From the NCBI RefSeq assembly GCF_018736085.1, contig NZ_CP076134.1, positions 4,040,501 to 4,104,500 of the forward strand: a DNA stretch of 64,000 nucleotides. Reading direction: 5' to 3'. Within the stretch, counting starts at the first letter, position 1. Each line of letters starts with the position of its first letter. Below the pieces are notes generated by a model. The model saw only the letters and a program-made list of their open reading frames with translations. It had not been told where the DNA came from and ran no database searches. This document shows, piece by piece, positions 1 through 64,000 of this stretch. This stretch comes from Bradyrhizobium sediminis (GTDB lineage: Bacteria > Pseudomonadota > Alphaproteobacteria > Rhizobiales > Xanthobacteraceae). A program made the translations under genes and the position numbers.

Positions 1-485
1 CCGACCGCGGTCGCGATCCAGCGCCGCACGCCGACCTTCTCGCTGAGAAAGACGATCGACAGCGCAGTGACGAACAGCGGCGCGACGAAACCGGTGGCGG
101 AGGCTTCCGCAATGGGCAGGAACCGCAGGCCGGAGATGAAGAACAGCGACGACCCCAGCAGCGCGGCGCCGCGCAGCAGTTGCAGACCGAGCCGGCCGGT
201 GCGTAGCGCGAATAGCGGCGAGCCCGGCAGCATCGCCGGCGACATGATCAGCGCGAACGTCAGGAACCGGATCCAGGCGATCTCGATCGACGGCAGCGTC
301 GCCGACAGATATTTCGCGGTCACATCCGAGGCGCCGAGAAATACCGTCGAGGCGAGGATCAGCGCGATGCCCTTGAAGGGATGATCGGCGCGCGCCGGCG
401 CCTTGCGCGCGGCCGGCTTCTTTTCTTCGGGCAACGGCAATGATGCGCTGTCCAGCCTGGCGGCTGCGGCGGGTGGCGGGGTCAC
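1..485 (-). CDS. EamA/DMT-family transporter, 3' part cut by window edge
   Basis: Reading the minus strand from a GTG at 485 gives an open frame to the window edge. The first 30 or so residues are a polar, Pro/Ala/Lys-rich tail, followed by hydrophobic segments typical of drug/metabolite exporters: a helix around ALILASTVFLGASD, the WIRFL stretch, and the helix-boundary pattern PIAEASATGFVAPLF that marks EamA repeats. About 160 residues of a roughly 300-residue family are visible, covering most of the first EamA repeat. The substrate cannot be told. The start is uncertain because GTG is the only good candidate and no strong Shine-Dalgarno sequence is seen. The gene is transcribed out of the window. 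Confidence 0.72.
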   Translation of the reverse strand, partial: MTPPPAAAARLDSASLPLPEEKKPAARKAPARADHPFKGIALILASTVFLGASDVTAKYLSATLPSIEIAWIRFLTFALIMSPAMLPGSPLFALRTGRLGLQLLRGAALLGSSLFFISGLRFLPIAEASATGFVAPLFVTALSIVFLSEKVGVRRWIATAV

Positions 486-669
486 GATGAAACTCGGCGT
501 GAAATTATCGAATCGGGCGAGTGATCAAAAAACGACAATTGGCCTCAAACGACAAGGTCCGAAAACAGGCAGCCGATATGCGCGATTGCACGCGGCGGCC
601 CGACGCAGCCCCGGCGCGGCTGTTGCCGTCGCCGGCGCGGCCGTTGCCGTCGCCGCCATTGCTTTGCCT

Positions 670-761
670 CATCCGCGGGATGAGCGCACTTGCCTCACCC
701 TGGAGATGAACGCACTTGCGCGTGTCTCGAAGGATGGCCGCGGGCCTCATGGTTCGAGCCG
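670..761. repeat. dispersed intergenic repeat fragment (Bradyrhizobium type)
   Basis: The 308-bp gap 486-793 holds no credible gene. It contains two near-identical 15-mers (GATGAGCGCACTTGC and GATGAACGCACTTGC) and then a TCTCGAAGGATGGCCGCGGG segment. I recognise this as part of a short intergenic repeat common in Bradyrhizobium, which throws off spurious ORFs beginning MRVSRRMAAGLMVR. A duplicated GTTGCCGTCGCCG stretch lies just left of it (about 622-657). The boundaries are approximate and the family assignment comes from memory, not a search. Confidence 0.5.
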
Positions 762-793
762 GCGCAGAGCGCCTCCTCGCCATGCGGGATGCC

Positions 794-1633
794 CTACAGC
801 ATCGGCAGGCCGCGCGGCTTCGGCCCGCGCGGAAAGGCCTTGTCGAGCGCGGCGATGTCGCCGTCGCTGAGCTCGAGCTTGCCCGCCCCGGCGTTGTCGG
901 CGGCGTGCTCAGGCGTTCCGGCTTTGGGAATCGCAAACACCGACGGCCGCCGCGTCAGGAACGCCAGCGCGACCTGGCGCGGTGATGCGCCATGTGCATC
1001 CGCGATCGTCTGCAGCAGCTCGCCCGCCCGGCTGCGCGGCGACGGGAAATCGTTGTGACCGAACGGCGAATACGCCACCACCGCGACGCCGTGCTGCTCG
1101 CACCACGGGATCACCGCGTGCTCGATGGCGCGCTCCTGCAGATGATAGAGCACCTGGTTGCAGGCGATCTTTCCCCTGCCGGCGACTGCGAGCAGCTCAT
1201 TGAGGTCGTCGGTGTCGAAATTGCTGACGCCCCAGGAGCGGATCTTGCCGGCGCGCGTCAGTTCGTCGAATGCCGCGACGGTCTCATCGAGCGGATACGC
1301 GCCGCGCCAATGCAGCAGGTAGCAATCGAGCCGGTCGGTCTTCAGCCGCGCCAGCGAACGCTCGCATGCGGTGATGGTGCCGCGCCTTGAAGCGTTGCTC
1401 GGCAGAACCTTCGAGACCAGGAAGACCTCGTCGCGCCGTCCGGCAATCGCTTCGGCGACGACGGGTTCGGCTTCGCCATACATCTCGGCGGTGTCGATGT
1501 GAGTCATGCCGAGATCGAGACCATGGCGCAGGGCGGCGACCGCCCGTTTGCGATCGCCTTGGTCGATATACCAGGTGCCCTGCCCTATGACGGGCACCTC
1601 AGGGCCGGTGCCGCCAAATTTTTCCGTTCGCAA
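794..1633 (-). CDS. aldo/keto reductase
   Basis: This 279-residue protein has a complete aldo/keto reductase TIM barrel, an NAD(P)H-dependent carbonyl reductase of the cytoplasm. The catalytic tetrad is visible: Asp47 and Tyr52 in HIDTAEMYG, Lys75 in LVSKV and His108 in YLLHW. The GVSNF motif and the C-terminal AIPKAG cofactor loop are also present. The start is a TTG at 1633 preceded by a GAGG about 5 nt upstream; no better ATG lies near it and the family N-terminus (GG-G--VP-IGQGTW) begins just after. Overall length fits the short prokaryotic members. The physiological substrate is unknown. It stands alone between a repeat-bearing gap and a broken SDR gene on the same strand. Confidence 0.88.
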   Translation of the reverse strand: MRTEKFGGTGPEVPVIGQGTWYIDQGDRKRAVAALRHGLDLGMTHIDTAEMYGEAEPVVAEAIAGRRDEVFLVSKVLPSNASRRGTITACERSLARLKTDRLDCYLLHWRGAYPLDETVAAFDELTRAGKIRSWGVSNFDTDDLNELLAVAGRGKIACNQVLYHLQERAIEHAVIPWCEQHGVAVVAYSPFGHNDFPSPRSRAGELLQTIADAHGASPRQVALAFLTRRPSVFAIPKAGTPEHAADNAGAGKLELSDGDIAALDKAFPRGPKPRGLPML

Positions 1634-1730
1634 GATTGCCTCGATCGCCGCTCATGCCCCTCACATCGAGACCTTAGCCGAACCGCCGATCAATGTCCCG
1701 AGGGCAGATTTGTTCGAACCGGTCAAGGCT

Positions 1731-2466
1731 TCACCAGGCCTCGCCGAATGGCCTGGCTTCGAGCTCAAAGCTCCACGCCGAGCGACGCTGACGCGTCAGC
1801 ATCATCGCAATATCGGAAATGTCGTCCGGCTTGACGAAAAAACTGTCGGGCTTGTCACTGAAGCGAGCGCGCATCAGCGGCTCGTCGACAATTCCGTCGA
1901 TGACGATGACCGAGACATGCACACCCAGCGGACCATAGGCACGCGCGAGTGATTCAGCGAGTACGCGCTGGCCGGCTTTCGCCGAAGCAAACGCCGCAGC
2001 GCGCGCGGCGCCACGCCGCGAGGCCGTAGCTCCAATGAAGATGATGCTGCCCGAGGCGGAGGATATCATCCGCCGGAATGACGGCGCGGGCTGCAAGAAA
2101 GGCTCCAAACCCGTTGACCCGCCAGCATTCCTCGAAATCTTCCGGCGAGACATCCGCGGCGGCGCCCCAAACGCCTTTCCCAGCGTTGTAGACCAGGACA
2201 TCGACCGCGCCGAGTTCGCGGGCCACGCGCGCGAACGTCTCCTGCACGGCGGCGGCGTCGGTCACGTCGCACGGATAGCTCCGTGCCCCCGGCAACTCGG
2301 CCGCAAGAGGCTCCGTCAGCGCGGTCGTTCGCGCCAGCATGGCCACCGCATAGCCTTCGGACGCAAAGCGACGAGCCAATGCCGCTCCGTTTCCAGGCCC
2401 GACGCCGACAATGGCGCACACAGGCAATCGGTCGCGTGCGTTCACGGGGACACTCCGTTCAGCCAT
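1731..2466 (-). pseudogene. SDR-family oxidoreductase with a single-base frameshift
   Basis: Two minus-strand frames together make one short-chain dehydrogenase. The 5' part (from ATG 2466, GAGG six bases upstream) has the Rossmann glycine motif VGVGPGNGAAL, the CDVTDAAAV segment and VLVYNAGKG. The 3' part, in another frame, continues with GSIIFIGATASRRG and AFASAKAG. The break falls in CGCCGG at 2071-2076, where one surplus base would separate AARAVIP from RMISSASGSIIF; removing it restores a protein of about 244 residues. The active-site Tyr is already Phe (FASAK in place of YxxxK), as in some divergent SDRs, so classical activity is doubtful even if the frame is intact. Either a real pseudogene or a sequencing error. 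Confidence 0.75.
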
Positions 2467-2489
2467 GGGCGGCCTCGCATGGAATTCGG

Positions 2490-3140
2490 TCACGATTGCC
2501 GCCAATGCGGTGGAATCGTTGTGCCGAAATAGGGAAGCCCTTCCATGCGGGACATCCAGTCACGGAGGCCTGCGGGCATCGCCGATCCGACGTCGCTCGC
2601 CGGCTGCATCGCGCGGATGCGGCGCAGGATCGCCATCACGGGATAAAGTGTGAAATCAGCAGCGCATGGTTCCGCTCCCGCGGCGAAGGGCCCGACGATG
2701 GCTAACTCCATCGCCGCAAGTTCGGACACGAGCGCAGATTTTGCTTCCGCGACTACATCCGCATCAGGCTGGCCGCGCCGCATCAAGAGTTCGACGACCA
2801 ACCTGCGGACATGCGGGTAGACATAGTTGTCCGACTCGGCGGCGATGCGGCGCGCGATGGCGCGCGCCTTCACATCATGGGGCCACAATGCAGCTCCCGA
2901 TCTGGAGTACCGGTCTTCAAGATACTCGACGATCGCCGAAGACTCGGCCAGGACGAACCCGTCATCGACAATGACCGGCACCCTTCCGCGCGGATTGATC
3001 TGCTTGAACGCCGGCGATCGGAGGTTTCCCGCATCGGCTGAAAGAAGCTTGAGGCCATAAGCCAGATCCTTGCTTTCCAGCGAAAGCCAGACCTTCCACG
3101 AGAACGGCGAACCGGACAGGCAGTAGAATGTAAGCGCCAT
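2490..3140 (-). CDS. glutathione S-transferase family protein
   Basis: This 216-residue protein has the N-terminal thioredoxin fold of GSTs (FYCLSGSPFSWKVWLSLE), the cis-proline segment INPRGRVPVI and the glutathione-contacting ESSAI at residues 66-70, followed by an all-helical C-terminal domain. It would conjugate glutathione to electrophiles or act as a glutathione-dependent isomerase or reductase in the cytoplasm. Its stop lies 23 bp before the SDR start on the same strand, so the two were probably co-transcribed. The MAPEG gene, another glutathione-linked family, lies 21 bp upstream, making a small detoxification operon. The exact substrate is not predictable. Confidence 0.88.
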   Translation of the reverse strand: MALTFYCLSGSPFSWKVWLSLESKDLAYGLKLLSADAGNLRSPAFKQINPRGRVPVIVDDGFVLAESSAIVEYLEDRYSRSGAALWPHDVKARAIARRIAAESDNYVYPHVRRLVVELLMRRGQPDADVVAEAKSALVSELAAMELAIVGPFAAGAEPCAADFTLYPVMAILRRIRAMQPASDVGSAMPAGLRDWMSRMEGLPYFGTTIPPHWRQS

Positions 3141-3161
3141 GATACCGAACCCAACTCTCGC

Positions 3162-3566
3162 CTACGTTACGCCAATGATCCGTGCGAACAGGATCAGCTG
3201 GCAGGCGAACCCGATCACGAAGGCAATAGTCCTGAGAAGCGGTATGCCGAAGGTGTAAATGAGTGCGTGGGCAATTCGCGCGATGAAGAATATCAACGCG
3301 GCCTTGGCGGTCAGCGGCGACCCTGACTCCAGCACATGGACGATGATGGCCAGCGGCGCGAAGACGATGAGGTTTTCGATCGCGTTGCGGTGAGCGCTCG
3401 CGGCGCGGTACGCCCAGTCAGCGTGAGGACGAACATCCGGCTGCGGATTGGTAAGGGCCTTCCAGGGCCCCATCTCGACAAGCCGGTTGAGGATGATCGG
3501 CACCCAGATGATCCCCGTGAAGGCGGCCGTCAGGGCGGTGTAGTAGAGTTCGGGTGTGATCTTCAT
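3162..3566 (-). CDS. MAPEG-family membrane protein
   Basis: This 134-residue integral membrane protein has four hydrophobic segments and the MAPEG family (membrane-associated proteins in eicosanoid and glutathione metabolism) signature: an N-terminal TM helix ending in NRLVEMG, then RAASAHRNAIENLIVFAPL, where the Asn/Glu pair and Arg are conserved, and a last pair of helices. Bacterial members are membrane-bound glutathione transferase-like proteins of unclear substrate. It lies 21 bp upstream of the soluble GST gene and is probably the first gene of the MAPEG-GST-SDR unit. It is divergent from the AraC gene, which starts 158 bp away and may control this unit. Confidence 0.85.
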   Translation of the reverse strand: MKITPELYYTALTAAFTGIIWVPIILNRLVEMGPWKALTNPQPDVRPHADWAYRAASAHRNAIENLIVFAPLAIIVHVLESGSPLTAKAALIFFIARIAHALIYTFGIPLLRTIAFVIGFACQLILFARIIGVT

Positions 3567-3723
3567 GGTCGTTCCTTCTCAAAGGACGGCGGAGCCTCGC
3601 CTCGAGGCGGCGCAAGCGATCGCGACGCCTGAGCTCACAATGAGTGCCAACATCAGTTGCATCAATGTCAGTCCCGACCATTTTCATTGCAGATACGATC
3701 ATTCCGCCCTATCGTCCGAAACG

Positions 3724-4719
3724 ATGCTTTCACCCGTAACTTCGCCTTTCGAGGACGCCCTGGCCGCCTTGCGGATTTCGGGAAGCGTGTTGCTGCATGA
3801 ATGCTATCGGCCGCCCTGGGCAATCGAGGTCCCGGACGAAAGGCAGTTGCAGAAGCTGCTCGGCGCAAAGTCCGACGTCCGTGTCTTGCCGTTCCATCTC
3901 GTCCGTCACGGCTCCTTCGTCCTGCATCACGACGGTCTTGAGCCCATCGACATCGAAACCAATGATGTTGTCATCTGCACGGGCGGCAAGCGGCATCGCA
4001 TGGCGTTCGGCGCGACGTCGGAAGCGGTTTCGCTGGCGGACATCCTGAGCAGCCAGGCCAACCAGCGCGAGGTCGCGTCAGTCGCCAGAGACAAGAGAAC
4101 CACCGAGTTGATCTGCGGCGTATTCCTGCTGAGGAGCGTGCCGCTCAATCCGATGCTGGCCGCACTTCCGCCGGTCCTGAAACTACGGACGGCGGGCGAC
4201 GATGTTTCGCCTTTACTCATGCGCGTCGCGGAAAGCCTGGGAGAGGAATTGGCGCTGGGGCACCGCAGCAGCTTCATGGCACTGCGCCTTCTGGAAGTAT
4301 TTTGCGCGGCCGCCATCAGCGAGCACCGACGTGCCGAAGGGCAGCATATGCCCGGATGGTTCAAGGCGCTCGACGACCCGAAGATCGGCAGCGCGATGGC
4401 CCGGATACACCAGAACCCGGGGGCGCCATGGACTGTGGCATTGCTTGCGGAGGCCGTCGCGATGTCGCCATCGCGCTTTGCCGCGCGGTTCCGGGAGACC
4501 ACCAGGCAGAGCGCGATGGCTTACGTCACGCGCTGGCGGATGAGCGTCGCCTGTCGGCTGCTGCGGGAAACGGAACTCGCGCTTCCCGAGATTGCCGCGG
4601 AGATCGGCTATCAAGATACCGCCGCCTTCAGCCGCGCATTCAAGGCGCTCGTCGGCCAAAGTCCCTCACCATGGCGGCAGGAGACACGTCTGAGATCAAA
4701 CACCTTTCCTGCCGCGTAG
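3724..4719 (+). CDS. AraC-family transcriptional regulator
   Basis: This 331-residue protein has an N-terminal cupin-type sensor domain of the AraC_binding_2/cupin_6 type (LPFHLVRHGSFVLHHDG, then VVICTGGKRHRM) and a C-terminal double helix-turn-helix at about residues 235-325. That domain has the first helix region WTVALLAEAVAMSPSRFAAR, the linker AMAYVTRWRM and the second HTH EIAAEIGYQDTAAFSRAFK. The frame is open upstream to 3556, but the ATG at 3724 is preferred because the domain begins directly after it and the earlier start would overlap the divergent MAPEG gene. It probably regulates the adjacent MAPEG-GST-SDR unit; this rests on position only. Confidence 0.87.
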   Translation: MLSPVTSPFEDALAALRISGSVLLHECYRPPWAIEVPDERQLQKLLGAKSDVRVLPFHLVRHGSFVLHHDGLEPIDIETNDVVICTGGKRHRMAFGATSEAVSLADILSSQANQREVASVARDKRTTELICGVFLLRSVPLNPMLAALPPVLKLRTAGDDVSPLLMRVAESLGEELALGHRSSFMALRLLEVFCAAAISEHRRAEGQHMPGWFKALDDPKIGSAMARIHQNPGAPWTVALLAEAVAMSPSRFAARFRETTRQSAMAYVTRWRMSVACRLLRETELALPEIAAEIGYQDTAAFSRAFKALVGQSPSPWRQETRLRSNTFPAA

Positions 4720-4818
4720 CCACGGCATCGGCGCCGAATGTGCCGCAGGGCGCGCGGCCGGCGAGCGCCGGCAATTCAAGACCGCCGGCAAGCCGAAAAC
4801 CGACTCGCGCTCAATGGC

Positions 4819-5859
4819 TTAGAAATTGGTCGCTGACTTCTCATTCGGGATGCCGTCGATCGGGCATTCGTCAGTCCCTGCGGTCGGGCGGGTCATCGCC
4901 TCGACCATTTCGCGCGTGCCATCCGGATCGGCGATCCACTTCTTGTAGAAATCGTAGGGGCAGGCCGCGACGCCGCGCGCGCTTTCGCCGGAATTGATCA
5001 TGCCGGTATAGCCGCGATGGACCAGTTTGTAGAGATGGTTCTGCGACTGGCCGTTGCGGCGGAAATCGCGGATCAGATTCTTCGACAGCTGGGCATACTG
5101 GATGCCGTATTCCTCCTCGCCGGTCTCGCCCAGGGTACGGCCGTCGAAGCCGATGATCGCGGAGTGGCCGAAGTAGGAATAGACGCCGTCAAAGCCGGCT
5201 GCATTGGCGACCGCGACATAGACATTGTTGGCCCAGGCCATCGCCTTGGAAATCAGGACCTGCTGTTCCTTGGCCGGATACATGTAGCCCTGGCAGCGCA
5301 CGATAAGCTCGGCGCCCTTCATGGCACAGTCACGCCAGATTTCCGGAAAGTTGCCGTCGTCGCAGATGATCAGGCTGACCTTCAGGCCTTTCGGACCTTC
5401 GGAAACATAGGTGCAATTGCCGGGATACCAGCCTTCGATCGGCACCCACGGCATGATCTTGCGGTATTTCTGAACGATCTCGCCCCTGTCGTTCATCAGG
5501 ATCAGGGTGTTGTAAGGCGCCTTGTGCGGATGCTCCTCGTGGCGTTCGCCGGTGAGCGAGAACACGCCCCAGACCTTGGCCTTGCGGCAGGCTTCGGCGA
5601 AGACGTCGGTCTCGGGACCCGGGACCTGCGAGGCGGTCTCGTACATCTCTTTCGAGTCGTACATGATGCCGTGGGTCGAGTATTCCGGGAAGATCACCAG
5701 ATCCATGCCCGGCAGGCCGGTCTTCATGCCCACCACCATGTCGGCGATCTTGCGGGCGTTGTCGAGCACCTCGGCCCTGGTGTGCAGGCGCGGCATCTTG
5801 TAGTTGACGACGGCTACGCCGACCGTGTCGTTGCTGCTGGAAATGTCACCGTGAAGCAT
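4819..5859 (-). CDS. amiE: aliphatic amidase
   Basis: This 346-residue protein is a nitrilase-superfamily aliphatic amidase that hydrolyses short amides (acetamide, propionamide) to the acid and ammonia. The length and N-terminus ([20 protein letters not shown]) match the Pseudomonas AmiE type. The catalytic triad falls at the classical numbers: Glu59 in IFPEYS, Lys134 in QKYRKIMPW and Cys166 in LIICDDG. It is the last gene of the leftward run urtABCDE-fmdA-fmdB-amiE, which imports and hydrolyses amides. It starts at an ATG with AAGG upstream. The paralogous formamidase AmiF is an alternative, but FmdA upstream already covers formamide and the sequence looks closer to AmiE. Confidence 0.93.
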
Positions 5860-5898
5860 GGGGATGGCCTTCTGTTTTTGGTTTGAGTTTGCCGTCGA

Positions 5899-6237
5899 TC
5901 AGTGGCTGATCATCCAGGGACGCGCGGTCGGAAAGCTTTTCGCGCCGCTCCGGGTCTGTTTCACCAGCCGCGACGGCTTGGTCGAACAGCAGCCGCAGCC
6001 CGGGCCGTGCGAGGCCTTGTATTCGCCGACGGTCTTCGGCGCGTTGCGGCTGCGCTCGTTGGTGGCGTGGGCCTTGCGCTTGTCGGAGGGCATGCAGAAG
6101 AAATTCGGCGCCGTCAGGATGACGCGCGGCGAAGAGCTTTCGCAGTGCGGACAATCCTGCGGCGCGTCGCATTCGGCCATCGGCCGCAGGTCGGTGAACG
6201 GGCCGCAATCGTCGCAGAGATATTCATATACAGGCAT
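5899..6237 (-). CDS. fmdB: FmdB-type zinc-ribbon protein
   Basis: This 112-residue protein begins MPVYEYLCDDCG, the classical FmdB/CxxC zinc ribbon, with Cys8, Cys11, Cys29 and Cys32 as the metal ligands. A second Cys cluster (Cys81, Cys83, Cys84 in GCGCCSTKPSR) lies near the C-terminus, which ends RPWMISH. FmdB was named as a putative regulatory protein in the formamidase operon of Methylophilus methylotrophus; its biochemical role is not settled. It sits between the formamidase and amidase genes, on the same strand with gaps of 90 and 39 bp, so co-expression is expected. Confidence 0.9.
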   Translation of the reverse strand: MPVYEYLCDDCGPFTDLRPMAECDAPQDCPHCESSSPRVILTAPNFFCMPSDKRKAHATNERSRNAPKTVGEYKASHGPGCGCCSTKPSRLVKQTRSGAKSFPTARPWMISH

Positions 6238-6327
6238 CGCATTCCCTCGCGCGTTTCAGCAGGAATTCCGCGGCGGCGGATGCGGGGCGGCAGAAACTTG
6301 GCCGTCCCGCACCCCGTCGCGCAGGGA

Positions 6328-7557
6328 TCATTTGTCCGGTGACAGCGGCATCTGGATGTCGCCCTTGATGTGCTTGATCGGCCCCGCCGCCGACGGCATG
6401 ACGTCGAAGTCGAAGATCTCCGTCGGCAGCCACAGCGTCGCGCAGGCATTGGGCACGTCGACCACGCCGGAGATGTGGCCCTGGCACGGCGCGGTGCCCA
6501 GGATGGAATAGGCCTGCGCGCCGGAATAGCCGAACTTCTTGAGGTACTCGATCGCGTTCAGGCAGGCCTGCCGGTAGGCGATGTGGACGTCGAGGTAATG
6601 CTGCTTGCCAGCCTCGTCGACCGAAATGCCCTCGAAGATCAGGTAGTCCTTGTAGTTCGGCGTCACCGGCGACGGCTTGAACACGGGGTTCTTGATGCCG
6701 TATTTCGAGACGCCATCCTTGATGACGTCGACCTTGATGTGCAGCCAGCCCGCCATCTCGATGGCGCCGCAGAAGGTGATCTCGCCGTCGCCCTGGCTGA
6801 AATGCAGATCGCCCATCGAGAGCCCGCCGCCGGGCACATAGACCGGGAAGTAGACCTTCGATCCGCGCGACAGGTCCTTGATGTCGCAGTTGCCGCCATG
6901 CTCGCGAGGCGGCACCGTGCGTGCGCCTTCCGCCGCCGCCTTCGCCTTGGCATCGCCTTTCAGCCGGCCCATATGCGCGGTCGGGCCGAACGGCGGATTG
7001 GCCAGTCCCGGCACGCGGGTCGGATTGGTCGCAATCAGCGCGGTCTCGCGCTCGTTCCACGTCGCCAGCAATTTCGGATCGGGCAGACAGCCGATCAGGC
7101 CGGGATGGATGAGCCCTGCGAAATTCACGCCGGGAACGTGCCGGGATGAGGTGTACATGCCCTTGAAGTCCCAGATCGACTTCTGCGCCAGCGGAAAATG
7201 ATCGGTCAGGAAGCCGCCGCCGTTCTGCTTCGAGAAGAAGCCGTTGAACCCCCACAGGCTTTCCTTCATCGGGCCGACGTCGAGCAAGTCGACCACCAGG
7301 AGATCGCCGGGCTCGGCGCCCTTGACCCCGATCGGCCCGGACAGGAAGTGCACGATCGACAGATCGATGTCGCGCACGTCGTCGGCGGAATCGTTGTTCT
7401 TGATGAAGCCACCGGTCCAGTCGTAGGTCTCGACGATGAAATCGTCGCCCGGATTGACCCATGCCACCATCGGGACGTCGGGATGCCAGCGATTATGGAT
7501 CATGTCGTTGTCGTAGGCCGACTGCGTAAGATCGACCTTGATCAGTGTCTCTGGCAT
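6328..7557 (-). CDS. fmdA: formamidase (acetamidase/formamidase family)
   Basis: This 409-residue protein belongs to the FmdA/AmdA family, which is unrelated in fold to the nitrilase amidases and hydrolyses formamide to formate and ammonia. Recognisable segments are the N-terminal IKVDLTQSAYDNDMIHNRWHP, the WTGGFIKNN-D region, the repeated acidic/histidine stretch around DLHFSQGDGEITFCGAIEM and the C-terminal LGTAPCQGHISGVVDVPNA. The ATG at 7557 has AGGAGAG seven bases upstream. It follows urtE by 32 bp, so the transporter and enzyme are probably one transcription unit, as with fmdDEF and fmdA in Methylophilus. Confidence 0.92.
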   Translation of the reverse strand: MPETLIKVDLTQSAYDNDMIHNRWHPDVPMVAWVNPGDDFIVETYDWTGGFIKNNDSADDVRDIDLSIVHFLSGPIGVKGAEPGDLLVVDLLDVGPMKESLWGFNGFFSKQNGGGFLTDHFPLAQKSIWDFKGMYTSSRHVPGVNFAGLIHPGLIGCLPDPKLLATWNERETALIATNPTRVPGLANPPFGPTAHMGRLKGDAKAKAAAEGARTVPPREHGGNCDIKDLSRGSKVYFPVYVPGGGLSMGDLHFSQGDGEITFCGAIEMAGWLHIKVDVIKDGVSKYGIKNPVFKPSPVTPNYKDYLIFEGISVDEAGKQHYLDVHIAYRQACLNAIEYLKKFGYSGAQAYSILGTAPCQGHISGVVDVPNACATLWLPTEIFDFDVMPSAAGPIKHIKGDIQMPLSPDK

Positions 7558-7589
7558 CAGAAGCTCTCCTGGTTACAAGTCTTGCGTGG

Positions 7590-8279
7590 TTAGACTGACA
7601 AAAATTTTGCGATCTGCCCGGCATCGATGCCGTCGCGCGCCTCATCGCGGACGATCTCGCCGTTCTCGATGACGAGCACGCGATCGGCGACGTCGAGCGC
7701 GAAGCTCAACACCTGCTCGGAGACGATGATCGAAAGGCCGCGGGTGTCACGAATCCGCTTCAGGGTGCGAGCCATCTCCTTGATGATCGACGGCTGTATG
7801 CCCTCGGTCGGTTCGTCCAGCAGCAACACCTTGGGTTTGGTTGCCAGCGCCCGCGCGATCGCGAGCTGCTGCTGCTGGCCGCCGGACAGATTCCCGCCGC
7901 GGCGATCTTTCATTTCCAGCAGCACCGGGAACAGCTCATAGAGGTCGCCCGGCACCTCTTTTTCGCCGGAGGCAACGAGGCCGGTCTCGATGTTTTCCTT
8001 GACCGTCATGGCCGAAAAGATCATGCGGCCCTGCGGTACATAGGCCAGTCCCTTCGCAACGCGCTCATAGCTTTTCAGCTTGCTGAGTTCGGAGCCTTCC
8101 ATGTTCACCGAGCCGCTCCTGGTCGGCACGATGCCCATCAACGACTTCATCAGCGTGGTCTTGCCCATGCCGTTGCGGCCCATGATCGCGACGATCTCGT
8201 TGGGCGCCACCGAGACGTTGAGGCCGTGCAGCACTTCACTCTGGCCGTAGGCGACATGCAGATCGGAGATAGCCAGCAT
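7590..8279 (-). CDS. urtE: urea/amide ABC transporter ATP-binding protein UrtE
   Basis: This is one of the two LivF/LivG-like ATPases of the urea/short-amide importer. The 229-residue protein has Walker A GRNGMGKTTL (from about residue 34), the signature LSGGQQQQ and Walker B VLLLDEPTEG, with the EGIQPSII stretch typical of UrtE rather than LivF. The start is the ATG at 8279, because AAGGAG lies 8 nt upstream; a TTG one codon earlier is also open. It is the fifth gene of urtABCDE, 24 bp after urtD. In the linked amide context the system could equally be FmdF-type; family ATPases do not discriminate the substrate. Confidence 0.9.
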   Translation of the reverse strand: MLAISDLHVAYGQSEVLHGLNVSVAPNEIVAIMGRNGMGKTTLMKSLMGIVPTRSGSVNMEGSELSKLKSYERVAKGLAYVPQGRMIFSAMTVKENIETGLVASGEKEVPGDLYELFPVLLEMKDRRGGNLSGGQQQQLAIARALATKPKVLLLDEPTEGIQPSIIKEMARTLKRIRDTRGLSIIVSEQVLSFALDVADRVLVIENGEIVRDEARDGIDAGQIAKFLSV

Positions 8280-8303
8280 CAAAATGCTCCTTAGTCTTGC
8301 GCG

Positions 8304-9059
<756 letters not shown>

Positions 9060-9069
9060 GGCTGTCTCC

Positions 9070-10224
9070 TCACTCGGCCGGCGCGCCGTCGGCGACTGAA
9101 TTGCCGTTCCAGCCCGCCGCCGCTCCGGACGCGGACTTGCGTGACGGAATCAGCCGGTTCAGCTGCGGCTGGATGTAGTCGCCCCAGATCCCGGCCAGAC
9201 CGTTCGGGAAAGCGAGAACCACGGCGATGAACAGGCCGCCGAGCCCAAACAGCCACAATTCGGGAAAGGATTCCGACAGGCTGGTCTTGGCGAAATTGAC
9301 CAGCAGCGTGCCGTAAATCGCGCCCAGGATGGAAAGTCGGCCGCCGACCGCCGTATAGATCACCATTTCGATCGAGGGCACGATGCCGACGAAGGATGGC
9401 GACATGAAACCCACGTTGAGCGCGAACATCGCGCCGCCGATCGCGGAGAATATCGCGGCGATGCAGAAGGCGAAGATCTTGAAATTCGCAACGCTGTAGC
9501 CGGAGAATCTGACGCGATCCTCCTTCTCACGCATTGCGACCAGGATGCGTCCGAGCTTGGAGTGGCGGATAGACTGCGCAATGAAGATACAACCGAACAG
9601 GCACGCCACTTCGAAGAAATAGAGTACGATCTTGGCGTGATCCGGCCGGATGTCCCAACCCTTCAGGGTCCGCAGGTCGGTCATCCCGTTGATGCCGCCG
9701 GTGTAGCCCTGCTGGCCGACGATCAGAATGGTGAGAATTGCCGCGACCGCCTGGGTGATGATGGCAAAGTAGGTGCCGCCGACGCGGCGCTTGAACATCG
9801 CCGCACCTATGATGAATGCGAAGAATGCCGGCACCAGAATAACGGCAGCAACAGTGAAGGTGAGGCTGTGGAACGGCTGCCAGAACAACGGCAGCTGCGT
9901 GATCTGATTCCAGTCCATGAAATCGGGGATGCCGGGCGTGGACTGGATCTTGGTGTTCTCGGGACTGGAAGCCTCCAGCTTGAGGAACATCGCCATGCAG
10001 TAGCCGCCAAGCCCGAAGAACACGCCCTGCCCGAGACTCAGGATGCCGCCATAGCCCCAGCAGATGACCAGCCCCAGCGCCACGAAGGCGTAAGTCAGAT
10101 ATTTGGCAACCAGATTGAGACGGAATACGTCGAGGCCGAGCGGCAGAACTACCACCAGGAGGACCGCGAGCAGGAGAATGCCGAGGAGTTCCGATCGATT
10201 AGCAAAGCGCGGATTGTCGGTCAT
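9070..10224 (-). CDS. urtC: urea/amide ABC transporter permease UrtC
   Basis: This 384-residue LivM-like inner-membrane permease has about ten hydrophobic helices. The family motif GYGGILSLGQGVFFGLGGY is near residue 75, and the long periplasmic insertion after the second or third helix (PGIPDFMDWNQITQLPLFW) is typical of UrtC and absent from LivM. The C-terminal region carries the EAA-like cytoplasmic loop around AMREKEDRVRFSGYSV. It forms the translocation pore with UrtB for urea or short amides. It is separated from urtB by 20 bp and from urtD by 10 bp on the same strand. Confidence 0.92.
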   Translation of the reverse strand: MTDNPRFANRSELLGILLLAVLLVVVLPLGLDVFRLNLVAKYLTYAFVALGLVICWGYGGILSLGQGVFFGLGGYCMAMFLKLEASSPENTKIQSTPGIPDFMDWNQITQLPLFWQPFHSLTFTVAAVILVPAFFAFIIGAAMFKRRVGGTYFAIITQAVAAILTILIVGQQGYTGGINGMTDLRTLKGWDIRPDHAKIVLYFFEVACLFGCIFIAQSIRHSKLGRILVAMREKEDRVRFSGYSVANFKIFAFCIAAIFSAIGGAMFALNVGFMSPSFVGIVPSIEMVIYTAVGGRLSILGAIYGTLLVNFAKTSLSESFPELWLFGLGGLFIAVVLAFPNGLAGIWGDYIQPQLNRLIPSRKSASGAAAGWNGNSVADGAPAE

Positions 10225-10244
10225 GGCTTCAGCCCCTTATTTGC

Positions 10245-11171
10245 CTATTTGCGAACCTTGAGAGCGAAGAGACCTTGCGGCCGCAGCATCAGAATTCCGA
10301 CAACGGCGAGCAATGTGAGAACCTTGGCCATCGAGCCGGACATGAAGAATTCCAGGGTCGACTGCGTCTGCGAGATCGAGAAGGCCGAGGCGATAGTGCC
10401 GAGCAGACTCGCCGCACCGCCGAACACCACGACCAGGAACGTATCGACGATGTAGAGCTGGCCGGAGGTCGGGCCTGTCGAGCCAATCATGGTGAAGGCA
10501 CTGCCCGCGACCCCGGCGATGCCACAGCCAAGCGCGAAGGTGTAGCGATCGACTTTTTCGGTGTTGATGCCGACCGCGCCGGCCATCACGCGATTTTGCA
10601 CCACGGCGCGGACCTGGCGGCCCCAGCGCGACTTGTACATGATCCAGGCCACGCAGACCGTGATCAGCACGGTGAGGCACATCACGAAGATGCCGTTGAT
10701 CGGGACCTCGATGCTTTCGGTGACGCGCAGCGAACCCAGCATCCATTGCGGCAGTTCGACGCCGACTTCCCGCGCACCGAAAATCGAGCGATAGGCCTGC
10801 TGCAGCATCAGGCTGAGGCCCCAGGTCGCCAGCAGCGTATCCAGCGGGCGCTTGTACAGATGGCGGATCAGCGCCCATTCGACCAGCATACCGAGCGAGC
10901 CGGAGGCGACGAAGGCCAGCGCCATCGCGATAAAGAAGTATCCGGAAAACAGCGACGGCAAGTAGTGCTGAAAAGCGCTGGAGGTGAGCCAGGTGACATA
11001 GGCGCCGAGGATCATGAACTCGCCATGGGCCATGTTGATGACGCCCATCTGGCCGAAGATGATCGCAAGCCCAAGCGCCATCAGCACGTAGACGGAAAAC
11101 AGGATCAGGCCCGCGAAGCCCTGCATGACGAAAATGGAGCCCAAATCACCAATCGAGTAGTCGCCGAACAT
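10245..11171 (-). CDS. urtB: urea/amide ABC transporter permease UrtB
   Basis: This 308-residue LivH-like inner-membrane permease has eight or so hydrophobic helices, with LGLAIIFGQMGVINMAHGEFMILGAY near the start (the conserved Gly-Met-Asn-Ala-His-Gly permease motif) and the cytoplasmic coupling loop RWGRQVRAVVQNRVMAGAVGI. It partners UrtC. The protein is the short UrtB form without the large N-terminal periplasmic extension seen in some cyanobacteria. The ATG at 11171 has GGAGAAAC upstream. A strong hairpin separates it from urtA, the usual arrangement where binding protein must exceed permease. Confidence 0.92.
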   Translation of the reverse strand: MFGDYSIGDLGSIFVMQGFAGLILFSVYVLMALGLAIIFGQMGVINMAHGEFMILGAYVTWLTSSAFQHYLPSLFSGYFFIAMALAFVASGSLGMLVEWALIRHLYKRPLDTLLATWGLSLMLQQAYRSIFGAREVGVELPQWMLGSLRVTESIEVPINGIFVMCLTVLITVCVAWIMYKSRWGRQVRAVVQNRVMAGAVGINTEKVDRYTFALGCGIAGVAGSAFTMIGSTGPTSGQLYIVDTFLVVVFGGAASLLGTIASAFSISQTQSTLEFFMSGSMAKVLTLLAVVGILMLRPQGLFALKVRK

Positions 11172-11194
11172 CGATGTTTCTCCGTCGGGGAAGT

Positions 11195-11224
11195 CCCGCG
11201 TCGCGAGCAGGTTCGCGACGCGGG
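11195..11224 (-). promoter_or_regulatory. urtA-urtB intergenic hairpin
   Basis: A perfect 12-bp inverted repeat (CCCGCGTCGCGA and its complement) with a 6-nt loop lies in the 124-bp gap between the binding-protein gene urtA and the permease gene urtB. No T-run follows in the direction of transcription. It is likely an mRNA 3'-end stabiliser or partial terminator that raises urtA over urtBCDE expression. The palindrome is seen; the function is inferred. Confidence 0.7.
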
Positions 11225-11295
11225 GGTGTTGGGCGCGGATTGACGGTCCACGCCAGGGAGAGGCTTGGGAAAGCGCAGGATTTGTGCGCGAGCCC

Positions 11296-12555
11296 TTACT
11301 GATAGCCCTTGGGGAACGGATCCGGCTGGATCAGGTCGGCGGTCTCGAACACCACCTCGAATTGCCCGTCCAGCTTGGCTTTGCCCACGCGGGTCTTCGA
11401 CCACAGATGGTGGTTTTCGTGGATCCGGACATAGCCTTCCGGCGCACCCTTGAACTCGATGCCGGGCGAAGCCGCCGCAACCTTGTCGACGTCGAAGGAA
11501 CCCGCCTTCTCGACGGTGGCCTTCCACAGCCACGGGCCGAGATAGGCGGCCTGCGTCACGTCGCCGATCACCGTCTTCTCGCCCCACATCTTCTTGAACG
11601 CGGCAACAAACTTTTCGTTGTTCTCGTTCTTCAGCGACTGGAAGTACTTCATGCAGGCGTAGGCGCCGGCAATGTTCTCGCCGCCGATGCCGTCGATCTC
11701 GTCCTCGGTGACCGAGATGGTCAGAAGGGTCTGCTTCGACAGGTCGATGCCGGCCGCCTTGAGCTGCTTGTAGAACGCGACGTTGGATCCGCCGACGACG
11801 TCGGTGAAGATCACGTCGGGCTTGGTCAGCTTGATCTTGTTGATCACCGAGTTGAACTGGGTATTGCCGAGCGGGTAATATTCTTCACCAACGACTTTGC
11901 CCTTCAGCACGTTCTCGACATGCTTGCGCGCGATCTTGTTCGACGTGCGCGGCCAGATGTAGTCCGAGCCGATGAAGAAGAACGATTTCGCGCCCTTCTC
12001 CTTGGCGATCCAGTTCAGGCCGGCGAGGATCTGCTGCGTCGCTTCCTGGCCGGTGTAGATCACGTTCTTGGACTGCTCGAGGCCTTCGTAGAAGGTCGGG
12101 TAGTACAACATGCCGTTGTACTGCTCCATCACCGGCAGCACCGCCTTGCGCGACGCCGAGGTCCAGCAGCCCATGATCGAGGCCACCTTGTCGTTAACCA
12201 GCAACTTCTTGGCCTTCTCCGCGAAAGTCGGCCAGTCAGAGGCGCCGTCTTCCTGAATGATCTTTATCTTGCGGCCAAGCACACCACCCATGGCGTTGAT
12301 CTGCTCGATGGCGAGCTTTTCGGCCTGGATCGAGCCAGTTTCGGAGATCGCCATCGTGCCGGTGGCCGAATGCAGGATACCGACCGTAACTTCGGTATCG
12401 GTGACGGCCAGTCCCGTCGTGTTGACGGCCGAAGTCGCCGGCCCGGCGCCGAATGATACCCGCGGCAGCAGCGCCATGGCTGGCAGAGCTGCCGCTCCCA
12501 TCAGCAGTTTGCGGCGAAGCGGAGACTGCAGGCCCCGTTTGATCTCGTCTGACAT
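11296..12555 (-). CDS. urtA: urea/amide ABC transporter substrate-binding protein UrtA
   Basis: This 419-residue periplasmic binding protein is of the UrtA/FmdD type. The N-terminus has SPLRRKLLMGAAALPAMALL, a signal peptide with twin arginine, so Tat or Sec export. The mature part starts with the family hallmarks VTVGILHSATGTMAISETG and KLAIEQINAMGG, followed by a two-lobed type-I periplasmic fold (GSDYIWPRTSN, EYYPLGNTQFN). It binds urea or short amides (formamide, acetamide) and delivers them to UrtBC. The start is taken at ATG 12555; a GTG two codons upstream is also open. It heads the leftward operon and is divergent from the transporter-like kinase gene, which probably controls it. Confidence 0.92.
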   Translation of the reverse strand: MSDEIKRGLQSPLRRKLLMGAAALPAMALLPRVSFGAGPATSAVNTTGLAVTDTEVTVGILHSATGTMAISETGSIQAEKLAIEQINAMGGVLGRKIKIIQEDGASDWPTFAEKAKKLLVNDKVASIMGCWTSASRKAVLPVMEQYNGMLYYPTFYEGLEQSKNVIYTGQEATQQILAGLNWIAKEKGAKSFFFIGSDYIWPRTSNKIARKHVENVLKGKVVGEEYYPLGNTQFNSVINKIKLTKPDVIFTDVVGGSNVAFYKQLKAAGIDLSKQTLLTISVTEDEIDGIGGENIAGAYACMKYFQSLKNENNEKFVAAFKKMWGEKTVIGDVTQAAYLGPWLWKATVEKAGSFDVDKVAAASPGIEFKGAPEGYVRIHENHHLWSKTRVGKAKLDGQFEVVFETADLIQPDPFPKGYQ

Positions 12556-12614
12556 GAGCACCCCATTTTTGTTTGAGAACGCGCTTTTTGGTCAGGCGAG
12601 GATTGCTGAATTTG

Positions 12615-12655
12615 TGCGGTGCACAGATACGCAAGATCGCGTATATTGCACCGCA
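12615..12655. promoter_or_regulatory. 41-bp palindrome between urtA and the kinase gene
   Basis: The outer arms TGCGGTGCA and TGCACCGCA are perfect 9-bp complements; inner arms ATACGC and GCGTAT add 6 more pairs, separated by 3 and 2 unpaired bases, around a 6-bp centre. It lies 60 bp from the urtA ATG and 66 bp from the kinase GTG, in the middle of the divergent promoter region. A dimeric DNA-binding protein, most simply the LuxR-type regulator encoded next to the kinase, could bind here. The symmetry is seen; the binder is inferred. Confidence 0.6.
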
Positions 12656-12720
12656 AAATAGCGACGTAGGTTTTGGACCGGGCCTTGCATGTGCACGGGC
12701 TTCGGGTCAGGAGTGCAGAA

Positions 12721-15700
12721 GTGGCAGGGCGGCAGCGGATAGACCGCGTCAGGCGCCAATATAATCAGTGGGTTGCCAACCAGACGCTGGAAGACTACGC
12801 GCTGCGCTTCACGGCCAAGAGCGCGCGGCGCTGGTCCGCCGCCCGGGTCGCCAATACTGCGCTGGGCGCGATCTCGTTCCTGGCGCTGGAAGCGATCGGC
12901 GGCACCATCACCCTCAATTACGGCGTCACCAACGCCACCGCCGCGATTCTGGTGGTCAGCGTCATCATCTTCTGCTGCGGCCTGCCGATCGCCTACCACG
13001 CCGCCAAATGCGGCATCGACATCGACCTGCTGACGCGCGGCGCCGGCTTCGGTTACATCGGCTCGACCATCACCTCGCTGATCTACGCCTCCTTCACCTT
13101 CATCTTCTTCGCGATCGAAGCCGTCATCCTCGCCACCGCGCTCGAGCTTTGTCTCGGAATCCCGCGGCCCATCGGTTATCTCATCAGTGCGATCGTCATC
13201 ATCCCCCTGGTCACGCACGGCATCACGCTGATCAGCCGCTTCCAGCTGTGGACGCAGCCGGTCTGGTTCGTGCTCAATATCCTGCCGTTCGCCGCCATCG
13301 CTTTTGCCAGCCGGCACTCCTTCGTTGAGTGGACCAAATTCCCGGGCGAGCACGGCGATCCCAACGGCCACCTCGACCTGCTGTTGTTTGGAACCGCGGC
13401 CTCGGTCGTGTTCTCGCTGATCGCGCAGATCGGCGAGCAGGTTGACTTCCTGCGCTTCCTGCCGCGCGACCGGCGAAGTTCCAGGACATCGTGGTGGATC
13501 GCGATGCTCAGCGCCGGTCCCGGTTGGATCGTCGTCGGAGCCATCAAATTGCTGGCGGGATCGTTCCTCGCCTTTTTCGCACTCAGTCACGGCGTATCGG
13601 CCGAACATGCCGCTGAACCGGCGCACATGTATCTCGAGGCCTTTCATTACGTGCTGTCGCAGCCGGACCTCGCGCTGGCCCTGACCGGAACGTTCGTGGT
13701 GCTGGCGCAGATCAAGATCAACGTCACCAACGCCTATGCCGGTTCGATCGCCTGGTCGAATTTCTTTTCCCGCCTCACCCACAGCCATCCCGGCCGCGTG
13801 GTCTGGCTGGTGTTCAACGTGCTGGTCGCGCTGCTCTTGATGGAGATCGGCGTCTACAAGGCGCTGGAGCAGACGCTGGCGCTGTACTCCAACGTCGCCA
13901 TTGCCTGGGTCGGCGCGCTGGTCGCCGATCTCGTGGTCAACAAGCCGCTCGGCCTGCGGCCGCAGCAGATGGAGTTCAAGCGCGCGCATCTCTACGACAT
14001 CAATCCGGTCGGCGTCGGCGCCATGAGCATCGCCACCATCGTCTCGATCAGCGCGTTCTACGGCCTGTTCGGACCGACGGCGAAAGCGCTGGCGTCGTTC
14101 GTCGCGCTGGCGGTTGCCTTCGTCACAGCTCCCCTGATCGCCTGGGCCACCGACGGCAGGTATTACATCGCGCGCAAGCCGAAGCGGAGCTGGCAGAACA
14201 TCGAAGCGATCCAGTGCTGTATTTGCGAGCATACCTTCGAGCCGGAGGACATGGCCTCCTGCCCCGCCTATGCCGGCCCGATCTGCTCGCTGTGCTGTTC
14301 GCTCGACGCACGCTGCCATGATCTCTGCAAGCCGCATGCGCGGATCCAGGCACAGGTCTCGGAGACGCTGGGCAAGCTGCTGCCGCAGCCGATCTATGCC
14401 CGGATCAATTCGCAGCTCGGACACTATCTCGGCGTGTTCGCGGTTTCCGCCGGATTGGTCGGACTGACGCTCGCCCTGATCTATCTGCAGACCTCGGCGA
14501 CGGTGCACGCCGACAATCTGCAGCTATCCGAGGTGCTGTGGAAAGTGTTCTTTGCGCTGACCATCATCATCGGCGTGGTCGCCTGGCTGTTCGTGCTGGC
14601 GCAGCAGAGCCGGCGCGCGGCGGAAGCCGAAACAAGGCGGCAGACCACGCTCTTGATCCAGGAGATCGACGCGCACAAGCGCACCGACGCCGAGCTGCAG
14701 CGCGCCAAGGAAGTCGCCGAATCGGCCAACCTTGCGAAAAGCCGCTATGTCGTCGGCCTCAGCCACGAACTGCGCTCGCCGCTGAATGCGATCTCCGGCT
14801 ACGCCCAGTTGCTGGAACAGGATTCGAGCCTTTTGCCCAAGCCGCGCGATCAGGTACGGGTGGTCCGCCGCAGCGCCGATCACCTGTCCGGGCTGATCGA
14901 CGGCATTCTCGACATCTCCAAGATCGAGGCCGGCCGGCTGTATCTGTCGCGGGACGAAGTTCGCCTCAGCGAATTTCTCGACCAGCTGGTCGGCATGTTC
15001 CGCCTGCAGGCCGCCGCCAAGGGCATCGACTTCGTGTTCAAGCGGCCGACGGTGCTGCCCTTCGTGGTGTTTGCCGACGAGAAGCGCCTGCGCCAGATTC
15101 TGATCAACCTGTTGTCGAACGCCATCAAGTTCACGCAAGTGGGCAGCGTGCAGTTCGTTGTGCATTACCGCAGCCCGGTCGCGGAGTTCGAAGTGATCGA
15201 CACCGGCCCCGGCATCCAGGCTTCCGACCTCGATCGCATCTTTGCGCCGTTCGAGCGCGGCGCGCTCGGCGTTTCGCAGCCGCAGACCGGCACTGGCCTG
15301 GGCTTGACGATCAGCCGCTTGCTCGCGGGCGTGATGGGCGGCGACATCCGGGTCACGAGCACGGTCGGCAAGGGCTCTGCCTTCGGCGTCAAATTGCTGT
15401 TGTCGGAAGTCACCAACCCGACCCGGATCGCACCGGTCGACGCGCCGATCTTCGGCTATCACGGCCCGCGCAAGACCATCCTTATCACCGACGACGATCC
15501 GACCCAGCGCGATCTGTTGCGCGAGGTGCTGACGCCGCTCGGCTTCATCCTGCTGAGCGCGCCGGACGGACCCGCCTGTCTCACGCTCGCCCAGCATTGC
15601 CGGCCCGATCTGTTCCTGCTGGATATCTCAATGGCCGGCATGGACGGCTGGACGGTAGCGGAAACGCTGCGCGCCACCGGCCATCACCAGGCCCGCATCC

Positions 15701-16092
15701 TCATGGTTTCCGCCAGCGCGCTGGAGGCGCACGGCACGCCCTTGGCACAGCCGTTTCATGACGGCTATCTGATGAAGCCGATCGATATTCCAAAGCTGCT
15801 GGAATTGATCCGGCAGTTGCTCAAGATCGAATGGCAATATGAGACCGATCAGGTTCCGCTTTCCTGCTGGCAGCCGGACTCGGGATCGCGGCCGCCGCTG
15901 CGGCACATCGAGGAGCTCATCAGCCTCGGACAGATGGGCTACATCCGGGCCATTCAGGTCAAGCTCGCCGAAATCGGCGCCGACCACCCCGAGCATGCCG
16001 ATTTCGTCACCCAGATGCGCGCGCTGATCGATCGCTTCGACCTCGATCAGTACATGGCCACATTGAAGACATTGCACAGCTATGACCACTGA
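12721..16092 (+). CDS. hybrid histidine kinase with NCS1-permease-like sensor half
   Basis: A 1123-residue membrane protein. Residues about 1-480 look like a nucleobase:cation symporter-1 (cytosine/allantoin permease) with 10-12 helices (GAISFLALEAIGGTITLNYG; GEQVDFLRFLPR; INVTNAYAGSIAWSNF). Residues 499-536 hold nine cysteines (positions 499, 500, 502, 514, 522, 525, 526, 532, 536), like a zinc-binding knuckle. Two more helices (about 568-627) and a coiled linker lead to HisKA (His682 in LSHELRSP), HATPase (N-box INLLSNAIKF, DTGPGI, GTGLGL) and a receiver with Asp968 in FLLDISMAGMDG. GTG 12721 is chosen because AGGAG lies 7 nt upstream. It overlaps the regulator gene by 11 bp and is divergent from urtABCDE-fmdAB-amiE, so it probably senses amides, urea or related compounds through a permease-derived domain, as CbrA does with an SLC5 domain. 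Confidence 0.9.
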   Translation: MAGRQRIDRVRRQYNQWVANQTLEDYALRFTAKSARRWSAARVANTALGAISFLALEAIGGTITLNYGVTNATAAILVVSVIIFCCGLPIAYHAAKCGIDIDLLTRGAGFGYIGSTITSLIYASFTFIFFAIEAVILATALELCLGIPRPIGYLISAIVIIPLVTHGITLISRFQLWTQPVWFVLNILPFAAIAFASRHSFVEWTKFPGEHGDPNGHLDLLLFGTAASVVFSLIAQIGEQVDFLRFLPRDRRSSRTSWWIAMLSAGPGWIVVGAIKLLAGSFLAFFALSHGVSAEHAAEPAHMYLEAFHYVLSQPDLALALTGTFVVLAQIKINVTNAYAGSIAWSNFFSRLTHSHPGRVVWLVFNVLVALLLMEIGVYKALEQTLALYSNVAIAWVGALVADLVVNKPLGLRPQQMEFKRAHLYDINPVGVGAMSIATIVSISAFYGLFGPTAKALASFVALAVAFVTAPLIAWATDGRYYIARKPKRSWQNIEAIQCCICEHTFEPEDMASCPAYAGPICSLCCSLDARCHDLCKPHARIQAQVSETLGKLLPQPIYARINSQLGHYLGVFAVSAGLVGLTLALIYLQTSATVHADNLQLSEVLWKVFFALTIIIGVVAWLFVLAQQSRRAAEAETRRQTTLLIQEIDAHKRTDAELQRAKEVAESANLAKSRYVVGLSHELRSPLNAISGYAQLLEQDSSLLPKPRDQVRVVRRSADHLSGLIDGILDISKIEAGRLYLSRDEVRLSEFLDQLVGMFRLQAAAKGIDFVFKRPTVLPFVVFADEKRLRQILINLLSNAIKFTQVGSVQFVVHYRSPVAEFEVIDTGPGIQASDLDRIFAPFERGALGVSQPQTGTGLGLTISRLLAGVMGGDIRVTSTVGKGSAFGVKLLLSEVTNPTRIAPVDAPIFGYHGPRKTILITDDDPTQRDLLREVLTPLGFILLSAPDGPACLTLAQHCRPDLFLLDISMAGMDGWTVAETLRATGHHQARILMVSASALEAHGTPLAQPFHDGYLMKPIDIPKLLELIRQLLKIEWQYETDQVPLSCWQPDSGSRPPLRHIEELISLGQMGYIRAIQVKLAEIGADHPEHADFVTQMRALIDRFDLDQYMATLKTLHSYDH

Positions 16093-17005
16093 CCCCAGCA
16101 AACGCGACGTCGCGCTCGTCGTCGACGATTCCCCGGAAACGCTGCGGCTCCTGACCGACGCGCTCGACGGCGCCGGGATGACCGTGATGGTGGCGATGGA
16201 CGGCGCTGCCGCGATGCGGATCGTCGATCAGATCACGCCGGACATCGTCCTGCTCGACGCCGTGATGCCCGGCATCGACGGTTTTGAAACCTGCCGGCGG
16301 CTGAAGCGCGACGCCGGCCTCGCCAACGTGCCGGTGATCTTCATGACCGGGCTCGCCGAAACCGAACACATCGTGCGCGGCCTGGAGGCCGGCGGCGTCG
16401 ATTACGTGACCAAGCCGATCGTGATCGAGGAAATGCTCGCCCGGATCAGGGTTCACCTCGCCAACGCCAGGATGACGCAGAGCGCGCAGACCGCGCTCGA
16501 CGTCTCCGGCCGATTCCTGATGGCGGTGAGCCGTCAGGGCAAGATCATGTGGGCGACGCCGCAGGCGCAGAAACTGCTGTCGGACAATCTCGGGGCCGGC
16601 GATGAACTGGAATTGCCGCAGCCGATGCTGCAGTGGCTCGATTCTGCGCAAAAGGGCAAAGCCGGGGCGAAGACCCCTGCGCTCGCCTCGTTCCCGAACA
16701 ACGAGGCGCTGCGGCTGCAGTATATGGGCAAGCTCGGCCCCGATGAATTCCTGTTGCGCCTTGCCAAGGACAACGGCGCCGGCCTGCCGCAGGAATTCAG
16801 CAAGGATTTGGGCCTGACTACCCGGGAAGGCGAAGTGCTGTCGTGGCTCAGCAAGGGCAAGACCAACCGCGACATCGCGCAGATCCTGGGCCTGAGCCCG
16901 CGAACGGTCGACAAACATCTCGAGCAGATCTACTCGAAACTCGGCGTCGAGAACCGCACCGCGGCCGCCGCCATCGCCGTCAACGCGACGCACCGGAAAT
17001 CGTGA
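16082..17005 (+). CDS. response regulator, receiver plus LuxR-type HTH
   Basis: This 307-residue protein has an N-terminal receiver (VVDDSPE acidic pair, phosphorylatable Asp in IVLLDAVMPGIDG, Thr in FMTGLAE, Lys in YVTKPI), a middle segment of about 100 residues with a weak PAS-like or unassigned character (GRFLMAVSRQGKIMWATPQAQ), and a C-terminal LuxR/GerE helix-turn-helix (LTTREGEVLSWLSKGKTNRDIAQILGLS, then RTVDKHLEQIYSKLGV). Its ATG overlaps the last 11 bp of the kinase gene, so the pair is translationally coupled and almost certainly cognate. Its likely targets are the divergent amide/urea operon and its own promoter, through the palindrome at 12615-12655. Confidence 0.9.
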   Translation: MTTDPSKRDVALVVDDSPETLRLLTDALDGAGMTVMVAMDGAAAMRIVDQITPDIVLLDAVMPGIDGFETCRRLKRDAGLANVPVIFMTGLAETEHIVRGLEAGGVDYVTKPIVIEEMLARIRVHLANARMTQSAQTALDVSGRFLMAVSRQGKIMWATPQAQKLLSDNLGAGDELELPQPMLQWLDSAQKGKAGAKTPALASFPNNEALRLQYMGKLGPDEFLLRLAKDNGAGLPQEFSKDLGLTTREGEVLSWLSKGKTNRDIAQILGLSPRTVDKHLEQIYSKLGVENRTAAAAIAVNATHRKS

Positions 17006-17025
17006 GGGCCTGACAGGTCTACAGT

Positions 17026-19770
17026 CTAATTGGCCGCCGCCAACTGACGTTGTTCGGGATCGGCGGAGCCGGCCTGCGCGATCAGCCGTTTCAGTTCCGG
17101 AATGCATGAGCCGCAATTGGTGCCGGCCTTCAGCTTGGCGCCGATCTCGGCGGCGGTGCGCGCCCCGCCAGCGATGCTGTCGCAGATCGTGGTGCGGCCG
17201 ACGCCGAAGCAGGCGCAAACGATCGGTCCGGCGCTGGCCAGCCCGTCGGTCGATTTGCCCGACAGCAGCATGCGGCGCTGCTCGTCGTCGAGTCTGTCGG
17301 CCGCGAACAGCTGCTTGACGACGTTCCAGTCGCCGGCGTCCTGCGCCGGCCCGATGAACAGGCAGGCTTCGATACGGTCGGCGGCAAAGCACGCGGCGCG
17401 GTAAACGCCGCCGCCGAAATCCTTGTATTCGGCGAGATCGTCGCCGGCCACCGACTTCAGCCAGGACTGCCATCCCCTGAGATCGGCATTGTCGGCGAGC
17501 AGATAGCCGTAGCCGCCGGGCACCGCCACCCGCGCCCACCAGGCATGATCGGGCAACGCGAGCGGCGTCCGCGACAGCGCAAAGCCCCGGAATACATATT
17601 CGTAAGGCGCGATCGACGCCGGCGTTGCCTTGTTCTCGGGCTGGCCGGAGAATGGATCGGTGAACGGCGCCACCAGCGCGCCGACGCGCGAGCCGGTCGC
17701 GGTCGCCTCGCTCCAGTGGATCGGCGCGAACAGCATGCCGCGCTGCTGCCGTTCGCTGACGACGACCTTGAGTGTGCATTGCCCGTGATCGGTGGTGACG
17801 CGTGCGAAGCTGCCGTCGGTCACGCCGAATTTCAGCGCGTCGTCGGGATGAACCTCGACGAACGGCTCCGGCAGATGCTGGCCCAGCCGCGGACTGAGGC
17901 CGCTGCGGGTCATGGTGTGCCATTGATCCCTGATGCGGCCGGTATTCAGCCGCAGCGGCCGGCCGGCGGTGGTCTCCGTGCGCAGCGCGGGGATCTCCGG
18001 CGCAATGAAACGCGCCTTGAAGTCGCTTGAGAAGAAGCCGCCATTGGCAAAAAAGCGCGGCTGTGGCTGGCTGTTGTCCAGGCGCGTCGGCCACTGCACC
18101 GGCGCCAGCGCATCGAAGGCTTGGTCCGACAGCGACTGCAAGGCGCCGATGTCGAAATCGCGGCCGCCATTGTTCTCGAACGCCGACAGTGCGGCGTGCT
18201 CGCGGAAAACGTCGGCAGCGGAATTGAAATCGAACGCCGCGCCGAAGCCGAGCCGTTTCGCCACTTCGCTGAGGATCCACCAGTCCGGCCTGGCCTCGCC
18301 CGCCGGAGCGAGGAAGGCGCGCTGCCGCGAGATCCGGCGTTCCGAATTGGTCACCGTTCCGGACTTCTCGCCCCAGGCCTGCGCCGGCAGCAGCACATGC
18401 GCTCCGGCGTTCACGGTGTCGTTGGAACGCACATTCTCCGAAACCACGAACAGCTCGAGTTTCTTCAGCGCGGCGCGGGCGGCGTCGGCGTCCGGCAACG
18501 ACACCGCCGGATTGGTGCCGATCACCCACAGCGCCTTGATCTCGCCGCGCGCGATCGCCTCGAACATCTGGACCGCCTTCAGTCCCTCATGGGTGGCGAT
18601 GCGCGGGGCTTTCCAGAACCGGCGCACGCGGTCGATGTCGGGCGGCGAAAAGCCCATATGGGCGGCGAGCTGGTTGGCGAGCCCGCCGACCTCGCGGCCG
18701 CCCATCGCATTGGGTTGCCCGGTCAGCGAGAACGGCGACGCGCCCGGCTTGCCGATCCGTCCCGTCGCGAGATGGCAGTTGATGATGGCATTGACCTTGT
18801 CGGTGCCCTGCGCCGACTGGTTGACGCCCTGCGAGTACAGCGTCACCACGCGCGGGGTCGCGGCGAAGATCCGGAAGAAATCCGCCACATCCTGTTCGGA
18901 AAGCCCGGTCGCCAGGGCCGTCGCGCCGACGCTGCCGGCGATGCTGCGTGCCCGCGCCAGCGCCTCGTCGAAACCGCTGGTGTATCGTTCCATGTAATCT
19001 GAATCGAGCGCGCCGCTGTCGGCAAGATGCACCAGCAGGCCGGAGAACAGCGCCGTGTCGGTGCCGGGCTTCAGGCCCAGAAACAGCTCGGCATCGCCGG
19101 CCGTATCGGTCCGCCGCGGGTCGATCACGACCATGCGGGCGCCGCGCTTCTGCTTGTTGGCGAGCATGCGCTGGTACAGAACCGGATGGCACCATGCCGC
19201 GTTGGAGCCGACCAGCACCAGGAGGTCGGCCTGTTCGAGATCCTCATAGCAGCCGGGCACGGTATCGGCCCCGAACGCGCGGCGGTGACCGGCGACCGAG
19301 GAGGACATGCACAGCCGCGAATTGGTATCGACATTGGCGCTGCCGATGAATCCCTTCATCAGCTTGTTGGCGACGTAGTAATCCTCGGTCAGGAGCTGCC
19401 CGGAAAGATAGAACGCGACAGCGCCGGGTCCATCGCGCTTGACGATGTGCGCGAAACGATTCGCGACATGGTCGAGCGCGTCGCTCCAGGCCACCTGCTC
19501 CATGGTGCCCTTGCTGCAGCGGATCATCGGATAGAGCAGCCGGTCTTCGAGCCCGAGGGTTTCGCCGAGCGCCGAGCCTTTCGAGCACAGCCGGCCGAAA
19601 TTGGCGGGATGTTCGGGATCGCCCGAGATCGCCGCACCGCCGCGGCCATCGGGCGTCGCCAGCACGCCGCAGCCGACGCCGCAATAGGCGCAGGTGGTGC
19701 TGATAGCGCCAACGGGTCCGCGCGGAGCGCGGCCCGATGATAAACTCAGTGTGGGATCGACGGCCGTCAT
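17026..19770 (-). CDS. nasC: assimilatory nitrate reductase catalytic subunit (NasC/NasA type)
   Basis: A 914-residue molybdopterin oxidoreductase that reduces nitrate to nitrite in the cytoplasm. The N-terminal [4Fe-4S] ligands are Cys27, Cys30, Cys34 and Cys62 (CAYCGVGCG, LCSKG). The molybdopterin-binding core and dinucleotide-binding domain follow (VKVVSERQQRGMLFAPIHWSE-like region), and a C-terminal BFD-like [2Fe-2S] domain carries CACFGVGRTT and CGSCIPEL. No Tat signal is present, as expected for an assimilatory enzyme. The start is taken as ATG 19770, 13 bp after the flavoprotein stop; an upstream in-frame start at 19803 would overlap it. In Bradyrhizobium the same order, globin, Flp, NasC, forms a nitrate-assimilation and NO-detoxification unit. 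Confidence 0.92.
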   Translation of the reverse strand: MTAVDPTLSLSSGRAPRGPVGAISTTCAYCGVGCGVLATPDGRGGAAISGDPEHPANFGRLCSKGSALGETLGLEDRLLYPMIRCSKGTMEQVAWSDALDHVANRFAHIVKRDGPGAVAFYLSGQLLTEDYYVANKLMKGFIGSANVDTNSRLCMSSSVAGHRRAFGADTVPGCYEDLEQADLLVLVGSNAAWCHPVLYQRMLANKQKRGARMVVIDPRRTDTAGDAELFLGLKPGTDTALFSGLLVHLADSGALDSDYMERYTSGFDEALARARSIAGSVGATALATGLSEQDVADFFRIFAATPRVVTLYSQGVNQSAQGTDKVNAIINCHLATGRIGKPGASPFSLTGQPNAMGGREVGGLANQLAAHMGFSPPDIDRVRRFWKAPRIATHEGLKAVQMFEAIARGEIKALWVIGTNPAVSLPDADAARAALKKLELFVVSENVRSNDTVNAGAHVLLPAQAWGEKSGTVTNSERRISRQRAFLAPAGEARPDWWILSEVAKRLGFGAAFDFNSAADVFREHAALSAFENNGGRDFDIGALQSLSDQAFDALAPVQWPTRLDNSQPQPRFFANGGFFSSDFKARFIAPEIPALRTETTAGRPLRLNTGRIRDQWHTMTRSGLSPRLGQHLPEPFVEVHPDDALKFGVTDGSFARVTTDHGQCTLKVVVSERQQRGMLFAPIHWSEATATGSRVGALVAPFTDPFSGQPENKATPASIAPYEYVFRGFALSRTPLALPDHAWWARVAVPGGYGYLLADNADLRGWQSWLKSVAGDDLAEYKDFGGGVYRAACFAADRIEACLFIGPAQDAGDWNVVKQLFAADRLDDEQRRMLLSGKSTDGLASAGPIVCACFGVGRTTICDSIAGGARTAAEIGAKLKAGTNCGSCIPELKRLIAQAGSADPEQRQLAAAN

Positions 19771-19783
19771 GTCAGCAACCGGG

Positions 19784-21001
19784 TCACGCCGCCTCCGAGG
19801 CAAGCGCCAGCGAGCGCCCGAACATCATGTCGGCACGGATGCCCGCGATGGGTTTGCGGTCCCGGATCAGTTCGAGATACCAGAGCGCATCTCCGACGTC
19901 GCCGACCAGCACCGCGCCGGTGAGCCGGCCCGCCGAGATCACCAGCTTCTTGTAGGTGCCGCGCCTGAGGTCCTTGAGCACGATGGCTTCGCTGCCGTCG
20001 GCGCCCATGAAATCGCCGGCCGAGAACACGCTGACGCCGGAGACCTTGAGGTTGGTAGCCACCACGCTGCCGTGATAGCTGGCCGCCCGGCCCGCAAGAT
20101 GCTGCGCCAGCACGCGGGCCTGCTCGTAGGCCGGCTCGACCAGGCCATAGCAAATGCCACGATGCTCGGCGCATTCGCCGATCGCGAACACATCCGCCGC
20201 GCCGGTCTGCAGATGATCGTCGACGACGACGCCGCGATTGACCGATATGCCGGCGTCCTTCGCCAGCGCAACGTTCGGCCGGATACCGGCCGCGAAGATC
20301 ACCGCGTCGGCATCGATCCGGCGGCCGTCCGCCAGTTCGACGCCCTCGACCTGGGTCTCGCCGTGGATACGCGCGGTACTGGCATTGAGCAGGATCTCGA
20401 TGCCTTTGCGCTCGACCAGCGACTTCAATAATTCCGCCGCCGGCGCATCGAGCTGGCGCTCCATCAGCCGATCCATCAGATGAACCAGGGTCACCGGGGC
20501 GCCGGCCTTGGCGAGGCCGTAGGCCGCCTCGAGTCCGAGCAATCCGCCGCCGACCACGACGACGCGTTTCCTGCGGGCCGCCAGCGTCAGCAACAGATCG
20601 ACGTCGCGGCTGTCGCGAAAGGTATGGACGCCGGCGAGTGCGGCGCCGGGCACGTTGAGCCGCAGCGGCGTCGAGCCGGTGGCGAGCACCAGCTTCGAAA
20701 ACGCGATACTCTCGTCGCCCGCGATCTTGAGTTCGCGGCGGCCGACGTCGATCCCGGTGGCGACGCAGCCATATTGCAGGGTGACGCCGCGGTTGCGCCA
20801 CCACGAAGCCGGCCGGAGCTCGATGTCGTGTGAGGCGATCTCGCCCGCGAGCACCGACGACAGCAGCACGCGGTTATAGGCGAGCCGCGGCTCGTCGCCG
20901 ATCACGGCAATGGCGTAACGTCCGAGTGCGGCCTTCGCCAGTTCGTCGACCAGACGCGCGGCGGCCATTCCATTGCCGACGATGACCAGCGGTTCGCTCA
21001 C
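19784..21001 (-). CDS. flp: NAD(P)H:FAD oxidoreductase (Flp type), nitrate reductase partner
   Basis: A 405-residue two-dinucleotide-binding flavoprotein: FAD motif VIVGNGMAAARL at the start, NAD(P) motif VVVVGGGLLGLEAA near residue 150, and the second FAD motif ADVFAIGECAEH near residue 285. It resembles the N-terminal flavin part of NirB and the NasB reductases, and corresponds in position to Bradyrhizobium Flp, which passes electrons from NAD(P)H to NasC and the globin. GTG at 21001 is the start, with AAGGA 6 nt upstream. It lies 9 bp from the globin and 13 bp from nasC, so this is one operon. A ferredoxin reductase role elsewhere is possible but less likely. Confidence 0.88.
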   Translation of the reverse strand: MSEPLVIVGNGMAAARLVDELAKAALGRYAIAVIGDEPRLAYNRVLLSSVLAGEIASHDIELRPASWWRNRGVTLQYGCVATGIDVGRRELKIAGDESIAFSKLVLATGSTPLRLNVPGAALAGVHTFRDSRDVDLLLTLAARRKRVVVVGGGLLGLEAAYGLAKAGAPVTLVHLMDRLMERQLDAPAAELLKSLVERKGIEILLNASTARIHGETQVEGVELADGRRIDADAVIFAAGIRPNVALAKDAGISVNRGVVVDDHLQTGAADVFAIGECAEHRGICYGLVEPAYEQARVLAQHLAGRAASYHGSVVATNLKVSGVSVFSAGDFMGADGSEAIVLKDLRRGTYKKLVISAGRLTGAVLVGDVGDALWYLELIRDRKPIAGIRADMMFGRSLALASEAA

Positions 21002-21010
21002 GAGATATCC

Positions 21011-21436
21011 TTACTCGGCGGCTTGGGCGCTGCCGTAGGCTTCCGAGATCATGTAACCGGACAGCGTCCCGTAGGCCGCGGTCCATGCATCGGCGACTTC
21101 AGGCGTCCACGCGGCGCCGAGTCCCTTTTCCAGCGTCCACAGCAGGGCGGCGCCGACCACGGGATAGTGCTCCGCCCTGGCGCCGTAGCCGACATGGCAT
21201 TTGGCGAGAGCGCTCGCGGCCGGCAAGATCGACTGCAGATTGCCGAGGCCGTTCACGACGGCGGCCAGCATCATCATCAGCTTCTTGCGCTGCTCGGTCA
21301 TATCGGCGGGAAACATCGCCTTCACTGCCGGCGCGATCTCGAACAGGCGGTCGTAGAACAACACCGCCGCCTGCTCCGATATCGGGACTACCTTGGCGAA
21401 ACTCTCCTGGACCAGCCTGATTTGCGTCGAATTCAT
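21011..21436 (-). CDS. bjgb: single-domain haemoglobin (Bjgb type)
   Basis: This 141-residue globin resembles the haem domain of flavohaemoglobins but lacks the reductase. The proximal histidine is His81 in AKCHVGYGA and the distal B10 tyrosine is Tyr28 in FYDRLF; Glu or Lys partners follow in EHYPVVGAALL. Such globins bind NO and oxygen and protect the cytoplasm from NO made during nitrate and nitrite metabolism, taking electrons from the adjacent flavoprotein. The start is ATG 21436, with GAGGAG upstream; the frame extends 18 codons further but without a good site. It is encoded between nrtABC and flp-nasC on the same strand. Confidence 0.9.
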   Translation of the reverse strand: MNSTQIRLVQESFAKVVPISEQAAVLFYDRLFEIAPAVKAMFPADMTEQRKKLMMMLAAVVNGLGNLQSILPAASALAKCHVGYGARAEHYPVVGAALLWTLEKGLGAAWTPEVADAWTAAYGTLSGYMISEAYGSAQAAE

Positions 21437-21525
21437 CTCAGCTCTCCTCGCGTGTTGAAACAGAGCCTGTTGGTCGCGAACGGGTAACATTGGTTCAACG
21501 TCATGATGTCGGAGCCGTTAAGCGC

Positions 21526-22317
21526 TTACGCCGCCTCGACAAACCGATGCCGCTCGTAGAGGAATTCAAGCACGCGCTGCCGGCATTTCAGGTAGCCGGC
21601 ATTGGTGGCGAGCTCGAGCCGCTTGCGCGGCCGCGCCAGCGGCACCTCGAGCACCTCGCCGATCCGCGCGCTCGGCCCGTTGGTCATCATCACGATGCGG
21701 TCCGACAGCAGCACCGCCTCGTCGACATCGTGCGTGATCATCAGGATGGTGTTGCCGAGCTTCTGGTGCAGCGCCATCACCGAATCCTGCAGATGCGCGC
21801 GGGTCAGCGCGTCGAGCGCGCCGAACGGCTCGTCGAGCAGCAGCACCTTCGGCTCCATCGCCAGCGCCCGCGCGATGCCGACGCGCTGCTTCATGCCGCC
21901 GGAAATTTCCGCAGGCCGCTTGTCCCTGGCGTGCGTCATCTGCACCAGGTTGAGATTGTGCATGGTCCAGGCGTCGCGCTCCTCGCGGGTCTTGCTCGAT
22001 GCGAACACCTTGTCGACGCCGAGCCTCACGTTTTCATAGACCGTGAGCCAGGGCAGCAGGCTGTGGTTCTGGAACACCACCGCGCGATCCGGACCCGGCG
22101 AGTTGACCTCGCGGTTTTCCAAGAGCACGCCGCCCATCGTGGCCGAGGTCAGGCCTGCCACGATGTTGAGCAGGGTCGACTTGCCGCAGCCGGAATGTCC
22201 GATGATCGAGACGTATTCGCCCTTGTCGATCGTCAGGCTGATGTCCTTCAGCACCTCGGTCGAGGAGTTGCCGCGGGTGAAGACCTTGTCGATGTGATCG
22301 AGCTTCAGATAGGTCAT
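21526..22317 (-). CDS. nrtC: nitrate ABC transporter ATP-binding protein
   Basis: This 263-residue ATPase is of the nitrate/sulfonate/taurine family, with Walker [11 protein letters not shown] at about residue 40, signature ISGGMKQRVGIARAL, Walker B VLLLDEPFGALDALTR and switch His in LMITHDVDEAV. The N-terminus LKLDHIDKVFTRG matches NrtC/NrtD subunits. It is the stand-alone ATPase form, without the extra binding-protein-like domain found in cyanobacterial NrtC. It energises NrtB in the inner membrane. The gene follows nrtB by 11 bp and precedes the globin by 89 bp. An unrelated open frame that runs on through nrtB is not part of it. Confidence 0.92.
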   Translation of the reverse strand: MTYLKLDHIDKVFTRGNSSTEVLKDISLTIDKGEYVSIIGHSGCGKSTLLNIVAGLTSATMGGVLLENREVNSPGPDRAVVFQNHSLLPWLTVYENVRLGVDKVFASSKTREERDAWTMHNLNLVQMTHARDKRPAEISGGMKQRVGIARALAMEPKVLLLDEPFGALDALTRAHLQDSVMALHQKLGNTILMITHDVDEAVLLSDRIVMMTNGPSARIGEVLEVPLARPRKRLELATNAGYLKCRQRVLEFLYERHRFVEAA

Positions 22318-22328
22318 GACGGTTCCCT

Positions 22329-23240
22329 TCAGTTCAGCGCGGTGCCGCGGGTCACGATCTTCGCCAGTCCCGCGATCATGCGGTCGAGCACGAAGCCGAT
22401 GATGCCGACGTAGAACAGCGCCAGGACGATTTCGCTGATGTGCGAGGAATTCCACGCATCCCAGATGAAGAAGCCGATACCGACGCCGCCGATCAGCATC
22501 TCCGCCGCCACGATGGCGAGCCAGGACAGGCCGATGCCGATGCGCAGGCCGGTGAAGATGTAGGGCGCCGCCGCCGGGATCATGATCTTCCAGAAGAACT
22601 CCAGCGGGTTGAGCTGAACCACGGCTGCGACGTTGCGGTAGTCCTGCGGGATGTTGCGGATGCCGACCGCGGTGTTGATGATGATCGGCCAGATCGAGGT
22701 GATGAAGATCACGAAGATCGCCGAGGGCTGGCCGTCGCGGAATGCCGCCAGCGACAGCGGCAGCCAGGCCAGCGGCGGAATGGTGCGAAGCACCTGGAAG
22801 ATCGGGTCGAGCCCGCGCATCGCCCAGACTGATTGTCCGACCAGCGTGCCGAGCGCGATGCCGGCGACCGCCGCCAGCGAATAGCCGAGCGCGACGCGCT
22901 GCAGGCTGGCGGAGAGATGCCAGAACAGTCCCTTGTCGATGCCGCCGCGATCGAAGAACGGATCGAAGATCAGTTCCTTGGTTTCCTTGAACACCCGCGA
23001 CGGCGGCGGCAGGGTCGAGCCGGCGCGCCGGCAGACCAGTTCCCAGAACAGCATTCCGAGCGCCAGCACAATCAACGGCGGCACCACGCGCACCGCGGTC
23101 TCCTTCGCCATCTTGATGTATTTCTCGGCGCGCGGCGGCTGCTTCGGCGTCATCGCGACGACCGGCGCCGCGGCGACCGGCGCCGCGGTAACCGGAATTG
23201 CCGCGGCATCGGGTTCGGTTTTCATGGCATGCATATTCAT
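22329..23240 (-). CDS. nrtB: nitrate ABC transporter permease
   Basis: This 303-residue inner-membrane permease is of the NrtB/SsuC type. A 60-residue Ala/Pro-rich cytoplasmic N-terminus precedes six or so helices. The BPD permease loop appears as the ADQ-like EAA region LAAFRDGQPSAIFVIFITS, with IIINTAVGIRNIPQDYRNVA after it, a NrtB-specific stretch. It forms the nitrate channel with NrtC and receives substrate from NrtA. It sits 11 bp upstream of nrtC and 60 bp downstream of nrtA, with a strong hairpin in the latter gap. Confidence 0.92.
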   Translation of the reverse strand: MNMHAMKTEPDAAAIPVTAAPVAAAPVVAMTPKQPPRAEKYIKMAKETAVRVVPPLIVLALGMLFWELVCRRAGSTLPPPSRVFKETKELIFDPFFDRGGIDKGLFWHLSASLQRVALGYSLAAVAGIALGTLVGQSVWAMRGLDPIFQVLRTIPPLAWLPLSLAAFRDGQPSAIFVIFITSIWPIIINTAVGIRNIPQDYRNVAAVVQLNPLEFFWKIMIPAAAPYIFTGLRIGIGLSWLAIVAAEMLIGGVGIGFFIWDAWNSSHISEIVLALFYVGIIGFVLDRMIAGLAKIVTRGTALN

Positions 23241-23267
23241 CGGGAGTGTGTCTCCGTGTTCGATGGG

Positions 23268-23293
23268 CGGGCCGCACGCAGGCGTGCGGCCCG
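23268..23293 (-). promoter_or_regulatory. nrtA-nrtB intergenic hairpin
   Basis: A perfect 12-bp inverted repeat (CGGGCCGCACGC and its complement) with a 2-nt loop lies directly after the nrtA stop, before nrtB. No U-tract follows. It probably stabilises the nrtA message or partly terminates transcription, as inferred for the comparable hairpin after urtA. Confidence 0.7.
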
Positions 23294-23300
23294 GTTTGGA

Positions 23301-24617
23301 TCAGACGTCAGCACGCTTGATGGACAGCGACTTCAGGTAGGCCGCCGGATTCTCCGGATCGAACACCTTGCCGTCGAAGAAGGTTTCCTTGCCGCGGGAC
23401 TTCGAGGCCGGGATATCGGAGGCGGCAACGCCGAGCGCCTTGGCGGCATCGCGCCAGATATCCTCGCGGTTGACCTTGGCGATCAGCGCCCTGGAATCGA
23501 ACCCGGGTTCGAATTTGCCCCAGCGGATATCCTCGGTCATGAACCAGAGGTCGTGGCTCTGGAATGGATAGGAGGCGAAGTCGCGCCAGTACTTCATGAT
23601 GTGCGGGCTGTTCTCGACCACCTTGCCGGTGCCGTAGTCGAACTTGCCCTTGGCGCGATCGAGAATGTCCTCGACCGGGCAGTTGATCCACTGCCGCTTG
23701 CCCATGATGGTCGCGAGTTCTTCCTTGTTCTCGGCCTTGTCGGCCCACTGCTGGGCTTCCTGGACCGCCATGGTGATGGCCTGCGCAGCCTTCGGATTCT
23801 TGTCGACCCAGGCGGCGCGCATGGCGAAGGATTTCTCCGGGTGCTTGCTCCAGATTTCGCCGGTGTTGACCGCGGTGTAGCCGATGCCCTGATGCACGAG
23901 CTGGCCTGGCCATGGCTCGCCGACGCAGAAGCAGTCCATGGTGCCGACCTTCATGTTGGCGACCATCTGCGGCGGCGGGACCGTAATGGTTTCAATGTCC
24001 TTGTCGGGGTCGATGCCGCCGGCGGCGAGCCAGTAGCGCAGCCACAGATCGTGGGTGCCGCCCGGGAATGTCATCGCCGCCTTGATCGACTTGCCGGCGG
24101 CTTTCTTCTTCTCCAGCGCTTCCTTGAACGACTTGACGTCGATGCCAACCTTGAGGTCGGCATATTCCTTGGAGACCGAAATGCACTGCGCATCGAGATT
24201 GAGCCGCGCCAGGATGTACATCGGCGTCGGCTGATTGTTCTGCGTCACCTTGCCGGCGGAAATCAGGTACGGCATCGGGGTCAGGATATGCGCGCCGTCG
24301 ATGCCGTTGCCTTCCGAGCCGAGCACGAGGTTGTCGCGCGTCGTGCCCCAGGAGGCCTGCTTCTGCACTTCGACATCGGGCATGCCGTGTTTGGCGAAGT
24401 AGCCCTTGTCCTTGGCGACGAACAGCGGACCGGCATCGCTGAGCGCGATGAAGCCGAGCTTGGCGCCCTTCACTTCCGGACCCGCACCTTGCGCGAAGGC
24501 GCCGGCGGGGAAATTCAGCCTGGCGGCGGCGAGCAGCGCTGCCGATCCAGCGGTGGCCTTGAGGATCTGACGGCGGCTGAGGCCGTTGCGGGAGGTCTGG
24601 TCAATGCGCTTCGTCAT
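23301..24617 (-). CDS. nrtA: nitrate ABC transporter substrate-binding protein
   Basis: This 438-residue protein is the nitrate-binding component of the NrtA/CmpA family. The N-terminus has SRRQILKATAGSAALLAAA, a Tat-type twin-arginine signal, followed by the mature region KLGFIALSDAGPLFVAKDKGYFAKHG typical of NrtA. Other family segments are GIDGAHILTPMPYL, KVGTMDCFCVGEPWP and WINCPVEDILDRAKGKF. The ATG at 24617 is chosen because the Tat motif begins 14 codons later; the open frame extends 33 more codons without family similarity. First gene of nrtABC, it is preceded by a 150-nt leader and a candidate sigma-54 promoter. Confidence 0.93.
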   Translation of the reverse strand: MTKRIDQTSRNGLSRRQILKATAGSAALLAAARLNFPAGAFAQGAGPEVKGAKLGFIALSDAGPLFVAKDKGYFAKHGMPDVEVQKQASWGTTRDNLVLGSEGNGIDGAHILTPMPYLISAGKVTQNNQPTPMYILARLNLDAQCISVSKEYADLKVGIDVKSFKEALEKKKAAGKSIKAAMTFPGGTHDLWLRYWLAAGGIDPDKDIETITVPPPQMVANMKVGTMDCFCVGEPWPGQLVHQGIGYTAVNTGEIWSKHPEKSFAMRAAWVDKNPKAAQAITMAVQEAQQWADKAENKEELATIMGKRQWINCPVEDILDRAKGKFDYGTGKVVENSPHIMKYWRDFASYPFQSHDLWFMTEDIRWGKFEPGFDSRALIAKVNREDIWRDAAKALGVAASDIPASKSRGKETFFDGKVFDPENPAAYLKSLSIKRADV

Positions 24618-24768
24618 GGGTGCAGGCGTCCTTTGTGAGTATGGCCGTCCGTCCGGTGTCACCGCGCTGAGCGCATAGAGGCACGCTCTGGGGAGGCCCC
24701 AGTCCGGCGGTGTCACAATTCGGATGATTGATCTCGAGGGACGGCTTCAATGGCGTCGGCACAAGCTA

Positions 24769-24785
24769 TTCAAGCTTCGTGCCAA
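24769..24785 (-). promoter_or_regulatory. candidate sigma-54 (-24/-12) promoter of nrtABC
   Basis: The minus strand reads TTGGCACGAAGCTTGAA, matching TGGCACG-N4-TTGCA in the -24 element, with the GG-to-GA spacing of exactly 10 bp; the -12 GC is GA here. Upstream lies an unusually AT-rich stretch (about 24798-24845) suited to activator binding or DNA bending. The 150-nt leader to nrtA includes CTGGGG-CCT-CCCCAG and a repeated GTGACACCG element. This gap, 24618-24934, contains no gene. NtrC-dependent control is inferred. Confidence 0.5.
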
Positions 24786-24880
24786 GCGGCAGAACAACAA
24801 AAAACGTATATTTTTTAGATAGTTACTGAAATTGCATAATTTATGTGCATGCCCAATATTGCATCCGAAATTTGCGTATG

Positions 24881-24913
24881 GCTCATTTCTTGTGCGACGC
24901 ACAAGAAATGAGC
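24881..24913 (-). terminator. perfect 15-bp inverted repeat after the dioxygenase gene
   Basis: The arms GCTCATTTCTTGTGC and GCACAAGAAATGAGC are perfect complements around a 3-nt loop, 22 bp beyond the stop of the dioxygenase. There is no run of T after it on the minus strand, so it is either a hairpin that ends or protects the message, or an operator upstream of the nrt promoter. It is moderately AT-rich, unlike most local hairpins. Confidence 0.55.
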
Positions 24914-24934
24914 AGTCGCTTCAGCAACTGTTTT

Positions 24935-25846
24935 TCAGGCGTCCTCGGACGCCGCCATCAACGGCTTCGGCGCCATTCCCTGGCCGGGCTTGATGTGGAA
25001 TTCATAGGTCATCAGGTGCCAGGGCGTGGGCGCCGGCTTGCCGTCCGGCATCAGCGGATCGGTCCGCTTTTCGATGTGGGCGACGAGTTCGTCCTTGACC
25101 CCGAACACCACGTCGGAGTCCAGATATTTGTCGCCTTCGATGAAGACGTGGGTGATCAGCGGCTCGTAGCCGGGCGCATTGACCAGGAAATGCACATGCG
25201 CCGGCCGCATCGCATGGCGGCCGACCTGCAGGATCATTTCCCCGGCCGGGCCGTCGGTCGGGATCGGATAGCTGCACGGCAGGATGGTGCGAAAGAAGAA
25301 CCGGCCGTCGGCGTCGGTGATGAACCGCGCCCGCGATGACGGGCCCTGCGTCGCATAGGTCGGCTTTTGCGAGTCGTAGAAGCCGTCATCGTCGGCATGC
25401 CAGACATCGACCGGGACGCCCGCCAGCGGCTTGCCCTTGAGGTCGGTAACGCGGCTCTGCACGAACATCCGCTCTCCTTCCAGGGTGGCGGAGATGTCGG
25501 TGCCGTGCGGCGTCTCCTTGTGTTCGCCGACATAGAACGGGCCGAGCACGGTGGTCTCGGTGGCGCCGTCGCGCTCGCGATGGTTGACGGCATCGACCAG
25601 CATGGAAACCCCGAGCACGTCCGACAGCAGGATGAACTCCTGCCGGATCGGGGTGCATTTCTGGCCGGTGCGGGTCAGGAAATCGATCGCATAGTCCCAC
25701 TCCTCGAAGGTGAGATCGGTCTTGCGCACATATTCGTGCAGCGATTTCACCAGCTCCTGCAGCAGGAATTTGGCGCGCGGATTCGGCGTGTCCTCAAAAC
25801 TCTTGATCACGGCGGCGGTCAGTTCGGTGTCGTTGAATTGAGGCAT
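24935..25846 (-). CDS. intradiol ring-cleavage dioxygenase
   Basis: This 303-residue non-haem Fe(III) dioxygenase is of the catechol/hydroxyquinol 1,2-dioxygenase class, opening ortho-dihydroxylated aromatic rings to muconates. The iron ligands can be placed as Tyr157 (DGFYD), Tyr193 (CSYPIPTDGP), His217 and His219 (RPAHVHF). An N-terminal helical dimerisation domain of about 100 residues precedes the catalytic beta-sandwich (VLGPFYVGEH onward, DVWHADDDGFYD). The WHADDDG segment is closer to hydroxyquinol 1,2-dioxygenases than to CatA, but without a maleylacetate reductase nearby I leave the substrate open. It is a single gene, divergent from the serine hydrolase gene. Confidence 0.88.
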   Translation of the reverse strand: MPQFNDTELTAAVIKSFEDTPNPRAKFLLQELVKSLHEYVRKTDLTFEEWDYAIDFLTRTGQKCTPIRQEFILLSDVLGVSMLVDAVNHRERDGATETTVLGPFYVGEHKETPHGTDISATLEGERMFVQSRVTDLKGKPLAGVPVDVWHADDDGFYDSQKPTYATQGPSSRARFITDADGRFFFRTILPCSYPIPTDGPAGEMILQVGRHAMRPAHVHFLVNAPGYEPLITHVFIEGDKYLDSDVVFGVKDELVAHIEKRTDPLMPDGKPAPTPWHLMTYEFHIKPGQGMAPKPLMAASEDA

Positions 25847-25988
25847 TTGGGCTGTCCTGCGGGGGGTACGCGATAGCGGGCAAGAGCCTACACCAGCCGA
25901 CGGCCCGGGGTAAGCATGCGGGCGGTTGGAACGGGGCGCCCTTTTCGGCTATCAAGGCGGACCGCGACCGCCCCGGAGACCCGCCCCG

Positions 25989-27263
25989 ATGCTAGCCCCG
26001 ACCCCCGCCTCCCCCGAATCCGCCGGCATGTCCAAGGCCGCCTTCGACCGCGTCGAAGCGCACCTGAAGCACCGCTACGTCGATGCCGGCCGTTTTCCGG
26101 GCACGCAACTTCTGGTCTACCGCCGCGGCAAGGTCGTCCACTCGACGGTGCAGGGCTTTGCCGACCTCGAGCGCAAGGTGCCGGTCAGGGACGACACCAT
26201 CTTCCGCATCTATTCGATGACCAAGCCGATCACATCGGTGGCCTTCATGATGCTGGTGGAGGAAGGCCGCGTCGCGCTCGACGAGCCCGTCCACAAATAC
26301 ATCCCGGAATGGAAGAACCTCGGTGTGTTCCAGGCCGGCGTCGCGCCGGCGTTCCTGACCAGGCCGCCGACACGGCCGATGCTGATCGTCGACCTGCTCC
26401 GGCACACTTCCGGACTGACCTACGGCTTCCAGCAGCGCTCCAATGTCGACGCCGCCTACCGTGAAAAGAAGATCGGCGAGGTCGTGACAGCGGGTACGCT
26501 GCAATCGATGATCGACGAGCTCGCCGGGATTCCGCTTGAATTTTCCCCAGGCGAGGCCTGGAACTATTCGGTCTCCACCGACGTGATCGGCTACCTCGTC
26601 GGCAAGATCAGCGGCATGCCGTTCGAACAGTTCTTGAAGCAACGTATCCTCAATCCGCTCGGCATGAACGACACCGACTTCTTCGTGGCGGCCGACAAGG
26701 CGCACCGGTTCGCGGCGTGCTATTCGGCCGACCCGAAGGGCGGCATGACCTTCCACGCCACCGACCGCAAGGGCGGCCTGACGCTGCAGGACGACCCGGC
26801 CACCAGCTCGTACCTGTCGCCGCCGTCGTTCATTTCCGGCGGCGGCGGATTGTGCTCGACCGCAGCCGACTATCTCACCTTCTGCCGCGCGCTGCTCAAT
26901 GGCGGCGAACTCGGCGGCGTCCGGCTGATCGGTCCGAAGACGCTGGCGCTGATGACATCAAATCATCTGCCCGGCGGATGCGACCTGCCGGCGATGTCGC
27001 GGTCGATGTTCTCGGAGGCGACCTATAACGGCATCGGCTTCGGCCTCGGCTTCTCGGTCACGATGAACCCGGCGCTGACGCTGATTCCCGGCAGCGCTGG
27101 CGAGTATGCCTGGGGCGGCGCCGCCACGACGTCGTTCTGGATCGATCCGGCGGAGGAGCTGATCGCCATTTTCATGACCCAGGTGCTGCCGTCGAGCGCC
27201 TATCCGGTGCGGCGCGAACTTCGCACCATGGTGTACTCGGCAATTACCGACAGCAATCTCTGA
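25989..27263 (+). CDS. serine hydrolase of the beta-lactamase/esterase family
   Basis: This 424-residue protein belongs to the class C beta-lactamase-like (PF00144) family. The nucleophile motif SxxK is SMTK (Ser76, Lys79) in IYSMTKPITS, the Tyr motif is YSV at residues 193-195 in WNYSVSTDV, and HTSGL at 139-143 is a conserved structural turn. The C-terminal GWGGAATTSFWIDP is the usual HxG-equivalent strand with Trp-Gly-Gly. There is no signal peptide, so it is probably a cytoplasmic esterase or amidase rather than a beta-lactamase. ATG 25989 is chosen; the frame extends upstream only from a TTG with no site. It is divergent from the dioxygenase gene. Confidence 0.88.
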   Translation: MLAPTPASPESAGMSKAAFDRVEAHLKHRYVDAGRFPGTQLLVYRRGKVVHSTVQGFADLERKVPVRDDTIFRIYSMTKPITSVAFMMLVEEGRVALDEPVHKYIPEWKNLGVFQAGVAPAFLTRPPTRPMLIVDLLRHTSGLTYGFQQRSNVDAAYREKKIGEVVTAGTLQSMIDELAGIPLEFSPGEAWNYSVSTDVIGYLVGKISGMPFEQFLKQRILNPLGMNDTDFFVAADKAHRFAACYSADPKGGMTFHATDRKGGLTLQDDPATSSYLSPPSFISGGGGLCSTAADYLTFCRALLNGGELGGVRLIGPKTLALMTSNHLPGGCDLPAMSRSMFSEATYNGIGFGLGFSVTMNPALTLIPGSAGEYAWGGAATTSFWIDPAEELIAIFMTQVLPSSAYPVRRELRTMVYSAITDSNL

Positions 27264-27398
27264 GATTACGCCGGGTTCCGCTGCGTCTCTCCCCAAGGTG
27301 TAACCCGGCGGCAGCCGAAAACCTTGGCGAAGTCGCGAGGCTTCTCCTATGCTCCCCGCATTCGGCGTTACCGCCGGATGCCATGAGCCGGGACCCCC

Positions 27399-28907
27399 GT
27401 GCGAAAACTCTCACTGCCAGTGCGTCTCGCCCTGCTGGTTGCGGGGACCACGCTGCCGCTGATCATTTTCGCGGTCGGGATCGTTTTCAACAATTACGAG
27501 CAAGACCGCAGGGACGCCAAGCAGCGCGTGGTCGAGACCGTGCGCAGCATTCGCCTCGTTCTCGATGCCGAGATGCAGCGGATGACCGGCGGGCTTCAGG
27601 TGCTGTCGCTGACCAACGCGCTGCGGGACCGCGACTTCGAGGGCTTCCGCCGCATCGCCGCCGGTTTTCTCGAGCAGTATGGCAAGGACGGCGTCGTGCT
27701 GGTGGCCGACCGCGAGGGCCGTCAGGTGTTTTCCTCGATCACCGCGGATACCGCCAATTTGCCGCCGCGCAACAATCGCGCCATCGTGGACAAGGTGTTC
27801 GCGACCGGGAGCCCGCAGTACTCCAACCTGTTCTTCGGCGCGGTGAAGCAGCAACTGATCGTGACGGTCGAGGTGCCGGTGGTTCGCGACGGCGAGGTGC
27901 TGTACGACATTTCCTTCAGCCCACCGGCCGAGATTTTTCAGGCCATCATCGAAAAGCAGCGTCCCAGCCAGGACTGGACGATTTCGATCTTCGACGGCGA
28001 CGGCGTCAATTTCGCGCGGGTGCCGAACCCGCAGGAGACGGTCGGCAAGCGCGCCTCGCCGACGCTGCACGACGCGATGTCTCGCGCACCGGAAGCCACC
28101 TTGCAGACCGTATCGCGCGAAGGGGTACCGCTGATCACGAGCTATGCGCGGTCCTCGCTGACCGGCTGGACGGTGGCCGCCGGGATTGCGGAGAGCTCGC
28201 TGGTCGGACCGCTCTGGCGCAACCTCGCCATCACCAGCTTGATCGGCGGCATTCTGCTGCTGATCGGCCTCGCCTTCGCGGTGCGGATGGCAACCGTGAT
28301 CGCCCGCGGCGAGATGCTGCATGATCTCCTGATCGAGGAACTCAATCACCGCGTCAAGAACACGCTGGCCATCCTGCAGTCGATCGCCACGCAGACATTT
28401 CGCAGCGCGAGCCGGACCGAGCGCGAGAAGTTCGAGGGCCGGCTCGGCGCGCTGGCGCAGGCGCACAATCTGCTGAGCCAGGACAAGTGGCAGAGCTCCG
28501 AACTCAGAGACGTCATCGGCCGCGTGGTGCAGCCCTATCTGTTCAACACGCCGGAGCGGCTGCGAATGTCCGGACCAGACGTGCCGCTGTCGCCGCGGCT
28601 GTCGGTGGTGCTGTCGATGATCCTGCACGAGATCGCAACCAACGCCGCGAAGTACGGCGCGTTGTCCAACGACACCGGCAAGGTCGAGCTGGACTGGGAA
28701 GTGATCACGGAAGACGTCAAACCACAGCTACGGTTGATCTGGACCGAGTCCGGCGGTCCTCATGTCACGGCCCCGGAACAGCGCGGCTTCGGATCGCGGC
28801 TGATCGAGCGCAGCGCACGCGACCAGCTCGCCGGCGAAGCTACCGTCGAGTTCCTGCCCCACGGCGTGGTCTACACCGTGACCTGCACGCTGGAGGATGT
28901 CGGCTAG
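27399..28907 (+). CDS. membrane sensor histidine kinase, HWE/HisKA_2 type
   Basis: A 502-residue protein with a GTG start. TM1 lies at about residues 7-30 and TM2 at about 275-297, enclosing a periplasmic dCache-like sensor domain of about 240 residues (DGVVLVADREGRQVFSS; SYARSSLTGWTVAAGI). The cytoplasmic part has HisKA_2 with the phosphorylated His317 in IEELNHRVKNTLAILQSIA, followed by an ATPase domain of the same class (SMILHEIATNAAKYGAL; GFGSRLIERS). No response regulator is encoded beside it, so it is an orphan kinase; in alphaproteobacteria such kinases often feed the general stress response or c-di-GMP regulators. The signal is unknown. Confidence 0.88.
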   Translation: MRKLSLPVRLALLVAGTTLPLIIFAVGIVFNNYEQDRRDAKQRVVETVRSIRLVLDAEMQRMTGGLQVLSLTNALRDRDFEGFRRIAAGFLEQYGKDGVVLVADREGRQVFSSITADTANLPPRNNRAIVDKVFATGSPQYSNLFFGAVKQQLIVTVEVPVVRDGEVLYDISFSPPAEIFQAIIEKQRPSQDWTISIFDGDGVNFARVPNPQETVGKRASPTLHDAMSRAPEATLQTVSREGVPLITSYARSSLTGWTVAAGIAESSLVGPLWRNLAITSLIGGILLLIGLAFAVRMATVIARGEMLHDLLIEELNHRVKNTLAILQSIATQTFRSASRTEREKFEGRLGALAQAHNLLSQDKWQSSELRDVIGRVVQPYLFNTPERLRMSGPDVPLSPRLSVVLSMILHEIATNAAKYGALSNDTGKVELDWEVITEDVKPQLRLIWTESGGPHVTAPEQRGFGSRLIERSARDQLAGEATVEFLPHGVVYTVTCTLEDVG

Positions 28908-28946
28908 GCATTGGGTGAGGCCATCTCAGCCGCACATCCGGCAAGA

Positions 28947-29051
28947 TAGAGCGTTTTCAAGCGAAGTGGATACCGGTTCGCATGAAGAAAACGCGTCAAA
29001 ACAAGAAGGTAGAGCCCCGTTCCGATTCAATCGGAACGGAAAAGGCTCTAG
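28947..29051. repeat. dispersed intergenic repeat with palindromic end, copy 1
   Basis: The segment reads GCGTTTTCAAGCGAAGTGG, then TACCGGTTCGC and GAAAACGCGTCAAAACAA, and ends with a perfect 11-bp inverted repeat CCGTTCCGATT-C-AATCGGAACGG (29017-29039). A second copy of the left part is at 41187-41241. I recognise it as a common intergenic repeat of Bradyrhizobium. It overlaps the last bases of ccdA, where its hairpin could end transcription of that gene. Confidence 0.75.
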
Positions 29052-29782
29052 CCAAAACTCTGCAACGCCGGGAACGTCTCCAACAGCCAGATGCTGACGC
29101 TGGATACCGCGCCGGTGAGAAAGCCGATACCGGTGACGACCATCAGCACGCCCATCGCGCGCTCGACGGTGGGCAGATGCCGCTTCATCCGCGCAAACAG
29201 CGAGGAGAACTGCTCGACCATGAAGGCCGCGATCAGGAAGGGAATTCCGAGGCCCGCGGAATAGATCGCGAGCAGGCCCGCCCCCTTGGTCACCGTCGCC
29301 TCGGCGGCGGCGACTGACAGGATGGCGGCGAGGATCGGGCCGATGCAGGGCGTCCAGCCGAACGCGAACGCGAGTCCCATCACGTAGGCGCCCCACAGAC
29401 CCACCGGCCTCGGAATCGGCAGCCGCCCCTCCCGCATCAAGAATCCGATCCGCGTCAGGCCGAGAAAGTGCAGGCCCATCACCATGATGACGACCCCGGC
29501 GACGATGGAGAGCTCCGCCGACCAGGCGCGGATCAGGCCGCCGATCAGTGAGGCGCTGGCGCCGAGCGCCACGAACACGGTGGAGAAGCCGAGCACGAAC
29601 ATGCCGGCCGAAATCATCACCGCGCGCTTCGAGGCCGTTTCCGTCTCGTCATTGGCGACATGCTCGATGGTCGCGCCGGTGAGGTAGATCAGATAGGGCG
29701 GCACCAGAGGCAGCACGCAGGGCGACATGAAGCTGACCAGACCGGCGATCAGCGCCGCGGGGATCGTGACATCTTGAATCAT
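29048..29782 (-). CDS. ccdA: cytochrome c biogenesis protein CcdA
   Basis: This 244-residue inner-membrane protein has six helices and the CcdA/DsbD hallmark MSPCVLPLVPPYLIYL near the N-terminus, with a matching GWTPCIGPILAAIL in the fourth helix; these two cysteines carry reducing equivalents from cytoplasmic thioredoxin across the membrane for haem attachment to c-type cytochromes. The length fits the small CcdA form. No other ccm genes adjoin it. The c-type subunits FixO and FixP in the right half of the window would depend on such chemistry. The start is the ATG at 29782. Confidence 0.92.
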   Translation of the reverse strand: MIQDVTIPAALIAGLVSFMSPCVLPLVPPYLIYLTGATIEHVANDETETASKRAVMISAGMFVLGFSTVFVALGASASLIGGLIRAWSAELSIVAGVVIMVMGLHFLGLTRIGFLMREGRLPIPRPVGLWGAYVMGLAFAFGWTPCIGPILAAILSVAAAEATVTKGAGLLAIYSAGLGIPFLIAAFMVEQFSSLFARMKRHLPTVERAMGVLMVVTGIGFLTGAVSSVSIWLLETFPALQSFG

Positions 29783-29854
29783 GCGGTCATTGCCATCGTT
29801 GCTGTCCGGCTGAAGGGAGGTTTTATCAGGTGGAATCGATCGGGAGGCCGGTCC

Positions 29855-30004
29855 ATGTCTAGCATCTCCGTGACCGCCGGAACCGCACGAAAGCCGCTCT
29901 GTCGCTCACTTTTCGTTCAGGTCCTGATCGCCCTGCGGCCGGGGACGTGTTGGGCGGGGTGGTGCCCGATTTCGCGGTCGGGCTCGAGATTTTCAGCGAC
30001 GGGC
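29855..30004 (+). pseudogene. remnant of the 5' end of a DctA-type dicarboxylate transporter gene
   Basis: From ATG 29855 (GGGAGG 7 nt upstream) the frame begins MSSISVTAGTARKPL and RSLFVQVLIAL, closely like the N-terminus of DctA (C4-dicarboxylate:cation symporter). After a disruption near 29935-29950 the reading continues in another frame as DVLGGVVPDFAVGLEIFSD, again DctA-like, and then stops aligning. About 50 codons of a gene normally over 430 codons long survive. The 3' end runs into the tail of the amidohydrolase gene on the other strand, suggesting a deletion joined the two. Assignment rests on recognition of the DctA N-terminal pattern. Confidence 0.68.
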
Positions 30005-31258
30005 TGATTCTGGCCGCGGGCGAAAATTCTCGATCAGGCGCAGCAGGACGCGCGCGCCGGCATCCGCGTCGGCCGGATCGACGTGCTCGTCCGGATGATG
30101 GCTGATGCCGCCGCGGCAGCGCACGAACAGCATGGCCACGTCCGCGATATCGATCATCGCCATGCCGTCGTGGCCGGCCCCGCTCGGCAGTTCGAACACG
30201 CGATAGCCCTCGCCTGCGATGGCCTCGGCCACCTGCTGCCTGAGCCAGGGGGCGCAGGGCGCGGTGCGGTTCTCATGGGTCACATGGATCGCGGCAACCA
30301 GAATTCGTCGCCCGGCGATCGTCCTGATGCGACCGGTGATTTCAGCGACCGCGCGTGTGCGCTGCTGGTCCGATACGGCGCGGACGTCGATCGTGAACAC
30401 GGCCTTTCCGGGAATGACATTGGTCGCTCCCGGCATCGCGCTGATGGAGCCGACGGTGCCGACGAGCCCGGGCTCGGCCCGGCAATACGCCTCGACGGCG
30501 AGAATGCATTCGGAGGCGCCCGCCAGCGCATCGCGCCGCAGCGCCATCGGAACCGTGCCGGCGTGGCCGGCCATGCCCGACAGCGCGACCGAAAGCCGGG
30601 TCGCGCCCGAGATCGCCGTCACCACCCCGACCGGCAGGCCCTGGTTTTCCAGGACCGGTCCCTGCTCGATATGCAGTTCGAGATAGCCGTGCAGCTCGCC
30701 TCGCCTCCGCGCCGCGGCACGGATGCGGCCGGGATCGAGGCCGAACCGCAGCAGGGCGTCGCGCATCGTGATGCCGCCGCTGTCCCTGGCTTCAACCACA
30801 CTATCGTCGAAAGTGCCGGCCACGGCGCGGCTGCCGAGCAGGGTCGATGCGAAGCGGACACCTTCTTCATCGGCGAAGCCGGTCACCTCGACCGCGAAGG
30901 GCAATCGCTTGCCGCGCCGGTAGAGATCTCCGACGCAGGAAATCGCGGTAATGAGCCCGAGCGGCCCGTCCCATTTGCCGGCGTCGCGCACGGTGTCGTA
31001 ATGCGAGCCCAGCATCAGGCAGGGCAAACCCGCCTGCTCGCCTTCGTAGCGTCCGCAGACATTGCCGATGGCATCGAGCTGAGCGGCCATGCCGGCGTCC
31101 TGCATCCACGCCAGCAGCAGATCGGCCGCGGCGCGGTGCTCGGGGGTGAGAAAGATCCGCGTCAGATGATTGGAAGTCTCGGAGATCGCGCCGAGCGCGT
31201 CGATGCGGCGGACGATTTCCCGCCCGAGATCGCCGGTAGCATTGGTGCCCCCCGCCAT
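29993..31258 (-). CDS. M20-family amidohydrolase (allantoate/N-carbamoyl amino acid hydrolase)
   Basis: This 421-residue cytoplasmic metallo-amidohydrolase is of the allantoate amidohydrolase, beta-ureidopropionase and N-carbamoyl-amino-acid hydrolase family. Metal ligands can be seen in GSHYDTVRDAGKWDG (His, Asp) and FADEEGVRF (Glu), with the family EQGPVLENQGLPVGVVTAI and SGAGHDGM motifs. The ATG at 31258 overlaps the puuE stop by one base (TGATG), so translation is coupled. Next to an allantoinase, allantoate is the best-supported substrate, releasing ammonia and ureidoglycine-type products. The 3' end overlaps the dctA remnant on the opposite strand. The open frame upstream of 31258 lies inside puuE and was discarded. 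Confidence 0.88.
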   Translation of the reverse strand: MAGGTNATGDLGREIVRRIDALGAISETSNHLTRIFLTPEHRAAADLLLAWMQDAGMAAQLDAIGNVCGRYEGEQAGLPCLMLGSHYDTVRDAGKWDGPLGLITAISCVGDLYRRGKRLPFAVEVTGFADEEGVRFASTLLGSRAVAGTFDDSVVEARDSGGITMRDALLRFGLDPGRIRAAARRRGELHGYLELHIEQGPVLENQGLPVGVVTAISGATRLSVALSGMAGHAGTVPMALRRDALAGASECILAVEAYCRAEPGLVGTVGSISAMPGATNVIPGKAVFTIDVRAVSDQQRTRAVAEITGRIRTIAGRRILVAAIHVTHENRTAPCAPWLRQQVAEAIAGEGYRVFELPSGAGHDGMAMIDIADVAMLFVRCRGGISHHPDEHVDPADADAGARVLLRLIENFRPRPESARR

Positions 31259-32199
31259 CACAGCGATCCGACAGACGGCGCGCCTTGGGCGAGATGCGCG
31301 AGGTTGGCGTGCCAATGCCGCGCGATCTGAAGCCGCGTCGGCACCCAGACCCGGTCATGGCCCGCGACGTAATCGAGAAAGCGCATCAGCGACGCCGCCC
31401 GCCCCGGCCGGCCCGCGATCCGGCAATGCAGGCCCACCGACATCATCTTCGGCGAAGTGGCGCCCTCCGCATAAAGCACGTCGAAACTGTCCTTGAGGTA
31501 GCTGAAGAACTGATCGCCGCCGCCGAAGCCTTGGCCGTTGATGAAGCGCATGTCGTTGGCGTCGAGACTGTAGGGAATGATCAGATGCGGTCCCGCCGCG
31601 CCCCTGACCCAGTACGGCAGATCGTCGGCGTAGGAGTCGCAGGAATACAGAAAACCGCCCGCCTGCGTCACCAGCCGCAAGGTGTTGATCGAGGACCGCC
31701 CGGTGTACCAGCCGAACGGCCGCTGCCCCGTCACCTCGGTGTGAATGCGGATGGCCTGCGCAATCGTGTCGCGCTCCTCCGCTTCCGGCATATCCCCGTG
31801 TTCGACCCACTTCAGGCCATGGCAGGCGATGTCCCAGCCGGCCTCGTTCATCGCTGCGACGATTTCGGGATTGCGCTGCAGCGCGGTCGCGACCCCGAAC
31901 ACCGTCGGGCGCAGCTTGCGCTCGGTGAAGATGCGCCACAGCCGCCAGAAGCCGGCGCGCGAGCCGTATTCGAACATCGATTCGATATTGGCATGGCGCT
32001 GTCCCGGCCAGGGCTGCGCGCCGAGCACGTCGGACAGAAAGGCTTCCGAGGCGGGATCGCCGTGCAGGATGTTGTTCTCGCCGCCCTCTTCGAAGTTGAT
32101 GACGAACTGCACCGCGATCCGCGCGCCGTCCGGCCAGCGCGGATCGGGCGGCTCTCGGCCATAGCCGCGGAGATCGCGGGGATATGGGGCGTCAGCCAT
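31258..32199 (-). CDS. puuE: allantoinase, PuuE (polysaccharide-deacetylase fold) type
   Basis: This 313-residue protein is the metal-independent allantoinase that opens allantoin to allantoate in purine and ureide breakdown. The NodB-like (carbohydrate esterase 4) fold shows as VQFVINFEEGGENN, the segment FGVATALQRNPEIVAAM, DIACHGLKWVEH and GWYTGRSSINT, in the order found in PuuE of Pseudomonas. It is in an operon with DUF3830 (adjacent upstream, stop and start touching) and the amidohydrolase (1-bp overlap downstream). Cytoplasmic. A generic polysaccharide deacetylase is the alternative, but the context and the GENNILHGD segment favour PuuE. Confidence 0.9.
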   Translation of the reverse strand: MADAPYPRDLRGYGREPPDPRWPDGARIAVQFVINFEEGGENNILHGDPASEAFLSDVLGAQPWPGQRHANIESMFEYGSRAGFWRLWRIFTERKLRPTVFGVATALQRNPEIVAAMNEAGWDIACHGLKWVEHGDMPEAEERDTIAQAIRIHTEVTGQRPFGWYTGRSSINTLRLVTQAGGFLYSCDSYADDLPYWVRGAAGPHLIIPYSLDANDMRFINGQGFGGGDQFFSYLKDSFDVLYAEGATSPKMMSVGLHCRIAGRPGRAASLMRFLDYVAGHDRVWVPTRLQIARHWHANLAHLAQGAPSVGSL

Positions 32200-32613
32200 T
32201 CAAGCCGCCTCGAACCGGACCTTCTGCGCGCCCTTCCACAGCACGGTCTTGCCGAGCTCCGGCAGCCGATCGAGCCCCGAGGTCAGGGTGATGAAATGGT
32301 TGCCGGCGAGCTGACCCATCTTGCTGGCGAAGTGCACCCCGCCATAGGCCAGCAGAATCTCGGTCTCGCTGATGCCGCCGGGATAAAGGATGATCTGGCC
32401 CGGCGCGGGATAACTGGTGTGGTTTTCATAGCCGACGCCGAAGTCGAGATCGCCGAGCGGAAGCCAGACCGCCTCACCGCTCCAGCGGACATGGACCATC
32501 TGGCTTTCGAAGGGCATCGCGCGGCGAAACGCTGCACAGGTCTTCGGCGCCAATTGTTCCTCGAAACGCGCGTCGAACGTGAAGTCGCCGGCGCGGACAA
32601 TGAGTTGGCTCAT
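32200..32613 (-). CDS. DUF3830-family protein
   Basis: This 137-residue protein is of the DUF3830 family, with a cyclophilin-like all-beta character (AGDFTFDARFEEQLAPKTCAAF; VHVRWSGEAVWLPLGDLD; ENHTSYPAPGQIILYPGG). Members are found in ureide and hydantoin catabolic operons; the biochemical function is unknown to me. The stop codon abuts the start of puuE, which indicates translational coupling. It is the first gene of a three-gene unit and its 148-bp upstream gap (32614-32761) contains the presumed promoter; nothing else was recognised there. Confidence 0.82.
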   Translation of the reverse strand: MSQLIVRAGDFTFDARFEEQLAPKTCAAFRRAMPFESQMVHVRWSGEAVWLPLGDLDFGVGYENHTSYPAPGQIILYPGGISETEILLAYGGVHFASKMGQLAGNHFITLTSGLDRLPELGKTVLWKGAQKVRFEAA

Positions 32614-32761
32614 GGGATGGCTTTCCTGCTCCTCGAGGTGAGGATCAGATTGCAGCCACCGCGCAATCAGGCAAGATTATTTTTGTCGCTGCAAATGCCG
32701 AAGAGAACGCCGTCCCTGGCGAAACATCGAAAAATCCGGCTGAGGCCTCGAAAGCGCGCGG

Positions 32762-33031
32762 CTATTTCACCAGCTTCAGCACGGCGCGCCGGCGCTGGCT
32801 GCCAGGCGATTTCGGATCGTTCGACCGCTCCGCCGCGTCGTCATCCGGCGTCATCGCATCGCACAGCGCTTTGAGATCCGAATCCGGAATCTTGCTGAGG
32901 TCGATCCGTAGGTCGAGAATCGCCAGCGACACCAGTTTGGCCGTCTCCGGACGGCCGCCCTTGACCAGCGCCGCCCGGCACTGTTCGAGCGTTGCAAGAA
33001 TCGAATGCAGTCGTACTTCCGAATTAGCCAC
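32762..33031 (-). CDS. small hypothetical protein, coupled to the upstream remnant
   Basis: An 89-residue protein with no family I recognise. It has a helical N-terminal region (LHSILATLEQCRAALVKGG, KLVSLAILDLRIDL) and a basic C-terminal tail (RSNDPKSPGSQRRRAVLKLVK). The start is chosen as GTG 33031, which overlaps the upstream stop (TAA at 33026-33024) and has GGAAAG 7 nt before it; the frame is open further to 33265 but that would lie inside the upstream gene. The sequence has normal composition for the region, so it is likely a real gene. It resembles small Bradyrhizobium proteins of unknown role, by impression only. Confidence 0.55.
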   Translation of the reverse strand: MANSEVRLHSILATLEQCRAALVKGGRPETAKLVSLAILDLRIDLSKIPDSDLKALCDAMTPDDDAAERSNDPKSPGSQRRRAVLKLVK

Positions 33032-33326
33032 CAGCGTTCTTTCCGTAACCGAGCTTGCGAGGTAGAGTGGAGGCGATCCAGTTGGTCGTTTCATACACCT
33101 CTCCATAAAGTCCCGATATTCGCGATACGGCCCGATGGATGTCGTCCGCCGAAATGTCGTCGAGAGCATGACTGGCCGACGCGTCACACAGAAAAGTAAC
33201 CTCGTGGTTGCGGTGGAAGGCCAGCCGCCGCGGCTTCGCCAGGTCCTCCTGCAGCATATCCACAAAAGCGACGATTGGGACGCTGGAGCAGTTGGCGAAG
33301 GTCCGCAGGCTGACGGCTGACGTCAT
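33024..33326 (-). pseudogene. internally deleted isochorismatase-family hydrolase
   Basis: The 100-codon frame starts VPIVAFVDMLQEDLAKPRRLAF, the first strand and Asp of a cysteine hydrolase (isochorismatase fold), and then jumps to EVTFLCDASASHAL, SADDIHRAVSRISGLYGEVYET and NWIAST, which belong at the C-terminal end of a family protein of about 220 residues. The central part with the catalytic Lys and Cys is missing, yet the frame is continuous, so an in-frame internal deletion of about 110 codons is the simplest reading. The product cannot be catalytic. It starts at ATG 33326 with AGGGG upstream and is coupled to the small downstream gene. Confidence 0.62.
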
Positions 33327-33489
33327 TTGGGGCCCCTTTTGGGGTCGGAAGGCCAGCCTGACGGTATCAGGGGGTTCCGGAGGGAGGTCTGCGGGGTAAG
33401 CATAAGCGACAGAATCCGGGGACGGAAACCCGCAGTGGTTGTAGTTTCGGACATACTCTGCCAAGATTAGCGCGCAGAAAGGACGATGT

Positions 33490-34539
33490 ATGCGTCTGGT
33501 CGTGGAAAGGGGCGTTCCACAGGAGGAACACCCAAAGGTCGCCATAGGCAGTCTCACCGACTGGGACGCCGCCAGGGTTTTCCTGGAGGTGGTCCGCTGC
33601 GGCAGCTTCAGGTCCGCGGCCGAGCGGCTCGACCTGTCCATCAACGTCGTGCGCCGGCGCATCGACGATTTCGAGCGCCAGGTCGGCGCCACCCTGTTCA
33701 CGCGCGACGTTCACGGCACAAGGCTGACCGACGAAGGCTCGCTGGTCGTTTCCGCGGTGGAGCGCATGGAGGCCGCGTCGTTCGATCTGGTGCGCGCCGG
33801 CAATTCCGTCACCAATACGCTATCGGGGGAAGTCCGCGTAGCCGTCACCGAAGGTCTCGGCACCTTCTGGCTGGCCCCGCGCCTGGTCGAATTCCAGCAA
33901 TCGTTCCCGAATATCCTGGTCGATCTGCACTGCGCGATGCGATCCGCCGACGTATCGCGGCATGAGGCCGACATTGCGATCCACCTGTCGCGGCCGGCCG
34001 CGCTCGACGTCAAGCTGGTCCGGCTTGGCCGCATGCACCTGATGTTCTTTGCCGGCGAGAAATACATCGAGAAATTCGGCGCGCCGAAAACCACGGAAGA
34101 GCTGGTCAAGCACCGGCTGGTGATGCAGGTCGCCGATGAAATCGCCGCCAAGGAAACGTTCGAAAGCTGGTTTCCCGGCTATTCGCAGCGGGACTTGCTG
34201 GTGATGAAAACCAACGTCAGCAGCGCCCACTACTGGGCCGTCGCCAACGGCGCGGGGATCGGCGTGTTTCCGACGTACGGCTACGCACTCGGCGGCAAGA
34301 TCGTGCCGCTTGAGATTCCGTTGCGCCAGCCGTTCGACATCTGGCTCTCCTACCATCCCGGCAACGGCCGCATCCCCCGGGTGCGGCGGATGATCGACTG
34401 GCTGGTGGAGGCTTTCAATCCCGTGAGATTCCCGTGGTTCAAGGACGAATTCGTCCATCCATGCGAATTTGACGCGGTATACAAGGGTGAATCCCTGACC
34501 CATTTATTCGGGGGCTTCTCGACCGACGAAGGACGGTAA
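33490..34539 (+). CDS. LysR-family transcriptional regulator
   Basis: This 349-residue protein has an N-terminal LysR winged helix at about residues 22-85 (DWDAARVFLEVVRCGSFRSAAERLDLSINVVRRRIDDFERQVGATLFTR, with the LFTRDVHGTRLTDEG wing) and a periplasmic-binding-fold effector domain (GEVRVAVTEGLGTFWLAPRL onward). The C-terminal 40 residues (FPWFKDEFVHPCEFDAVY) extend past the usual family end. A linked target gene is not obvious: upstream and divergent lie the hydrolase remnant and small ORF; downstream by 7 bp lies an XRE gene. The start is ATG 33490; another ATG at 33486 is out of frame. Confidence 0.87.
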   Translation: MRLVVERGVPQEEHPKVAIGSLTDWDAARVFLEVVRCGSFRSAAERLDLSINVVRRRIDDFERQVGATLFTRDVHGTRLTDEGSLVVSAVERMEAASFDLVRAGNSVTNTLSGEVRVAVTEGLGTFWLAPRLVEFQQSFPNILVDLHCAMRSADVSRHEADIAIHLSRPAALDVKLVRLGRMHLMFFAGEKYIEKFGAPKTTEELVKHRLVMQVADEIAAKETFESWFPGYSQRDLLVMKTNVSSAHYWAVANGAGIGVFPTYGYALGGKIVPLEIPLRQPFDIWLSYHPGNGRIPRVRRMIDWLVEAFNPVRFPWFKDEFVHPCEFDAVYKGESLTHLFGGFSTDEGR

Positions 34540-34546
34540 AGGCAGG

Positions 34547-34942
34547 ATGATGAAATCAGCAGCGAAGAAAATGAAGCAGCGCAGTGCTGGAAAACCGGAC
34601 ATCGAATTGGGCAAGCGAATCCGGCTGCGGCGCGTTGAGCAGAAGATCTCGCAGGCGGAACTTGGCGACAAACTCGGCGTCAGCTTCCAACAGGTGCAGA
34701 AGTACGAGAAGGGCGTCAACCGTGTCGGCGCCGCCCGTCTTCAAGCCATCGCCACTGCGCTCGATGTCCCCGTCACCTTCTTCTATGACGGTGACGGCAA
34801 GGCGCGGGAGGTCGAAAGCCTGCTGTTCCTCGATAGCGCGTTCAGCCTCCGGTTGCTGCGGGCTTACAGCAAGATCAAGGACCAGACCGTGCAGCGTCAG
34901 CTGGTGTCCTTGATGGAATCGATCGCCGCGAACGAAGACTAG
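34547..34942 (+). CDS. XRE-family (Cro/CI-like) regulator
   Basis: This 131-residue protein has a helix-turn-helix of the Cro/CI class at about residues 20-80 (ELGKRIRLRRVEQKISQAELGDKLGVSFQQVQKYEKG). The VQKYEKGVNR and VTFFYDGDG segments are those of the widespread Rhizobiales XRE regulators, and the rest (about 85-131) is helical and probably dimerising. The start ATG follows AAAGGCAGG; the preceding LysR gene ends 7 bp upstream, so the two may be one transcript. The target is unknown; related proteins regulate symbiosis or cell envelope genes, but nothing here links it to those. Confidence 0.83.
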   Translation: MMKSAAKKMKQRSAGKPDIELGKRIRLRRVEQKISQAELGDKLGVSFQQVQKYEKGVNRVGAARLQAIATALDVPVTFFYDGDGKAREVESLLFLDSAFSLRLLRAYSKIKDQTVQRQLVSLMESIAANED

Positions 34943-35387
34943 CCGTTGCAAACCCTTGGGGTTCCCTTGGAGTTCTCCTTGGGGTTCGCAGCGCGAGCTT
35001 TCGGTTCGCAGCACCGCGGATACGTTCGATCGGCGCAAGCGGATCGGCCGGCAGACCATCGACCTGCCAGGCCACAGGCGGGTCCGGGCGCGACAGGACG
35101 AGCCCGACGCCATGGCAAGTGGCTGGCCGTTTGACATCGGGGATGCTCAGCGGCTCCCGGTTGCGGGCCGCAGCCTCGAGCAAGCTGATTGCCGATCCCG
35201 CGAAGCGTGACAAGCTGACGACGATTGCGCGCTGGAGCCGCTCTCCCCGGTCCGGCCGGGAGAAACACTCCCATACGGCCGAATGCTCGACTAAATTACT
35301 GGCGCGTCCGGCTCCCGCACGGGCGACGACCGGTCCCTTCCTCACGTCCTGAGGCGGGGCCACCTGATACCTCACGAAAGCGCACCG
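34943..35387. other. 445-bp gap without a supported gene
   Basis: No reading frame here has a plausible start, Shine-Dalgarno sequence and family similarity. Both strands have open stretches, but these are antisense shadows continuing from neighbours. An imperfect repeat CTTGGGGTTCCCTTGGAGTT with CTCCTTGGGGTTCGC occurs just after the XRE stop (about 34958-34990). The gap must also contain the promoter of the crotonase gene that starts at 35388. Nothing else was recognised. Confidence 0.5.
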
Positions 35388-36209
35388 ATGCTCGACGCCC
35401 CCAAGACAACAGAAAAATCCTTTGCCGACGGCAAGATCCTGCAGAGCGTCAGCGACGGCGTCGGCGTCATCACGTTCAACAATCCGGAAAAGCGCAACGC
35501 CATGTCGCTCGACATGTGGGAAGGGCTCGGCCACGCGCTGGTCGAATTGCGCGACGATCCCGAGGTGCGCGTGGTGATCATGGTCGGCGCCGGCGACAAG
35601 GCGTTCGTCTCGGGCGCCGATATCAGCCAATTCGAGAAGACCCGCCACAACGCCGAGGCAGGGGAAGAATATGCCAAGAAGAGCGCCGCGCAGCGCGCGC
35701 TGCTGGCTGATTATCCGAAGCCGACGATCGCCTGCATCCGCGGCTTCTGCCTCGGCGGCGGCATGCAGGTGGCGATGCTGGCCGATATCCGTATCGCGTC
35801 CGACTACAGCCAGTTCGGCATTCCCGCCGCCAGGCTCGGCATCGCCTATGGCTATGACGGCCTGAAGCATCTGGTGTCGCTGGTCGGTCCGTCCTGGGCG
35901 CGGCTGTTGATGTACACGGGGATGCGGATCGATGCCGCCGAAGGGTTAAGGATCGGCCTGGTCGATCGCTTGGTATCGGACATCGAGCTGTGGGACGCGA
36001 CTTTGGAAATCGCCCGCACCATCTCCGGCAACGCCCCGCTCGCGATTCAGGCCGCCAAGATCACCATCGCGCAGGTCTTGAAAGACGAAAGCAAGCGCGA
36101 CATGGACGCGATCAAGGCGATCGGCAACGCCTGCATGGACTCGGAAGATTTCCGCGAAGGAAGGCGCGCATTCATGGAGAAGCGCAAGCCGCAGTTCAAG
36201 GGAAGGTAG
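35388..36209 (+). CDS. crotonase-superfamily protein (enoyl-CoA hydratase-like)
   Basis: This 273-residue protein is a complete crotonase fold: VGVITFNNPEKRNAMS, the oxyanion-hole segments FVSGADISQF and GFCLGGGMQVAM, and the helical C-terminal trimerisation region. The two catalytic glutamates of classical enoyl-CoA hydratase are absent by alignment: the GGGCE position is Gln127 and the QPEI position is Ala147. It may therefore be a crotonase with a different chemistry (decarboxylase, hydrolase or isomerase) acting on an acyl-CoA. It is a single gene, preceded by a long non-coding gap and followed by an inverted repeat that may end transcription. Confidence 0.87.
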   Translation: MLDAPKTTEKSFADGKILQSVSDGVGVITFNNPEKRNAMSLDMWEGLGHALVELRDDPEVRVVIMVGAGDKAFVSGADISQFEKTRHNAEAGEEYAKKSAAQRALLADYPKPTIACIRGFCLGGGMQVAMLADIRIASDYSQFGIPAARLGIAYGYDGLKHLVSLVGPSWARLLMYTGMRIDAAEGLRIGLVDRLVSDIELWDATLEIARTISGNAPLAIQAAKITIAQVLKDESKRDMDAIKAIGNACMDSEDFREGRRAFMEKRKPQFKGR

Positions 36210-36216
36210 ATTCCAG

Positions 36217-36382
36217 ACGCTGCGTGGGCTGGATTAGCGCCAGCGTAATCCGCCACCTTTCTTTCAAGCGTCGGCGGATTACGCCTTGCGCAGCTGTGTG
36301 ACTACCCGACGGGCAAATCAGTTCGCCTTGCGATTATGGCGTGTCCAGTCCCTTTGCGAAAAATATTTCGCTTAACCCGTCG
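36217..36382. repeat. left part of a dispersed repeat split by the insertion sequence
   Basis: This stretch contains CGTAATCCGCC and GGCGGATTACGC, ACCCGACGGGCAAATCAG, CCAGTCCCTTTGCGAAA and AATATTTCGCTTAACCCGTCG, all of which I recognise from one family of long intergenic repeats in Bradyrhizobium. It ends exactly where the IS1182-type element begins, and the same family continues at 38066 after it. The non-coding gap 36210-36382 is accounted for by this repeat. Confidence 0.6.
36243..36284 (+). terminator. inverted repeat after the crotonase gene
   Basis: GCGTAATCCGCC (36243-36254) and GGCGGATTACGC (36273-36284) are perfect 12-bp complements with an 18-nt loop, 33 bp after the crotonase stop. 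There is no T-run. It may act as a transcript end; it is also a component of the dispersed repeat. Confidence 0.45.
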
Positions 36383-38065
36383 AGGCTGAGCAAGAACTCG
36401 GCATTTTGAGGAGTTGATGTACGATTCGGTTCATGACGAATCGCACATTCAAGACCGGCGCGAGCCGGGATCAGACCAGCCTGCTTCCTCCACGGATTGA
36501 GGATTATGTCGGGCCGAACAACCCGGTGCGGGCGATCGAGAGCTTTGTGTGTGCCCTCGACCTTGCAAAGCTCGGTTTCCTCCATGCGGCGCGCGGGGCG
36601 GACGAGATGGGGCAGCCACCGTACGATCCGGCCGATCTGTTGAAGCTGTATCTGTACGGCTACATCAACCAAGTCAGATCATCGCGCCGGCTGGAACGGG
36701 AAGCAGGTCGCAATCTGGAGCTGATCTGGCTGTTGAAGAACCTGAGGCCGGGCTATCGGACGATCGCCAACTTCCGCAAGGAGAACTGGGCAGCGCTGAA
36801 GGCCGCGAACCGCAGTTTCGTGCTGCTGCTTCGCGAACTCGATCTGATCGGAGGGAGCCTTGTTGCGCTCGACGGCGCCTTGTTCCACGGCAACGCCAGC
36901 AAGGGAAGCATCTTCACGCAAAGGAGGCTGACCAAACAGATCGCCGCCTTGGACAAGGAGATCGAGGCCTATGGCAAGGCTCTCGAAGCCAATGATGCGG
37001 AAGAGGCCAAGCAGCGAAGCGACGGTTCGCGGGGCGACGGCAAGGGTGGTAGTGGCGACGTCGGCGAGAAGGTGAAGGAGCTGATGGCCCGGCGCGAACG
37101 CGCGCAAGCCGACCTCAAGGACTTGGAGACAAGCAACAAGGGGCAACTCTCGAAGACCGATCCCGACGCGAGGCTTCTGAGCAAGGGCGATCAGACCATT
37201 GCGGGCTACAACGTGCAGAGCGTTGTCGACGACAAGCACATGCTCATTGTTACCAGCGAGGTCGTCAATCGCAGCGATGCAGGCCACCTTCATGAGATGG
37301 CAAACGCGGCAAAAGAGGTTCTCGATGTGGAGACCCTGCGGGTGGCGGCCGATACCGGCTATTACAATAGCGAGGACCTGAAGGCCTGCGAGGATGACGG
37401 CATCAAAGCCTATGTGCCGATGCATGAGGGCAATGGCAAGCTCGAGGAGGGTCGCTTTAGCCGCAAGGATTTCCGCTACGATGCGAGCGCCGACGTCTAC
37501 CGTTGCCCGACCGGAGAACTGCTGCGTCCAACGGAAGGGCGCTGGAAGAATGCGAGCGGCCGCGTCGAGATCCGCTACCTGGGGCGCAAGGCGGCCTGCG
37601 CAGCCTGTCCTCTGAGAGCGCAGTGTCTCGCCCCGAAGGCACCTTACCGGAGCATCGCTCGCTGGGAACACGAGGATGTTCTCGAACGTCACCGCGCGAG
37701 GATGGAAAGTGAGGAGGCCAAAAAATTGATGCGCCGCCGTTCCGCCATCGTCGAGCATCCCTTTGGAACGCTCAAATGCCGCGCCGGGTATCAGCACTTT
37801 CTCGTGCGCGGCTTCGACAAGGTCCGTGGCGAATGGAGCCTGATGGCCCTCTGCTACAATTTCACTCGCGTGCTCAACATTCTCGGCTTCGACCGCTTCG
37901 TCGCGTACCTTGAAAAGGCGCCATTGCCCGCGAAAACCTTCCTATAAGCACTCTGCGCGCCCTTCAGCTTGCTTTGCGGCCCTTCCGGACTAGAATCCTG
38001 CTGTGGCTCGCAGTCAGTCCTTTCCGCGCCACCCCAGCCTCATAATCAGCATTCTTGCCCAGCCT
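36383..38065 (+). mobile_element. IS1182-family insertion sequence, 1683 bp
   Basis: The element's left end AGGCTGAGCAAGAA and right end (reverse complement AGGCTGGGCAAGAA) are imperfect terminal inverted repeats, continuing for about 28 bp with gaps. They enclose one transposase gene. The 5-bp sequence CGTCG occurs immediately outside both ends (36378-36382 and 38066-38070), giving a target-site duplication. Removing the element and one duplicate restores a continuous dispersed repeat (TTAACCCGTCG-GGCAAATCAG). Both ends and the transposase are intact, so it may still be active. Confidence 0.8.
36433..37947 (+). CDS. IS1182-family transposase
   Basis: This 504-residue DDE transposase is of the IS1182 family. 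The N-terminal DUF772 domain shows as GADEMGQPPYDPADLLKLYLYGYINQ and RNLELIWLLKNLRPGYRTIANFRKEN. The central catalytic region has VALDGALFHGNASK (first Asp), ADTGYYNSEDLKACE (second Asp), a Cys-rich knot CAACPLRAQC and VEHPFGTLK-AGYQHFL (Glu region). A variable hinge (about residues 180-230) is Gly/Lys/Ser-rich. The length is full. ATG 36433 lies 50 bp inside the left end, as usual. No frameshift or internal stop is seen. Confidence 0.93.
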   Translation: MTNRTFKTGASRDQTSLLPPRIEDYVGPNNPVRAIESFVCALDLAKLGFLHAARGADEMGQPPYDPADLLKLYLYGYINQVRSSRRLEREAGRNLELIWLLKNLRPGYRTIANFRKENWAALKAANRSFVLLLRELDLIGGSLVALDGALFHGNASKGSIFTQRRLTKQIAALDKEIEAYGKALEANDAEEAKQRSDGSRGDGKGGSGDVGEKVKELMARRERAQADLKDLETSNKGQLSKTDPDARLLSKGDQTIAGYNVQSVVDDKHMLIVTSEVVNRSDAGHLHEMANAAKEVLDVETLRVAADTGYYNSEDLKACEDDGIKAYVPMHEGNGKLEEGRFSRKDFRYDASADVYRCPTGELLRPTEGRWKNASGRVEIRYLGRKAACAACPLRAQCLAPKAPYRSIARWEHEDVLERHRARMESEEAKKLMRRRSAIVEHPFGTLKCRAGYQHFLVRGFDKVRGEWSLMALCYNFTRVLNILGFDRFVAYLEKAPLPAKTFL

Positions 38066-38510
38066 CGTCGGGCAAATCAGCGCTAACGACTCGCCCGTCT
38101 CACCCGACAAGAGGGGCGGCTCGCGATCGTCACGAAACGCGCGGTGGGATGCGGTGGACGCAGATGCGCCTTTGACGAACGGTGCGGATAGCGGACGGCG
38201 AAGTCGTGTGGTCCTGACAGCCTCTGGGTTGGCGTCAAGCCGGCGGGCAACCGCCGGCGACGGTGACAAACAAATCCTGATCGCCGGGGAGAGCGCGCTA
38301 TAAGCCGTAAACCACTGCGCAGGGAAGGCCGGATTGCCTCCGCTGAACCTGTATGCTCGTGTGCGTCTTTCTTCGCACATACTTGCACACGAGACCGCGG
38401 GTGCAGCGCGCATCCGGTCTTCCCTGCGCCCTCTAATTAAGAGAGGGGCGTGGAAATTCTACAGCAAACCTCGGGCGAAATCCGCCGCGAGATCGCGAAG
38501 GCATGTTTGT
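38066..38510. repeat. right part of the split dispersed repeat
   Basis: It starts with the target duplicate CGTCG and GGCAAATCAG, then the string CCCGTCTCACCCGAC, GTGGGATGCGGTGGACGC, GGCGAAGTCGTGTGGTCC and GCGCAGGGAAGGCCGG, which I recall as the conserved core of an abundant long Bradyrhizobium intergenic repeat. It has no convincing coding frame. It includes the long hairpin listed separately and finishes near GAGATCGCGAAGGCATG. The gap 37948-38809 after the transposase is thus IS end, this repeat and the palindromic repeat at 38538-38658. The tail 38659-38809 shows only a pyrimidine-rich tract (38757-38770). Confidence 0.6.
38317..38429 (+). other. long hairpin inside the dispersed repeat, possible structured RNA
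   Basis: GCGCAGGGAAGGCCGGA (38317-38333) pairs with TCCGGTCTTCCCTGCGC (38413-38429) over 17 positions with one G-U wobble. Inside, TCGTGTGC (38357-38364) pairs with GCACACGA (38385-38392). The nested helices and wobble pairing suggest an RNA or a DNA cruciform with preserved structure. A short CCCTCT-N7-AGAGGG hairpin (38429-38447) follows immediately. The pairing is read directly from the sequence; function is unknown. Confidence 0.5.
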
Positions 38511-38537
38511 GATTGTTCGAAATCCTGAATCCTCTTT

Positions 38538-38658
38538 CGTCGTCCCTGCGAACGCAGGGACCCATACGCCGCGGCCTATCGGTGAGACGCAGGCATCAGA
38601 TACTTTCTGCATCAACTAACGCCGGTGGTTATGGGTCCCTGCGTTCGCAGGGACGACG
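38538..38658. repeat. 121-bp palindromic element with perfect 29-bp arms
   Basis: The arms at 38538-38566 and 38630-38658 are perfect inverted copies over 29 bp and each itself contains the hairpin GTCCCTGCG-AA-CGCAGGGAC. The 63-bp centre is not symmetrical. I recognise the CGTCCCTGCGAACGCAGGG unit as a frequent intergenic element of Bradyrhizobium, probably a miniature mobile repeat. Confidence 0.75.
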
Positions 38659-38809
38659 TGGGAGAATCGGCTCTTCAACGCGCTCGCTGCCTGCATCGCG
38701 GGACATGACAGCTGTAGTTGACAGCCGCTGTAACGCATCCGAGCCCTCTCACTCATCTTTTTTCTTTTTTAGACAGGGACTCGTTTGCTTCGTTTTCGCC
38801 CGCCCCCGC

Positions 38810-39889
38810 CTACAGCGCCTCGAGCACCGCTTTCGCAATATCCGCAGTGCCGTTGCTGCCGCCGAATTCCATCGGCTTGATGCCGTCGGCATAGACCTTG
38901 TCGACTGCGCGCTCGATACGCTCGCCGGCCTCGGCGGCGGCCTCGATGCCGTGCTTGTCGGCGAGCCAGTCCAGCATCATCGCGGTGGAGAGGATCATGC
39001 CGGTGGGGTTGGCCTTGCCCTGCCCCATGATGTCGGGCGCGGTGCCGTGGCAGGGCTGGAACACGGCGTGGCGGTCGCCGATGTCGGCCGAGGGCGCCAT
39101 GCCCATGCCGCCGATCAGGCCAGCGGTCAGGTCGGAGAGAATGTCGCCGAACATGTTTTCCGTCACCATGACGTCGAAATCCCAGGGCCGCTTCACCAGC
39201 AGCGCCGAGCAGGCGTCGACATACATGCGATCGGCCTTGACCCCGGGGTGACGCTTGGCGGCTTCGTCGAACATCCCGCGAAAGAAGGCGAACGCCTTGA
39301 ACACGTTGGCCTTGTCGACGCAGGCCAGTGCGCCGGGCTTGCCGCGCGCCTTGCGGCGTTCGGCGAGGCGGAAGGAAAACTCGAACAACCGTTCCGAGGT
39401 TTTTCGCGTGATCACCAGCGTCTCGCGCGCTTCGGTATCGGTGACGATGCCCTTGCCCATCGAGGCGAACAGCCCCTCGGTGGATTCCCGGATGACGATG
39501 AGATCGATGCCGCGCGTATCCGCGCCGACGATCGGGCTCGGCACGCCGGGAATGAGCCGCGCCGGCCGCACCCCGGCATAGAGATCGAAATGAACGCGCA
39601 GCTCGATCTGCGGCGCGATCTCGGTGTTGTCGGGGTAGCGCACCGACGGCAGGCCGCAGGCGCCGAGCAGGATGGCGTCGGCCTCGTCGCACAGCCGCAC
39701 GGTAGAGTCCGGCATCGACTTGCCGGTCTCGCGGTAATTGTTGGCGCCGGCCGGCGCGCCGGTGAAGCGGAATTTGAGATCCGAGGTGCTTTCGATCTTG
39801 CGCAGGACTTCCAGCGCCGGGGCCATCACTTCAGGGCCGATACCGTCGCCGGCAAGCACGGCGATGTGAAGGGCGTCGTTGGCAGACAT
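38810..39889 (-). CDS. isocitrate/isopropylmalate dehydrogenase-family protein
   Basis: This 359-residue beta-decarboxylating dehydrogenase uses NAD and Mg2+ or Mn2+ to oxidise a 2-hydroxy-dicarboxylate and release CO2. Family signatures are AVLAGDGIGPEVMAP at the start, RESTEGLFAS, the Asp-rich NMFGDILSDLTAGLIGGMGMAPS and HGTAPDIMGQGKANPTGM. The sequence departs from LeuB and Icd and is nearer the tartrate/D-malate/homoisocitrate-like branch, but the specificity residues cannot be settled by eye. It is a single gene; upstream lies a repeat, downstream (on the + side) the palindromic repeat. Starts at ATG 39889. Confidence 0.88.
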   Translation of the reverse strand: MSANDALHIAVLAGDGIGPEVMAPALEVLRKIESTSDLKFRFTGAPAGANNYRETGKSMPDSTVRLCDEADAILLGACGLPSVRYPDNTEIAPQIELRVHFDLYAGVRPARLIPGVPSPIVGADTRGIDLIVIRESTEGLFASMGKGIVTDTEARETLVITRKTSERLFEFSFRLAERRKARGKPGALACVDKANVFKAFAFFRGMFDEAAKRHPGVKADRMYVDACSALLVKRPWDFDVMVTENMFGDILSDLTAGLIGGMGMAPSADIGDRHAVFQPCHGTAPDIMGQGKANPTGMILSTAMMLDWLADKHGIEAAAEAGERIERAVDKVYADGIKPMEFGGSNGTADIAKAVLEAL

Positions 39890-39940
39890 GGGGAGGTTCC
39901 TTGTGGAAGGCGAAGAGAGCAGTAATGAGTTGAGTTACGT

Positions 39941-40061
39941 CGTCATTGCGAGCCAACGGGTCGCGCGAATGCGCGCCCGATGACAGGTTCCGCGAGAGCA
40001 ATCCATGCCACCGCGCGAAGAAGGGCTGGGTTGCTTCGTCGCTTCGCTCCTCGCAATGACG
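39941..40061. repeat. 121-bp repeat bounded by 12-bp inverted repeats
   Basis: CGTCATTGCGAG (39941-39952) and CTCGCAATGACG (40050-40061) are perfect terminal inverted repeats. The interior has GCGAATGCGCGCCCGATGACAG, a hairpin-forming stretch, and GCAATCCATGC. This matches a short dispersed intergenic element abundant in Bradyrhizobium. It fills most of the gap between the dehydrogenase and the alcohol dehydrogenase. Confidence 0.72.
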
Positions 40062-40082
40062 GGAAATGACGACGCAATGTCC

Positions 40083-41147
40083 CTACGGCGTCAATACCGC
40101 GCGGCCGACCAGCCGGCCCTTTTGCAAATCGACCAGCGCGTCATTGGCCCTGGCGAGCGGCATCGGGGTCACCGGGATCGGCGGCACCTTCTTGTCGCGC
40201 ACGAGATCGAGCAGTTCCTGGGTCTCGCGGAGATTGCCGACATAACTGCCCTGGATCGTGATCGCCTTGATCGGAATCAGCGGCAGTGCAAAGGTGGCGC
40301 CGCCGCCGAACAGCCCGACGATCACGAGCTTGCCGCCCTTGCTCAGGCAATCGAAGCCGAGTTGCGTGGTCTTGGCGTTGCCGACGAGATCGATCACCGC
40401 GCGGATCGGGCCGCCGGCCTTTTGCGCAAGCTGTTCCAGCGCGTCGGGCGCGCCGCCATCGACGGTCGCGAGCGCGCCGGCCTTCTCGGCGGCTTCGCGC
40501 TTGCGCGCATCGATATCGACGACAATGGCGCCCTTGCCGCCCATCGCCTTCAAGAGCGACAGCGCCATCAGGCCGAGACCGCCGGCGCCGATGATGACGA
40601 TCGGCGTGTTGAAATCCTTCTCCACCTTCTTCAGCGCGCTGTAGGTGGTCACGCCCGAGCAGGCATAGGGCGCCGCGGTGACGGGATCGAGCCCCTTCAG
40701 GTTGAGCAGGTATTTCGGATGCGGCACCGTCATGTAGTCGGCATAGCCGCCGTCGCAGTAGACGCCGAGCGAGTTCGGCTTCAGGCACATATTCTCGTCG
40801 CCGGCGAGGCAGGTCTCGCATTTGCCGCAGCCGAGCCAGGGATAGACCAGCGCGATATCGCCGACCTTGAGGCCGGCGGTGTCGGCCTTGGCATCCGGCC
40901 CGAACGCCACCACCTCGCCGACGGTCTCATGTCCCATCGTGCGCGGCAGCGACACGCCGCGATCCCTGAGCGACAGCGGCTTGCGGCCGTGGCCGAGATC
41001 GTAGCCGCCTTCCCAGATGTGCAGGTCGCTGTGGCAGACGCCGGCCGCCTTCACCTTGATCAGGACCTGCGTGCCGGATGGTTGCGGCGTCGGCTGGTCC
41101 ACTTCCTTCAAGGGGGCGTTGAAATCGGCAACCTGGAAACTCTTCAT
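40083..41147 (-). CDS. zinc-dependent alcohol dehydrogenase
   Basis: This 354-residue medium-chain dehydrogenase is cytoplasmic and NAD(P)-dependent. The catalytic zinc ligands are Cys38 (GVCHSDLH), His73 and Glu74 (MGHETVGEV). The structural zinc ligands are Cys107, Cys110, Cys113 and Cys121 (GCGKCETCLAGDENMC). The coenzyme-binding fold has VIIGAGGLGLMAL at about residue 185 and Asp-bearing VVDIDARKRE, which favours NAD over NADP. The aldehyde or alcohol substrate is not known. It is encoded between two dispersed repeats with no operon partner. Starts at ATG 41147. Confidence 0.92.
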   Translation of the reverse strand: MKSFQVADFNAPLKEVDQPTPQPSGTQVLIKVKAAGVCHSDLHIWEGGYDLGHGRKPLSLRDRGVSLPRTMGHETVGEVVAFGPDAKADTAGLKVGDIALVYPWLGCGKCETCLAGDENMCLKPNSLGVYCDGGYADYMTVPHPKYLLNLKGLDPVTAAPYACSGVTTYSALKKVEKDFNTPIVIIGAGGLGLMALSLLKAMGGKGAIVVDIDARKREAAEKAGALATVDGGAPDALEQLAQKAGGPIRAVIDLVGNAKTTQLGFDCLSKGGKLVIVGLFGGGATFALPLIPIKAITIQGSYVGNLRETQELLDLVRDKKVPPIPVTPMPLARANDALVDLQKGRLVGRAVLTP

Positions 41148-41186
41148 CGCGTCTCTCCCGATGGTTCTGGCTTTTGGCCGAGCATA

Positions 41187-41241
41187 GCGTTTTCGAGCGA
41201 AGTGGGTACCGGTTCGCGCTGGGAAAACGCGTCAAAACAAA
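41187..41241. repeat. dispersed intergenic repeat, copy 2
   Basis: GCGTTTTCGAGCGAAGTGG, TACCGGTTCGC and GAAAACGCGTCAAAACAA repeat the left part of the element at 28947-29051, in the same orientation, without its palindromic tail. GCGTTTTC and GAAAACGC within it are self-complementary. It lies 23 bp from the stop of the peptide transporter ATPase gene, in the gap to the alcohol dehydrogenase start. Confidence 0.75.
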
Positions 41242-41264
41242 GTGCTTCGACCGTTGTTAGACGC

Positions 41265-42251
41265 TTAGTCCGCCCCGATCAATGGATGATGGCAGGCGGC
41301 GAACTGGCGTGCGGCAACCTCGCGAAGTTCCGGGACCTCGTCGCTGCAGCGCTGGTCCGCGCGCGGGCAGCGGGTGCGAAAACGGCAGCCGGAGGGCGGC
41401 GCGATCGGCGACGGCGGCTCGCCGACCGCCACGCTTTCGGCCGGGCGGACGTCGGGATCCGGCACCGGGATCGCTTCGAGCAGCAGCGCTGTATAGGGAT
41501 GTGCGGGCTGGGCGAACAGTTGCTCGGGCGGGCCCACCTCGCAGAGCCGGCCGAGATACATCACCGCCACCCGGTCGCTGACCGCTTTCACCACCGCGAG
41601 ATCGTGGGCGATGAACAGCAGTGTCAGCCCGAACCGCGCCTTCATGTCCTCCAGCAGATTGAGGATCTGGGCGCGGATCGACACGTCGAGCGCCGATACC
41701 GGCTCGTCGCAGATGATGAATTCGGGATTGAGCACCAGTGCCCGCGCGATGCAGATGCGCTGGCATTGTCCGCCGGAAAATTCGTGCGGCAGCCTCCCCA
41801 TCACCAGATTGGGATCGAGGCCGACCGCGCCGAGCACGTCGCACACCATCTGGTGGCGCTTCTCCGGATCCTTGACGCCCGCGATCACCAGCGGCTCGGC
41901 GACGATATCGCCGATCCGCCGCCGCGGATTGAGCGAGGCGATCGGATCCTGGAAGATCAGCTGTACGCGCTGGCGCATCTTGCGCAGGGCATCGCCATGC
42001 ATCGCGGTGAGATCATGGCCGTCGAACAGGACGCGGCCGGATTGAGCCCTGCGCAACTGCAGCACCGCGCGGCCGAGCGTCGACTTGCCGCAGCCGGATT
42101 CGCCGACCAGGCCGAGCGTCTCGCCGCGCGCGACTTCGAGGCTGACGTCCGACACCGCGTGGACGATGTGGCCGCCGACCGCATATTCGACAACCAGATG
42201 CTCGACCTTGAGCAGCGGATCGCGCGAAAGAGAATCCTTGCTTTCCTGCAT
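41265..42251 (-). CDS. peptide-type ABC transporter ATP-binding protein (DppF/OppF-like)
   Basis: This 328-residue ATPase has Walker [16 protein letters not shown], the Q-loop [17 protein letters not shown], signature [15 protein letters not shown] and Walker [17 protein letters not shown]-terminal oligopeptide-type domain has the iron-sulphur-like Cys pattern [15 protein letters not shown]. It pairs with the preceding ATPase to drive import. Its ATG overlaps the upstream stop by one base (TGATG). It is the last gene of the five-gene operon that begins at 46600. Confidence 0.93.
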
Positions 42252-43246
42252 CACGCGCCAGCTCCTGCCGGCGCCAGAATCGGGTGGAAGCAGGCGAATT
42301 GGTGGTCGGGGGTTTCCGCAACCGTGAGCCGGGGCTTCTCCTGATGACAGAGGCCTGCGGCATAGCGGCAGCGCGGCGAAAACGAGCAGCCTTTGATCGG
42401 CCGGGTCGGGTCCGGCGGACGTCCGGAAATCGCCGGCAGCGGCGTATGCGGCGCGGTATCGAGCTTCGGGATCGCCGCCAGCAGCGCCTCGGTGTAGGGC
42501 ATGTGCATCTTCTTGAACAGGTCGGGCGTCGGCGCGCGCTCGACGACGCGGCCGGCATACATCACCGCGACCTCGTCGGTGCGGCCGGCCACCACGCCGA
42601 GATCGTGGGTGATGATGATCATCGCCATGTGGCGGCGGCGCTGCTCGCGCGCCAAGAGATCGAGAATCTGCGCCTGGATGGTGACGTCGAGCGCGGTGGT
42701 CGGCTCGTCGGCGATCAACAGCTTCGGTTCGCAGGACAGCGCGATCGCGATCGCGACCCGCTGCCGCATGCCGCCGGAGAGCTGATGCGGGTATTGCATC
42801 AGTCTTTGTTCCGGCGCGGGGATGCCGACCGCTGCCAGCAACTCGATGCTGCGCATTTTCGCGGCCTGGCCGTCGAGTTCGAGATGCTCCTGCAGCGTCT
42901 CGATCAATTGCGTGCCGATGGTCAGCACCGGATTGAGCGAGGTCATCGGGTCCTGGAAAACCACCGCGAGCGACCGTCCGCGCAGCTTGCGCAGGCGTTC
43001 GGGATCCATGCCCACGAGGTTCTGCCCATCGAACATCACGCGGCCGGAAAGCTTTGCCTTTTTCGGCAGCAGTTGCAGGATGGCGCGCGACAGCATGGTC
43101 TTGCCGCAACCGGATTCGCCGACGATGCCGAGCGTCCGCCCGGCGCCGACCACGAGGTCGACCTGATCCACCGCGCGAAGATTGCCGCGCGGCGTCGGCA
43201 GATCGACCGCAACCCCCTCGACCGAAAGCAGCACGGGTCCGGTCAC
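42251..43246 (-). CDS. peptide-type ABC transporter ATP-binding protein (DppD/OppD-like)
   Basis: This 331-residue ATPase has Walker [17 protein letters not shown]-loop [19 protein letters not shown], signature [15 protein letters not shown], Walker [16 protein letters not shown] and the C-terminal [15 protein letters not shown]. It starts at GTG 43246, whose GTGA overlaps the permease stop by 4 bp. The stop overlaps the next ATPase ATG. An open frame upstream of the GTG runs antisense-free through the permease but is a shadow. It powers the DppBC pore. Confidence 0.93.
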
Positions 43247-44115
43247 AGCGCGCCCTGCCGCGGATCGGTCAGGGCGCGCAGCGTGTCGCCGATCAGGTTG
43301 AAGGCAAGCACGGTCAGGAACATCGCGATCGCGGGAATGAAGGCGAGCCTGGGCGCCATCTCGAGACTTTGGCGCCCCTCCCCGATCATGCTGCCCCAGC
43401 TCGATATCGGCGGCGGCACGCCCAGCCCGAGGAACGACAGCGCCCCTTCGACCACGATGGTGACGGCGACACCGAGCAGAAAGAACGCCAGCAGCGGCAG
43501 CATGACGTTGGGCAGCAGTTCGCGCAGCAGGATGCGCGCATGCGTCGCGCCGAGCGCCTGCGCCGCGATCACGAATTCGCGCCGCGCCAGCGTGAGCGTG
43601 GTGGCGCGCGCCACCCGCATGAAAGCGGGAATGCCGAGCACACCCAGAATAAAGGTGAGGTTCAGGATTGATTGTCCGAGATAGGCGGTCACGGCCAGCG
43701 CCAGGATCAACGGCGGAAACGCCAGCAGCACGTCCATGCTGCCGACCACCAGCGACTCGAACCGGCCGCGGAAATAGCCCGCCAGCATCCCGAGCGCGCC
43801 GCCGAGCGTTAGCCCGATGATCGGCGCACAAATCCCCACGACCAGCGATATCCGCGCTCCATGGATCACCCGGGACAATTCATCCCGGCCAAGGCCGTCA
43901 GTGCCCAACCAGTGGGCCATCGAGAACGGCGCGCGCTTCTCCAGCATGTCCATGTCGGTCGGGCTCGGCAACGGCAGCACATCGGCGCATATCGCCACCG
44001 CAAACACGAAGATCACCCAGCCGATCGCGACCCAGAAAAGCGGTCCGAGCCGGCGGCCCCGCCGCGTTGGCGCTTGTGCAACATCCTGGTCGATGCTGAG
44101 TTCAAGCGTGGCCAT
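43243..44115 (-). CDS. peptide-type ABC transporter permease (DppC-like)
   Basis: This 290-residue inner-membrane permease has a short polar N-terminus, TM1 around WVAIGWVIFVFAVAICADV, the conserved HWLGTDGLGRDELSRVIHGARISL segment, and the BPD loop EFVIAAQALGATHARILLRELLPNV. Five or six helices in total. ATG 44115 has AAGGA 6 nt upstream and lies within the last 14 bp of dppB. Its 3' end overlaps the GTG of the ATPase. It forms the heterodimeric pore with DppB. Confidence 0.92.
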   Translation of the reverse strand: MATLELSIDQDVAQAPTRRGRRLGPLFWVAIGWVIFVFAVAICADVLPLPSPTDMDMLEKRAPFSMAHWLGTDGLGRDELSRVIHGARISLVVGICAPIIGLTLGGALGMLAGYFRGRFESLVVGSMDVLLAFPPLILALAVTAYLGQSILNLTFILGVLGIPAFMRVARATTLTLARREFVIAAQALGATHARILLRELLPNVMLPLLAFFLLGVAVTIVVEGALSFLGLGVPPPISSWGSMIGEGRQSLEMAPRLAFIPAIAMFLTVLAFNLIGDTLRALTDPRQGAL

Positions 44116-45052
44116 GACGGATCCTTGGATCAAGAGCGGCGTAGAGCATATCGACGATGAAGTTCATCAGCACGAATCCTGCACCGACCAGCAACACCAC
44201 GCCCTGCAGGATGATTAGGTCGCGCGTGGCGATCGCGCCGACAAGAAGCCGGCCTATTCCAGGCAGCGCAAAAATCGTCTCCACGATCACCGCGCCACCG
44301 ATCAACCGTCCAATGTTGATTCCGGTGATCGTCACCAGCGTGAGCGACGAGGGCTTCAGCGCATGCACGAACAGGATGCGCGACGCCTTCAATCCCTTGG
44401 CCTTGGCCAGCGCGATATAGTCCTCCTGGAGGGTCGCGATCATGTCGGAACGCAGCACGCGCATGATCCCCGGCCACTCGGCAAGCGCCAGCGTCAAGGC
44501 CGGCAACACCATGAAGCGCAGATTCGCGGCCGGATCCTCGCCGAACGGCACGTAGCCGGTCGCCGGCAGCCAGCGCAATTCCACCGCGAAAAGATAGATC
44601 AGCAGGATGGCCGACAGGAAGGTCGGCACCGACAGCATGCCGAAGGCGGTGCCGGTCATGAAGCGATCGAAAGGGCCGCCGCTGCGCGCCGCGCAAACTA
44701 TCGCCAGCGGAATGCCGATCGCGAGGCACATGATCTCGGCCAGGATCATCAGTTCGAACGAGATCGGAAGCCGCTCGGACACCGCCTGCAACACGGTTTG
44801 TCCGGTGCGGAACGACCGGCCGAAATCGCCCTGCAGGACGTGACCGAGCCAGCCGAAATAACGGATCCAGATCGGTTGATCCAACCCCATGTCGCGGCGC
44901 AACGCCGCGACCGTTTCCGGTGTCGCCTGATCGCCGAGGATCGTGTAGGCGAGATCGCCCGGCAAAAGCGAGGCGATCAGGAATGTCAGCAGCGATACCG
45001 CGATCAGGACCGGTACCAGGTACAGGAACTTTCGCGCGACAAAGAACAGCAT
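44102..45052 (-). CDS. peptide-type ABC transporter permease (DppB-like)
   Basis: This 316-residue permease has TM1 FLYLVPVLIAVSLLTFLIASLLPGD, the LRRDMGLDQPIWIRYFGWL motif typical of DppB/OppB and GsiC, and the EAA loop DYIALAKAKGLKASRILFVHALKPS. It has six helices. It starts 6 bp after the binding-protein stop, and its own 3' end overlaps dppC by 14 bp. The substrate is not known; proteins of this group carry peptides, nickel or other solutes. Confidence 0.92.
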   Translation of the reverse strand: MLFFVARKFLYLVPVLIAVSLLTFLIASLLPGDLAYTILGDQATPETVAALRRDMGLDQPIWIRYFGWLGHVLQGDFGRSFRTGQTVLQAVSERLPISFELMILAEIMCLAIGIPLAIVCAARSGGPFDRFMTGTAFGMLSVPTFLSAILLIYLFAVELRWLPATGYVPFGEDPAANLRFMVLPALTLALAEWPGIMRVLRSDMIATLQEDYIALAKAKGLKASRILFVHALKPSSLTLVTITGINIGRLIGGAVIVETIFALPGIGRLLVGAIATRDLIILQGVVLLVGAGFVLMNFIVDMLYAALDPRIRHGHA

Positions 45053-45058
45053 ACGGAG

Positions 45059-46600
45059 TTATTCCAGCCAGACGCGGGATACGTCGATCACTCCGCTGTA
45101 CATCTTCGGCAGACCCTTAACCTTTGCGTTCGACATCGCGTAATAGGTGTTCTGGAAGGTCCAGAACCAGAGCGCCTGCTGGTTGATGTGCCGGCTGATC
45201 GCGCAGTAATCCTCGATCCGCTTGTCCTGATCGGCGGTGACCCGGGCATGCTCCAGCAGCTTGTCGAGCTCCGGATTCGAGTAGTTGGCCAGCGCGACCG
45301 GGCTGCCGGTGTGGAAATTGGCATACATCTGGACGTCGGGATCGGCGAGATCGACGATCCGCCACCCTATCACCTGGAACTGGCGCATGAAGGCGCGTGG
45401 AGGGAACGTGGCCTGGTCGACCTGTTCGATCTCCATATTGGCGCCGGCCTGCTTCCAGAACTGCTGCAAAACCTGACCGCCGGCACGTCCGCGCGGCGTC
45501 GCGGTGAAGAGCATCTTGAAATCGACCGGCTTGCCGTAGTCCTTGATCAACGCCTTGGCCTTTTCAAGATCGTAGGGCAGCGCGCCGTCATCCTTGCACT
45601 TCACCCATGAGCCGTCGCCATAGGGGTTGGAGGCCGGCCGGGCGAGGCCATTGGTGAGAGCCTGCGACATCTTTTTGCGATCAAGCGCCATCACCAGCGC
45701 CTGGCGCACGCGGACATCGTCTAACGGCGCGACCTTGGTGTTGAAAGCGGCGACCGCGGCGCCGGAGCCCGCATAGGTATGCACCTTCAGCTTCGGATCC
45801 TTTTCCGCCCGCTGAATATTGTCCGCGTCGTACTCATCATCCCAGACGATATCGGCCTCACCCGACTGCAGACTGGCGAAGCGCGACTGCGCATCCGGCA
45901 GCGGCTTCAGAATGATCCGGTCAAGATAGATACGGCCCTTGTCCCAGTAGTCCGGATTCTTTTCCAGCACCATGCGGTCGCCAGCGATCCATGACTTCGG
46001 GATATAGGGACCGGTACCGACGGGATTGCGGTTGTAGTCGGCGCCCTTGGTCTTCCACGCCGTCGGCGACTGGACCACGAAGTTCGCACCGGGAGGCGAT
46101 ACGATCGCGGGCAGATTTACCGACGGATCGTTCAGATTGAATACGACCGTCAGGTCGTCAGGCGCCTGCACATTGTTAATGAACGCGACGTAGAACGCGC
46201 ATCGGCACTTGTTGGCCGGATCCTTCTGACGGTCGTAATTCTCCTTGACCGCCTGGGCATTGAAAGGCGTGCCGTCGTGAAACTTGACCCCGGGCCGCAG
46301 CTTGAACGTCCAGGTCTTGAAATCGTCCGAGTGCGTCCAGGACAGCGCGAGCTTCGGCTGCGCCACGCCCTTGTCGTCGAGATAGGTGAGCGTGTCGAAG
46401 ATCGCCGCGGCCGCCGTTCCCGCGGCCGTATCAAACACGCCGACCTTCAGCGGATCGAAACCGGAAATATCGAGCTCGAGCCCCACAGTGATGCTGCCGC
46501 CCTGCTTCTGGGCGCTGGCGGGGCTTGCAGCCAAGGCAACGCCAAATGCCGCTACATGAAATATCTGCGCAAGCGTGCGCCCGCGGATTGCCGCTGTCAT
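45059..46600 (-). CDS. ABC transporter substrate-binding protein, peptide/nickel (SBP_bac_5) type
   Basis: This 513-residue periplasmic protein starts with a signal peptide (TLAQIFHVAAFGVALAASPASAQ, cleavage likely after ASA). The SBP_bac_5 fold follows, with GGSITVGLELDISGFDPLKV, LALSWTHSDDFKTWTFKLRPGVKFHDGTPF and NPVGTGPYIPKSW. ATG 46600 is preceded by GGAGGGAG, a strong ribosome site; the frame runs 33 codons further upstream without signal-peptide character. It binds the substrate for the permease genes that follow. Given the neighbouring CoA-transferase and dehydrogenases, an organic acid or opine-type substrate is possible, but nothing in the sequence decides this. Confidence 0.92.
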   Translation of the reverse strand: MTAAIRGRTLAQIFHVAAFGVALAASPASAQKQGGSITVGLELDISGFDPLKVGVFDTAAGTAAAAIFDTLTYLDDKGVAQPKLALSWTHSDDFKTWTFKLRPGVKFHDGTPFNAQAVKENYDRQKDPANKCRCAFYVAFINNVQAPDDLTVVFNLNDPSVNLPAIVSPPGANFVVQSPTAWKTKGADYNRNPVGTGPYIPKSWIAGDRMVLEKNPDYWDKGRIYLDRIILKPLPDAQSRFASLQSGEADIVWDDEYDADNIQRAEKDPKLKVHTYAGSGAAVAAFNTKVAPLDDVRVRQALVMALDRKKMSQALTNGLARPASNPYGDGSWVKCKDDGALPYDLEKAKALIKDYGKPVDFKMLFTATPRGRAGGQVLQQFWKQAGANMEIEQVDQATFPPRAFMRQFQVIGWRIVDLADPDVQMYANFHTGSPVALANYSNPELDKLLEHARVTADQDKRIEDYCAISRHINQQALWFWTFQNTYYAMSNAKVKGLPKMYSGVIDVSRVWLE

Positions 46601-46744
46601 TGGTGCTCCCTCCAAGATGCCGAACGTCCGGTATTCCGGATCGTCGATGACTGTGCGGCAGATTGGCTGGAATCGCAGGCGGCGGCAAGTCCGCATCATG
46701 GGCGCCGGGTGAAAAGCCGCAGGTCCGGTCAGCGACGCGTTGCG

Positions 46745-47950
46745 TCAGCCCGGCGCGGTCATCCGCCGCTTCCCCGTGAAGGCCGCAATTTCGTCTTCCG
46801 ACAGGCCGGTCTCGCGGAGATAGGCGACCGTGTGTTCGCCCAGGGTCGCCATCCGCTTCGCCGCCGCGACCTTGGCGCCGGACATGCGGAACGGCAGGTT
46901 GAGAACCTTGAACGTGCCGCCGGCATCCTGCACCTCGGCCAAAGCACCGCGATGCGCGATCTGCGGATCGCTCAGTGCTTCGTTCACCGTGCGGTAAGCC
47001 GAACTGGGAACGCCCTCGCCGTTGAGCGCGGCGAGGCATTTTTCGGTCGTCACCGACTGAGACCAGGCTTCGACGCCGTTCATCAGGTCCGCCCAGTTGT
47101 CGCGGCGATCGGCATAGACGGCGAAACGCGGATCGCTGACCCACTCCGGATGGCCGATCACCTTCATCAGGCTCTGAAAGGTCTTCTCGCTGGCGACGGC
47201 AACCATCACATAGCCATCCGCGGTGGCGATCGGCCCGAACATCGGACGCTGGGTCGGCTTCACCTCGAATTGCGACCACTGCAATTCATTGAGCGTCAGG
47301 CTCAACATCGATTCCAGCATCGAGACGTCGATGTGCTGGCCGTGCTGCGTGAGGTGGCGCTGATACAATGCCGCCGAAATGGCGCCGAAGGCATAGACGC
47401 CGGTGAGCACGTCGGCGTGATAGATCCCGCAATAATCCGGCCGGCTACGTCCGGGCTGATAAGCCAGGTGAGCCATGTCGTAACCCGAGGCGGCATGGAT
47501 CACCGGCGCATAGGCCGGCAGTTCGGCCGATGGCCCGGTCTGGCCGTATCCGGAGATCGAACAATAGATCAGCTTCGGATTGAGCGCTTGCAGCGAGTCG
47601 TAATCCAGCTTCAGCCGCCGCATCACGCCGGGACGGAAGTTCTCGACGAGCACGTCGGTGTTCGCGACCAGCCGGCGGATGACCTCGATCCCTTCAGGCG
47701 ACTTCAGATCGAGCACGAGGCTGTTCTTGCCGATATTGAGCTGGCCGAAGGCGGTGCTGCACATGTTGCGGACCGGCGGACGGGTGCGCATCGTCTCGCC
47801 CTCGGCGGTCTCGATCTTGATGACCTCTGCCCCCATGTCGGCCAGCATCCGCGTACAATGCGGGCCGGCAATGGTGGTCGAAAAATCGAGTACGCGCAGG
47901 CCCTGGAAGCTCTTTGTCAAATTACCCTCATCGTGCTCAGCTACTGTCAT
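46745..47950 (-). CDS. CaiB/BaiF-family CoA-transferase
   Basis: This 401-residue family III CoA-transferase moves CoA between carboxylic acids. Family markers are RVLDFSTTIAGPHCTRMLADMGAEVIKIE at the start, LVENFRPGVMRRL, and the catalytic Asp180 in GIYHADVLTG, the position equivalent to Asp169 of formyl-CoA transferase. The interlocked-dimer C-terminal part (FGPIATADGYVMVAV) is complete. It lies 144 bp upstream of the ABC binding-protein gene on the same strand, so it may be the first gene of a catabolic unit for an imported organic acid. It is divergent from glgA, separated by 157 bp. Confidence 0.9.
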   Translation of the reverse strand: MTVAEHDEGNLTKSFQGLRVLDFSTTIAGPHCTRMLADMGAEVIKIETAEGETMRTRPPVRNMCSTAFGQLNIGKNSLVLDLKSPEGIEVIRRLVANTDVLVENFRPGVMRRLKLDYDSLQALNPKLIYCSISGYGQTGPSAELPAYAPVIHAASGYDMAHLAYQPGRSRPDYCGIYHADVLTGVYAFGAISAALYQRHLTQHGQHIDVSMLESMLSLTLNELQWSQFEVKPTQRPMFGPIATADGYVMVAVASEKTFQSLMKVIGHPEWVSDPRFAVYADRRDNWADLMNGVEAWSQSVTTEKCLAALNGEGVPSSAYRTVNEALSDPQIAHRGALAEVQDAGGTFKVLNLPFRMSGAKVAAAKRMATLGEHTVAYLRETGLSEDEIAAFTGKRRMTAPG

Positions 47951-48107
47951 TCCAAATTCCTCCCGGGCGCTGCCCGGCGCGGCGAGACCCTAAATTGCGC
48001 CGCCCGGCCTGGGAAGCGTTTCTCCCGGCACCCACAATGCGAGCAGCTGCGGAAAAACTGGAACCGTTCTTGCATAGTCCAAGTTAGTGCTGGTACGAGG
48101 GCGTTTC

Positions 48108-49565
48108 TTGAGAGTCCTGTTCGCTACCACAGAGATGGATGACTTCGTCCGGGTTGGCGGGCTCGCGGCCGTTTCGGCGGCCCTGCCGCGGGCCTTGCGC
48201 TCCCTCAGCGACGTCAGGATCATCCTCCCCGGCTACCGGGACGTCGTCGAACAATTCCTGCACATCCAGATCGTCGGTCAATGCGCCGCGCTGGCGGACA
48301 TGCCGGCCTGCTCGCTGGGCCTGACTTCGACCCGGGATGGGCTGCCGGTCTACGTCCTTCTCTGCCCGCAACTTTATGACCGCCCCGGCAATCCCTATGG
48401 CGATATTTCGGGCCGGGACTGGCCGGACAACGACGTGCGGTTCGGGCGGCTTGCCTCCGCCGCTGCACAACTGGCGGCAGGCACGCTGGACAAGAATTGG
48501 GCAGCCGACCTGGTTCACGCCAATGACTGGCAGGCCGCGCTCGTACCGGCCTATCTCGCCTGGAACGCGGTCAAGATCCCTACCATTCTGACCATCCACA
48601 ATCTGGCCTATCAGGGCCTGTTCCCGAAGGAGTCGTTGCGCCGGATCGGCGCTCCCGCAGACTCTTTCCATATCGATGGTCTCGAATTCTACGACAAGCT
48701 CTCCTTCCTCAAGGGCGGTCTCGTCTACGCGTCCCATCTGACGACGGTAAGCGAGACCTATGCGAAGGAGATCACCACTTCGGAACTCGGCTGCGGGCTC
48801 GAGGGCCTGCTTCGCCGGCGTTCAGAGGCTGCGCAATTGACGGGGATCTTGAACGGCATCGACGAAAGCTGGGATCCCAGGGTTTGCGCGCAACTGGCGC
48901 AGCCGTTTGGCGCCGGCGATTGGGACGGCAAGCAGGCGAATGCCGATTACGTCCGCCAGCAGTTCGGCCTGGCGCTGTCGCGCGGTCCGATCTTCGGCCT
49001 GGTCGCCCGCCTCGTGCACCAGAAGGGCGTCGATCTCGTGCTGGCGGCGGCGGACGAGATCATCGAGGCCGGCGGCCAGATCATCGTCACCGGCAGCGGC
49101 GAGCCCGATATCGAGCAGGCGCTGGTCGATGCGCATCGCCGCCGGCCGGATGCGATCGGCGTCGCCATCGGTTTCAACGACGGACAGGCCCGGCGGATTT
49201 TCGCCGGCAGCGATTTCACCCTGATGCCTTCGCGGTTCGAACCCTGCGGCCTGAGCCAGATGTATGCACAGCGGTTCGGATCGCTGCCGATCGGCCACCA
49301 GACCGGCGGCCTCGCCGAAACCATCAGGGACGGCGAGACCGGATTTCTGTTCGACCGGCCCTCGACAGAATCCTTTCTCGGCGGCATCAGGCGCGCGTTC
49401 GCGGCCTTCATGGCGAAGGACCGCCTCGATGCGATGCGCCGCAGCGCGATGTCGCGGTCGTTCAGCTGGGATATCTCGGCCGCCTGCTACGACGCGCTGT
49501 ACCGGAAGGCATTGTCGCCTCAGCCGTCATTCCGCGCCGCTGCTGGCAGGAATGGAACGGCATGA
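48108..49565 (+). CDS. glgA: glycogen synthase (ADP-glucose type)
   Basis: This 485-residue GT5 glycosyltransferase extends alpha-1,4-glucan from ADP-glucose. The N-terminal GT5 domain has RVLFATTEMDDFVRVGG, NDWQAALVPAYL and TILTIHNLAYQG; the C-terminal GT-B half has VARLVHQKGVDLVLAA and MPSRFEPCGLSQMYAQRFG with the catalytic Glu. In the N-terminal motif the usual KTGGLADV reads RVGGLAAV, so the position of Lys15 (ADP-glucose binding in E. coli) holds Arg and Thr16 is Val. TTG 48108 is preferred, with GAGGG 6 nt upstream and a start at the family N-terminus; an upstream GTG at 48087 is possible. No other glg genes are nearby. Confidence 0.88.
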   Translation: MRVLFATTEMDDFVRVGGLAAVSAALPRALRSLSDVRIILPGYRDVVEQFLHIQIVGQCAALADMPACSLGLTSTRDGLPVYVLLCPQLYDRPGNPYGDISGRDWPDNDVRFGRLASAAAQLAAGTLDKNWAADLVHANDWQAALVPAYLAWNAVKIPTILTIHNLAYQGLFPKESLRRIGAPADSFHIDGLEFYDKLSFLKGGLVYASHLTTVSETYAKEITTSELGCGLEGLLRRRSEAAQLTGILNGIDESWDPRVCAQLAQPFGAGDWDGKQANADYVRQQFGLALSRGPIFGLVARLVHQKGVDLVLAAADEIIEAGGQIIVTGSGEPDIEQALVDAHRRRPDAIGVAIGFNDGQARRIFAGSDFTLMPSRFEPCGLSQMYAQRFGSLPIGHQTGGLAETIRDGETGFLFDRPSTESFLGGIRRAFAAFMAKDRLDAMRRSAMSRSFSWDISAACYDALYRKALSPQPSFRAAAGRNGTA

Positions 49566-49602
49566 CGGTCGCGGAGACCAAGTAGCGGCTGGGCAACCGG
49601 CT

Positions 49603-49791
49603 TCAGGCCTTCGAAGGCTTCGCCTCGGCCGGCGGTAGCTCCCGCGCCGGCTCGTCGTCCGCGATGGCGCGCCAGGCCGCGCCATCGAGATCGTCATATT
49701 GTCCGCTCTTCAGCGACCAGAGAAAGGCGAGCAACCCGACCAGCCCAAGCGCCAGTGCCAGCGGCACCAGAATCACGAGCACTTCCATCAT
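49603..49791 (-). CDS. fixS: cbb3 oxidase maturation protein FixS/CcoS
   Basis: This 62-residue single-span membrane protein belongs to the CcoS family. It has VLVILVPLALALGLVGLLAFLW as the helix and the family LKSGQYDDLDGAAWRAI after it, then a Pro/Glu-rich tail. It is needed for haem b and copper insertion into the cbb3 oxidase. The ATG at 49791 (GGGAGG upstream) overlaps the fixI stop by 4 bp (ATGA), and it is the last gene of fixGHIS. A second in-frame ATG one codon later is also possible. Confidence 0.93.
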   Translation of the reverse strand: MMEVLVILVPLALALGLVGLLAFLWSLKSGQYDDLDGAAWRAIADDEPARELPPAEAKPSKA

Positions 49792-51980
49792 GACCTCCCG
49801 TTCGCGACGCTGCGCGCACGGAGTGCGTTCAGCATGACCAGGATCGAGGAGCCGGACATCGCCGCCGCCGCAATCAGCGGCGTCACCACCCCGCTGATGG
49901 CAATCGGCACCGCCAGGAAATTGTAGCCGACCGCGAGCCAGAGGTTCTGCCGCATCAACAGCAGCGCCTTGCGCGAGAAATCGATAGCCGCGACCACCGG
50001 GGCCAGCGGTTTGCCTAGGAAAACCAGATCGGCGGTGGCTTGGCTCAGATGCGCGGCACTGATCGGCGACATCGAGACATGGGCGGCTGCCAGCGCCGGC
50101 GCATCGTTCAGCCCGTCGCCGACCATCATCACCCTGGAGCCCTGCCCCTTCAGTTCTTCGATGCGTGCGATCTTGTCGCCAGGCGTCACGCCCGCCCGCC
50201 AGTCGCTGACGCCGAGCGCGCGCGCCGCCGCCCGAACCGCGGGCTCGCGGTCGCCCGAAACGATCTCGACCTTGACGTTGCGCTTCTGCAGCGCGGAGAT
50301 CACGGCTTGCGCATCGGGGCGCAGGCCCTGCCGGACGCAGAACACGTATTTTGCATCGCCGTTGCTGAACGCCACGGCAGAGGCTTCCGGATCGAGGCGC
50401 AGGCTGTCCTCCGCCAGCTGCTCGGCGCCGCAGAACGAGGGCCGTCCGAGCCTGAGCTCCTTGCCGTTGAGCAGTGCGCGCACGCCCTGACCGGATTCCT
50501 CGGCTGCGCCGGCAAGCGGCGCTTTCGCCTCCGAGGCCCGCGCCACTGCTGCTGCGACCGGATGGTGGCTGGCCAGCGCAAGCTGGCCAGCCACCCTGAA
50601 CACATCGTCAGGAATGCCTGATGCGTTGACGACTTCGAGATCGGGCAGCGTCAGCGTTCCCGTCTTGTCGAAGATGACATGGTCGACATCGGCGAGCCGT
50701 TCGATGGAATCGCCGGAATTGAGCAGCACGCCGGCCCGGAACATGGCGCCGGACGCCACCGTCTGCACCGTCGGGATGGCAAGACCAAGCGCACAGGGAC
50801 AGGTGATGATGAGAACCGCGACCCCGGTGACGATGGCGTCATGCCAGCTCGCGCCCGCCAGAACCCAGCCGAGGATCGTCAGCAGCGCGGTGGCATGCAC
50901 CACCGGCGCGTAAAGCCGCGACGCCCGGTCGGCGAGGCGCACATAGCGCGAGCGGGCCTGCAGCGCGTTGTCGAGCAGCCGGGTGATCTCCGCCAGCAGC
51001 GTGCCTTCCGACGCAGCGGACACGCGAACCCGCAAGGTTCCTGTCATGTTGAGGGAACCCGCATAGACCGCGGTGCCCTGCTCCGCAGCGACGTGGCGGG
51101 TCTCTCCGGTAATCAGGCTCTGGTCGATTTCGGACCGGCCCTCGATGACCGTGCCGTCGACCGCGCAGCGCTCGCCCGGGCGCAGCAGCACGATGTCGCC
51201 GGGATCGATCGCCGCCACCGGCACGACGGTGATCTCGTCGGCGCCGACGAACTTGGTCGCGGTCTCGGCCTTCAGCGCGGCGAGGTTTCCCGCCACCGCC
51301 CGGGTCCGCCGCCGCATGCTCTGATCGAGATAGCGCCCCACCAGCAGGAAGGTCAGCAGCATGATCGCCGCATCGAAATAGGCATGCTCGGCGTGGTTTG
51401 CCGTCTCCACCAGCGACATGCCGAGCGCGAGGATAACGCCGATCGAGATCGGCACGTCCATATTGACGTTGCCCGTGCGCAGCGCGCTCCATGCCGATTT
51501 GAAGAAGGGCTGGCCGGCATAGGCCGCGGCCGGCAGCGCGATCAGCGCCGACAGCCAATGGAAGAAATCGCGCTGTTCGGGGATCATGTCGCTGACATTG
51601 CCGGACCATACCGGTATCGACAACATCATCACGTTCATGGTTGCGAACGCCGCGACGCCGAGGCAGCGCAGCAGGAAGCGCGACTGTTCGGCTTCGGCCG
51701 CTTCCGCGCCTGCGGTTTCGAACGGATAGGCCTTGTATCCGAGTTCGGCGAGCCGGTCGATGAAGCGGGCGGGATCGAGCGCGCCCTGCTTCCACTCCAG
51801 CGCCACGCGGCGGTCGGTCAGATTGACGCGCGCCAGCGTGACATCGGGTATCGCCGAAAGCCCGCGTTCGATCTTCGACATGCATCCGGCACAGCTGACG
51901 CCTTCCACAGCCAAGTCGATATGTGAGAGACCCGAACCGGCGTCCTTCACATAATGCGAAAAATCCCGCGTCGCCTGCAT
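49788..51980 (-). CDS. fixI: copper-transporting P1B-type ATPase FixI/CcoI
   Basis: This 730-residue heavy-metal P-type ATPase supplies copper for the cbb3 oxidase. The N-terminal metal-binding domain has CAGC at residues 30-33 (GVSCAGCMSKIE). The transport motif CPC is in TCPCALGLAIPT, the phosphorylation site is DKTGTLTLP, and MVGDGLNDAPALAAAHV forms the hinge. About eight helices. The last helices carry YNFLAVPIAISGVVTPL and the MSGSSILVMLNALR segment of CcoI. It lies 13 bp after fixH and overlaps fixS by 4 bp. Confidence 0.95.
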   Translation of the reverse strand: MQATRDFSHYVKDAGSGLSHIDLAVEGVSCAGCMSKIERGLSAIPDVTLARVNLTDRRVALEWKQGALDPARFIDRLAELGYKAYPFETAGAEAAEAEQSRFLLRCLGVAAFATMNVMMLSIPVWSGNVSDMIPEQRDFFHWLSALIALPAAAYAGQPFFKSAWSALRTGNVNMDVPISIGVILALGMSLVETANHAEHAYFDAAIMLLTFLLVGRYLDQSMRRRTRAVAGNLAALKAETATKFVGADEITVVPVAAIDPGDIVLLRPGERCAVDGTVIEGRSEIDQSLITGETRHVAAEQGTAVYAGSLNMTGTLRVRVSAASEGTLLAEITRLLDNALQARSRYVRLADRASRLYAPVVHATALLTILGWVLAGASWHDAIVTGVAVLIITCPCALGLAIPTVQTVASGAMFRAGVLLNSGDSIERLADVDHVIFDKTGTLTLPDLEVVNASGIPDDVFRVAGQLALASHHPVAAAVARASEAKAPLAGAAEESGQGVRALLNGKELRLGRPSFCGAEQLAEDSLRLDPEASAVAFSNGDAKYVFCVRQGLRPDAQAVISALQKRNVKVEIVSGDREPAVRAAARALGVSDWRAGVTPGDKIARIEELKGQGSRVMMVGDGLNDAPALAAAHVSMSPISAAHLSQATADLVFLGKPLAPVVAAIDFSRKALLLMRQNLWLAVGYNFLAVPIAISGVVTPLIAAAAMSGSSILVMLNALRARSVANGRS

Positions 51981-51993
51981 GATGCGGTCTCCT

Positions 51994-52494
51994 TCAATTC
52001 AGCAATACGCGATTCTTCGACAGGAACATCCGCCGTCCCGCAGCGTCGCCTTCGAGCACCAGATCCCATTGGCCGGGCGCAATCGTCGCCGCGTTGCCGC
52101 GATAGATGCCGATCCCGGTTTCGGCGAGTTCCACCGGCTGATCGGCGCGGCGGTCGGTCGGCCGCTCGAAGCGCCCCAGGAATTTCAACCCGGTCATCGG
52201 CCGGCCATTGTTGTCCCGCGCCTCCACCAGCAGCGTCGCGCCACCGTTCGGACCGCGCTGGATCCGGGCGTCGACCTTCCAGTTGCGCGCGTTCTGGTCG
52301 TGGGCGGCAGCGATCTCCTTCTCGTAGGCGAGGCTCGCACTGTAGGCGCTGTCGACCTCGGTGCCGGGCAGCGTCTGGATCGCGAGCCGCATCATGACCA
52401 TATTGGCACCGATCACGACGCCGAAGAATGCAAGGAGCATGACGAGCACCTTGCCTCCAGTCAGCGGCTTCGGCGAAACGGGCGGTCTGCTCAT
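51994..52494 (-). CDS. fixH: cbb3 oxidase maturation protein FixH
   Basis: This 166-residue membrane protein has one N-terminal helix (VLVMLLAFFGVVIGANMVMM) and a periplasmic domain (VDARIQRGPNGGATLLVEARD; GRPMTGLKFLGRFERPTD) typical of FixH. It takes part in cbb3 oxidase assembly with FixG and FixI. ATG 52494 is preferred because AAGGAAG lies 6 nt upstream; an ATG at 52512 is also open. The gene is 13 bp ahead of fixI and 19 bp after fixG. Confidence 0.92.
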   Translation of the reverse strand: MSRPPVSPKPLTGGKVLVMLLAFFGVVIGANMVMMRLAIQTLPGTEVDSAYSASLAYEKEIAAAHDQNARNWKVDARIQRGPNGGATLLVEARDNNGRPMTGLKFLGRFERPTDRRADQPVELAETGIGIYRGNAATIAPGQWDLVLEGDAAGRRMFLSKNRVLLN

Positions 52495-52513
52495 GGAAAA
52501 CTTCCTTGCCATC

Positions 52514-53977
52514 TTACGGAGAGACGAAATTATCGGTCGCCGACGTCACCTCGCCGAGCCCGATATCGGTGACCCGGAACCACACTGGAATCGACTTCTC
52601 GGGGTTGTTCTCGGCGGGCGCGGTCACCAGCAGCCGCAGTTCGGTGGTCTGATCCCGTCCGAGGATGATCATGGGCCGGTCCGGGGTCACGGAATCGGCG
52701 CCGACGACATGGACGGTGGCATTGGTCGGGCCGTCGATATCGATCGCGATCACCCGGTCGAAGCCCCGCTTGTTCAGCAGCCGAACGGTATAGGCGTTGC
52801 GGATCGATCCGTCGCTCAGTTTGATCGCGACCGGATTGCGGTCGTGCAATACGTTGATGTCGAGCAGCGACCGCGTCAGCATGGCATACAGCATGATCGC
52901 ACCGACCGTAGTGATCAGGGCGCTGTAGACGACGGTGCGCGGCCGGACGAAGCGATAGATCGGCGACTTGCCGGCCTGACGCCGGTGGATGTTGATGTCG
53001 TTGTCGTATCCGATCAGACGGGTTTCCCTGCCGATCTTTTTCATCACGGTATCGCAGGCATCGATGCACAGGCCGCACTGGATGCACTCGAGCTGCGCGC
53101 CGTCGCGGATATCGATACCGGTGGGGCAGACGGCGACGCATTGATAGCAATCGATGCAGTCGCCGACCTGCTGGCCGAGCGCCCGCAATTCCTTTGCCTT
53201 CTTCAGTGAGGTGCGCTTTTCGCCCCGGTCGTATTTGTAAGTAACGTTCAGCGCCCATTCGTCGGTCAGCGCGGCCTGGATCCGCGGCCACGGGCACATG
53301 TAGACGCAGACCTGTTCGCGCATGAAACCGGCGAGCACATAGGTCGTCGCCGTCAGGATCGCGATCCAGATATAGGCCAGCATCGGCGCCTGGAAGAAGA
53401 AAAGCTGCTTCACCAGCGTCGGCGCGTCGTTGAAATAGAGAACCCAGGCGCCGCCGGTCCACCAGGCGATCACCAGCCAGATCGCGTGTTTCAGCCCGAT
53501 CTCGGCGAAACGCTGCAGCTTCACGGCGCCGCCCGCGGCGTCCTTGCGCATGCGCTCGCGCCGGTCACCCTCGATCATGCGTTCGACGGCGTAGAACAGG
53601 TCGGTCCACACCGTTTGCGGGCAGAGATAGCCGCACCAGATACGGCCGCCGAGCGAATTCATCAGGAACAGCGTCAGCGCGGCGACGATCAGCAGCCCGG
53701 TAAAATAGTAGACCTCCTGCGGCCACAGCTCGATGAAGAAGAAATAGAAGCGGCTGTTGGGGAGATCGATCAGCACCGCCTGGTCTGGCGCGCCGAGGCC
53801 GCGGTTCCATCGCACGAACGGCAGCAGGTAATAGACCCCGAGGCAGAACGCCATCAGGCCCCATTTGATGCGGCGGAAGGTGCCGGAGACCTTTTGCGGG
53901 TAGACCTTCTTCCGCGCCGCATAGAGCGGCGCGTCTTGCTCGTACTGCAACTCGGTCGGTGGAACAGGCTTGTTCAT
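52514..53977 (-). CDS. fixG: iron-sulfur membrane protein FixG/CcoG
   Basis: This 487-residue protein has about five membrane helices with cytoplasmic [4Fe-4S] motifs CIDCYQCVAVCP and CIQCGLCIDAC, preceded by the NapH-like WCGYLCPQTVWTD and CVYMCPWPRIQ clusters. A periplasmic Ig-like C-terminal domain (about residues 370-487) ends the protein. CcoG reduces Cu(II) for oxidase assembly in related bacteria. First gene of fixGHIS, it starts 104 bp downstream of the fixP stop (54081) and 63 bp downstream of the centre of a FixK box. Confidence 0.95.
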   Translation of the reverse strand: MNKPVPPTELQYEQDAPLYAARKKVYPQKVSGTFRRIKWGLMAFCLGVYYLLPFVRWNRGLGAPDQAVLIDLPNSRFYFFFIELWPQEVYYFTGLLIVAALTLFLMNSLGGRIWCGYLCPQTVWTDLFYAVERMIEGDRRERMRKDAAGGAVKLQRFAEIGLKHAIWLVIAWWTGGAWVLYFNDAPTLVKQLFFFQAPMLAYIWIAILTATTYVLAGFMREQVCVYMCPWPRIQAALTDEWALNVTYKYDRGEKRTSLKKAKELRALGQQVGDCIDCYQCVAVCPTGIDIRDGAQLECIQCGLCIDACDTVMKKIGRETRLIGYDNDINIHRRQAGKSPIYRFVRPRTVVYSALITTVGAIMLYAMLTRSLLDINVLHDRNPVAIKLSDGSIRNAYTVRLLNKRGFDRVIAIDIDGPTNATVHVVGADSVTPDRPMIILGRDQTTELRLLVTAPAENNPEKSIPVWFRVTDIGLGEVTSATDNFVSP

Positions 53978-54033
53978 CGCAGGGACTTATCTCGCATTGT
54001 CGATTGAAGCTAGACTCAACTCCGCGTGCGGAG

Positions 54034-54047
54034 TTGATCCAGCTCAA
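54034..54047 (-). promoter_or_regulatory. FixK/FNR-type box upstream of fixG
   Basis: TTGATCCAGCTCAA matches TTGAT-N4-ATCAA except for one base (C for A in the right half). Its centre lies 63 bp before the fixG ATG, the same distance as the perfect box before fixN. A class II promoter with the box at -41.5 would give a 5' leader of about 22 nt. It would allow fixGHIS to be expressed independently of fixNOQP. Confidence 0.75.
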
Positions 54048-54080
54048 ACGATATCCAGGATTTCCCAGCCGAATCCTGGC

Positions 54081-54953
54081 TTATTGGCCCCCGCCGAGCG
54101 AGTGGACGTACACCGCCAGGGCCTTGATCGTGGAGGGGTCGAGACGCCCCACCCATGCGGGCATGACGCCGGCACGGCCGTTGCTGATGGTTTCGACCAA
54201 GGTGGCCTCGTCGGACCCATAGAGCCAGATCTTGTCGGTGAGATTCGGCGCACCGAGTTCCTGGTTGCCCTTGCCGGCGTCGCCGTGACAGGCGACACAG
54301 TTGTCGGCGAAGATCTTGGCGCCCGCCTTGGCGTCATATCCCTTGCCGGTGGACAGCCCGGACAGAGCGCGGACATAGTTGGCGACGGTGACGATCTCTT
54401 CCTTTTTCAGGACGCCGTCCTTGCCAAAGGCAAGCATGGCGCCTTCGTGAGCTTTGGCGTGCCCGGAGCGCGCCCCGTACTGGATCGTCTCCAGGATCTT
54501 GTCGAGCGAGCCGCCCCAGATCCATTCGTCGTCGTTCAGGTTGGGATAGCCCTTGGCGCCGGCGCCGCCGCTGCCGTGGCACGGCGCGCAATTGTCGCCG
54601 AACACCGTCTTGCCGCGGGCGCGGGCGAGCGCGAGCAACGCCGGATCCTTCTCGATTTCGACCAGCGACGCCGCCCCGAGCTTCACCATCTTGTCGCCGC
54701 GGATCTTTTCCAGGTTGGCGAGTTCGACGGCGACATCGGCCCGGGACGAGTACCCGAACAGACCCGTGGTGTGGCTCGCCAGCAGCGGCCACGCCGGATA
54801 GACGATCCAGTATCCGATCGACCAGATGATCGTGAGATAGAAGGTTATGACCCACCAGCGCGGCAGCGGGGTGTTTAGTTCCTTGATGCCGTCCCACTGA
54901 TGACCCGTGGTCGCGGTACCGGTGACTTGGTCGATTTCGTTGTGCTCAGCCAT
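54081..54953 (-). CDS. fixP: cbb3 oxidase dihaem cytochrome c subunit FixP/CcoP
   Basis: This 290-residue subunit has a short N-terminal membrane helix region (WWVITFYLTIIWSIGYWIVYP) and two haem c sites, CAPCH at residues 122-126 and CVACH at 219-223, with distal Met ligands in GAMLAFGKDG and RAGVMPAW. It passes electrons from the bc1 complex to FixO and FixN. Third or fourth gene of the operon fixNOQP, 3 bp after fixQ. It needs cytochrome c maturation. Confidence 0.95.
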   Translation of the reverse strand: MAEHNEIDQVTGTATTGHQWDGIKELNTPLPRWWVITFYLTIIWSIGYWIVYPAWPLLASHTTGLFGYSSRADVAVELANLEKIRGDKMVKLGAASLVEIEKDPALLALARARGKTVFGDNCAPCHGSGGAGAKGYPNLNDDEWIWGGSLDKILETIQYGARSGHAKAHEGAMLAFGKDGVLKKEEIVTVANYVRALSGLSTGKGYDAKAGAKIFADNCVACHGDAGKGNQELGAPNLTDKIWLYGSDEATLVETISNGRAGVMPAWVGRLDPSTIKALAVYVHSLGGGQ

Positions 54954-54956
54954 GTT

Positions 54957-55121
54957 CTATTCCTCCCGCAACGGCATTCTCGCCGCCTCGTCGAAAGTTG
55001 CCTTGTTGCGGGGCCAGAGTGCGTAAGTCACGATTGCGAGAAATATCCCGACGAACATCGGCGTCCAGAAGGTCGTGACGAAATCCGAGGTGATATTCTG
55101 GACCGTTAGGATTGCTTTCAT
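54957..55121 (-). CDS. fixQ: cbb3 oxidase subunit FixQ/CcoQ
   Basis: This 54-residue single-span membrane protein of the CcoQ family has a helix around FWTPMFVGIFLAIVTYALWP and a polar tail NKATFDEAARMPLREE. It stabilises the interaction of FixP with the core oxidase. ATG 55121 lies 13 bp after the fixO stop. A longer frame starts at 55301 but would overlap fixO. Confidence 0.93.
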   Translation of the reverse strand: MKAILTVQNITSDFVTTFWTPMFVGIFLAIVTYALWPRNKATFDEAARMPLREE

Positions 55122-55134
55122 CGTTTGAGCCTTC

Positions 55135-55869
55135 TCAGCGAAGATTTGCTTTTTCGTTGTAAAGCTTGAAGTCGACCAGGGTGCCGAGCATCTGCAGGTA
55201 GGCGACCAGCGCGTCCATCTCGGTCGGAGCACCGCCCTTGCCGTCGAAGTTTCGCGCGACGGCCTTCGGATAGCGTTTGGTGAACGCTTCCACCCCGGCA
55301 TTGTCGGGATCGGCCTGCGCCTTCATATCGGCGGCGGCGTTGGCAACCTGGTCATCCGAATAAGGCACGCCGACGATGCGGTTGGTCCGCAGATGGTCCG
55401 CAATACCGGTGGCGTCGACTTCGGTCGCGGCCAGATAGGGATATCCGGGCATCACCGACTGCGGCACGATGGCGCGCGGATTGACCAGATGCGTCACATG
55501 CCATTCGTCGGAATATTTTGCGCCGACCCGGGCCAGATCGGGGCCGGTTCGCTTCGATCCCCACTGGAACGGATGGTCGTACATGCTCTCGGCCGCCAGC
55601 GAGAAGTGACCGTAACGCTCGACCTCGTCGCGTAGCGGGCGGACCATCTGCGAGTGGCAGAGATAGCAGCCCTCGCGGAGGTAGATGTTGCGCCCCGCGA
55701 GCTCCAGCGGAGTATACGGCCTGACGCCATCGACCACCTCGATCGTGCTCTTCAGATAGAAGAGCGGGGTAATCTCGACCAGGCCGCCGACCGCGATCAT
55801 GGCCAGGATGCCTCCGATCAAGATGATCGAGTTCTTTTCGAAAATTTGATGCCGCGTCCAGAAAGACAT
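55135..55869 (-). CDS. fixO: cbb3 oxidase monohaem cytochrome c subunit FixO/CcoO
   Basis: This 244-residue subunit has an N-terminal anchor helix ([21 protein letters not shown]) and one haem c site CYLCH at residues 68-72 ([15 protein letters not shown]), with the distal Met in [10 protein letters not shown]. It accepts electrons from FixP and delivers them to the binuclear centre. It lies 11 bp after fixN on the same strand. The length matches the family. Confidence 0.96.
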
Positions 55870-55880
55870 TTATTCGCTCC

Positions 55881-57527
55881 TCATTCCGCCGGCTGCAGAG
55901 CGACGGGCGACTGCACTTCCGCCTCGCCGGCGCGCACCGTCATCCAGAGATTGTACGCCATGATCAGTGACCCGATCAGGAACAGTGCTCCTCCGGCGGC
56001 GCGGATGATGTAGAATGGATGCATCGCTTCCACGGTCTCGATGAAGGAGTATTCGAGGAAGCCCAGCGACGTGTAGGCACGCCACATCAGACCCTGCAAG
56101 ATCCCGGACACCCACATCGCGGAGATGTAGAGGACGATTCCGATGGTCGCGACCCAGAAGTGCCAGTTCACGAGCTTGAGACTGTAGAGCTTGCGATCCC
56201 ACAACCAGGGAACCAGGCAGTAGAGCGCGCCGAACGAGACAAACCCAACCCAGCCCAGCGCACCTGAATGGACGTGACCGATGGTCCAATCAGTGTAGTG
56301 GCTGAGCGAGTTCACGACCTTGATCGACATCATCGGGCCTTCGAAGGTCGACATGCCGTAGAAGGCGACCGACACCACGAGCATGCGCAGCACGGGATCG
56401 GTGCGAAGCTTGTCCCAGGCGCCCGACAGCGTCATCAGACCGTTGATCATGCCGCCCCAGGAGGGCATCCAGAGCATGATCGAGAAGGTCATGCCGAGGG
56501 TCTGGGCCCAGTCCGGCAGCGCGGTGTAATGCAGATGATGTGGGCCGGCCCAGATGTAGAGGAAGATCAGCGCCCAGAAGTGGATGATCGACAACCGGTA
56601 GGAATAGATCGGCCGCTCGGCGCGCTTCGGAACGAAGTAGTACATAATGGCGAGGAAGCCGGCAGTCAGGAAGAACCCGACGGCGTTGTGGCCGTACCAC
56701 CACTGGAACATCGCGTCCTGAACGCCGCCCCAGAGGATGTATGATTTCGATCCGAACACCGACACCGGCAGCGGCGGATTGTTGCCGAGGTGGAGCACGG
56801 CGATCGTCACGATGAACGCCAGGTAGAACCAGTTGGCGACGAAGATATGCGGTTCCTTGCGCTTGATCAGCGTCACCAGGAACACAAGCAAATACACGAC
56901 CCAGACGATGGTCAGCCACAGGTCGGCATACCATTCCGGCTCCGCGTACTCCTTGCCCTGCGTGACGCCGAGCAGATAGCCGGTCCCGGCGATCAGGATG
57001 AAGAAATTGTAGCCGAGCACCACGAACCACGGCGCGATGTAGCCGGCGAGCCGCACGCGTGAACTCTTCTGCACCACGTAGAAGGAAGTCGCAAGCAGGA
57101 CGTTGCCGCCGAATGCAAAGATCACCGCTGAGGTATGCAGCGGCCGCAACCGGCCGAAGCTCGTCCATGGCAGATCAAAATTGAGCGCCGGCCACGCCAG
57201 CTGGGAGGCGATCAGCAACCCGACGGTGAAACCGGCAATGCCCCAGAACATCGCCATGAACGAGGCGAACTTGATCGGGCCCAGGTTGTAGTTGGGCCGG
57301 CCGTTGATTTCCTGCGGCGGCAACTGCGCCGGGCGATCGAAGTACCGGTTCAGAATCGCAAAGACCGCCGCGAGACTGGCAGCGGCACCGAGCGAGGCAT
57401 GGAATGCGAAGGGAGCATCGAGGGCTTTAGCTGCGCCTATCATGCACAGAAAGGCGGTCGCTGCGAACACGACCGTCAAGCCACTTTCACCAATGGTCAT
57501 CTTCTTCAAACTAGCGGCTTGGCTCAT
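55881..57527 (-). CDS. fixN: cbb3 oxidase catalytic subunit FixN/CcoN
   Basis: This 548-residue haem-copper oxidase subunit I is of the high-affinity cbb3 type. It has 12 or so helices and the family segments [18 protein letters not shown] (haem ligand His), [18 protein letters not shown] (CuB His), [25 protein letters not shown] (CuB His pair and haem region) and [18 protein letters not shown] (haem ligands). It reduces oxygen at very low concentration. First gene of fixNOQP. The ATG is 63 bp downstream of the centre of a perfect FixK box. Confidence 0.97.
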
Positions 57528-57583
57528 GTGGAATCTCTTCTTGAGGACACGAATCTAACAACCACAATAGCGCCGGGGACGAT

Positions 57584-57597
57584 TTGATCGAGATCAA
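57584..57597 (-). promoter_or_regulatory. perfect FixK/FNR box upstream of fixN
   Basis: TTGATCGAGATCAA is a perfect match to TTGAT-N4-ATCAA. It is centred 63 bp before the fixN ATG, so a class II promoter would start about 22 nt before the coding sequence. FixK2, encoded at 62123-62812, is the obvious activator. The rest of the gap to 57750 holds nothing further that I recognise. Confidence 0.9.
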
Positions 57598-57750
57598 TTT
57601 CGTTAAGTTTGGTGATCTTCATAGAGTCCAGCGACGCGCGGCAGTCGCCTTTCGTCTAACTATCAAGGACCTTGCGAGCGCCCTCGCCTCATCAATAGGC
57701 AAGGGTCGTGAGCTGTGGACGCGGTGTTTTCGGATTGAGCGTCCGCTCAC

Positions 57751-58182
57751 TCAAGCGCTGTCGCCGGAGCAGGCCTCGAGCGCCCTGAGAATATCCTCGC
57801 GGGAAATTATGCCAGCCAATCGATGGCCGCTGTCGATCGCGGGGACGCTCCTGAAGCGATGCTCGACCATCAGCTGCAGCACCCGCGTCAGTTTGGTGTC
57901 GGAGCGCACGTAGATGAACTCCGACGTCATGATGTCGGCGACGGTTCGCTTCATCAGATCGTCGTAGCGCGGCACCATCTGGTTTGGCGTGAACGCAAAG
58001 CACTTCAGGAAATCGAACTTGGTGACAAGGCCGATGATCTGCCCGTCCTCCTCGACCGGATAGGCATTGAAATCGTCGCGCTCGAACAGGTCACCTAGCC
58101 CACGCACCGTGAGGTCGCGCGTCACCGTCTTGACTTCGCGCGTCATGTGACCGGCGACGGTTTCCTCGAGAAATGTGTACAA
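57751..58182 (-). CDS. tandem CBS-domain protein
   Basis: This 143-residue protein has two CBS domains and little else: GLGDLFERDDFNAYPVEEDGQIIGLVTKFDFL in the first and VADIMTSEFIYVRSDTKLTRVLQLMVEHRFRSVPAIDS in the second, ending SREDILRALEACSG. CBS pairs bind adenosine nucleotides and sense energy state. The gene follows the universal-stress gene by 40 bp on the same strand and lies between it and fixN, which suggests a role in the low-oxygen response. Start ATG 58182; the next Met (MTREVKTV) is 12 codons downstream. Confidence 0.87.
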   Translation of the reverse strand: MYTFLEETVAGHMTREVKTVTRDLTVRGLGDLFERDDFNAYPVEEDGQIIGLVTKFDFLKCFAFTPNQMVPRYDDLMKRTVADIMTSEFIYVRSDTKLTRVLQLMVEHRFRSVPAIDSGHRLAGIISREDILRALEACSGDSA

Positions 58183-58222
58183 GGCGCGATCCTGTCGGTT
58201 CTGGCCGTTGCGCTATCGCCAT

Positions 58223-59050
58223 CTAGTGCGACAGCAACACGCAACGGGTGGTCTGGGTAATGAGATGCTGCGTCATGCCGCCGAGAATCAATTCGCGGAA
58301 TCGCGAATGGCCGTAGGCGCCCGCGACAATGACGCCGGCGCCGACATCGGCAGCTATTTTGTCGAGCTGATCGGTGGCGGCGCCGTGCTTCTCCGGCACT
58401 AGTTCGGTGGCGGTGACACCGTGGCGCTCCAGCCATGCCACGACATCGCGAACCCGCAGGACGGCGGCCGGACGGCTGTCGCCCGCTTCCACGATCTCCG
58501 CGACGGTGACGTACTTGGCCTTGCGCAGCAACGGCAGCGAATCGGCGATCGCTCGCCGTGCCTCGGTGGTGTCCTTCCACGCCACCAGCACGCTGCGCAA
58601 ATCGAGCCAGTTGGCGGTGTCGGGGACCACCAGCAGCGGGCGGCCCGCCTGCATCACCAGATCCTTCGGGCTGGCCATCGCAAATGGATCGGAAAGCGCA
58701 TCGCTGTGCCCGCCGCTGACGATGAGGTCGGCGCAACGCGCCTGCTGCAGGATGAAACGCGCCGGAAAGTCGATGGCGCTGCGCCATTCGACAAATATGG
58801 CCCGATTCTTGACCGACCCGCGGAATTGCGCTTCCAGCTCCGATAGGCGCTTTTTCAGCGCCGCCTGACCCTGGTCGATCAGATTCTGGGCCTGCTCTCC
58901 CGAGGTGAAATAGAGCGGTGGGCTGAACTGTGACGCCGCAATCCCGACAATCCCTGCGTCAAATTTCTCAGCGATCTGGCCGGCAGCTTCGAGACGAGCC
59001 TCGTTGGGCTGGTCAAGCGCCAGATTGACCATGATGGTCGCATAGGTCAT
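58223..59050 (-). CDS. tandem universal stress protein
   Basis: This 275-residue protein has two UspA domains. The second ends in GAGVIVAGAYGHSRFRELILGGMTQHLI, the nucleotide-binding G-2X-G-9X-G(S/T) pattern with Thr in place of the final Ser; the first shows IVSGGHSDALSDPFAMASPKDL. It is a cytoplasmic stress protein. With the CBS gene 40 bp downstream it forms an operon next to the fix genes; a FixK-like box lies 57 bp upstream. In relatives such Usp proteins are induced under low oxygen. Confidence 0.88.
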   Translation of the reverse strand: MTYATIMVNLALDQPNEARLEAAGQIAEKFDAGIVGIAASQFSPPLYFTSGEQAQNLIDQGQAALKKRLSELEAQFRGSVKNRAIFVEWRSAIDFPARFILQQARCADLIVSGGHSDALSDPFAMASPKDLVMQAGRPLLVVPDTANWLDLRSVLVAWKDTTEARRAIADSLPLLRKAKYVTVAEIVEAGDSRPAAVLRVRDVVAWLERHGVTATELVPEKHGAATDQLDKIAADVGAGVIVAGAYGHSRFRELILGGMTQHLITQTTRCVLLSH

Positions 59051-59100
59051 TCAATTTCTCCATTCTATTGATAATTTTAGGCCCTGAATCGGGGGCCAGG

Positions 59101-59114
59101 ATGAGATAGATCAA
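59101..59114 (-). promoter_or_regulatory. weaker FixK/FNR-like box upstream of the Usp-CBS operon
   Basis: Read on the plus strand, ATGAGATAGATCAA matches TTGAK-N4-ATCAA with one mismatch at the first base; the right half is perfect. Its centre lies 57 bp before the Usp ATG, close to the 63 bp seen for fixN and fixG. The 310-bp divergent gap 59051-59360 otherwise has no gene. Confidence 0.5.
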
Positions 59115-59333
59115 ACTGCCTCCAACCGCAGTGAATTTCGCGTGGCGGCGAGCCCGGCCGTCTTCCGGAAGAGGCTCCGGGCAGGCCTTGCGTCTGTATC
59201 GCCATCAGGCGAAATTGTCGGCTCGGCACCGCAGTTTTGCAGCCGTCGACCGCCCTCACGGGCGTCAATCTCGTATAGGATCGCCGAACCCGAATCTTGC
59301 CGGTTCAGGCTGGCGGGAGACCGGATAGTGAAA

Positions 59334-59360
59334 GTGAAGGCTTGACGTGAAGGCTTGGAC
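59334..59360 (+). repeat. tandem 13/14-bp duplication just before fixL
   Basis: GTGAAGGCTTGAC (59334-59346) is followed directly by GTGAAGGCTTGGAC (59347-59360), which abuts the GTG start of fixL. Each copy carries GAAGG, so the Shine-Dalgarno region is duplicated. Only the second lies at a usable distance from the start. Confidence 0.6.
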
Positions 59361-60881
59361 GTGACCGGCACAACTCAATCGTCGCCAGACCACTCCGCCG
59401 GAAATGAACATTTCAGGCTCAAAATCGAGGGATTCGGGGTCGGAACCTGGGATCTTGAGCTCGCGACCCGAGATTTGGACTGGTCCGATACCACGCGAAG
59501 CTTGTTCGGCATTGCCCGCGGCACGCCGGTTACCTACCAGCTGTTCCTTTCGCTGCTCCAGCCGAAAGACCGCGAGCGCACCGAACTGGCAATAAAGAAG
59601 GTTGTCGAGACCGGCGGCAATCTGGACGTCTCCTTCAAGATCGTCGGAACGGCCGGACGCGGCCACTGGCTTCGCATCCGCGGCGGCCTGACCAGGGACG
59701 CGGCCGGGGTCGCGCGTCATCTCAGCGGACTGGTTCTCGATCTCGACGAAGAAAAGCAGCTCGAAGAGGCGCTGAAGACGCGAGAAAGCCACCTCCGCTC
59801 GATCCTCGATACGGTCCCGGACGCCATGATCGTGATCGACGGACTTGGCATCATCCAGTTCTTCTCCGCCGCGGCCGAGCGCCAGTTCGGCTATTCCGAG
59901 CAGGAGGCCGTTGGCCAAAATGTCAGCTTGCTGATGCCTCACCCGGACAGCGCGCGTCACGACAGCTATCTCGCGCGCTACCGGTCGACAGGCGAGCGAC
60001 ACATCGTCGGCATCGGGCGGATCGTGACGGGCAAACGCAAGGACGGCACGACTTTTCCGATGCACCTGTCGATCGGCGAAATGCAGTCCGGCGGCGAACC
60101 CTACTTCACCGGTTTCGTGCGCGACCTTACCGAACATCAGCAAACCCAGGCACGGCTGCAGGAATTGCAGTCCGAACTGGTCCATGTCTCGCGGCTGACC
60201 GCGATGGGAGAAATGGCCTCCGCGCTCGCCCATGAGCTCAATCAGCCTCTGGCCGCCATCAGCAACTACATGAAGGGCTCGCGCAGGCTGCTCGCCGGCA
60301 GTTCCGATCCAAATGCGCCGAAGATCGAAACGGCCATGGACCGCGCCGCGGAGCAGGCGCTTCGCGCCGGCCAGATCATACGCCGTCTGCGCGACTTCGT
60401 TTCGCGAGGGGAATCCGAGAAGCGGGTCGAAAGCCTGTCGAAACTGATCGAAGAGGCCGGCGCGCTCGGCCTGGCGGGCGCACGCGAACAGAGCGTCCAG
60501 CTTCGCTTCAATCTCGATCCGGAGTGCGATCAGGTGCTGGCGGATCGGGTGCAGATTCAGCAGGTGCTCGTGAATCTGTTTCGCAACGCGCTGGAGGCGA
60601 TGGCGCAATCGCCGCGACGGGAACTGACCGTAACCAACGCCAAGGTGGCGGACGACATGGTCGAAGTCGAAGTGTCCGATACCGGGTCCGGATTCCACGA
60701 TGACGTCAAGCCCAACCTGTTCCAGACATTCTTTACGACAAAGGAGACCGGGATGGGGGTGGGACTCTCCATCAGCCGCTCGATCATCGAAGCCCATGGC
60801 GGCCGGATGTTGGCCGAAAGCAACGCTGCCGGGGGCGCAACGTTCCGCTTCACGCTGCCCGTAGCGCCAAACGAGAGCTGA
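59361..60881 (+). CDS. fixL: oxygen-sensing haem histidine kinase FixL
   Basis: This 506-residue soluble kinase has two PAS domains and a HisKA-HATPase module. With the GTG start at 59361, the haem-binding histidine is His200 (ARHDSYLARYR) and the phosphorylated histidine is His291 (SALAHELNQPL), the numbers known for the Bradyrhizobium protein; this supports GTG over the TTG two codons upstream. Downstream of the haem pocket stands GIGRIVTGKRKDGTTFPM, the FixL loop with the oxygen-sensing Arg. Low oxygen releases kinase activity towards FixJ. fixJ starts 2 bp after its stop. No membrane helices are seen, as in B. japonicum and unlike S. meliloti. Confidence 0.96.
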   Translation: MTGTTQSSPDHSAGNEHFRLKIEGFGVGTWDLELATRDLDWSDTTRSLFGIARGTPVTYQLFLSLLQPKDRERTELAIKKVVETGGNLDVSFKIVGTAGRGHWLRIRGGLTRDAAGVARHLSGLVLDLDEEKQLEEALKTRESHLRSILDTVPDAMIVIDGLGIIQFFSAAAERQFGYSEQEAVGQNVSLLMPHPDSARHDSYLARYRSTGERHIVGIGRIVTGKRKDGTTFPMHLSIGEMQSGGEPYFTGFVRDLTEHQQTQARLQELQSELVHVSRLTAMGEMASALAHELNQPLAAISNYMKGSRRLLAGSSDPNAPKIETAMDRAAEQALRAGQIIRRLRDFVSRGESEKRVESLSKLIEEAGALGLAGAREQSVQLRFNLDPECDQVLADRVQIQQVLVNLFRNALEAMAQSPRRELTVTNAKVADDMVEVEVSDTGSGFHDDVKPNLFQTFFTTKETGMGVGLSISRSIIEAHGGRMLAESNAAGGATFRFTLPVAPNES

Positions 60882-60883
60882 AT

Positions 60884-61501
60884 ATGCCGAACAAGGGAAA
60901 AGTTTATGTCATCGACGACGACGAGGCGATGCGGGATTCGCTGAACTTCCTGCTCGATTCGGCCGGCTTCAGCGTCACGCTGTTCGAAACCGCCCGGAAT
61001 TTTCTCGATATGCTGCCGGGCCTCGAGTTTGGATGCGTGGTCTCCGACGTGCGCATGCCGGGCATCGACGGCATCGAACTTCTCAAGCGCTTGAAGGCGA
61101 CCCACAGCACGTTTCCGATTCTGATCATGACCGGGCATGGCGATGTCCCGCTGGCGGTCGAGGCGATGAAACTGGGAGCGGTCGACTTTCTCGAGAAGCC
61201 GTTCGAGGACGACCGCCTGGTCGGCATGATCGAGGCAGCCATCCGCCAGGCAGAACCGGCGGCCAAGGGCGAGGCGGTCACTCACGACATTGCGGCGCGC
61301 GTCGCGACGCTCAGCCCGCGCGAGCGTCAGGTCATGGAAGGCCTCATCGCGGGCCTTTCCAACAAGCTGATCGCCCGCGACTACGACATCAGTCCCCGCA
61401 CCATCGAGGTCTACCGGGCCAACGTGATGACCAAGATGCAGGCCAATAGCCTCTCGGAGTTGGTGCGGCTGGCGATGCGGGCCGGTCTGCTCAAGGACTG
61501 A
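60884..61501 (+). CDS. fixJ: response regulator FixJ
   Basis: This 205-residue regulator has a receiver with VYVIDDDEAMRDSL and the phosphorylated Asp55 in CVVSDVRMPGIDG, Thr in ILIMTGHGD and Lys in DFLEKPFEDD, followed by a LuxR-type HTH (LSPRERQVMEGLIAGLSNKLIARDYDIS, RTIEVYRANVMTKM). Phosphorylated by FixL, it activates fixK2. Its ATG follows the fixL stop by 2 bp. Confidence 0.96.
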   Translation: MPNKGKVYVIDDDEAMRDSLNFLLDSAGFSVTLFETARNFLDMLPGLEFGCVVSDVRMPGIDGIELLKRLKATHSTFPILIMTGHGDVPLAVEAMKLGAVDFLEKPFEDDRLVGMIEAAIRQAEPAAKGEAVTHDIAARVATLSPRERQVMEGLIAGLSNKLIARDYDISPRTIEVYRANVMTKMQANSLSELVRLAMRAGLLKD

Positions 61502-61523
61502 ACAAAATCCGGCGTACCGGCTA

Positions 61524-61537
61524 TTGAGCTAAATCAA
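61524..61537 (+). promoter_or_regulatory. FixK/FNR-type box upstream of the single-domain regulator
   Basis: TTGAGCTAAATCAA matches TTGAK-N4-ATCAA, with a perfect right half. Its centre at 61530.5 predicts a class II start near 61572, that is, 42 nt before ATG 61614. This argues that the ATG at 61614, and not the one at 61572, is used. Confidence 0.78.
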
Positions 61538-61613
61538 GCCATATTGCCTGGAATGGGTGTTAGCTTATCCAATGCATCAATCAGATTTGCACTCGGGGGG
61601 CGGGGATTCCAGG

Positions 61614-62018
61614 ATGTCACCCGCAAAACCTACGGTCTATGTGGTCGACGACGACGCCGATGTCCTCGGCTCGCTGCGCTTTCTTCTTGAAACGGACGGC
61701 TTCAACGTTCGCACTTTCAGAAACGGCGCGGCGCTGCTGAATGCTGTCCGTTCGACCGGAGTGGACTGCTTTGTAATCGACTACAAGATGCCCGATATCA
61801 ACGGCATCGATCTGGCCAGGCGCCTGCGCAACCGCGACATGATGGCGCCGATCATCCTCATTACCGGCTACCCGGACGAGAACATCTCGGCCAGGGCTGC
61901 GGCCGCCGGCGTGCGCGATGTGCTGCTGAAGCCCCTGCTCGATGAGAGCCTGGTGACGCGGATTCGAGGGGCGATTCGGGACGGCGGCCCCACCGCCGGC
62001 CCCGGAACCGGGCTGTGA
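61614..62018 (+). CDS. single-domain response regulator
   Basis: This 134-residue protein is only a receiver: VYVVDDDADVLGSLRFLL, Asp56 in CFVIDYKMPDINGIDL, Thr in IILITGYPD and Lys in VLLKPLLDE, then a Gly-rich tail. No output domain is present, so it may act as a phosphate sink or adaptor for FixL or another kinase. Position between fixJ and fixK2 corresponds to bll2758 of B. japonicum. ATG 61614 is chosen from the placement of the FixK box. An ATG at 61572 adds 14 residues. Confidence 0.88.
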   Translation: MSPAKPTVYVVDDDADVLGSLRFLLETDGFNVRTFRNGAALLNAVRSTGVDCFVIDYKMPDINGIDLARRLRNRDMMAPIILITGYPDENISARAAAAGVRDVLLKPLLDESLVTRIRGAIRDGGPTAGPGTGL

Positions 62019-62038
62019 CCTACGGGAATATACGTAGG
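62019..62038 (+). promoter_or_regulatory. candidate FixJ-type or other operator upstream of fixK2
   Basis: CCTACGGGAATATACGTAGG is an interrupted palindrome (CCTAC-N10-GTAGG) 85 bp before the fixK2 ATG. Its right half continues TACGTAGGTAGACC, which resembles the GTAxGTAG core of FixJ sites. The start ATG is preceded by AAGGAG. Candidate site for phosphorylated FixJ. Confidence 0.5.
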
Positions 62039-62122
62039 TAGACCCCCTTAAGATATCGCACGAAATTTTCAGGCTCGATCATTCCCCTTAGCAATTGGCC
62101 ATCCGCCGCAAGGAGATGACCA

Positions 62123-62812
62123 ATGCTCACCCAGTCCGTCACCACTTCCGCAGTCGCCAGCCGAGTAAGCCCGCTCCCCTACCCTGCTCTCGACCAGTTT
62201 GGCGCGGTCACCGGACATGCCGGCTTGATCGCCACCGAATTCAGCTACAAGAAGGATGAGGAAATCTACGGTGAAGATGAACCTGCGGAATACGTCTACC
62301 AAGTGATTTCCGGCGCGGTTCGCAGCTACAAGCTGCTTTCCGACGGACGCCGTCAGATCGGCGCGTTCCATCTGCCGGGTGACGTTTTCGGGCTCGAATC
62401 GGGAGCGTCCCATCGGCTCGCCGCAGAAGCCATTATCGATACCACCGTGCGGCTGGTGAAGCGCCGGAGCCTGGAACAGGCTGCAGGCGTTGACGTCAAG
62501 GTCGCGCGCAACCTCTGGACCATGACCGCCGGCGACCTGCGCCACGCCGAAGACCATATGCTGCTGCTGGGACGCAAGACCGCGATGGAACGGGTCGCTA
62601 CCTTCCTCTTGGAAATGGACCGCCGGCTGGCCGTCGCAGGCATGATGGCGCTGCCGATGTGCCGCCGCGACATCGGCGATTACCTTGGCCTGACGCTGGA
62701 AACCGTCTCGCGCGCGCTTTCGCAGCTCCACGCCCAAGGCGTGCTCGGATTTTCCGGCGCCCGCCAGATCGTGCTGCGCAACCGCCAGCGCCTACACAAT
62801 ATGGACGCCTGA
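62123..62812 (+). CDS. fixK2: CRP/FNR-family regulator FixK2
   Basis: This 229-residue regulator has a cyclic-nucleotide-like sensor fold (AEYVYQVISGAVRSYKLLSDGRRQIGAFHLPGDVFGLES) and a C-terminal winged HTH with RRDIGDYLGLTLETVSRALSQL, the recognition helix that reads TTGAT-N4-ATCAA. It lacks the N-terminal Fe-S cysteines of FNR. Cys180, next to the HTH, corresponds to the redox-sensitive Cys183 of B. japonicum FixK2 when three N-terminal residues are missing. Activated by FixJ, it turns on the fix genes. Starts at ATG 62123 with AAGGAG 8 nt upstream. A strong terminator follows. Confidence 0.94.
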   Translation: MLTQSVTTSAVASRVSPLPYPALDQFGAVTGHAGLIATEFSYKKDEEIYGEDEPAEYVYQVISGAVRSYKLLSDGRRQIGAFHLPGDVFGLESGASHRLAAEAIIDTTVRLVKRRSLEQAAGVDVKVARNLWTMTAGDLRHAEDHMLLLGRKTAMERVATFLLEMDRRLAVAGMMALPMCRRDIGDYLGLTLETVSRALSQLHAQGVLGFSGARQIVLRNRQRLHNMDA

Positions 62813-62837
62813 GCATCTCTCCTCCTCCTCCAAAAAG

Positions 62838-62868
62838 ACATGCCCAGAGACAATATCTCTGGGCATGT
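62838..62868 (+). terminator. rho-independent terminator after fixK2
   Basis: ACATGCCCAGAGA and TCTCTGGGCATGT are perfect 13-bp complements with a 5-nt loop, 25 bp after the fixK2 stop, followed by TTGTTTCAGTTT. The A-rich left side (CAAAAAG) and T-rich right side make a bidirectional terminator possible; on the other side it would also end the alkylsulfatase-like gene transcribed leftward. Confidence 0.85.
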
Positions 62869-62938
62869 TTGTTTCAGTTTCCCCTCGGACGCGCGCGCCG
62901 AGGATTTATTGACGCGCCCGTGCGTTTCGGCTTGCAGC

Positions 62939-64000
62939 CTAGCTCACCGGCGTCCGCTTCGGTTCGACGATCTCGAACATCCGCGGGAATTCGTCCATCA
63001 GCCCCATCAGTTCCGCCAGCCGCATCGGATTGCCGCTGACCTTGATCTTGCCGGCAGCCACTGCTTCCGGGAACGACGTGAGCTTGGCAATCACCTCGTC
63101 GAGCACGCCGCGAGGCAGCGTGAAGCCGGCGTCCGCGGTCGCCGCCTGCGCCCCCGCAACGTAGGTCAGCGCACTGTTCTCCAGGGTGAGAACGAAAGTC
63201 TCGCCGGTATCGGTGAAGTTCCAGTTGAGCACGATGTGCTTGCCTTCGGCCTTGGGGCCGTTGAGCCGGACGCCCAGCACGTCCCACAATTGCTCTGACC
63301 GCAAGGCTGCCAGCGTTTCGCGCGGCATCGGCATGCGCGGCGGCACCTTCGGCATGCCCTGCCGCAGCTCCTGCGCCCCGAACAGATAGGCGTTGCGCCA
63401 GGTCGCGCTCTCCGCGGCATAGCCGAGTTGCTCGAAGGTATCGGCGAGCAACGCGCGGGCCGATTGATTGTCGGGGTTCGCAAACACCAGATGGCTCAGC
63501 GCCTGCGCGACGAAGCGAAATTCGCCCTTGGCAAAGTCCTTGGCCGCGCGCGCCAGGATCGCGTCGGCACCGCCCATGTATTCGACATATTTCCTGCCGG
63601 CCTCGACCGGCGGCAGCGGATCGAGGTTGACCGGATTGGCGTCATACCAGCCGAGATATTTCTGGTAGATCGCCTTCACATTGTGCCGGATGTGGCCGTA
63701 ATACCCCCGCGCATGCCAGGCGCCGTCGAGACTCGCCGGCAGCTTGATGGTCTCGGCGATTTCGGTGGCGGTGAGGCCATGGTTCATCAGGCGGATGGTC
63801 TGGTCATGCGCGAATTTATAGAGGTCGCGCTGCTGCCGGATCATGGTGTCGATGCGCTCCCGGCCCCAGACCGGCCAATGGTGCTGGCCGCACATCGCAT
63901 CCGCCTTGCCGCCCCACATCTGCAAGGCCTCGCCAAGATATTTCGACCAGGCGAGAGCGTCGCGCACGTCGGCGCCGCGGAACGGCAGCAGATTGTGGAA
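62939..64000 (-). CDS. alkylsulfatase-like metallo-beta-lactamase protein, 3' part (5' end beyond window)
   Basis: The open frame extends to the window edge, so 353 C-terminal residues are visible of a family usually about 650 long. They cover the end of the metallo-beta-lactamase domain (QHHWPVWGRERIDTMIRQQRDLYKFAHDQT), the alkyl-sulfatase dimerisation domain (YLGWYDANPVNLDPLPPVE; GDA-like ALLADTFEQLGYAAESATWRNAYLFGAQELR) and the C-terminal SCP2-like domain (LWDVLGVRLNGPKAEGKHIVLNWNF). Such enzymes hydrolyse SDS-like alkyl sulfates. The metal ligands lie mostly outside the window. It is transcribed leftward, converging on fixK2. Confidence 0.86.
   Translation of the reverse strand, partial: FHNLLPFRGADVRDALAWSKYLGEALQMWGGKADAMCGQHHWPVWGRERIDTMIRQQRDLYKFAHDQTIRLMNHGLTATEIAETIKLPASLDGAWHARGYYGHIRHNVKAIYQKYLGWYDANPVNLDPLPPVEAGRKYVEYMGGADAILARAAKDFAKGEFRFVAQALSHLVFANPDNQSARALLADTFEQLGYAAESATWRNAYLFGAQELRQGMPKVPPRMPMPRETLAALRSEQLWDVLGVRLNGPKAEGKHIVLNWNFTDTGETFVLTLENSALTYVAGAQAATADAGFTLPRGVLDEVIAKLTSFPEAVAAGKIKVSGNPMRLAELMGLMDEFPRMFEIVEPKRTPVS

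Follow-up and report, generated by a model that had tools for sequence, protein, structure and literature searches.

The window, by which we mean the whole 64,000-nucleotide stretch analysed here, encodes a hybrid sensor histidine kinase whose N-terminal half resembles a transporter of the NCS1 (nucleobase-cation-symport-1) type. Judging from its sequence and its gene neighbours, we consider it likely that this NCS1-type transceptor kinase serves a widespread two-component system as its receptor for urea and short-chain amides, and it probably relays the availability of these nitrogen sources to the cell. The initial annotation had described a permease-derived kinase that diverges from urea and amide genes, and as a whole that observation was confirmed.

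The kinase gene and its transporter-like domain

Coordinates are given in Table 1. The only full-length match to the kinase within the 5.55-Mb genome is the kinase gene itself. Pfam, hydropathy and the AlphaFold model uphold the domain order first described (cysteine cluster, two helices, HisKA, HATPase, receiver), with the model placing the post-cluster helices at 565–594 and 599–649. A HisKA domain with its histidine, an HATPase domain, a receiver and an adjacent regulator gene together make this a hybrid histidine kinase two-component system. The coupling to a LuxR-type regulator also held up: the start of the regulator gene overlaps the end of the kinase gene, and of the 55 kinase loci retrieved from the phylum sample, 53 have a match to the regulator in the equivalent place. 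Opposite the kinase runs the eight-gene amide/urea operon that had been described, urtABCDE-fmdA-fmdB-amiE, where we take the 112-residue ORF to be fmdB.

Table 1. Positions of the kinase, its domains and neighbouring features in the window
Feature	Position	Strand	Basis
Entire gene of the 1123-aa hybrid sensor histidine kinase	12721..16092	+	ORF, translation, Pfam domains
NCS1-type transporter domain, about residues 25-485	12793..14175	+	12 hydrophobic peaks
Cluster of cysteines (eight invariant), residues 499-536, a predicted module for zinc binding	14215..14328	+	
Predicted pair of additional membrane helices, residues 566-627	14416..14601	+	hydropathy peaks 566-584, 609-627
HisKA domain with H682	14737..14934	+	Pfam E 1.4e-16
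HATPase_c domain	15076..15402	+	Pfam E 1.1e-23
Kinase's own receiver domain	15478..15810	+	Pfam E 9e-19
Response regulator, receiver and LuxR/GerE helix-turn-helix, 307 aa	16082..17005	+	Pfam Response_reg 7.2e-28, GerE 9.4e-19
Palindrome TACGCAAGATCGCGTA, proposed operator of LuxR-type regulator	12628..12643	.	conserved upstream of urtA/fmdA elsewhere
urtA, ABC substrate-binding protein	11296..12561	-	TIGR03407 540 bits, cut-off 492.75
urtB permease	10245..11171	-	TIGR03409 408 bits
urtC permease	9070..10224	-	68% to annotated urtC of CP023937.1
urtD ATPase	8304..9059	-	71% to annotated urtD of CP023937.1
urtE ATPase	7590..8282	-	TIGR03410 331 bits
fmdA formamidase	6328..7557	-	NF045496 766 bits
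fmdB-like small cysteine-containing protein, 112 aa	5899..6237	-	ORF only
amiE aliphatic amidase	4819..5859	-	NF009802 719 bits

Sequence profiles and the predicted structure indicate that the N-terminal ~485 residues are an NCS1-type transporter domain. The initial claim of an NCS1 permease stands by profile and by model fold, but not as a direct match of residues 1–480 to PF02133, for which we found none at E-values up to 10. PF02133 also gave no match at E 0.01 to two kinase-less relatives (L198 and L213), and direct Pfam and NCBIfam scans left the NCS1 half unmatched (one listing held the best 25 of 142 families). With hhalign, the N-terminal half aligned to a profile of 25 stand-alone permeases at a probability of 100 (E 3.5e-42, 442 columns), and the seed of that profile, L165, matches PF02133 at 3.6e-9. 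L165 is the nearest PF02133-positive relative in the phylum sample; its neighbours are a CN-hydrolase, a Peripla_BP_5 protein and an AmiR_N-ANTAR protein. Fold comparison alone reached CodB and Mhp1; PDB sequence searches with residues 1–480, L165 and both profiles had no NCS1 entry among the matches listed. The model has the 12-helix fold, and CodB and Mhp1 account for its four best matches among solved structures. Every SLC5-type row among the matches listed falls more than 2 Z below CodB and two of the Mhp1 rows, a ranking of the predicted fold that favours NCS1 over SLC5. Because the PF02133 cut-off was missed while fold and profile are positive, we call the domain NCS1-type rather than a member of PF02133.

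The nine-cysteine cluster was borne out, with eight of the nine cysteines invariant. It is predicted to bind zinc, probably as a two-zinc treble-clef module, which would have two four-ligand sites on a hairpin and helix; a search against zinc-finger folds of the treble-clef kind (FYVE/RING/ZZ) returned Z values too low to decide, and Pfam had nothing above cut-off in residues 481–640. The architecture had been called distinct, which is right with respect to CbrA, but it is not rare, as at least 8000 proteins score E <= 1e-3 across residues 1–640. One annotation source already names some of them "signal transduction histidine kinase/purine-cytosine permease-like protein". Some plasmid records name the kinase genes 'ArcB'.

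Gene linkage and a conserved palindrome

Among 398 sampled Pseudomonadota genomes, 53 have the kinase. Genes for urt (urtA), fmdA, amiE or urease lie near it at 54 of the 55 loci fetched from this sample, a count that leaves out the window, G224 and G236; at the sole exception, L176, the sequence ends 366 bp upstream of the kinase. urtA is present at 45 of the 55 loci (46 of 57 rows, less L165). Kinase and FmdA occur together in 39 genomes, the kinase alone in 14, FmdA alone in 1 and neither in 344, so the kinase is found in 39 of 40 FmdA genomes, although these counts and Fisher's test on them ignore relatedness. Urease is present in 49 of the 53 genomes, a count that covers the kinase genomes rather than all 398 and is no test of linkage.

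Urease clusters replace urt and fmdA at L150, L156, L162 and L163. These clusters were revealed by picking ORFs on codon-position GC, since picking by length had given false shadow genes in GC-rich loci. Unrelated neighbours were thereby ruled out at six urt-less loci (L146, L150, L156, L162, L163, L164), all of which have urease genes. Three kinases have no receiver (L121, L161, L214), and fmdA is still nearby in all three. Compared with the window kinase, L121 and L161 are 56–57% identical in the sensor half and merely 24–27% in the kinase half. We read the receiver-less forms as a module swap in which the sensor half was kept with a different kinase half.

Linkage is weaker in our second sample. 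Of its 14 kinases, seven are linked and an eighth has urtA at a distance of about 10 kb; contig ends truncate two more loci, and the remaining four (L197, L200, L208, L209) have no urea or amide gene in the sequence fetched. Genome G527 gave no match in searches for UrtA, urease and FmdA. The proposed survey of urea/amide linkage therefore came out positive for the first-sample loci and the FmdA genomes but not for four of 14 kinases in the second, and these four go only part of the way towards what the initial annotation said would count against it, a fusion linked to unrelated operons. L213 (Arthrobacter, 43% identical) has neighbours that, with names assigned by eye, resemble biotin synthesis genes and not genes of amide use.

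The palindrome TACGYNNNNNNRCGTA lies 67 bp upstream of urtA in the window. Its exact form occurs once in the window and three times in the genome, where a control pattern occurs 41 times. Allowing one mismatch, the window has 3 where 2.3 are expected, which is chance level, so the case for the palindrome rests on conservation. In 46 related first-sample loci (0.90 Mb) there are 39 matches versus 0.85 in shuffles, and 36 of the 39 fall within 300 bp upstream of urtA or fmdA. A second set of loci has 7 matches versus 0.3 expected from shuffles, with 4 placed before urtA or fmdA. In two of four genomes examined the palindrome is on contigs other than the kinase's, where it precedes the urt operon's first gene by 80 and 109 bp. 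On Sinorhizobium pSymB it directly precedes urtA, and the kinase is 1.7 kb away.

At 18 of the 46 first-sample loci we did not find the palindrome before urtA or fmdA (7 of the 46 are without such a gene scored). It is absent from urease-only loci, and a search at ureA in urease-linked loci for a common palindrome gave no convincing shared site. No exact copy lies near the second UrtA (4973007) of the genome or its urease (4964795). By eye, the other two genome copies are before an apparent ribose-phosphate pyrophosphokinase gene and in a repeat-rich stretch; we take both as chance. The regulator's recognition helix and the palindrome do not pair strictly. From its conservation and placement, the palindrome is likely the operator of the partner LuxR-type regulator.

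Substrate pocket, mechanism and alternatives

We aligned the pocket in 47 sequences spanning the linkage classes, with Mhp1 positions obtained by counting from the Trp. E133, K332, N334 and N337 are identical in all 47. The proposed comparison with the Mhp1 substrate site gave a mixed result: the TM8 Asn is kept (N334; CodB N280, Mhp1 N318), but the stacking Trp of TM3 (CodB W108, Mhp1 W117) is Phe129 in the kinase (Phe in 41 of 47, Leu in 6) and the Mhp1 Q121 position is E133. CodB Q105 corresponds to T126, the invariant Lys332 sits at CodB position 278, and where CodB has the Na+ ligand N275 the kinase has A329, a position that is Ser in 39 of 47 members. A five-residue stretch adjoining TM6, QIGEQ (236–240), is missing from stand-alone relatives.

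Gene linkage and this conserved, altered pocket suggest that urea or an amide would bind where the NCS1 domain once held its transport substrate. The cysteine cluster, probably a treble clef with two zincs, and the pair of helices after it could then carry the movement of bundle and hash to the HisKA dimer, a relay suggested by domain order and invariance. Given the domains and the gene pairing, phosphate would go from H682 to the kinase's receiver, to the LuxR-type regulator of the overlapping gene, or to both. The regulator would bind the palindrome observed before urtA, as well as the copy at fmdA in loci that give this gene a promoter of its own, turning on uptake and hydrolysis.

It is possible, but rather unlikely, that the protein is a true transceptor whose NCS1 domain also imports urea and amides while the kinase reads the transport cycle. 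L198, a kinase-less 559-residue copy that retains both the NCS1 domain and the cluster of cysteines, heads a run of genes that continues with fmdA and amiE, and the sequence fetched there contains no urt, as if L198 were the transporter, and CbrA is reported to bind and transport histidine (PMC7096432; PMC13022988). However, the urtA gene at 45 of 55 loci means that an ABC importer is probably already present there, the aromatic clamp carries a different residue, the stand-alone relatives lack QIGEQ, and KsAmt5 is described as retaining a transporter fold without efficient ammonium translocation (PMC8534201).

We think it improbable that the NCS1 domain serves as a scaffold in the membrane and that the kinase responds to nitrogen status, ammonium or Urt transporter flux. 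Nitrogen supply is what the system controls, and transporter-coupled kinases such as BceS are described (PMC8534201), but the four invariant pocket residues go beyond what a scaffold needs, and the four loci with urease clusters in place of urt have no urt gene to sense in the sequence fetched. Slightly less probable still is a receptor for nucleobases, allantoin or hydantoin, with the urea and amide genes as the downstream part of purine/pyrimidine nitrogen use: nitrogen heterocycles are given as the usual cargo of characterised NCS1 proteins (PMC13390362), but urea/amide genes are what accompany the kinase at nearly every locus, no purine gene was noticed in loci read gene by gene (weak evidence, as this was no dedicated purine-gene search), the stacking Trp is replaced, and the NCS1 protein MetT is reported to carry metformin, an acyclic compound, so that ligands of this kind are possible for the fold.

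We keep to the NCS1 domain as a receptor for urea and amides. With more reserve, and at somewhat less than even confidence, we suggest a large unstudied family of NCS1-fold receptors, in which nucleobase transporters would have been rebuilt as direct sensors of urea, formamide and acetamide, joined to kinases by a two-zinc module and acting as a general on-switch for urea/amide use across Pseudomonadota, also on conjugative plasmids.

Comparison with known systems

NCS1 kinases are apparently widespread and unstudied. Among the matches listed from open-licence PMC literature, none dealt with an NCS1-kinase or with the kinase found at urt/fmdA loci; PMC2907700 (Table 4) and PMC13296017 list kinase genes beside urt or urease, with the permease part uncommented in the portions we consulted. 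The system would add another transporter family used as transceptor; it numbers thousands of proteins and comes with a predicted operator of 16 bp and a defined set of genes. It opens to test how bacteria sense external urea and amides with a membrane receptor, how LeuT-fold movement reaches a kinase, and whether a transporter may lose transport yet keep sensing. It also offers a likely function for genes now named merely 'ATP-binding protein' or 'ArcB'.

AmiC-AmiR likewise controls amide hydrolysis, and an AmiR_N-ANTAR gene lies beside the nearest stand-alone permease. There, however, the sensor AmiC is a binding protein of periplasmic type and its partner AmiR acts as an antiterminator, whereas the window system has a membrane kinase and a LuxR regulator. 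CodB and Mhp1 share the fold and length of the N-terminal domain and the TM8 Asn (PMC9379551; PMC4195764), but the kinase has T126, Phe129, E133 and Lys332 at the corresponding positions.

CbrA, CrbS and RpuS are closest in layout, with a complete transporter domain ahead of a histidine kinase, a short module linking the two, and a regulator as partner. Their transporter is SLC5 and not NCS1, and their linker is a four-helix STAC domain rather than an eight-cysteine cluster and two helices. CrbS and RpuS are described as controlling acetate and pyruvate genes, and CbrA has been called a rare transceptor (PMC13022988). In KsAmt5, too, a transporter domain has become the nitrogen-source receptor of a kinase (PMC5764959; PMC8534201), but it has the Amt fold and comes from an anammox bacterium, and the passages we consulted mention no cysteine cluster. 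By analogy, after SLC5 in CbrA and Amt in KsAmt5, NCS1 would be a third transporter family fused to a sensor kinase.

Architecture of the kinase and its substrate pocket

The kinase carries HisKA, HATPase_c and receiver domains by Pfam, and the start codon of the regulator lies inside the 3' end of the kinase gene (see table). On the opposite strand, beginning 160 bp from the kinase, is urtA-urtB-urtC-urtD-urtE-fmdA-fmdB-amiE. The initial annotation described this structure correctly, including the count of nine cysteines in the cluster, which may bind zinc; eight of them are invariant among 47 aligned sequences. Its reading of the N-terminal half as an NCS1-type domain is well supported by the fold relationship; a Pfam scan gave no match to the NCS1 family (PF02133) in that half. 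PF02133 was also unmatched in the other family members scanned, including the kinase-less proteins at L198 and L213, and we regard this as an annotation gap for this NCS1 branch.

Coordinates of the features (window positions, or positions in fetched loci)
Feature	Location	Strand	Note
Kinase ORF	12721-16092	+	1123 residues by translation
Regulator gene	16082-17005	+	receiver and LuxR helix-turn-helix
Nitrate/nitrite-like gene set	17026-24716	opposite to regulator	adjoins regulator
Entire urea/amide module with kinase and regulator	L212:3909-14264		conjugative Klebsiella plasmid
Kinase-less NCS1 and cysteine-cluster copy	L198:10267-11946		559 aa
L178 kinase	L178:9857-11713		618 aa
Stand-alone NCS1 permease and following genes	L165:7949-12984
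Arthrobacter plasmid protein	L213:7935-9611		kinase part absent

Comparison of the substrate site with Mhp1 and CodB suggests a kept TM8 asparagine and a stacking tryptophan changed to phenylalanine. We aligned the kinase to E. coli CodB (approximately 20% identity) and interpreted the positions with the CodB and Mhp1 papers. By this alignment the invariant N334 would be the substrate-contacting asparagine (CodB N280, Mhp1 N318), Phe129 would take the stacking position (Phe in 41/47 sequences, Leu in 6/47), and T126, E133 and K332 would correspond to CodB Q105, Mhp1 Q121 and CodB position 278. T126, E133, K332, N334 and N337 are identical in all 47 sequences, every linkage class included. All 25 stand-alone permeases share an invariant counterpart of E133 and an invariant basic residue (Arg) at the 332 position, and therefore these features are not specific to the fusion. 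Five residues of the kinase, QIGEQ (236-240), ahead of a conserved DxxRF, are missing from the stand-alone permeases.

The nitrate/nitrite-like set next to the regulator consists of a molybdopterin reductase, a NirB-like FAD protein and an ABC transporter; no NCBIfam cut-off was reached in the three genes scanned. The complete order recurs in two of nine same-group loci and part of it in one.

Linkage to urea and amide genes

In the first sample, 398 Pseudomonadota genomes, we counted 58 kinases of this type, complete or partial, spread over 53 genomes. We fetched 55 of these loci (all except the window, G224 and G236) with about 8-10 kb per side where the contig allowed. Genes for urtA, fmdA, amiE or urease were near the kinase in 54 of the 55 stretches fetched; the exception, L176, stops 366 bp upstream with a 66-residue urtA fragment. 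The linkage classes were urt together with fmdA, amiE or both; urt belonging to a different branch (36-41% to the window UrtA), with urease adjoining in some; a urease cluster without urt in the stretch examined (L150, L156, L162, L163); and fmdA without urtA (L121, L161). In a separate scan for close relatives, mostly Bradyrhizobium, 78 of 80 loci were linked, and the other two (L007, L079) are truncated by contig ends.

A second sample, 274 genomes of another class searched with the stand-alone permease of L165, yielded 14 further kinases: seven linked, one approximately 10 kb from urtA, two at contig ends and four unlinked. The urea/amide linkage seen at 54/55 loci of the first sample is absent at these four, and it is chiefly the second sample that speaks against a strict rule. 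Of the six genomes whose kinase is unlinked or contig-cut, five carry urease and four UrtA at other places, and none gave an FmdA match; in genome G527 the search matched neither urease, UrtA nor FmdA.

Co-occurrence with fmdA, which the initial annotation suggested surveying, was counted in the 398 genomes: 39 had both kinase and FmdA, 14 the kinase alone, one (G114) FmdA alone and 344 neither (Fisher p 5e-41, in a test that ignores relatedness). FmdA is missing too from G365, the one sampled genome of the window's own genus without the kinase. Urease was present in 49/53 kinase genomes; the other four comprise two with FmdA (G054, G193) and two incomplete assemblies without it (G224, G236).

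Plasmid records matching kinase residues 1-640 number 532, of which 342 are from Klebsiella. The one Klebsiella record we examined, CP023937.1, is conjugative per PLSDB typing and has amiF-urtEDCBA with kinase and regulator divergent and the palindrome in between. Heat-shock genes lie near the urea/amide module on the Klebsiella plasmid.

What the data establish is the domain content, the fold relationship, the gene linkage, the co-occurrence and where the palindrome lies; beyond that, a putative signal path would run from the ligand through phosphotransfer to the regulator. Urea would be the commonest denominator as ligand, since urease-only loci occur and most of the kinase genomes that lack fmdA carry urease. 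The window operon encodes a formamidase and an amidase but lacks urease, which lies 0.9 Mb away, as does a second UrtA, so formamide or acetamide may be more relevant for the window kinase.

A palindrome before urtA and fmdA

A search of upstream regions from 46 diverse loci for inverted 4-mers with a spacer gave TACG-8-CGTA in 21 of them, where shuffled sequence averaged 0.12. This palindrome is also in 79/80 close-relative loci and in 9/9 same-group loci of the phylum sample. The pattern TACGYNNNNNNRCGTA, the putative operator of the regulator, has 39 matches in the 46 loci (0.90 Mb) against 0.85 in shuffles, and 36 of the 39, in 28 loci, lie no more than 300 bp ahead of urtA (30) or fmdA (6). 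The pattern was derived from these same 46 loci, while the second set of 14 loci is independent and gave seven matches against 0.3 in shuffles. Four lie within that distance ahead of urtA or fmdA; of the other three, one precedes the kinase-less L198 copy by 305 bp, one lies before the L206 kinase and one is elsewhere in L202.

The palindrome is present where urtA is not adjacent to the kinase (L131, L140, L147, Sinorhizobium pSymB). On contigs other than the kinase's in G518 and G583, it is 80 and 109 bp before the first gene of the urt operon, which looks porin-like by eye with no Pfam match. It was not found in G426 or in approximately 0.5 kb before urtA of G446. In the window genome (5.55 Mb) the palindrome occurs three times, and one occurrence is 67 bp before urtA.

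Recognition helix and palindrome appear to be paired, though not strictly, which is suggestive. Among the regulators with sequence recovered, the urease-linked ones of L156, L162, L163 and L164 have the helix SPATVKKHLE and that of L150 has SPATAKKHLE; the remaining ones have an Arg in the helix, mostly SPRTVxKHLE. The palindrome is missing from L150, L156, L162 and L163. L164 has it at a distant urtA despite its helix, and five loci (L123, L129, L132, L148, L152) have the common helix yet no match.

Module exchange and known transporter-kinases

In L121, L161 and L214 (a Paracoccus plasmid), the sensor half precedes a receiver-less kinase half and other regulators; fmdA nevertheless remains close, directly divergent in L214 and approximately 2 kb past the kinase gene in the other two. 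L198 (genome G647) has a normal kinase divergent from a copy that ends after the cysteine cluster, a candidate amide permease, followed by fmdA and amiE. The NCS1 domain is missing from the L178 kinase, which retains both helices that follow the cysteine cluster and a remnant of the cysteine stretch. From these rearrangements we conclude that the parts are exchangeable, and in the few cases observed the amide link travels with the sensor half. A LuxR-type regulator gene is convergent to the L178 kinase.

After the stand-alone permease at L165 come a double CN-hydrolase, a Peripla_BP_5 protein and an AmiR_N-ANTAR protein, an arrangement that resembles a gene cluster for taking up and using amides. 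The L213 protein has 43% identity to the kinase NCS1 half and has lost the cysteine cluster; its neighbours, judged by eye, resemble biotin synthesis genes.

Among the matches listed in open-licence PMC literature, we found no study of an NCS1-kinase or of a kinase at a urt/fmdA locus. CbrA and its relatives have an SLC5 domain joined to the kinase via a STAC domain, and KsAmt5 has an Amt domain joined to a kinase. The window kinase family is likewise a transporter-kinase fusion, built on an NCS1-type domain plus a cysteine module.
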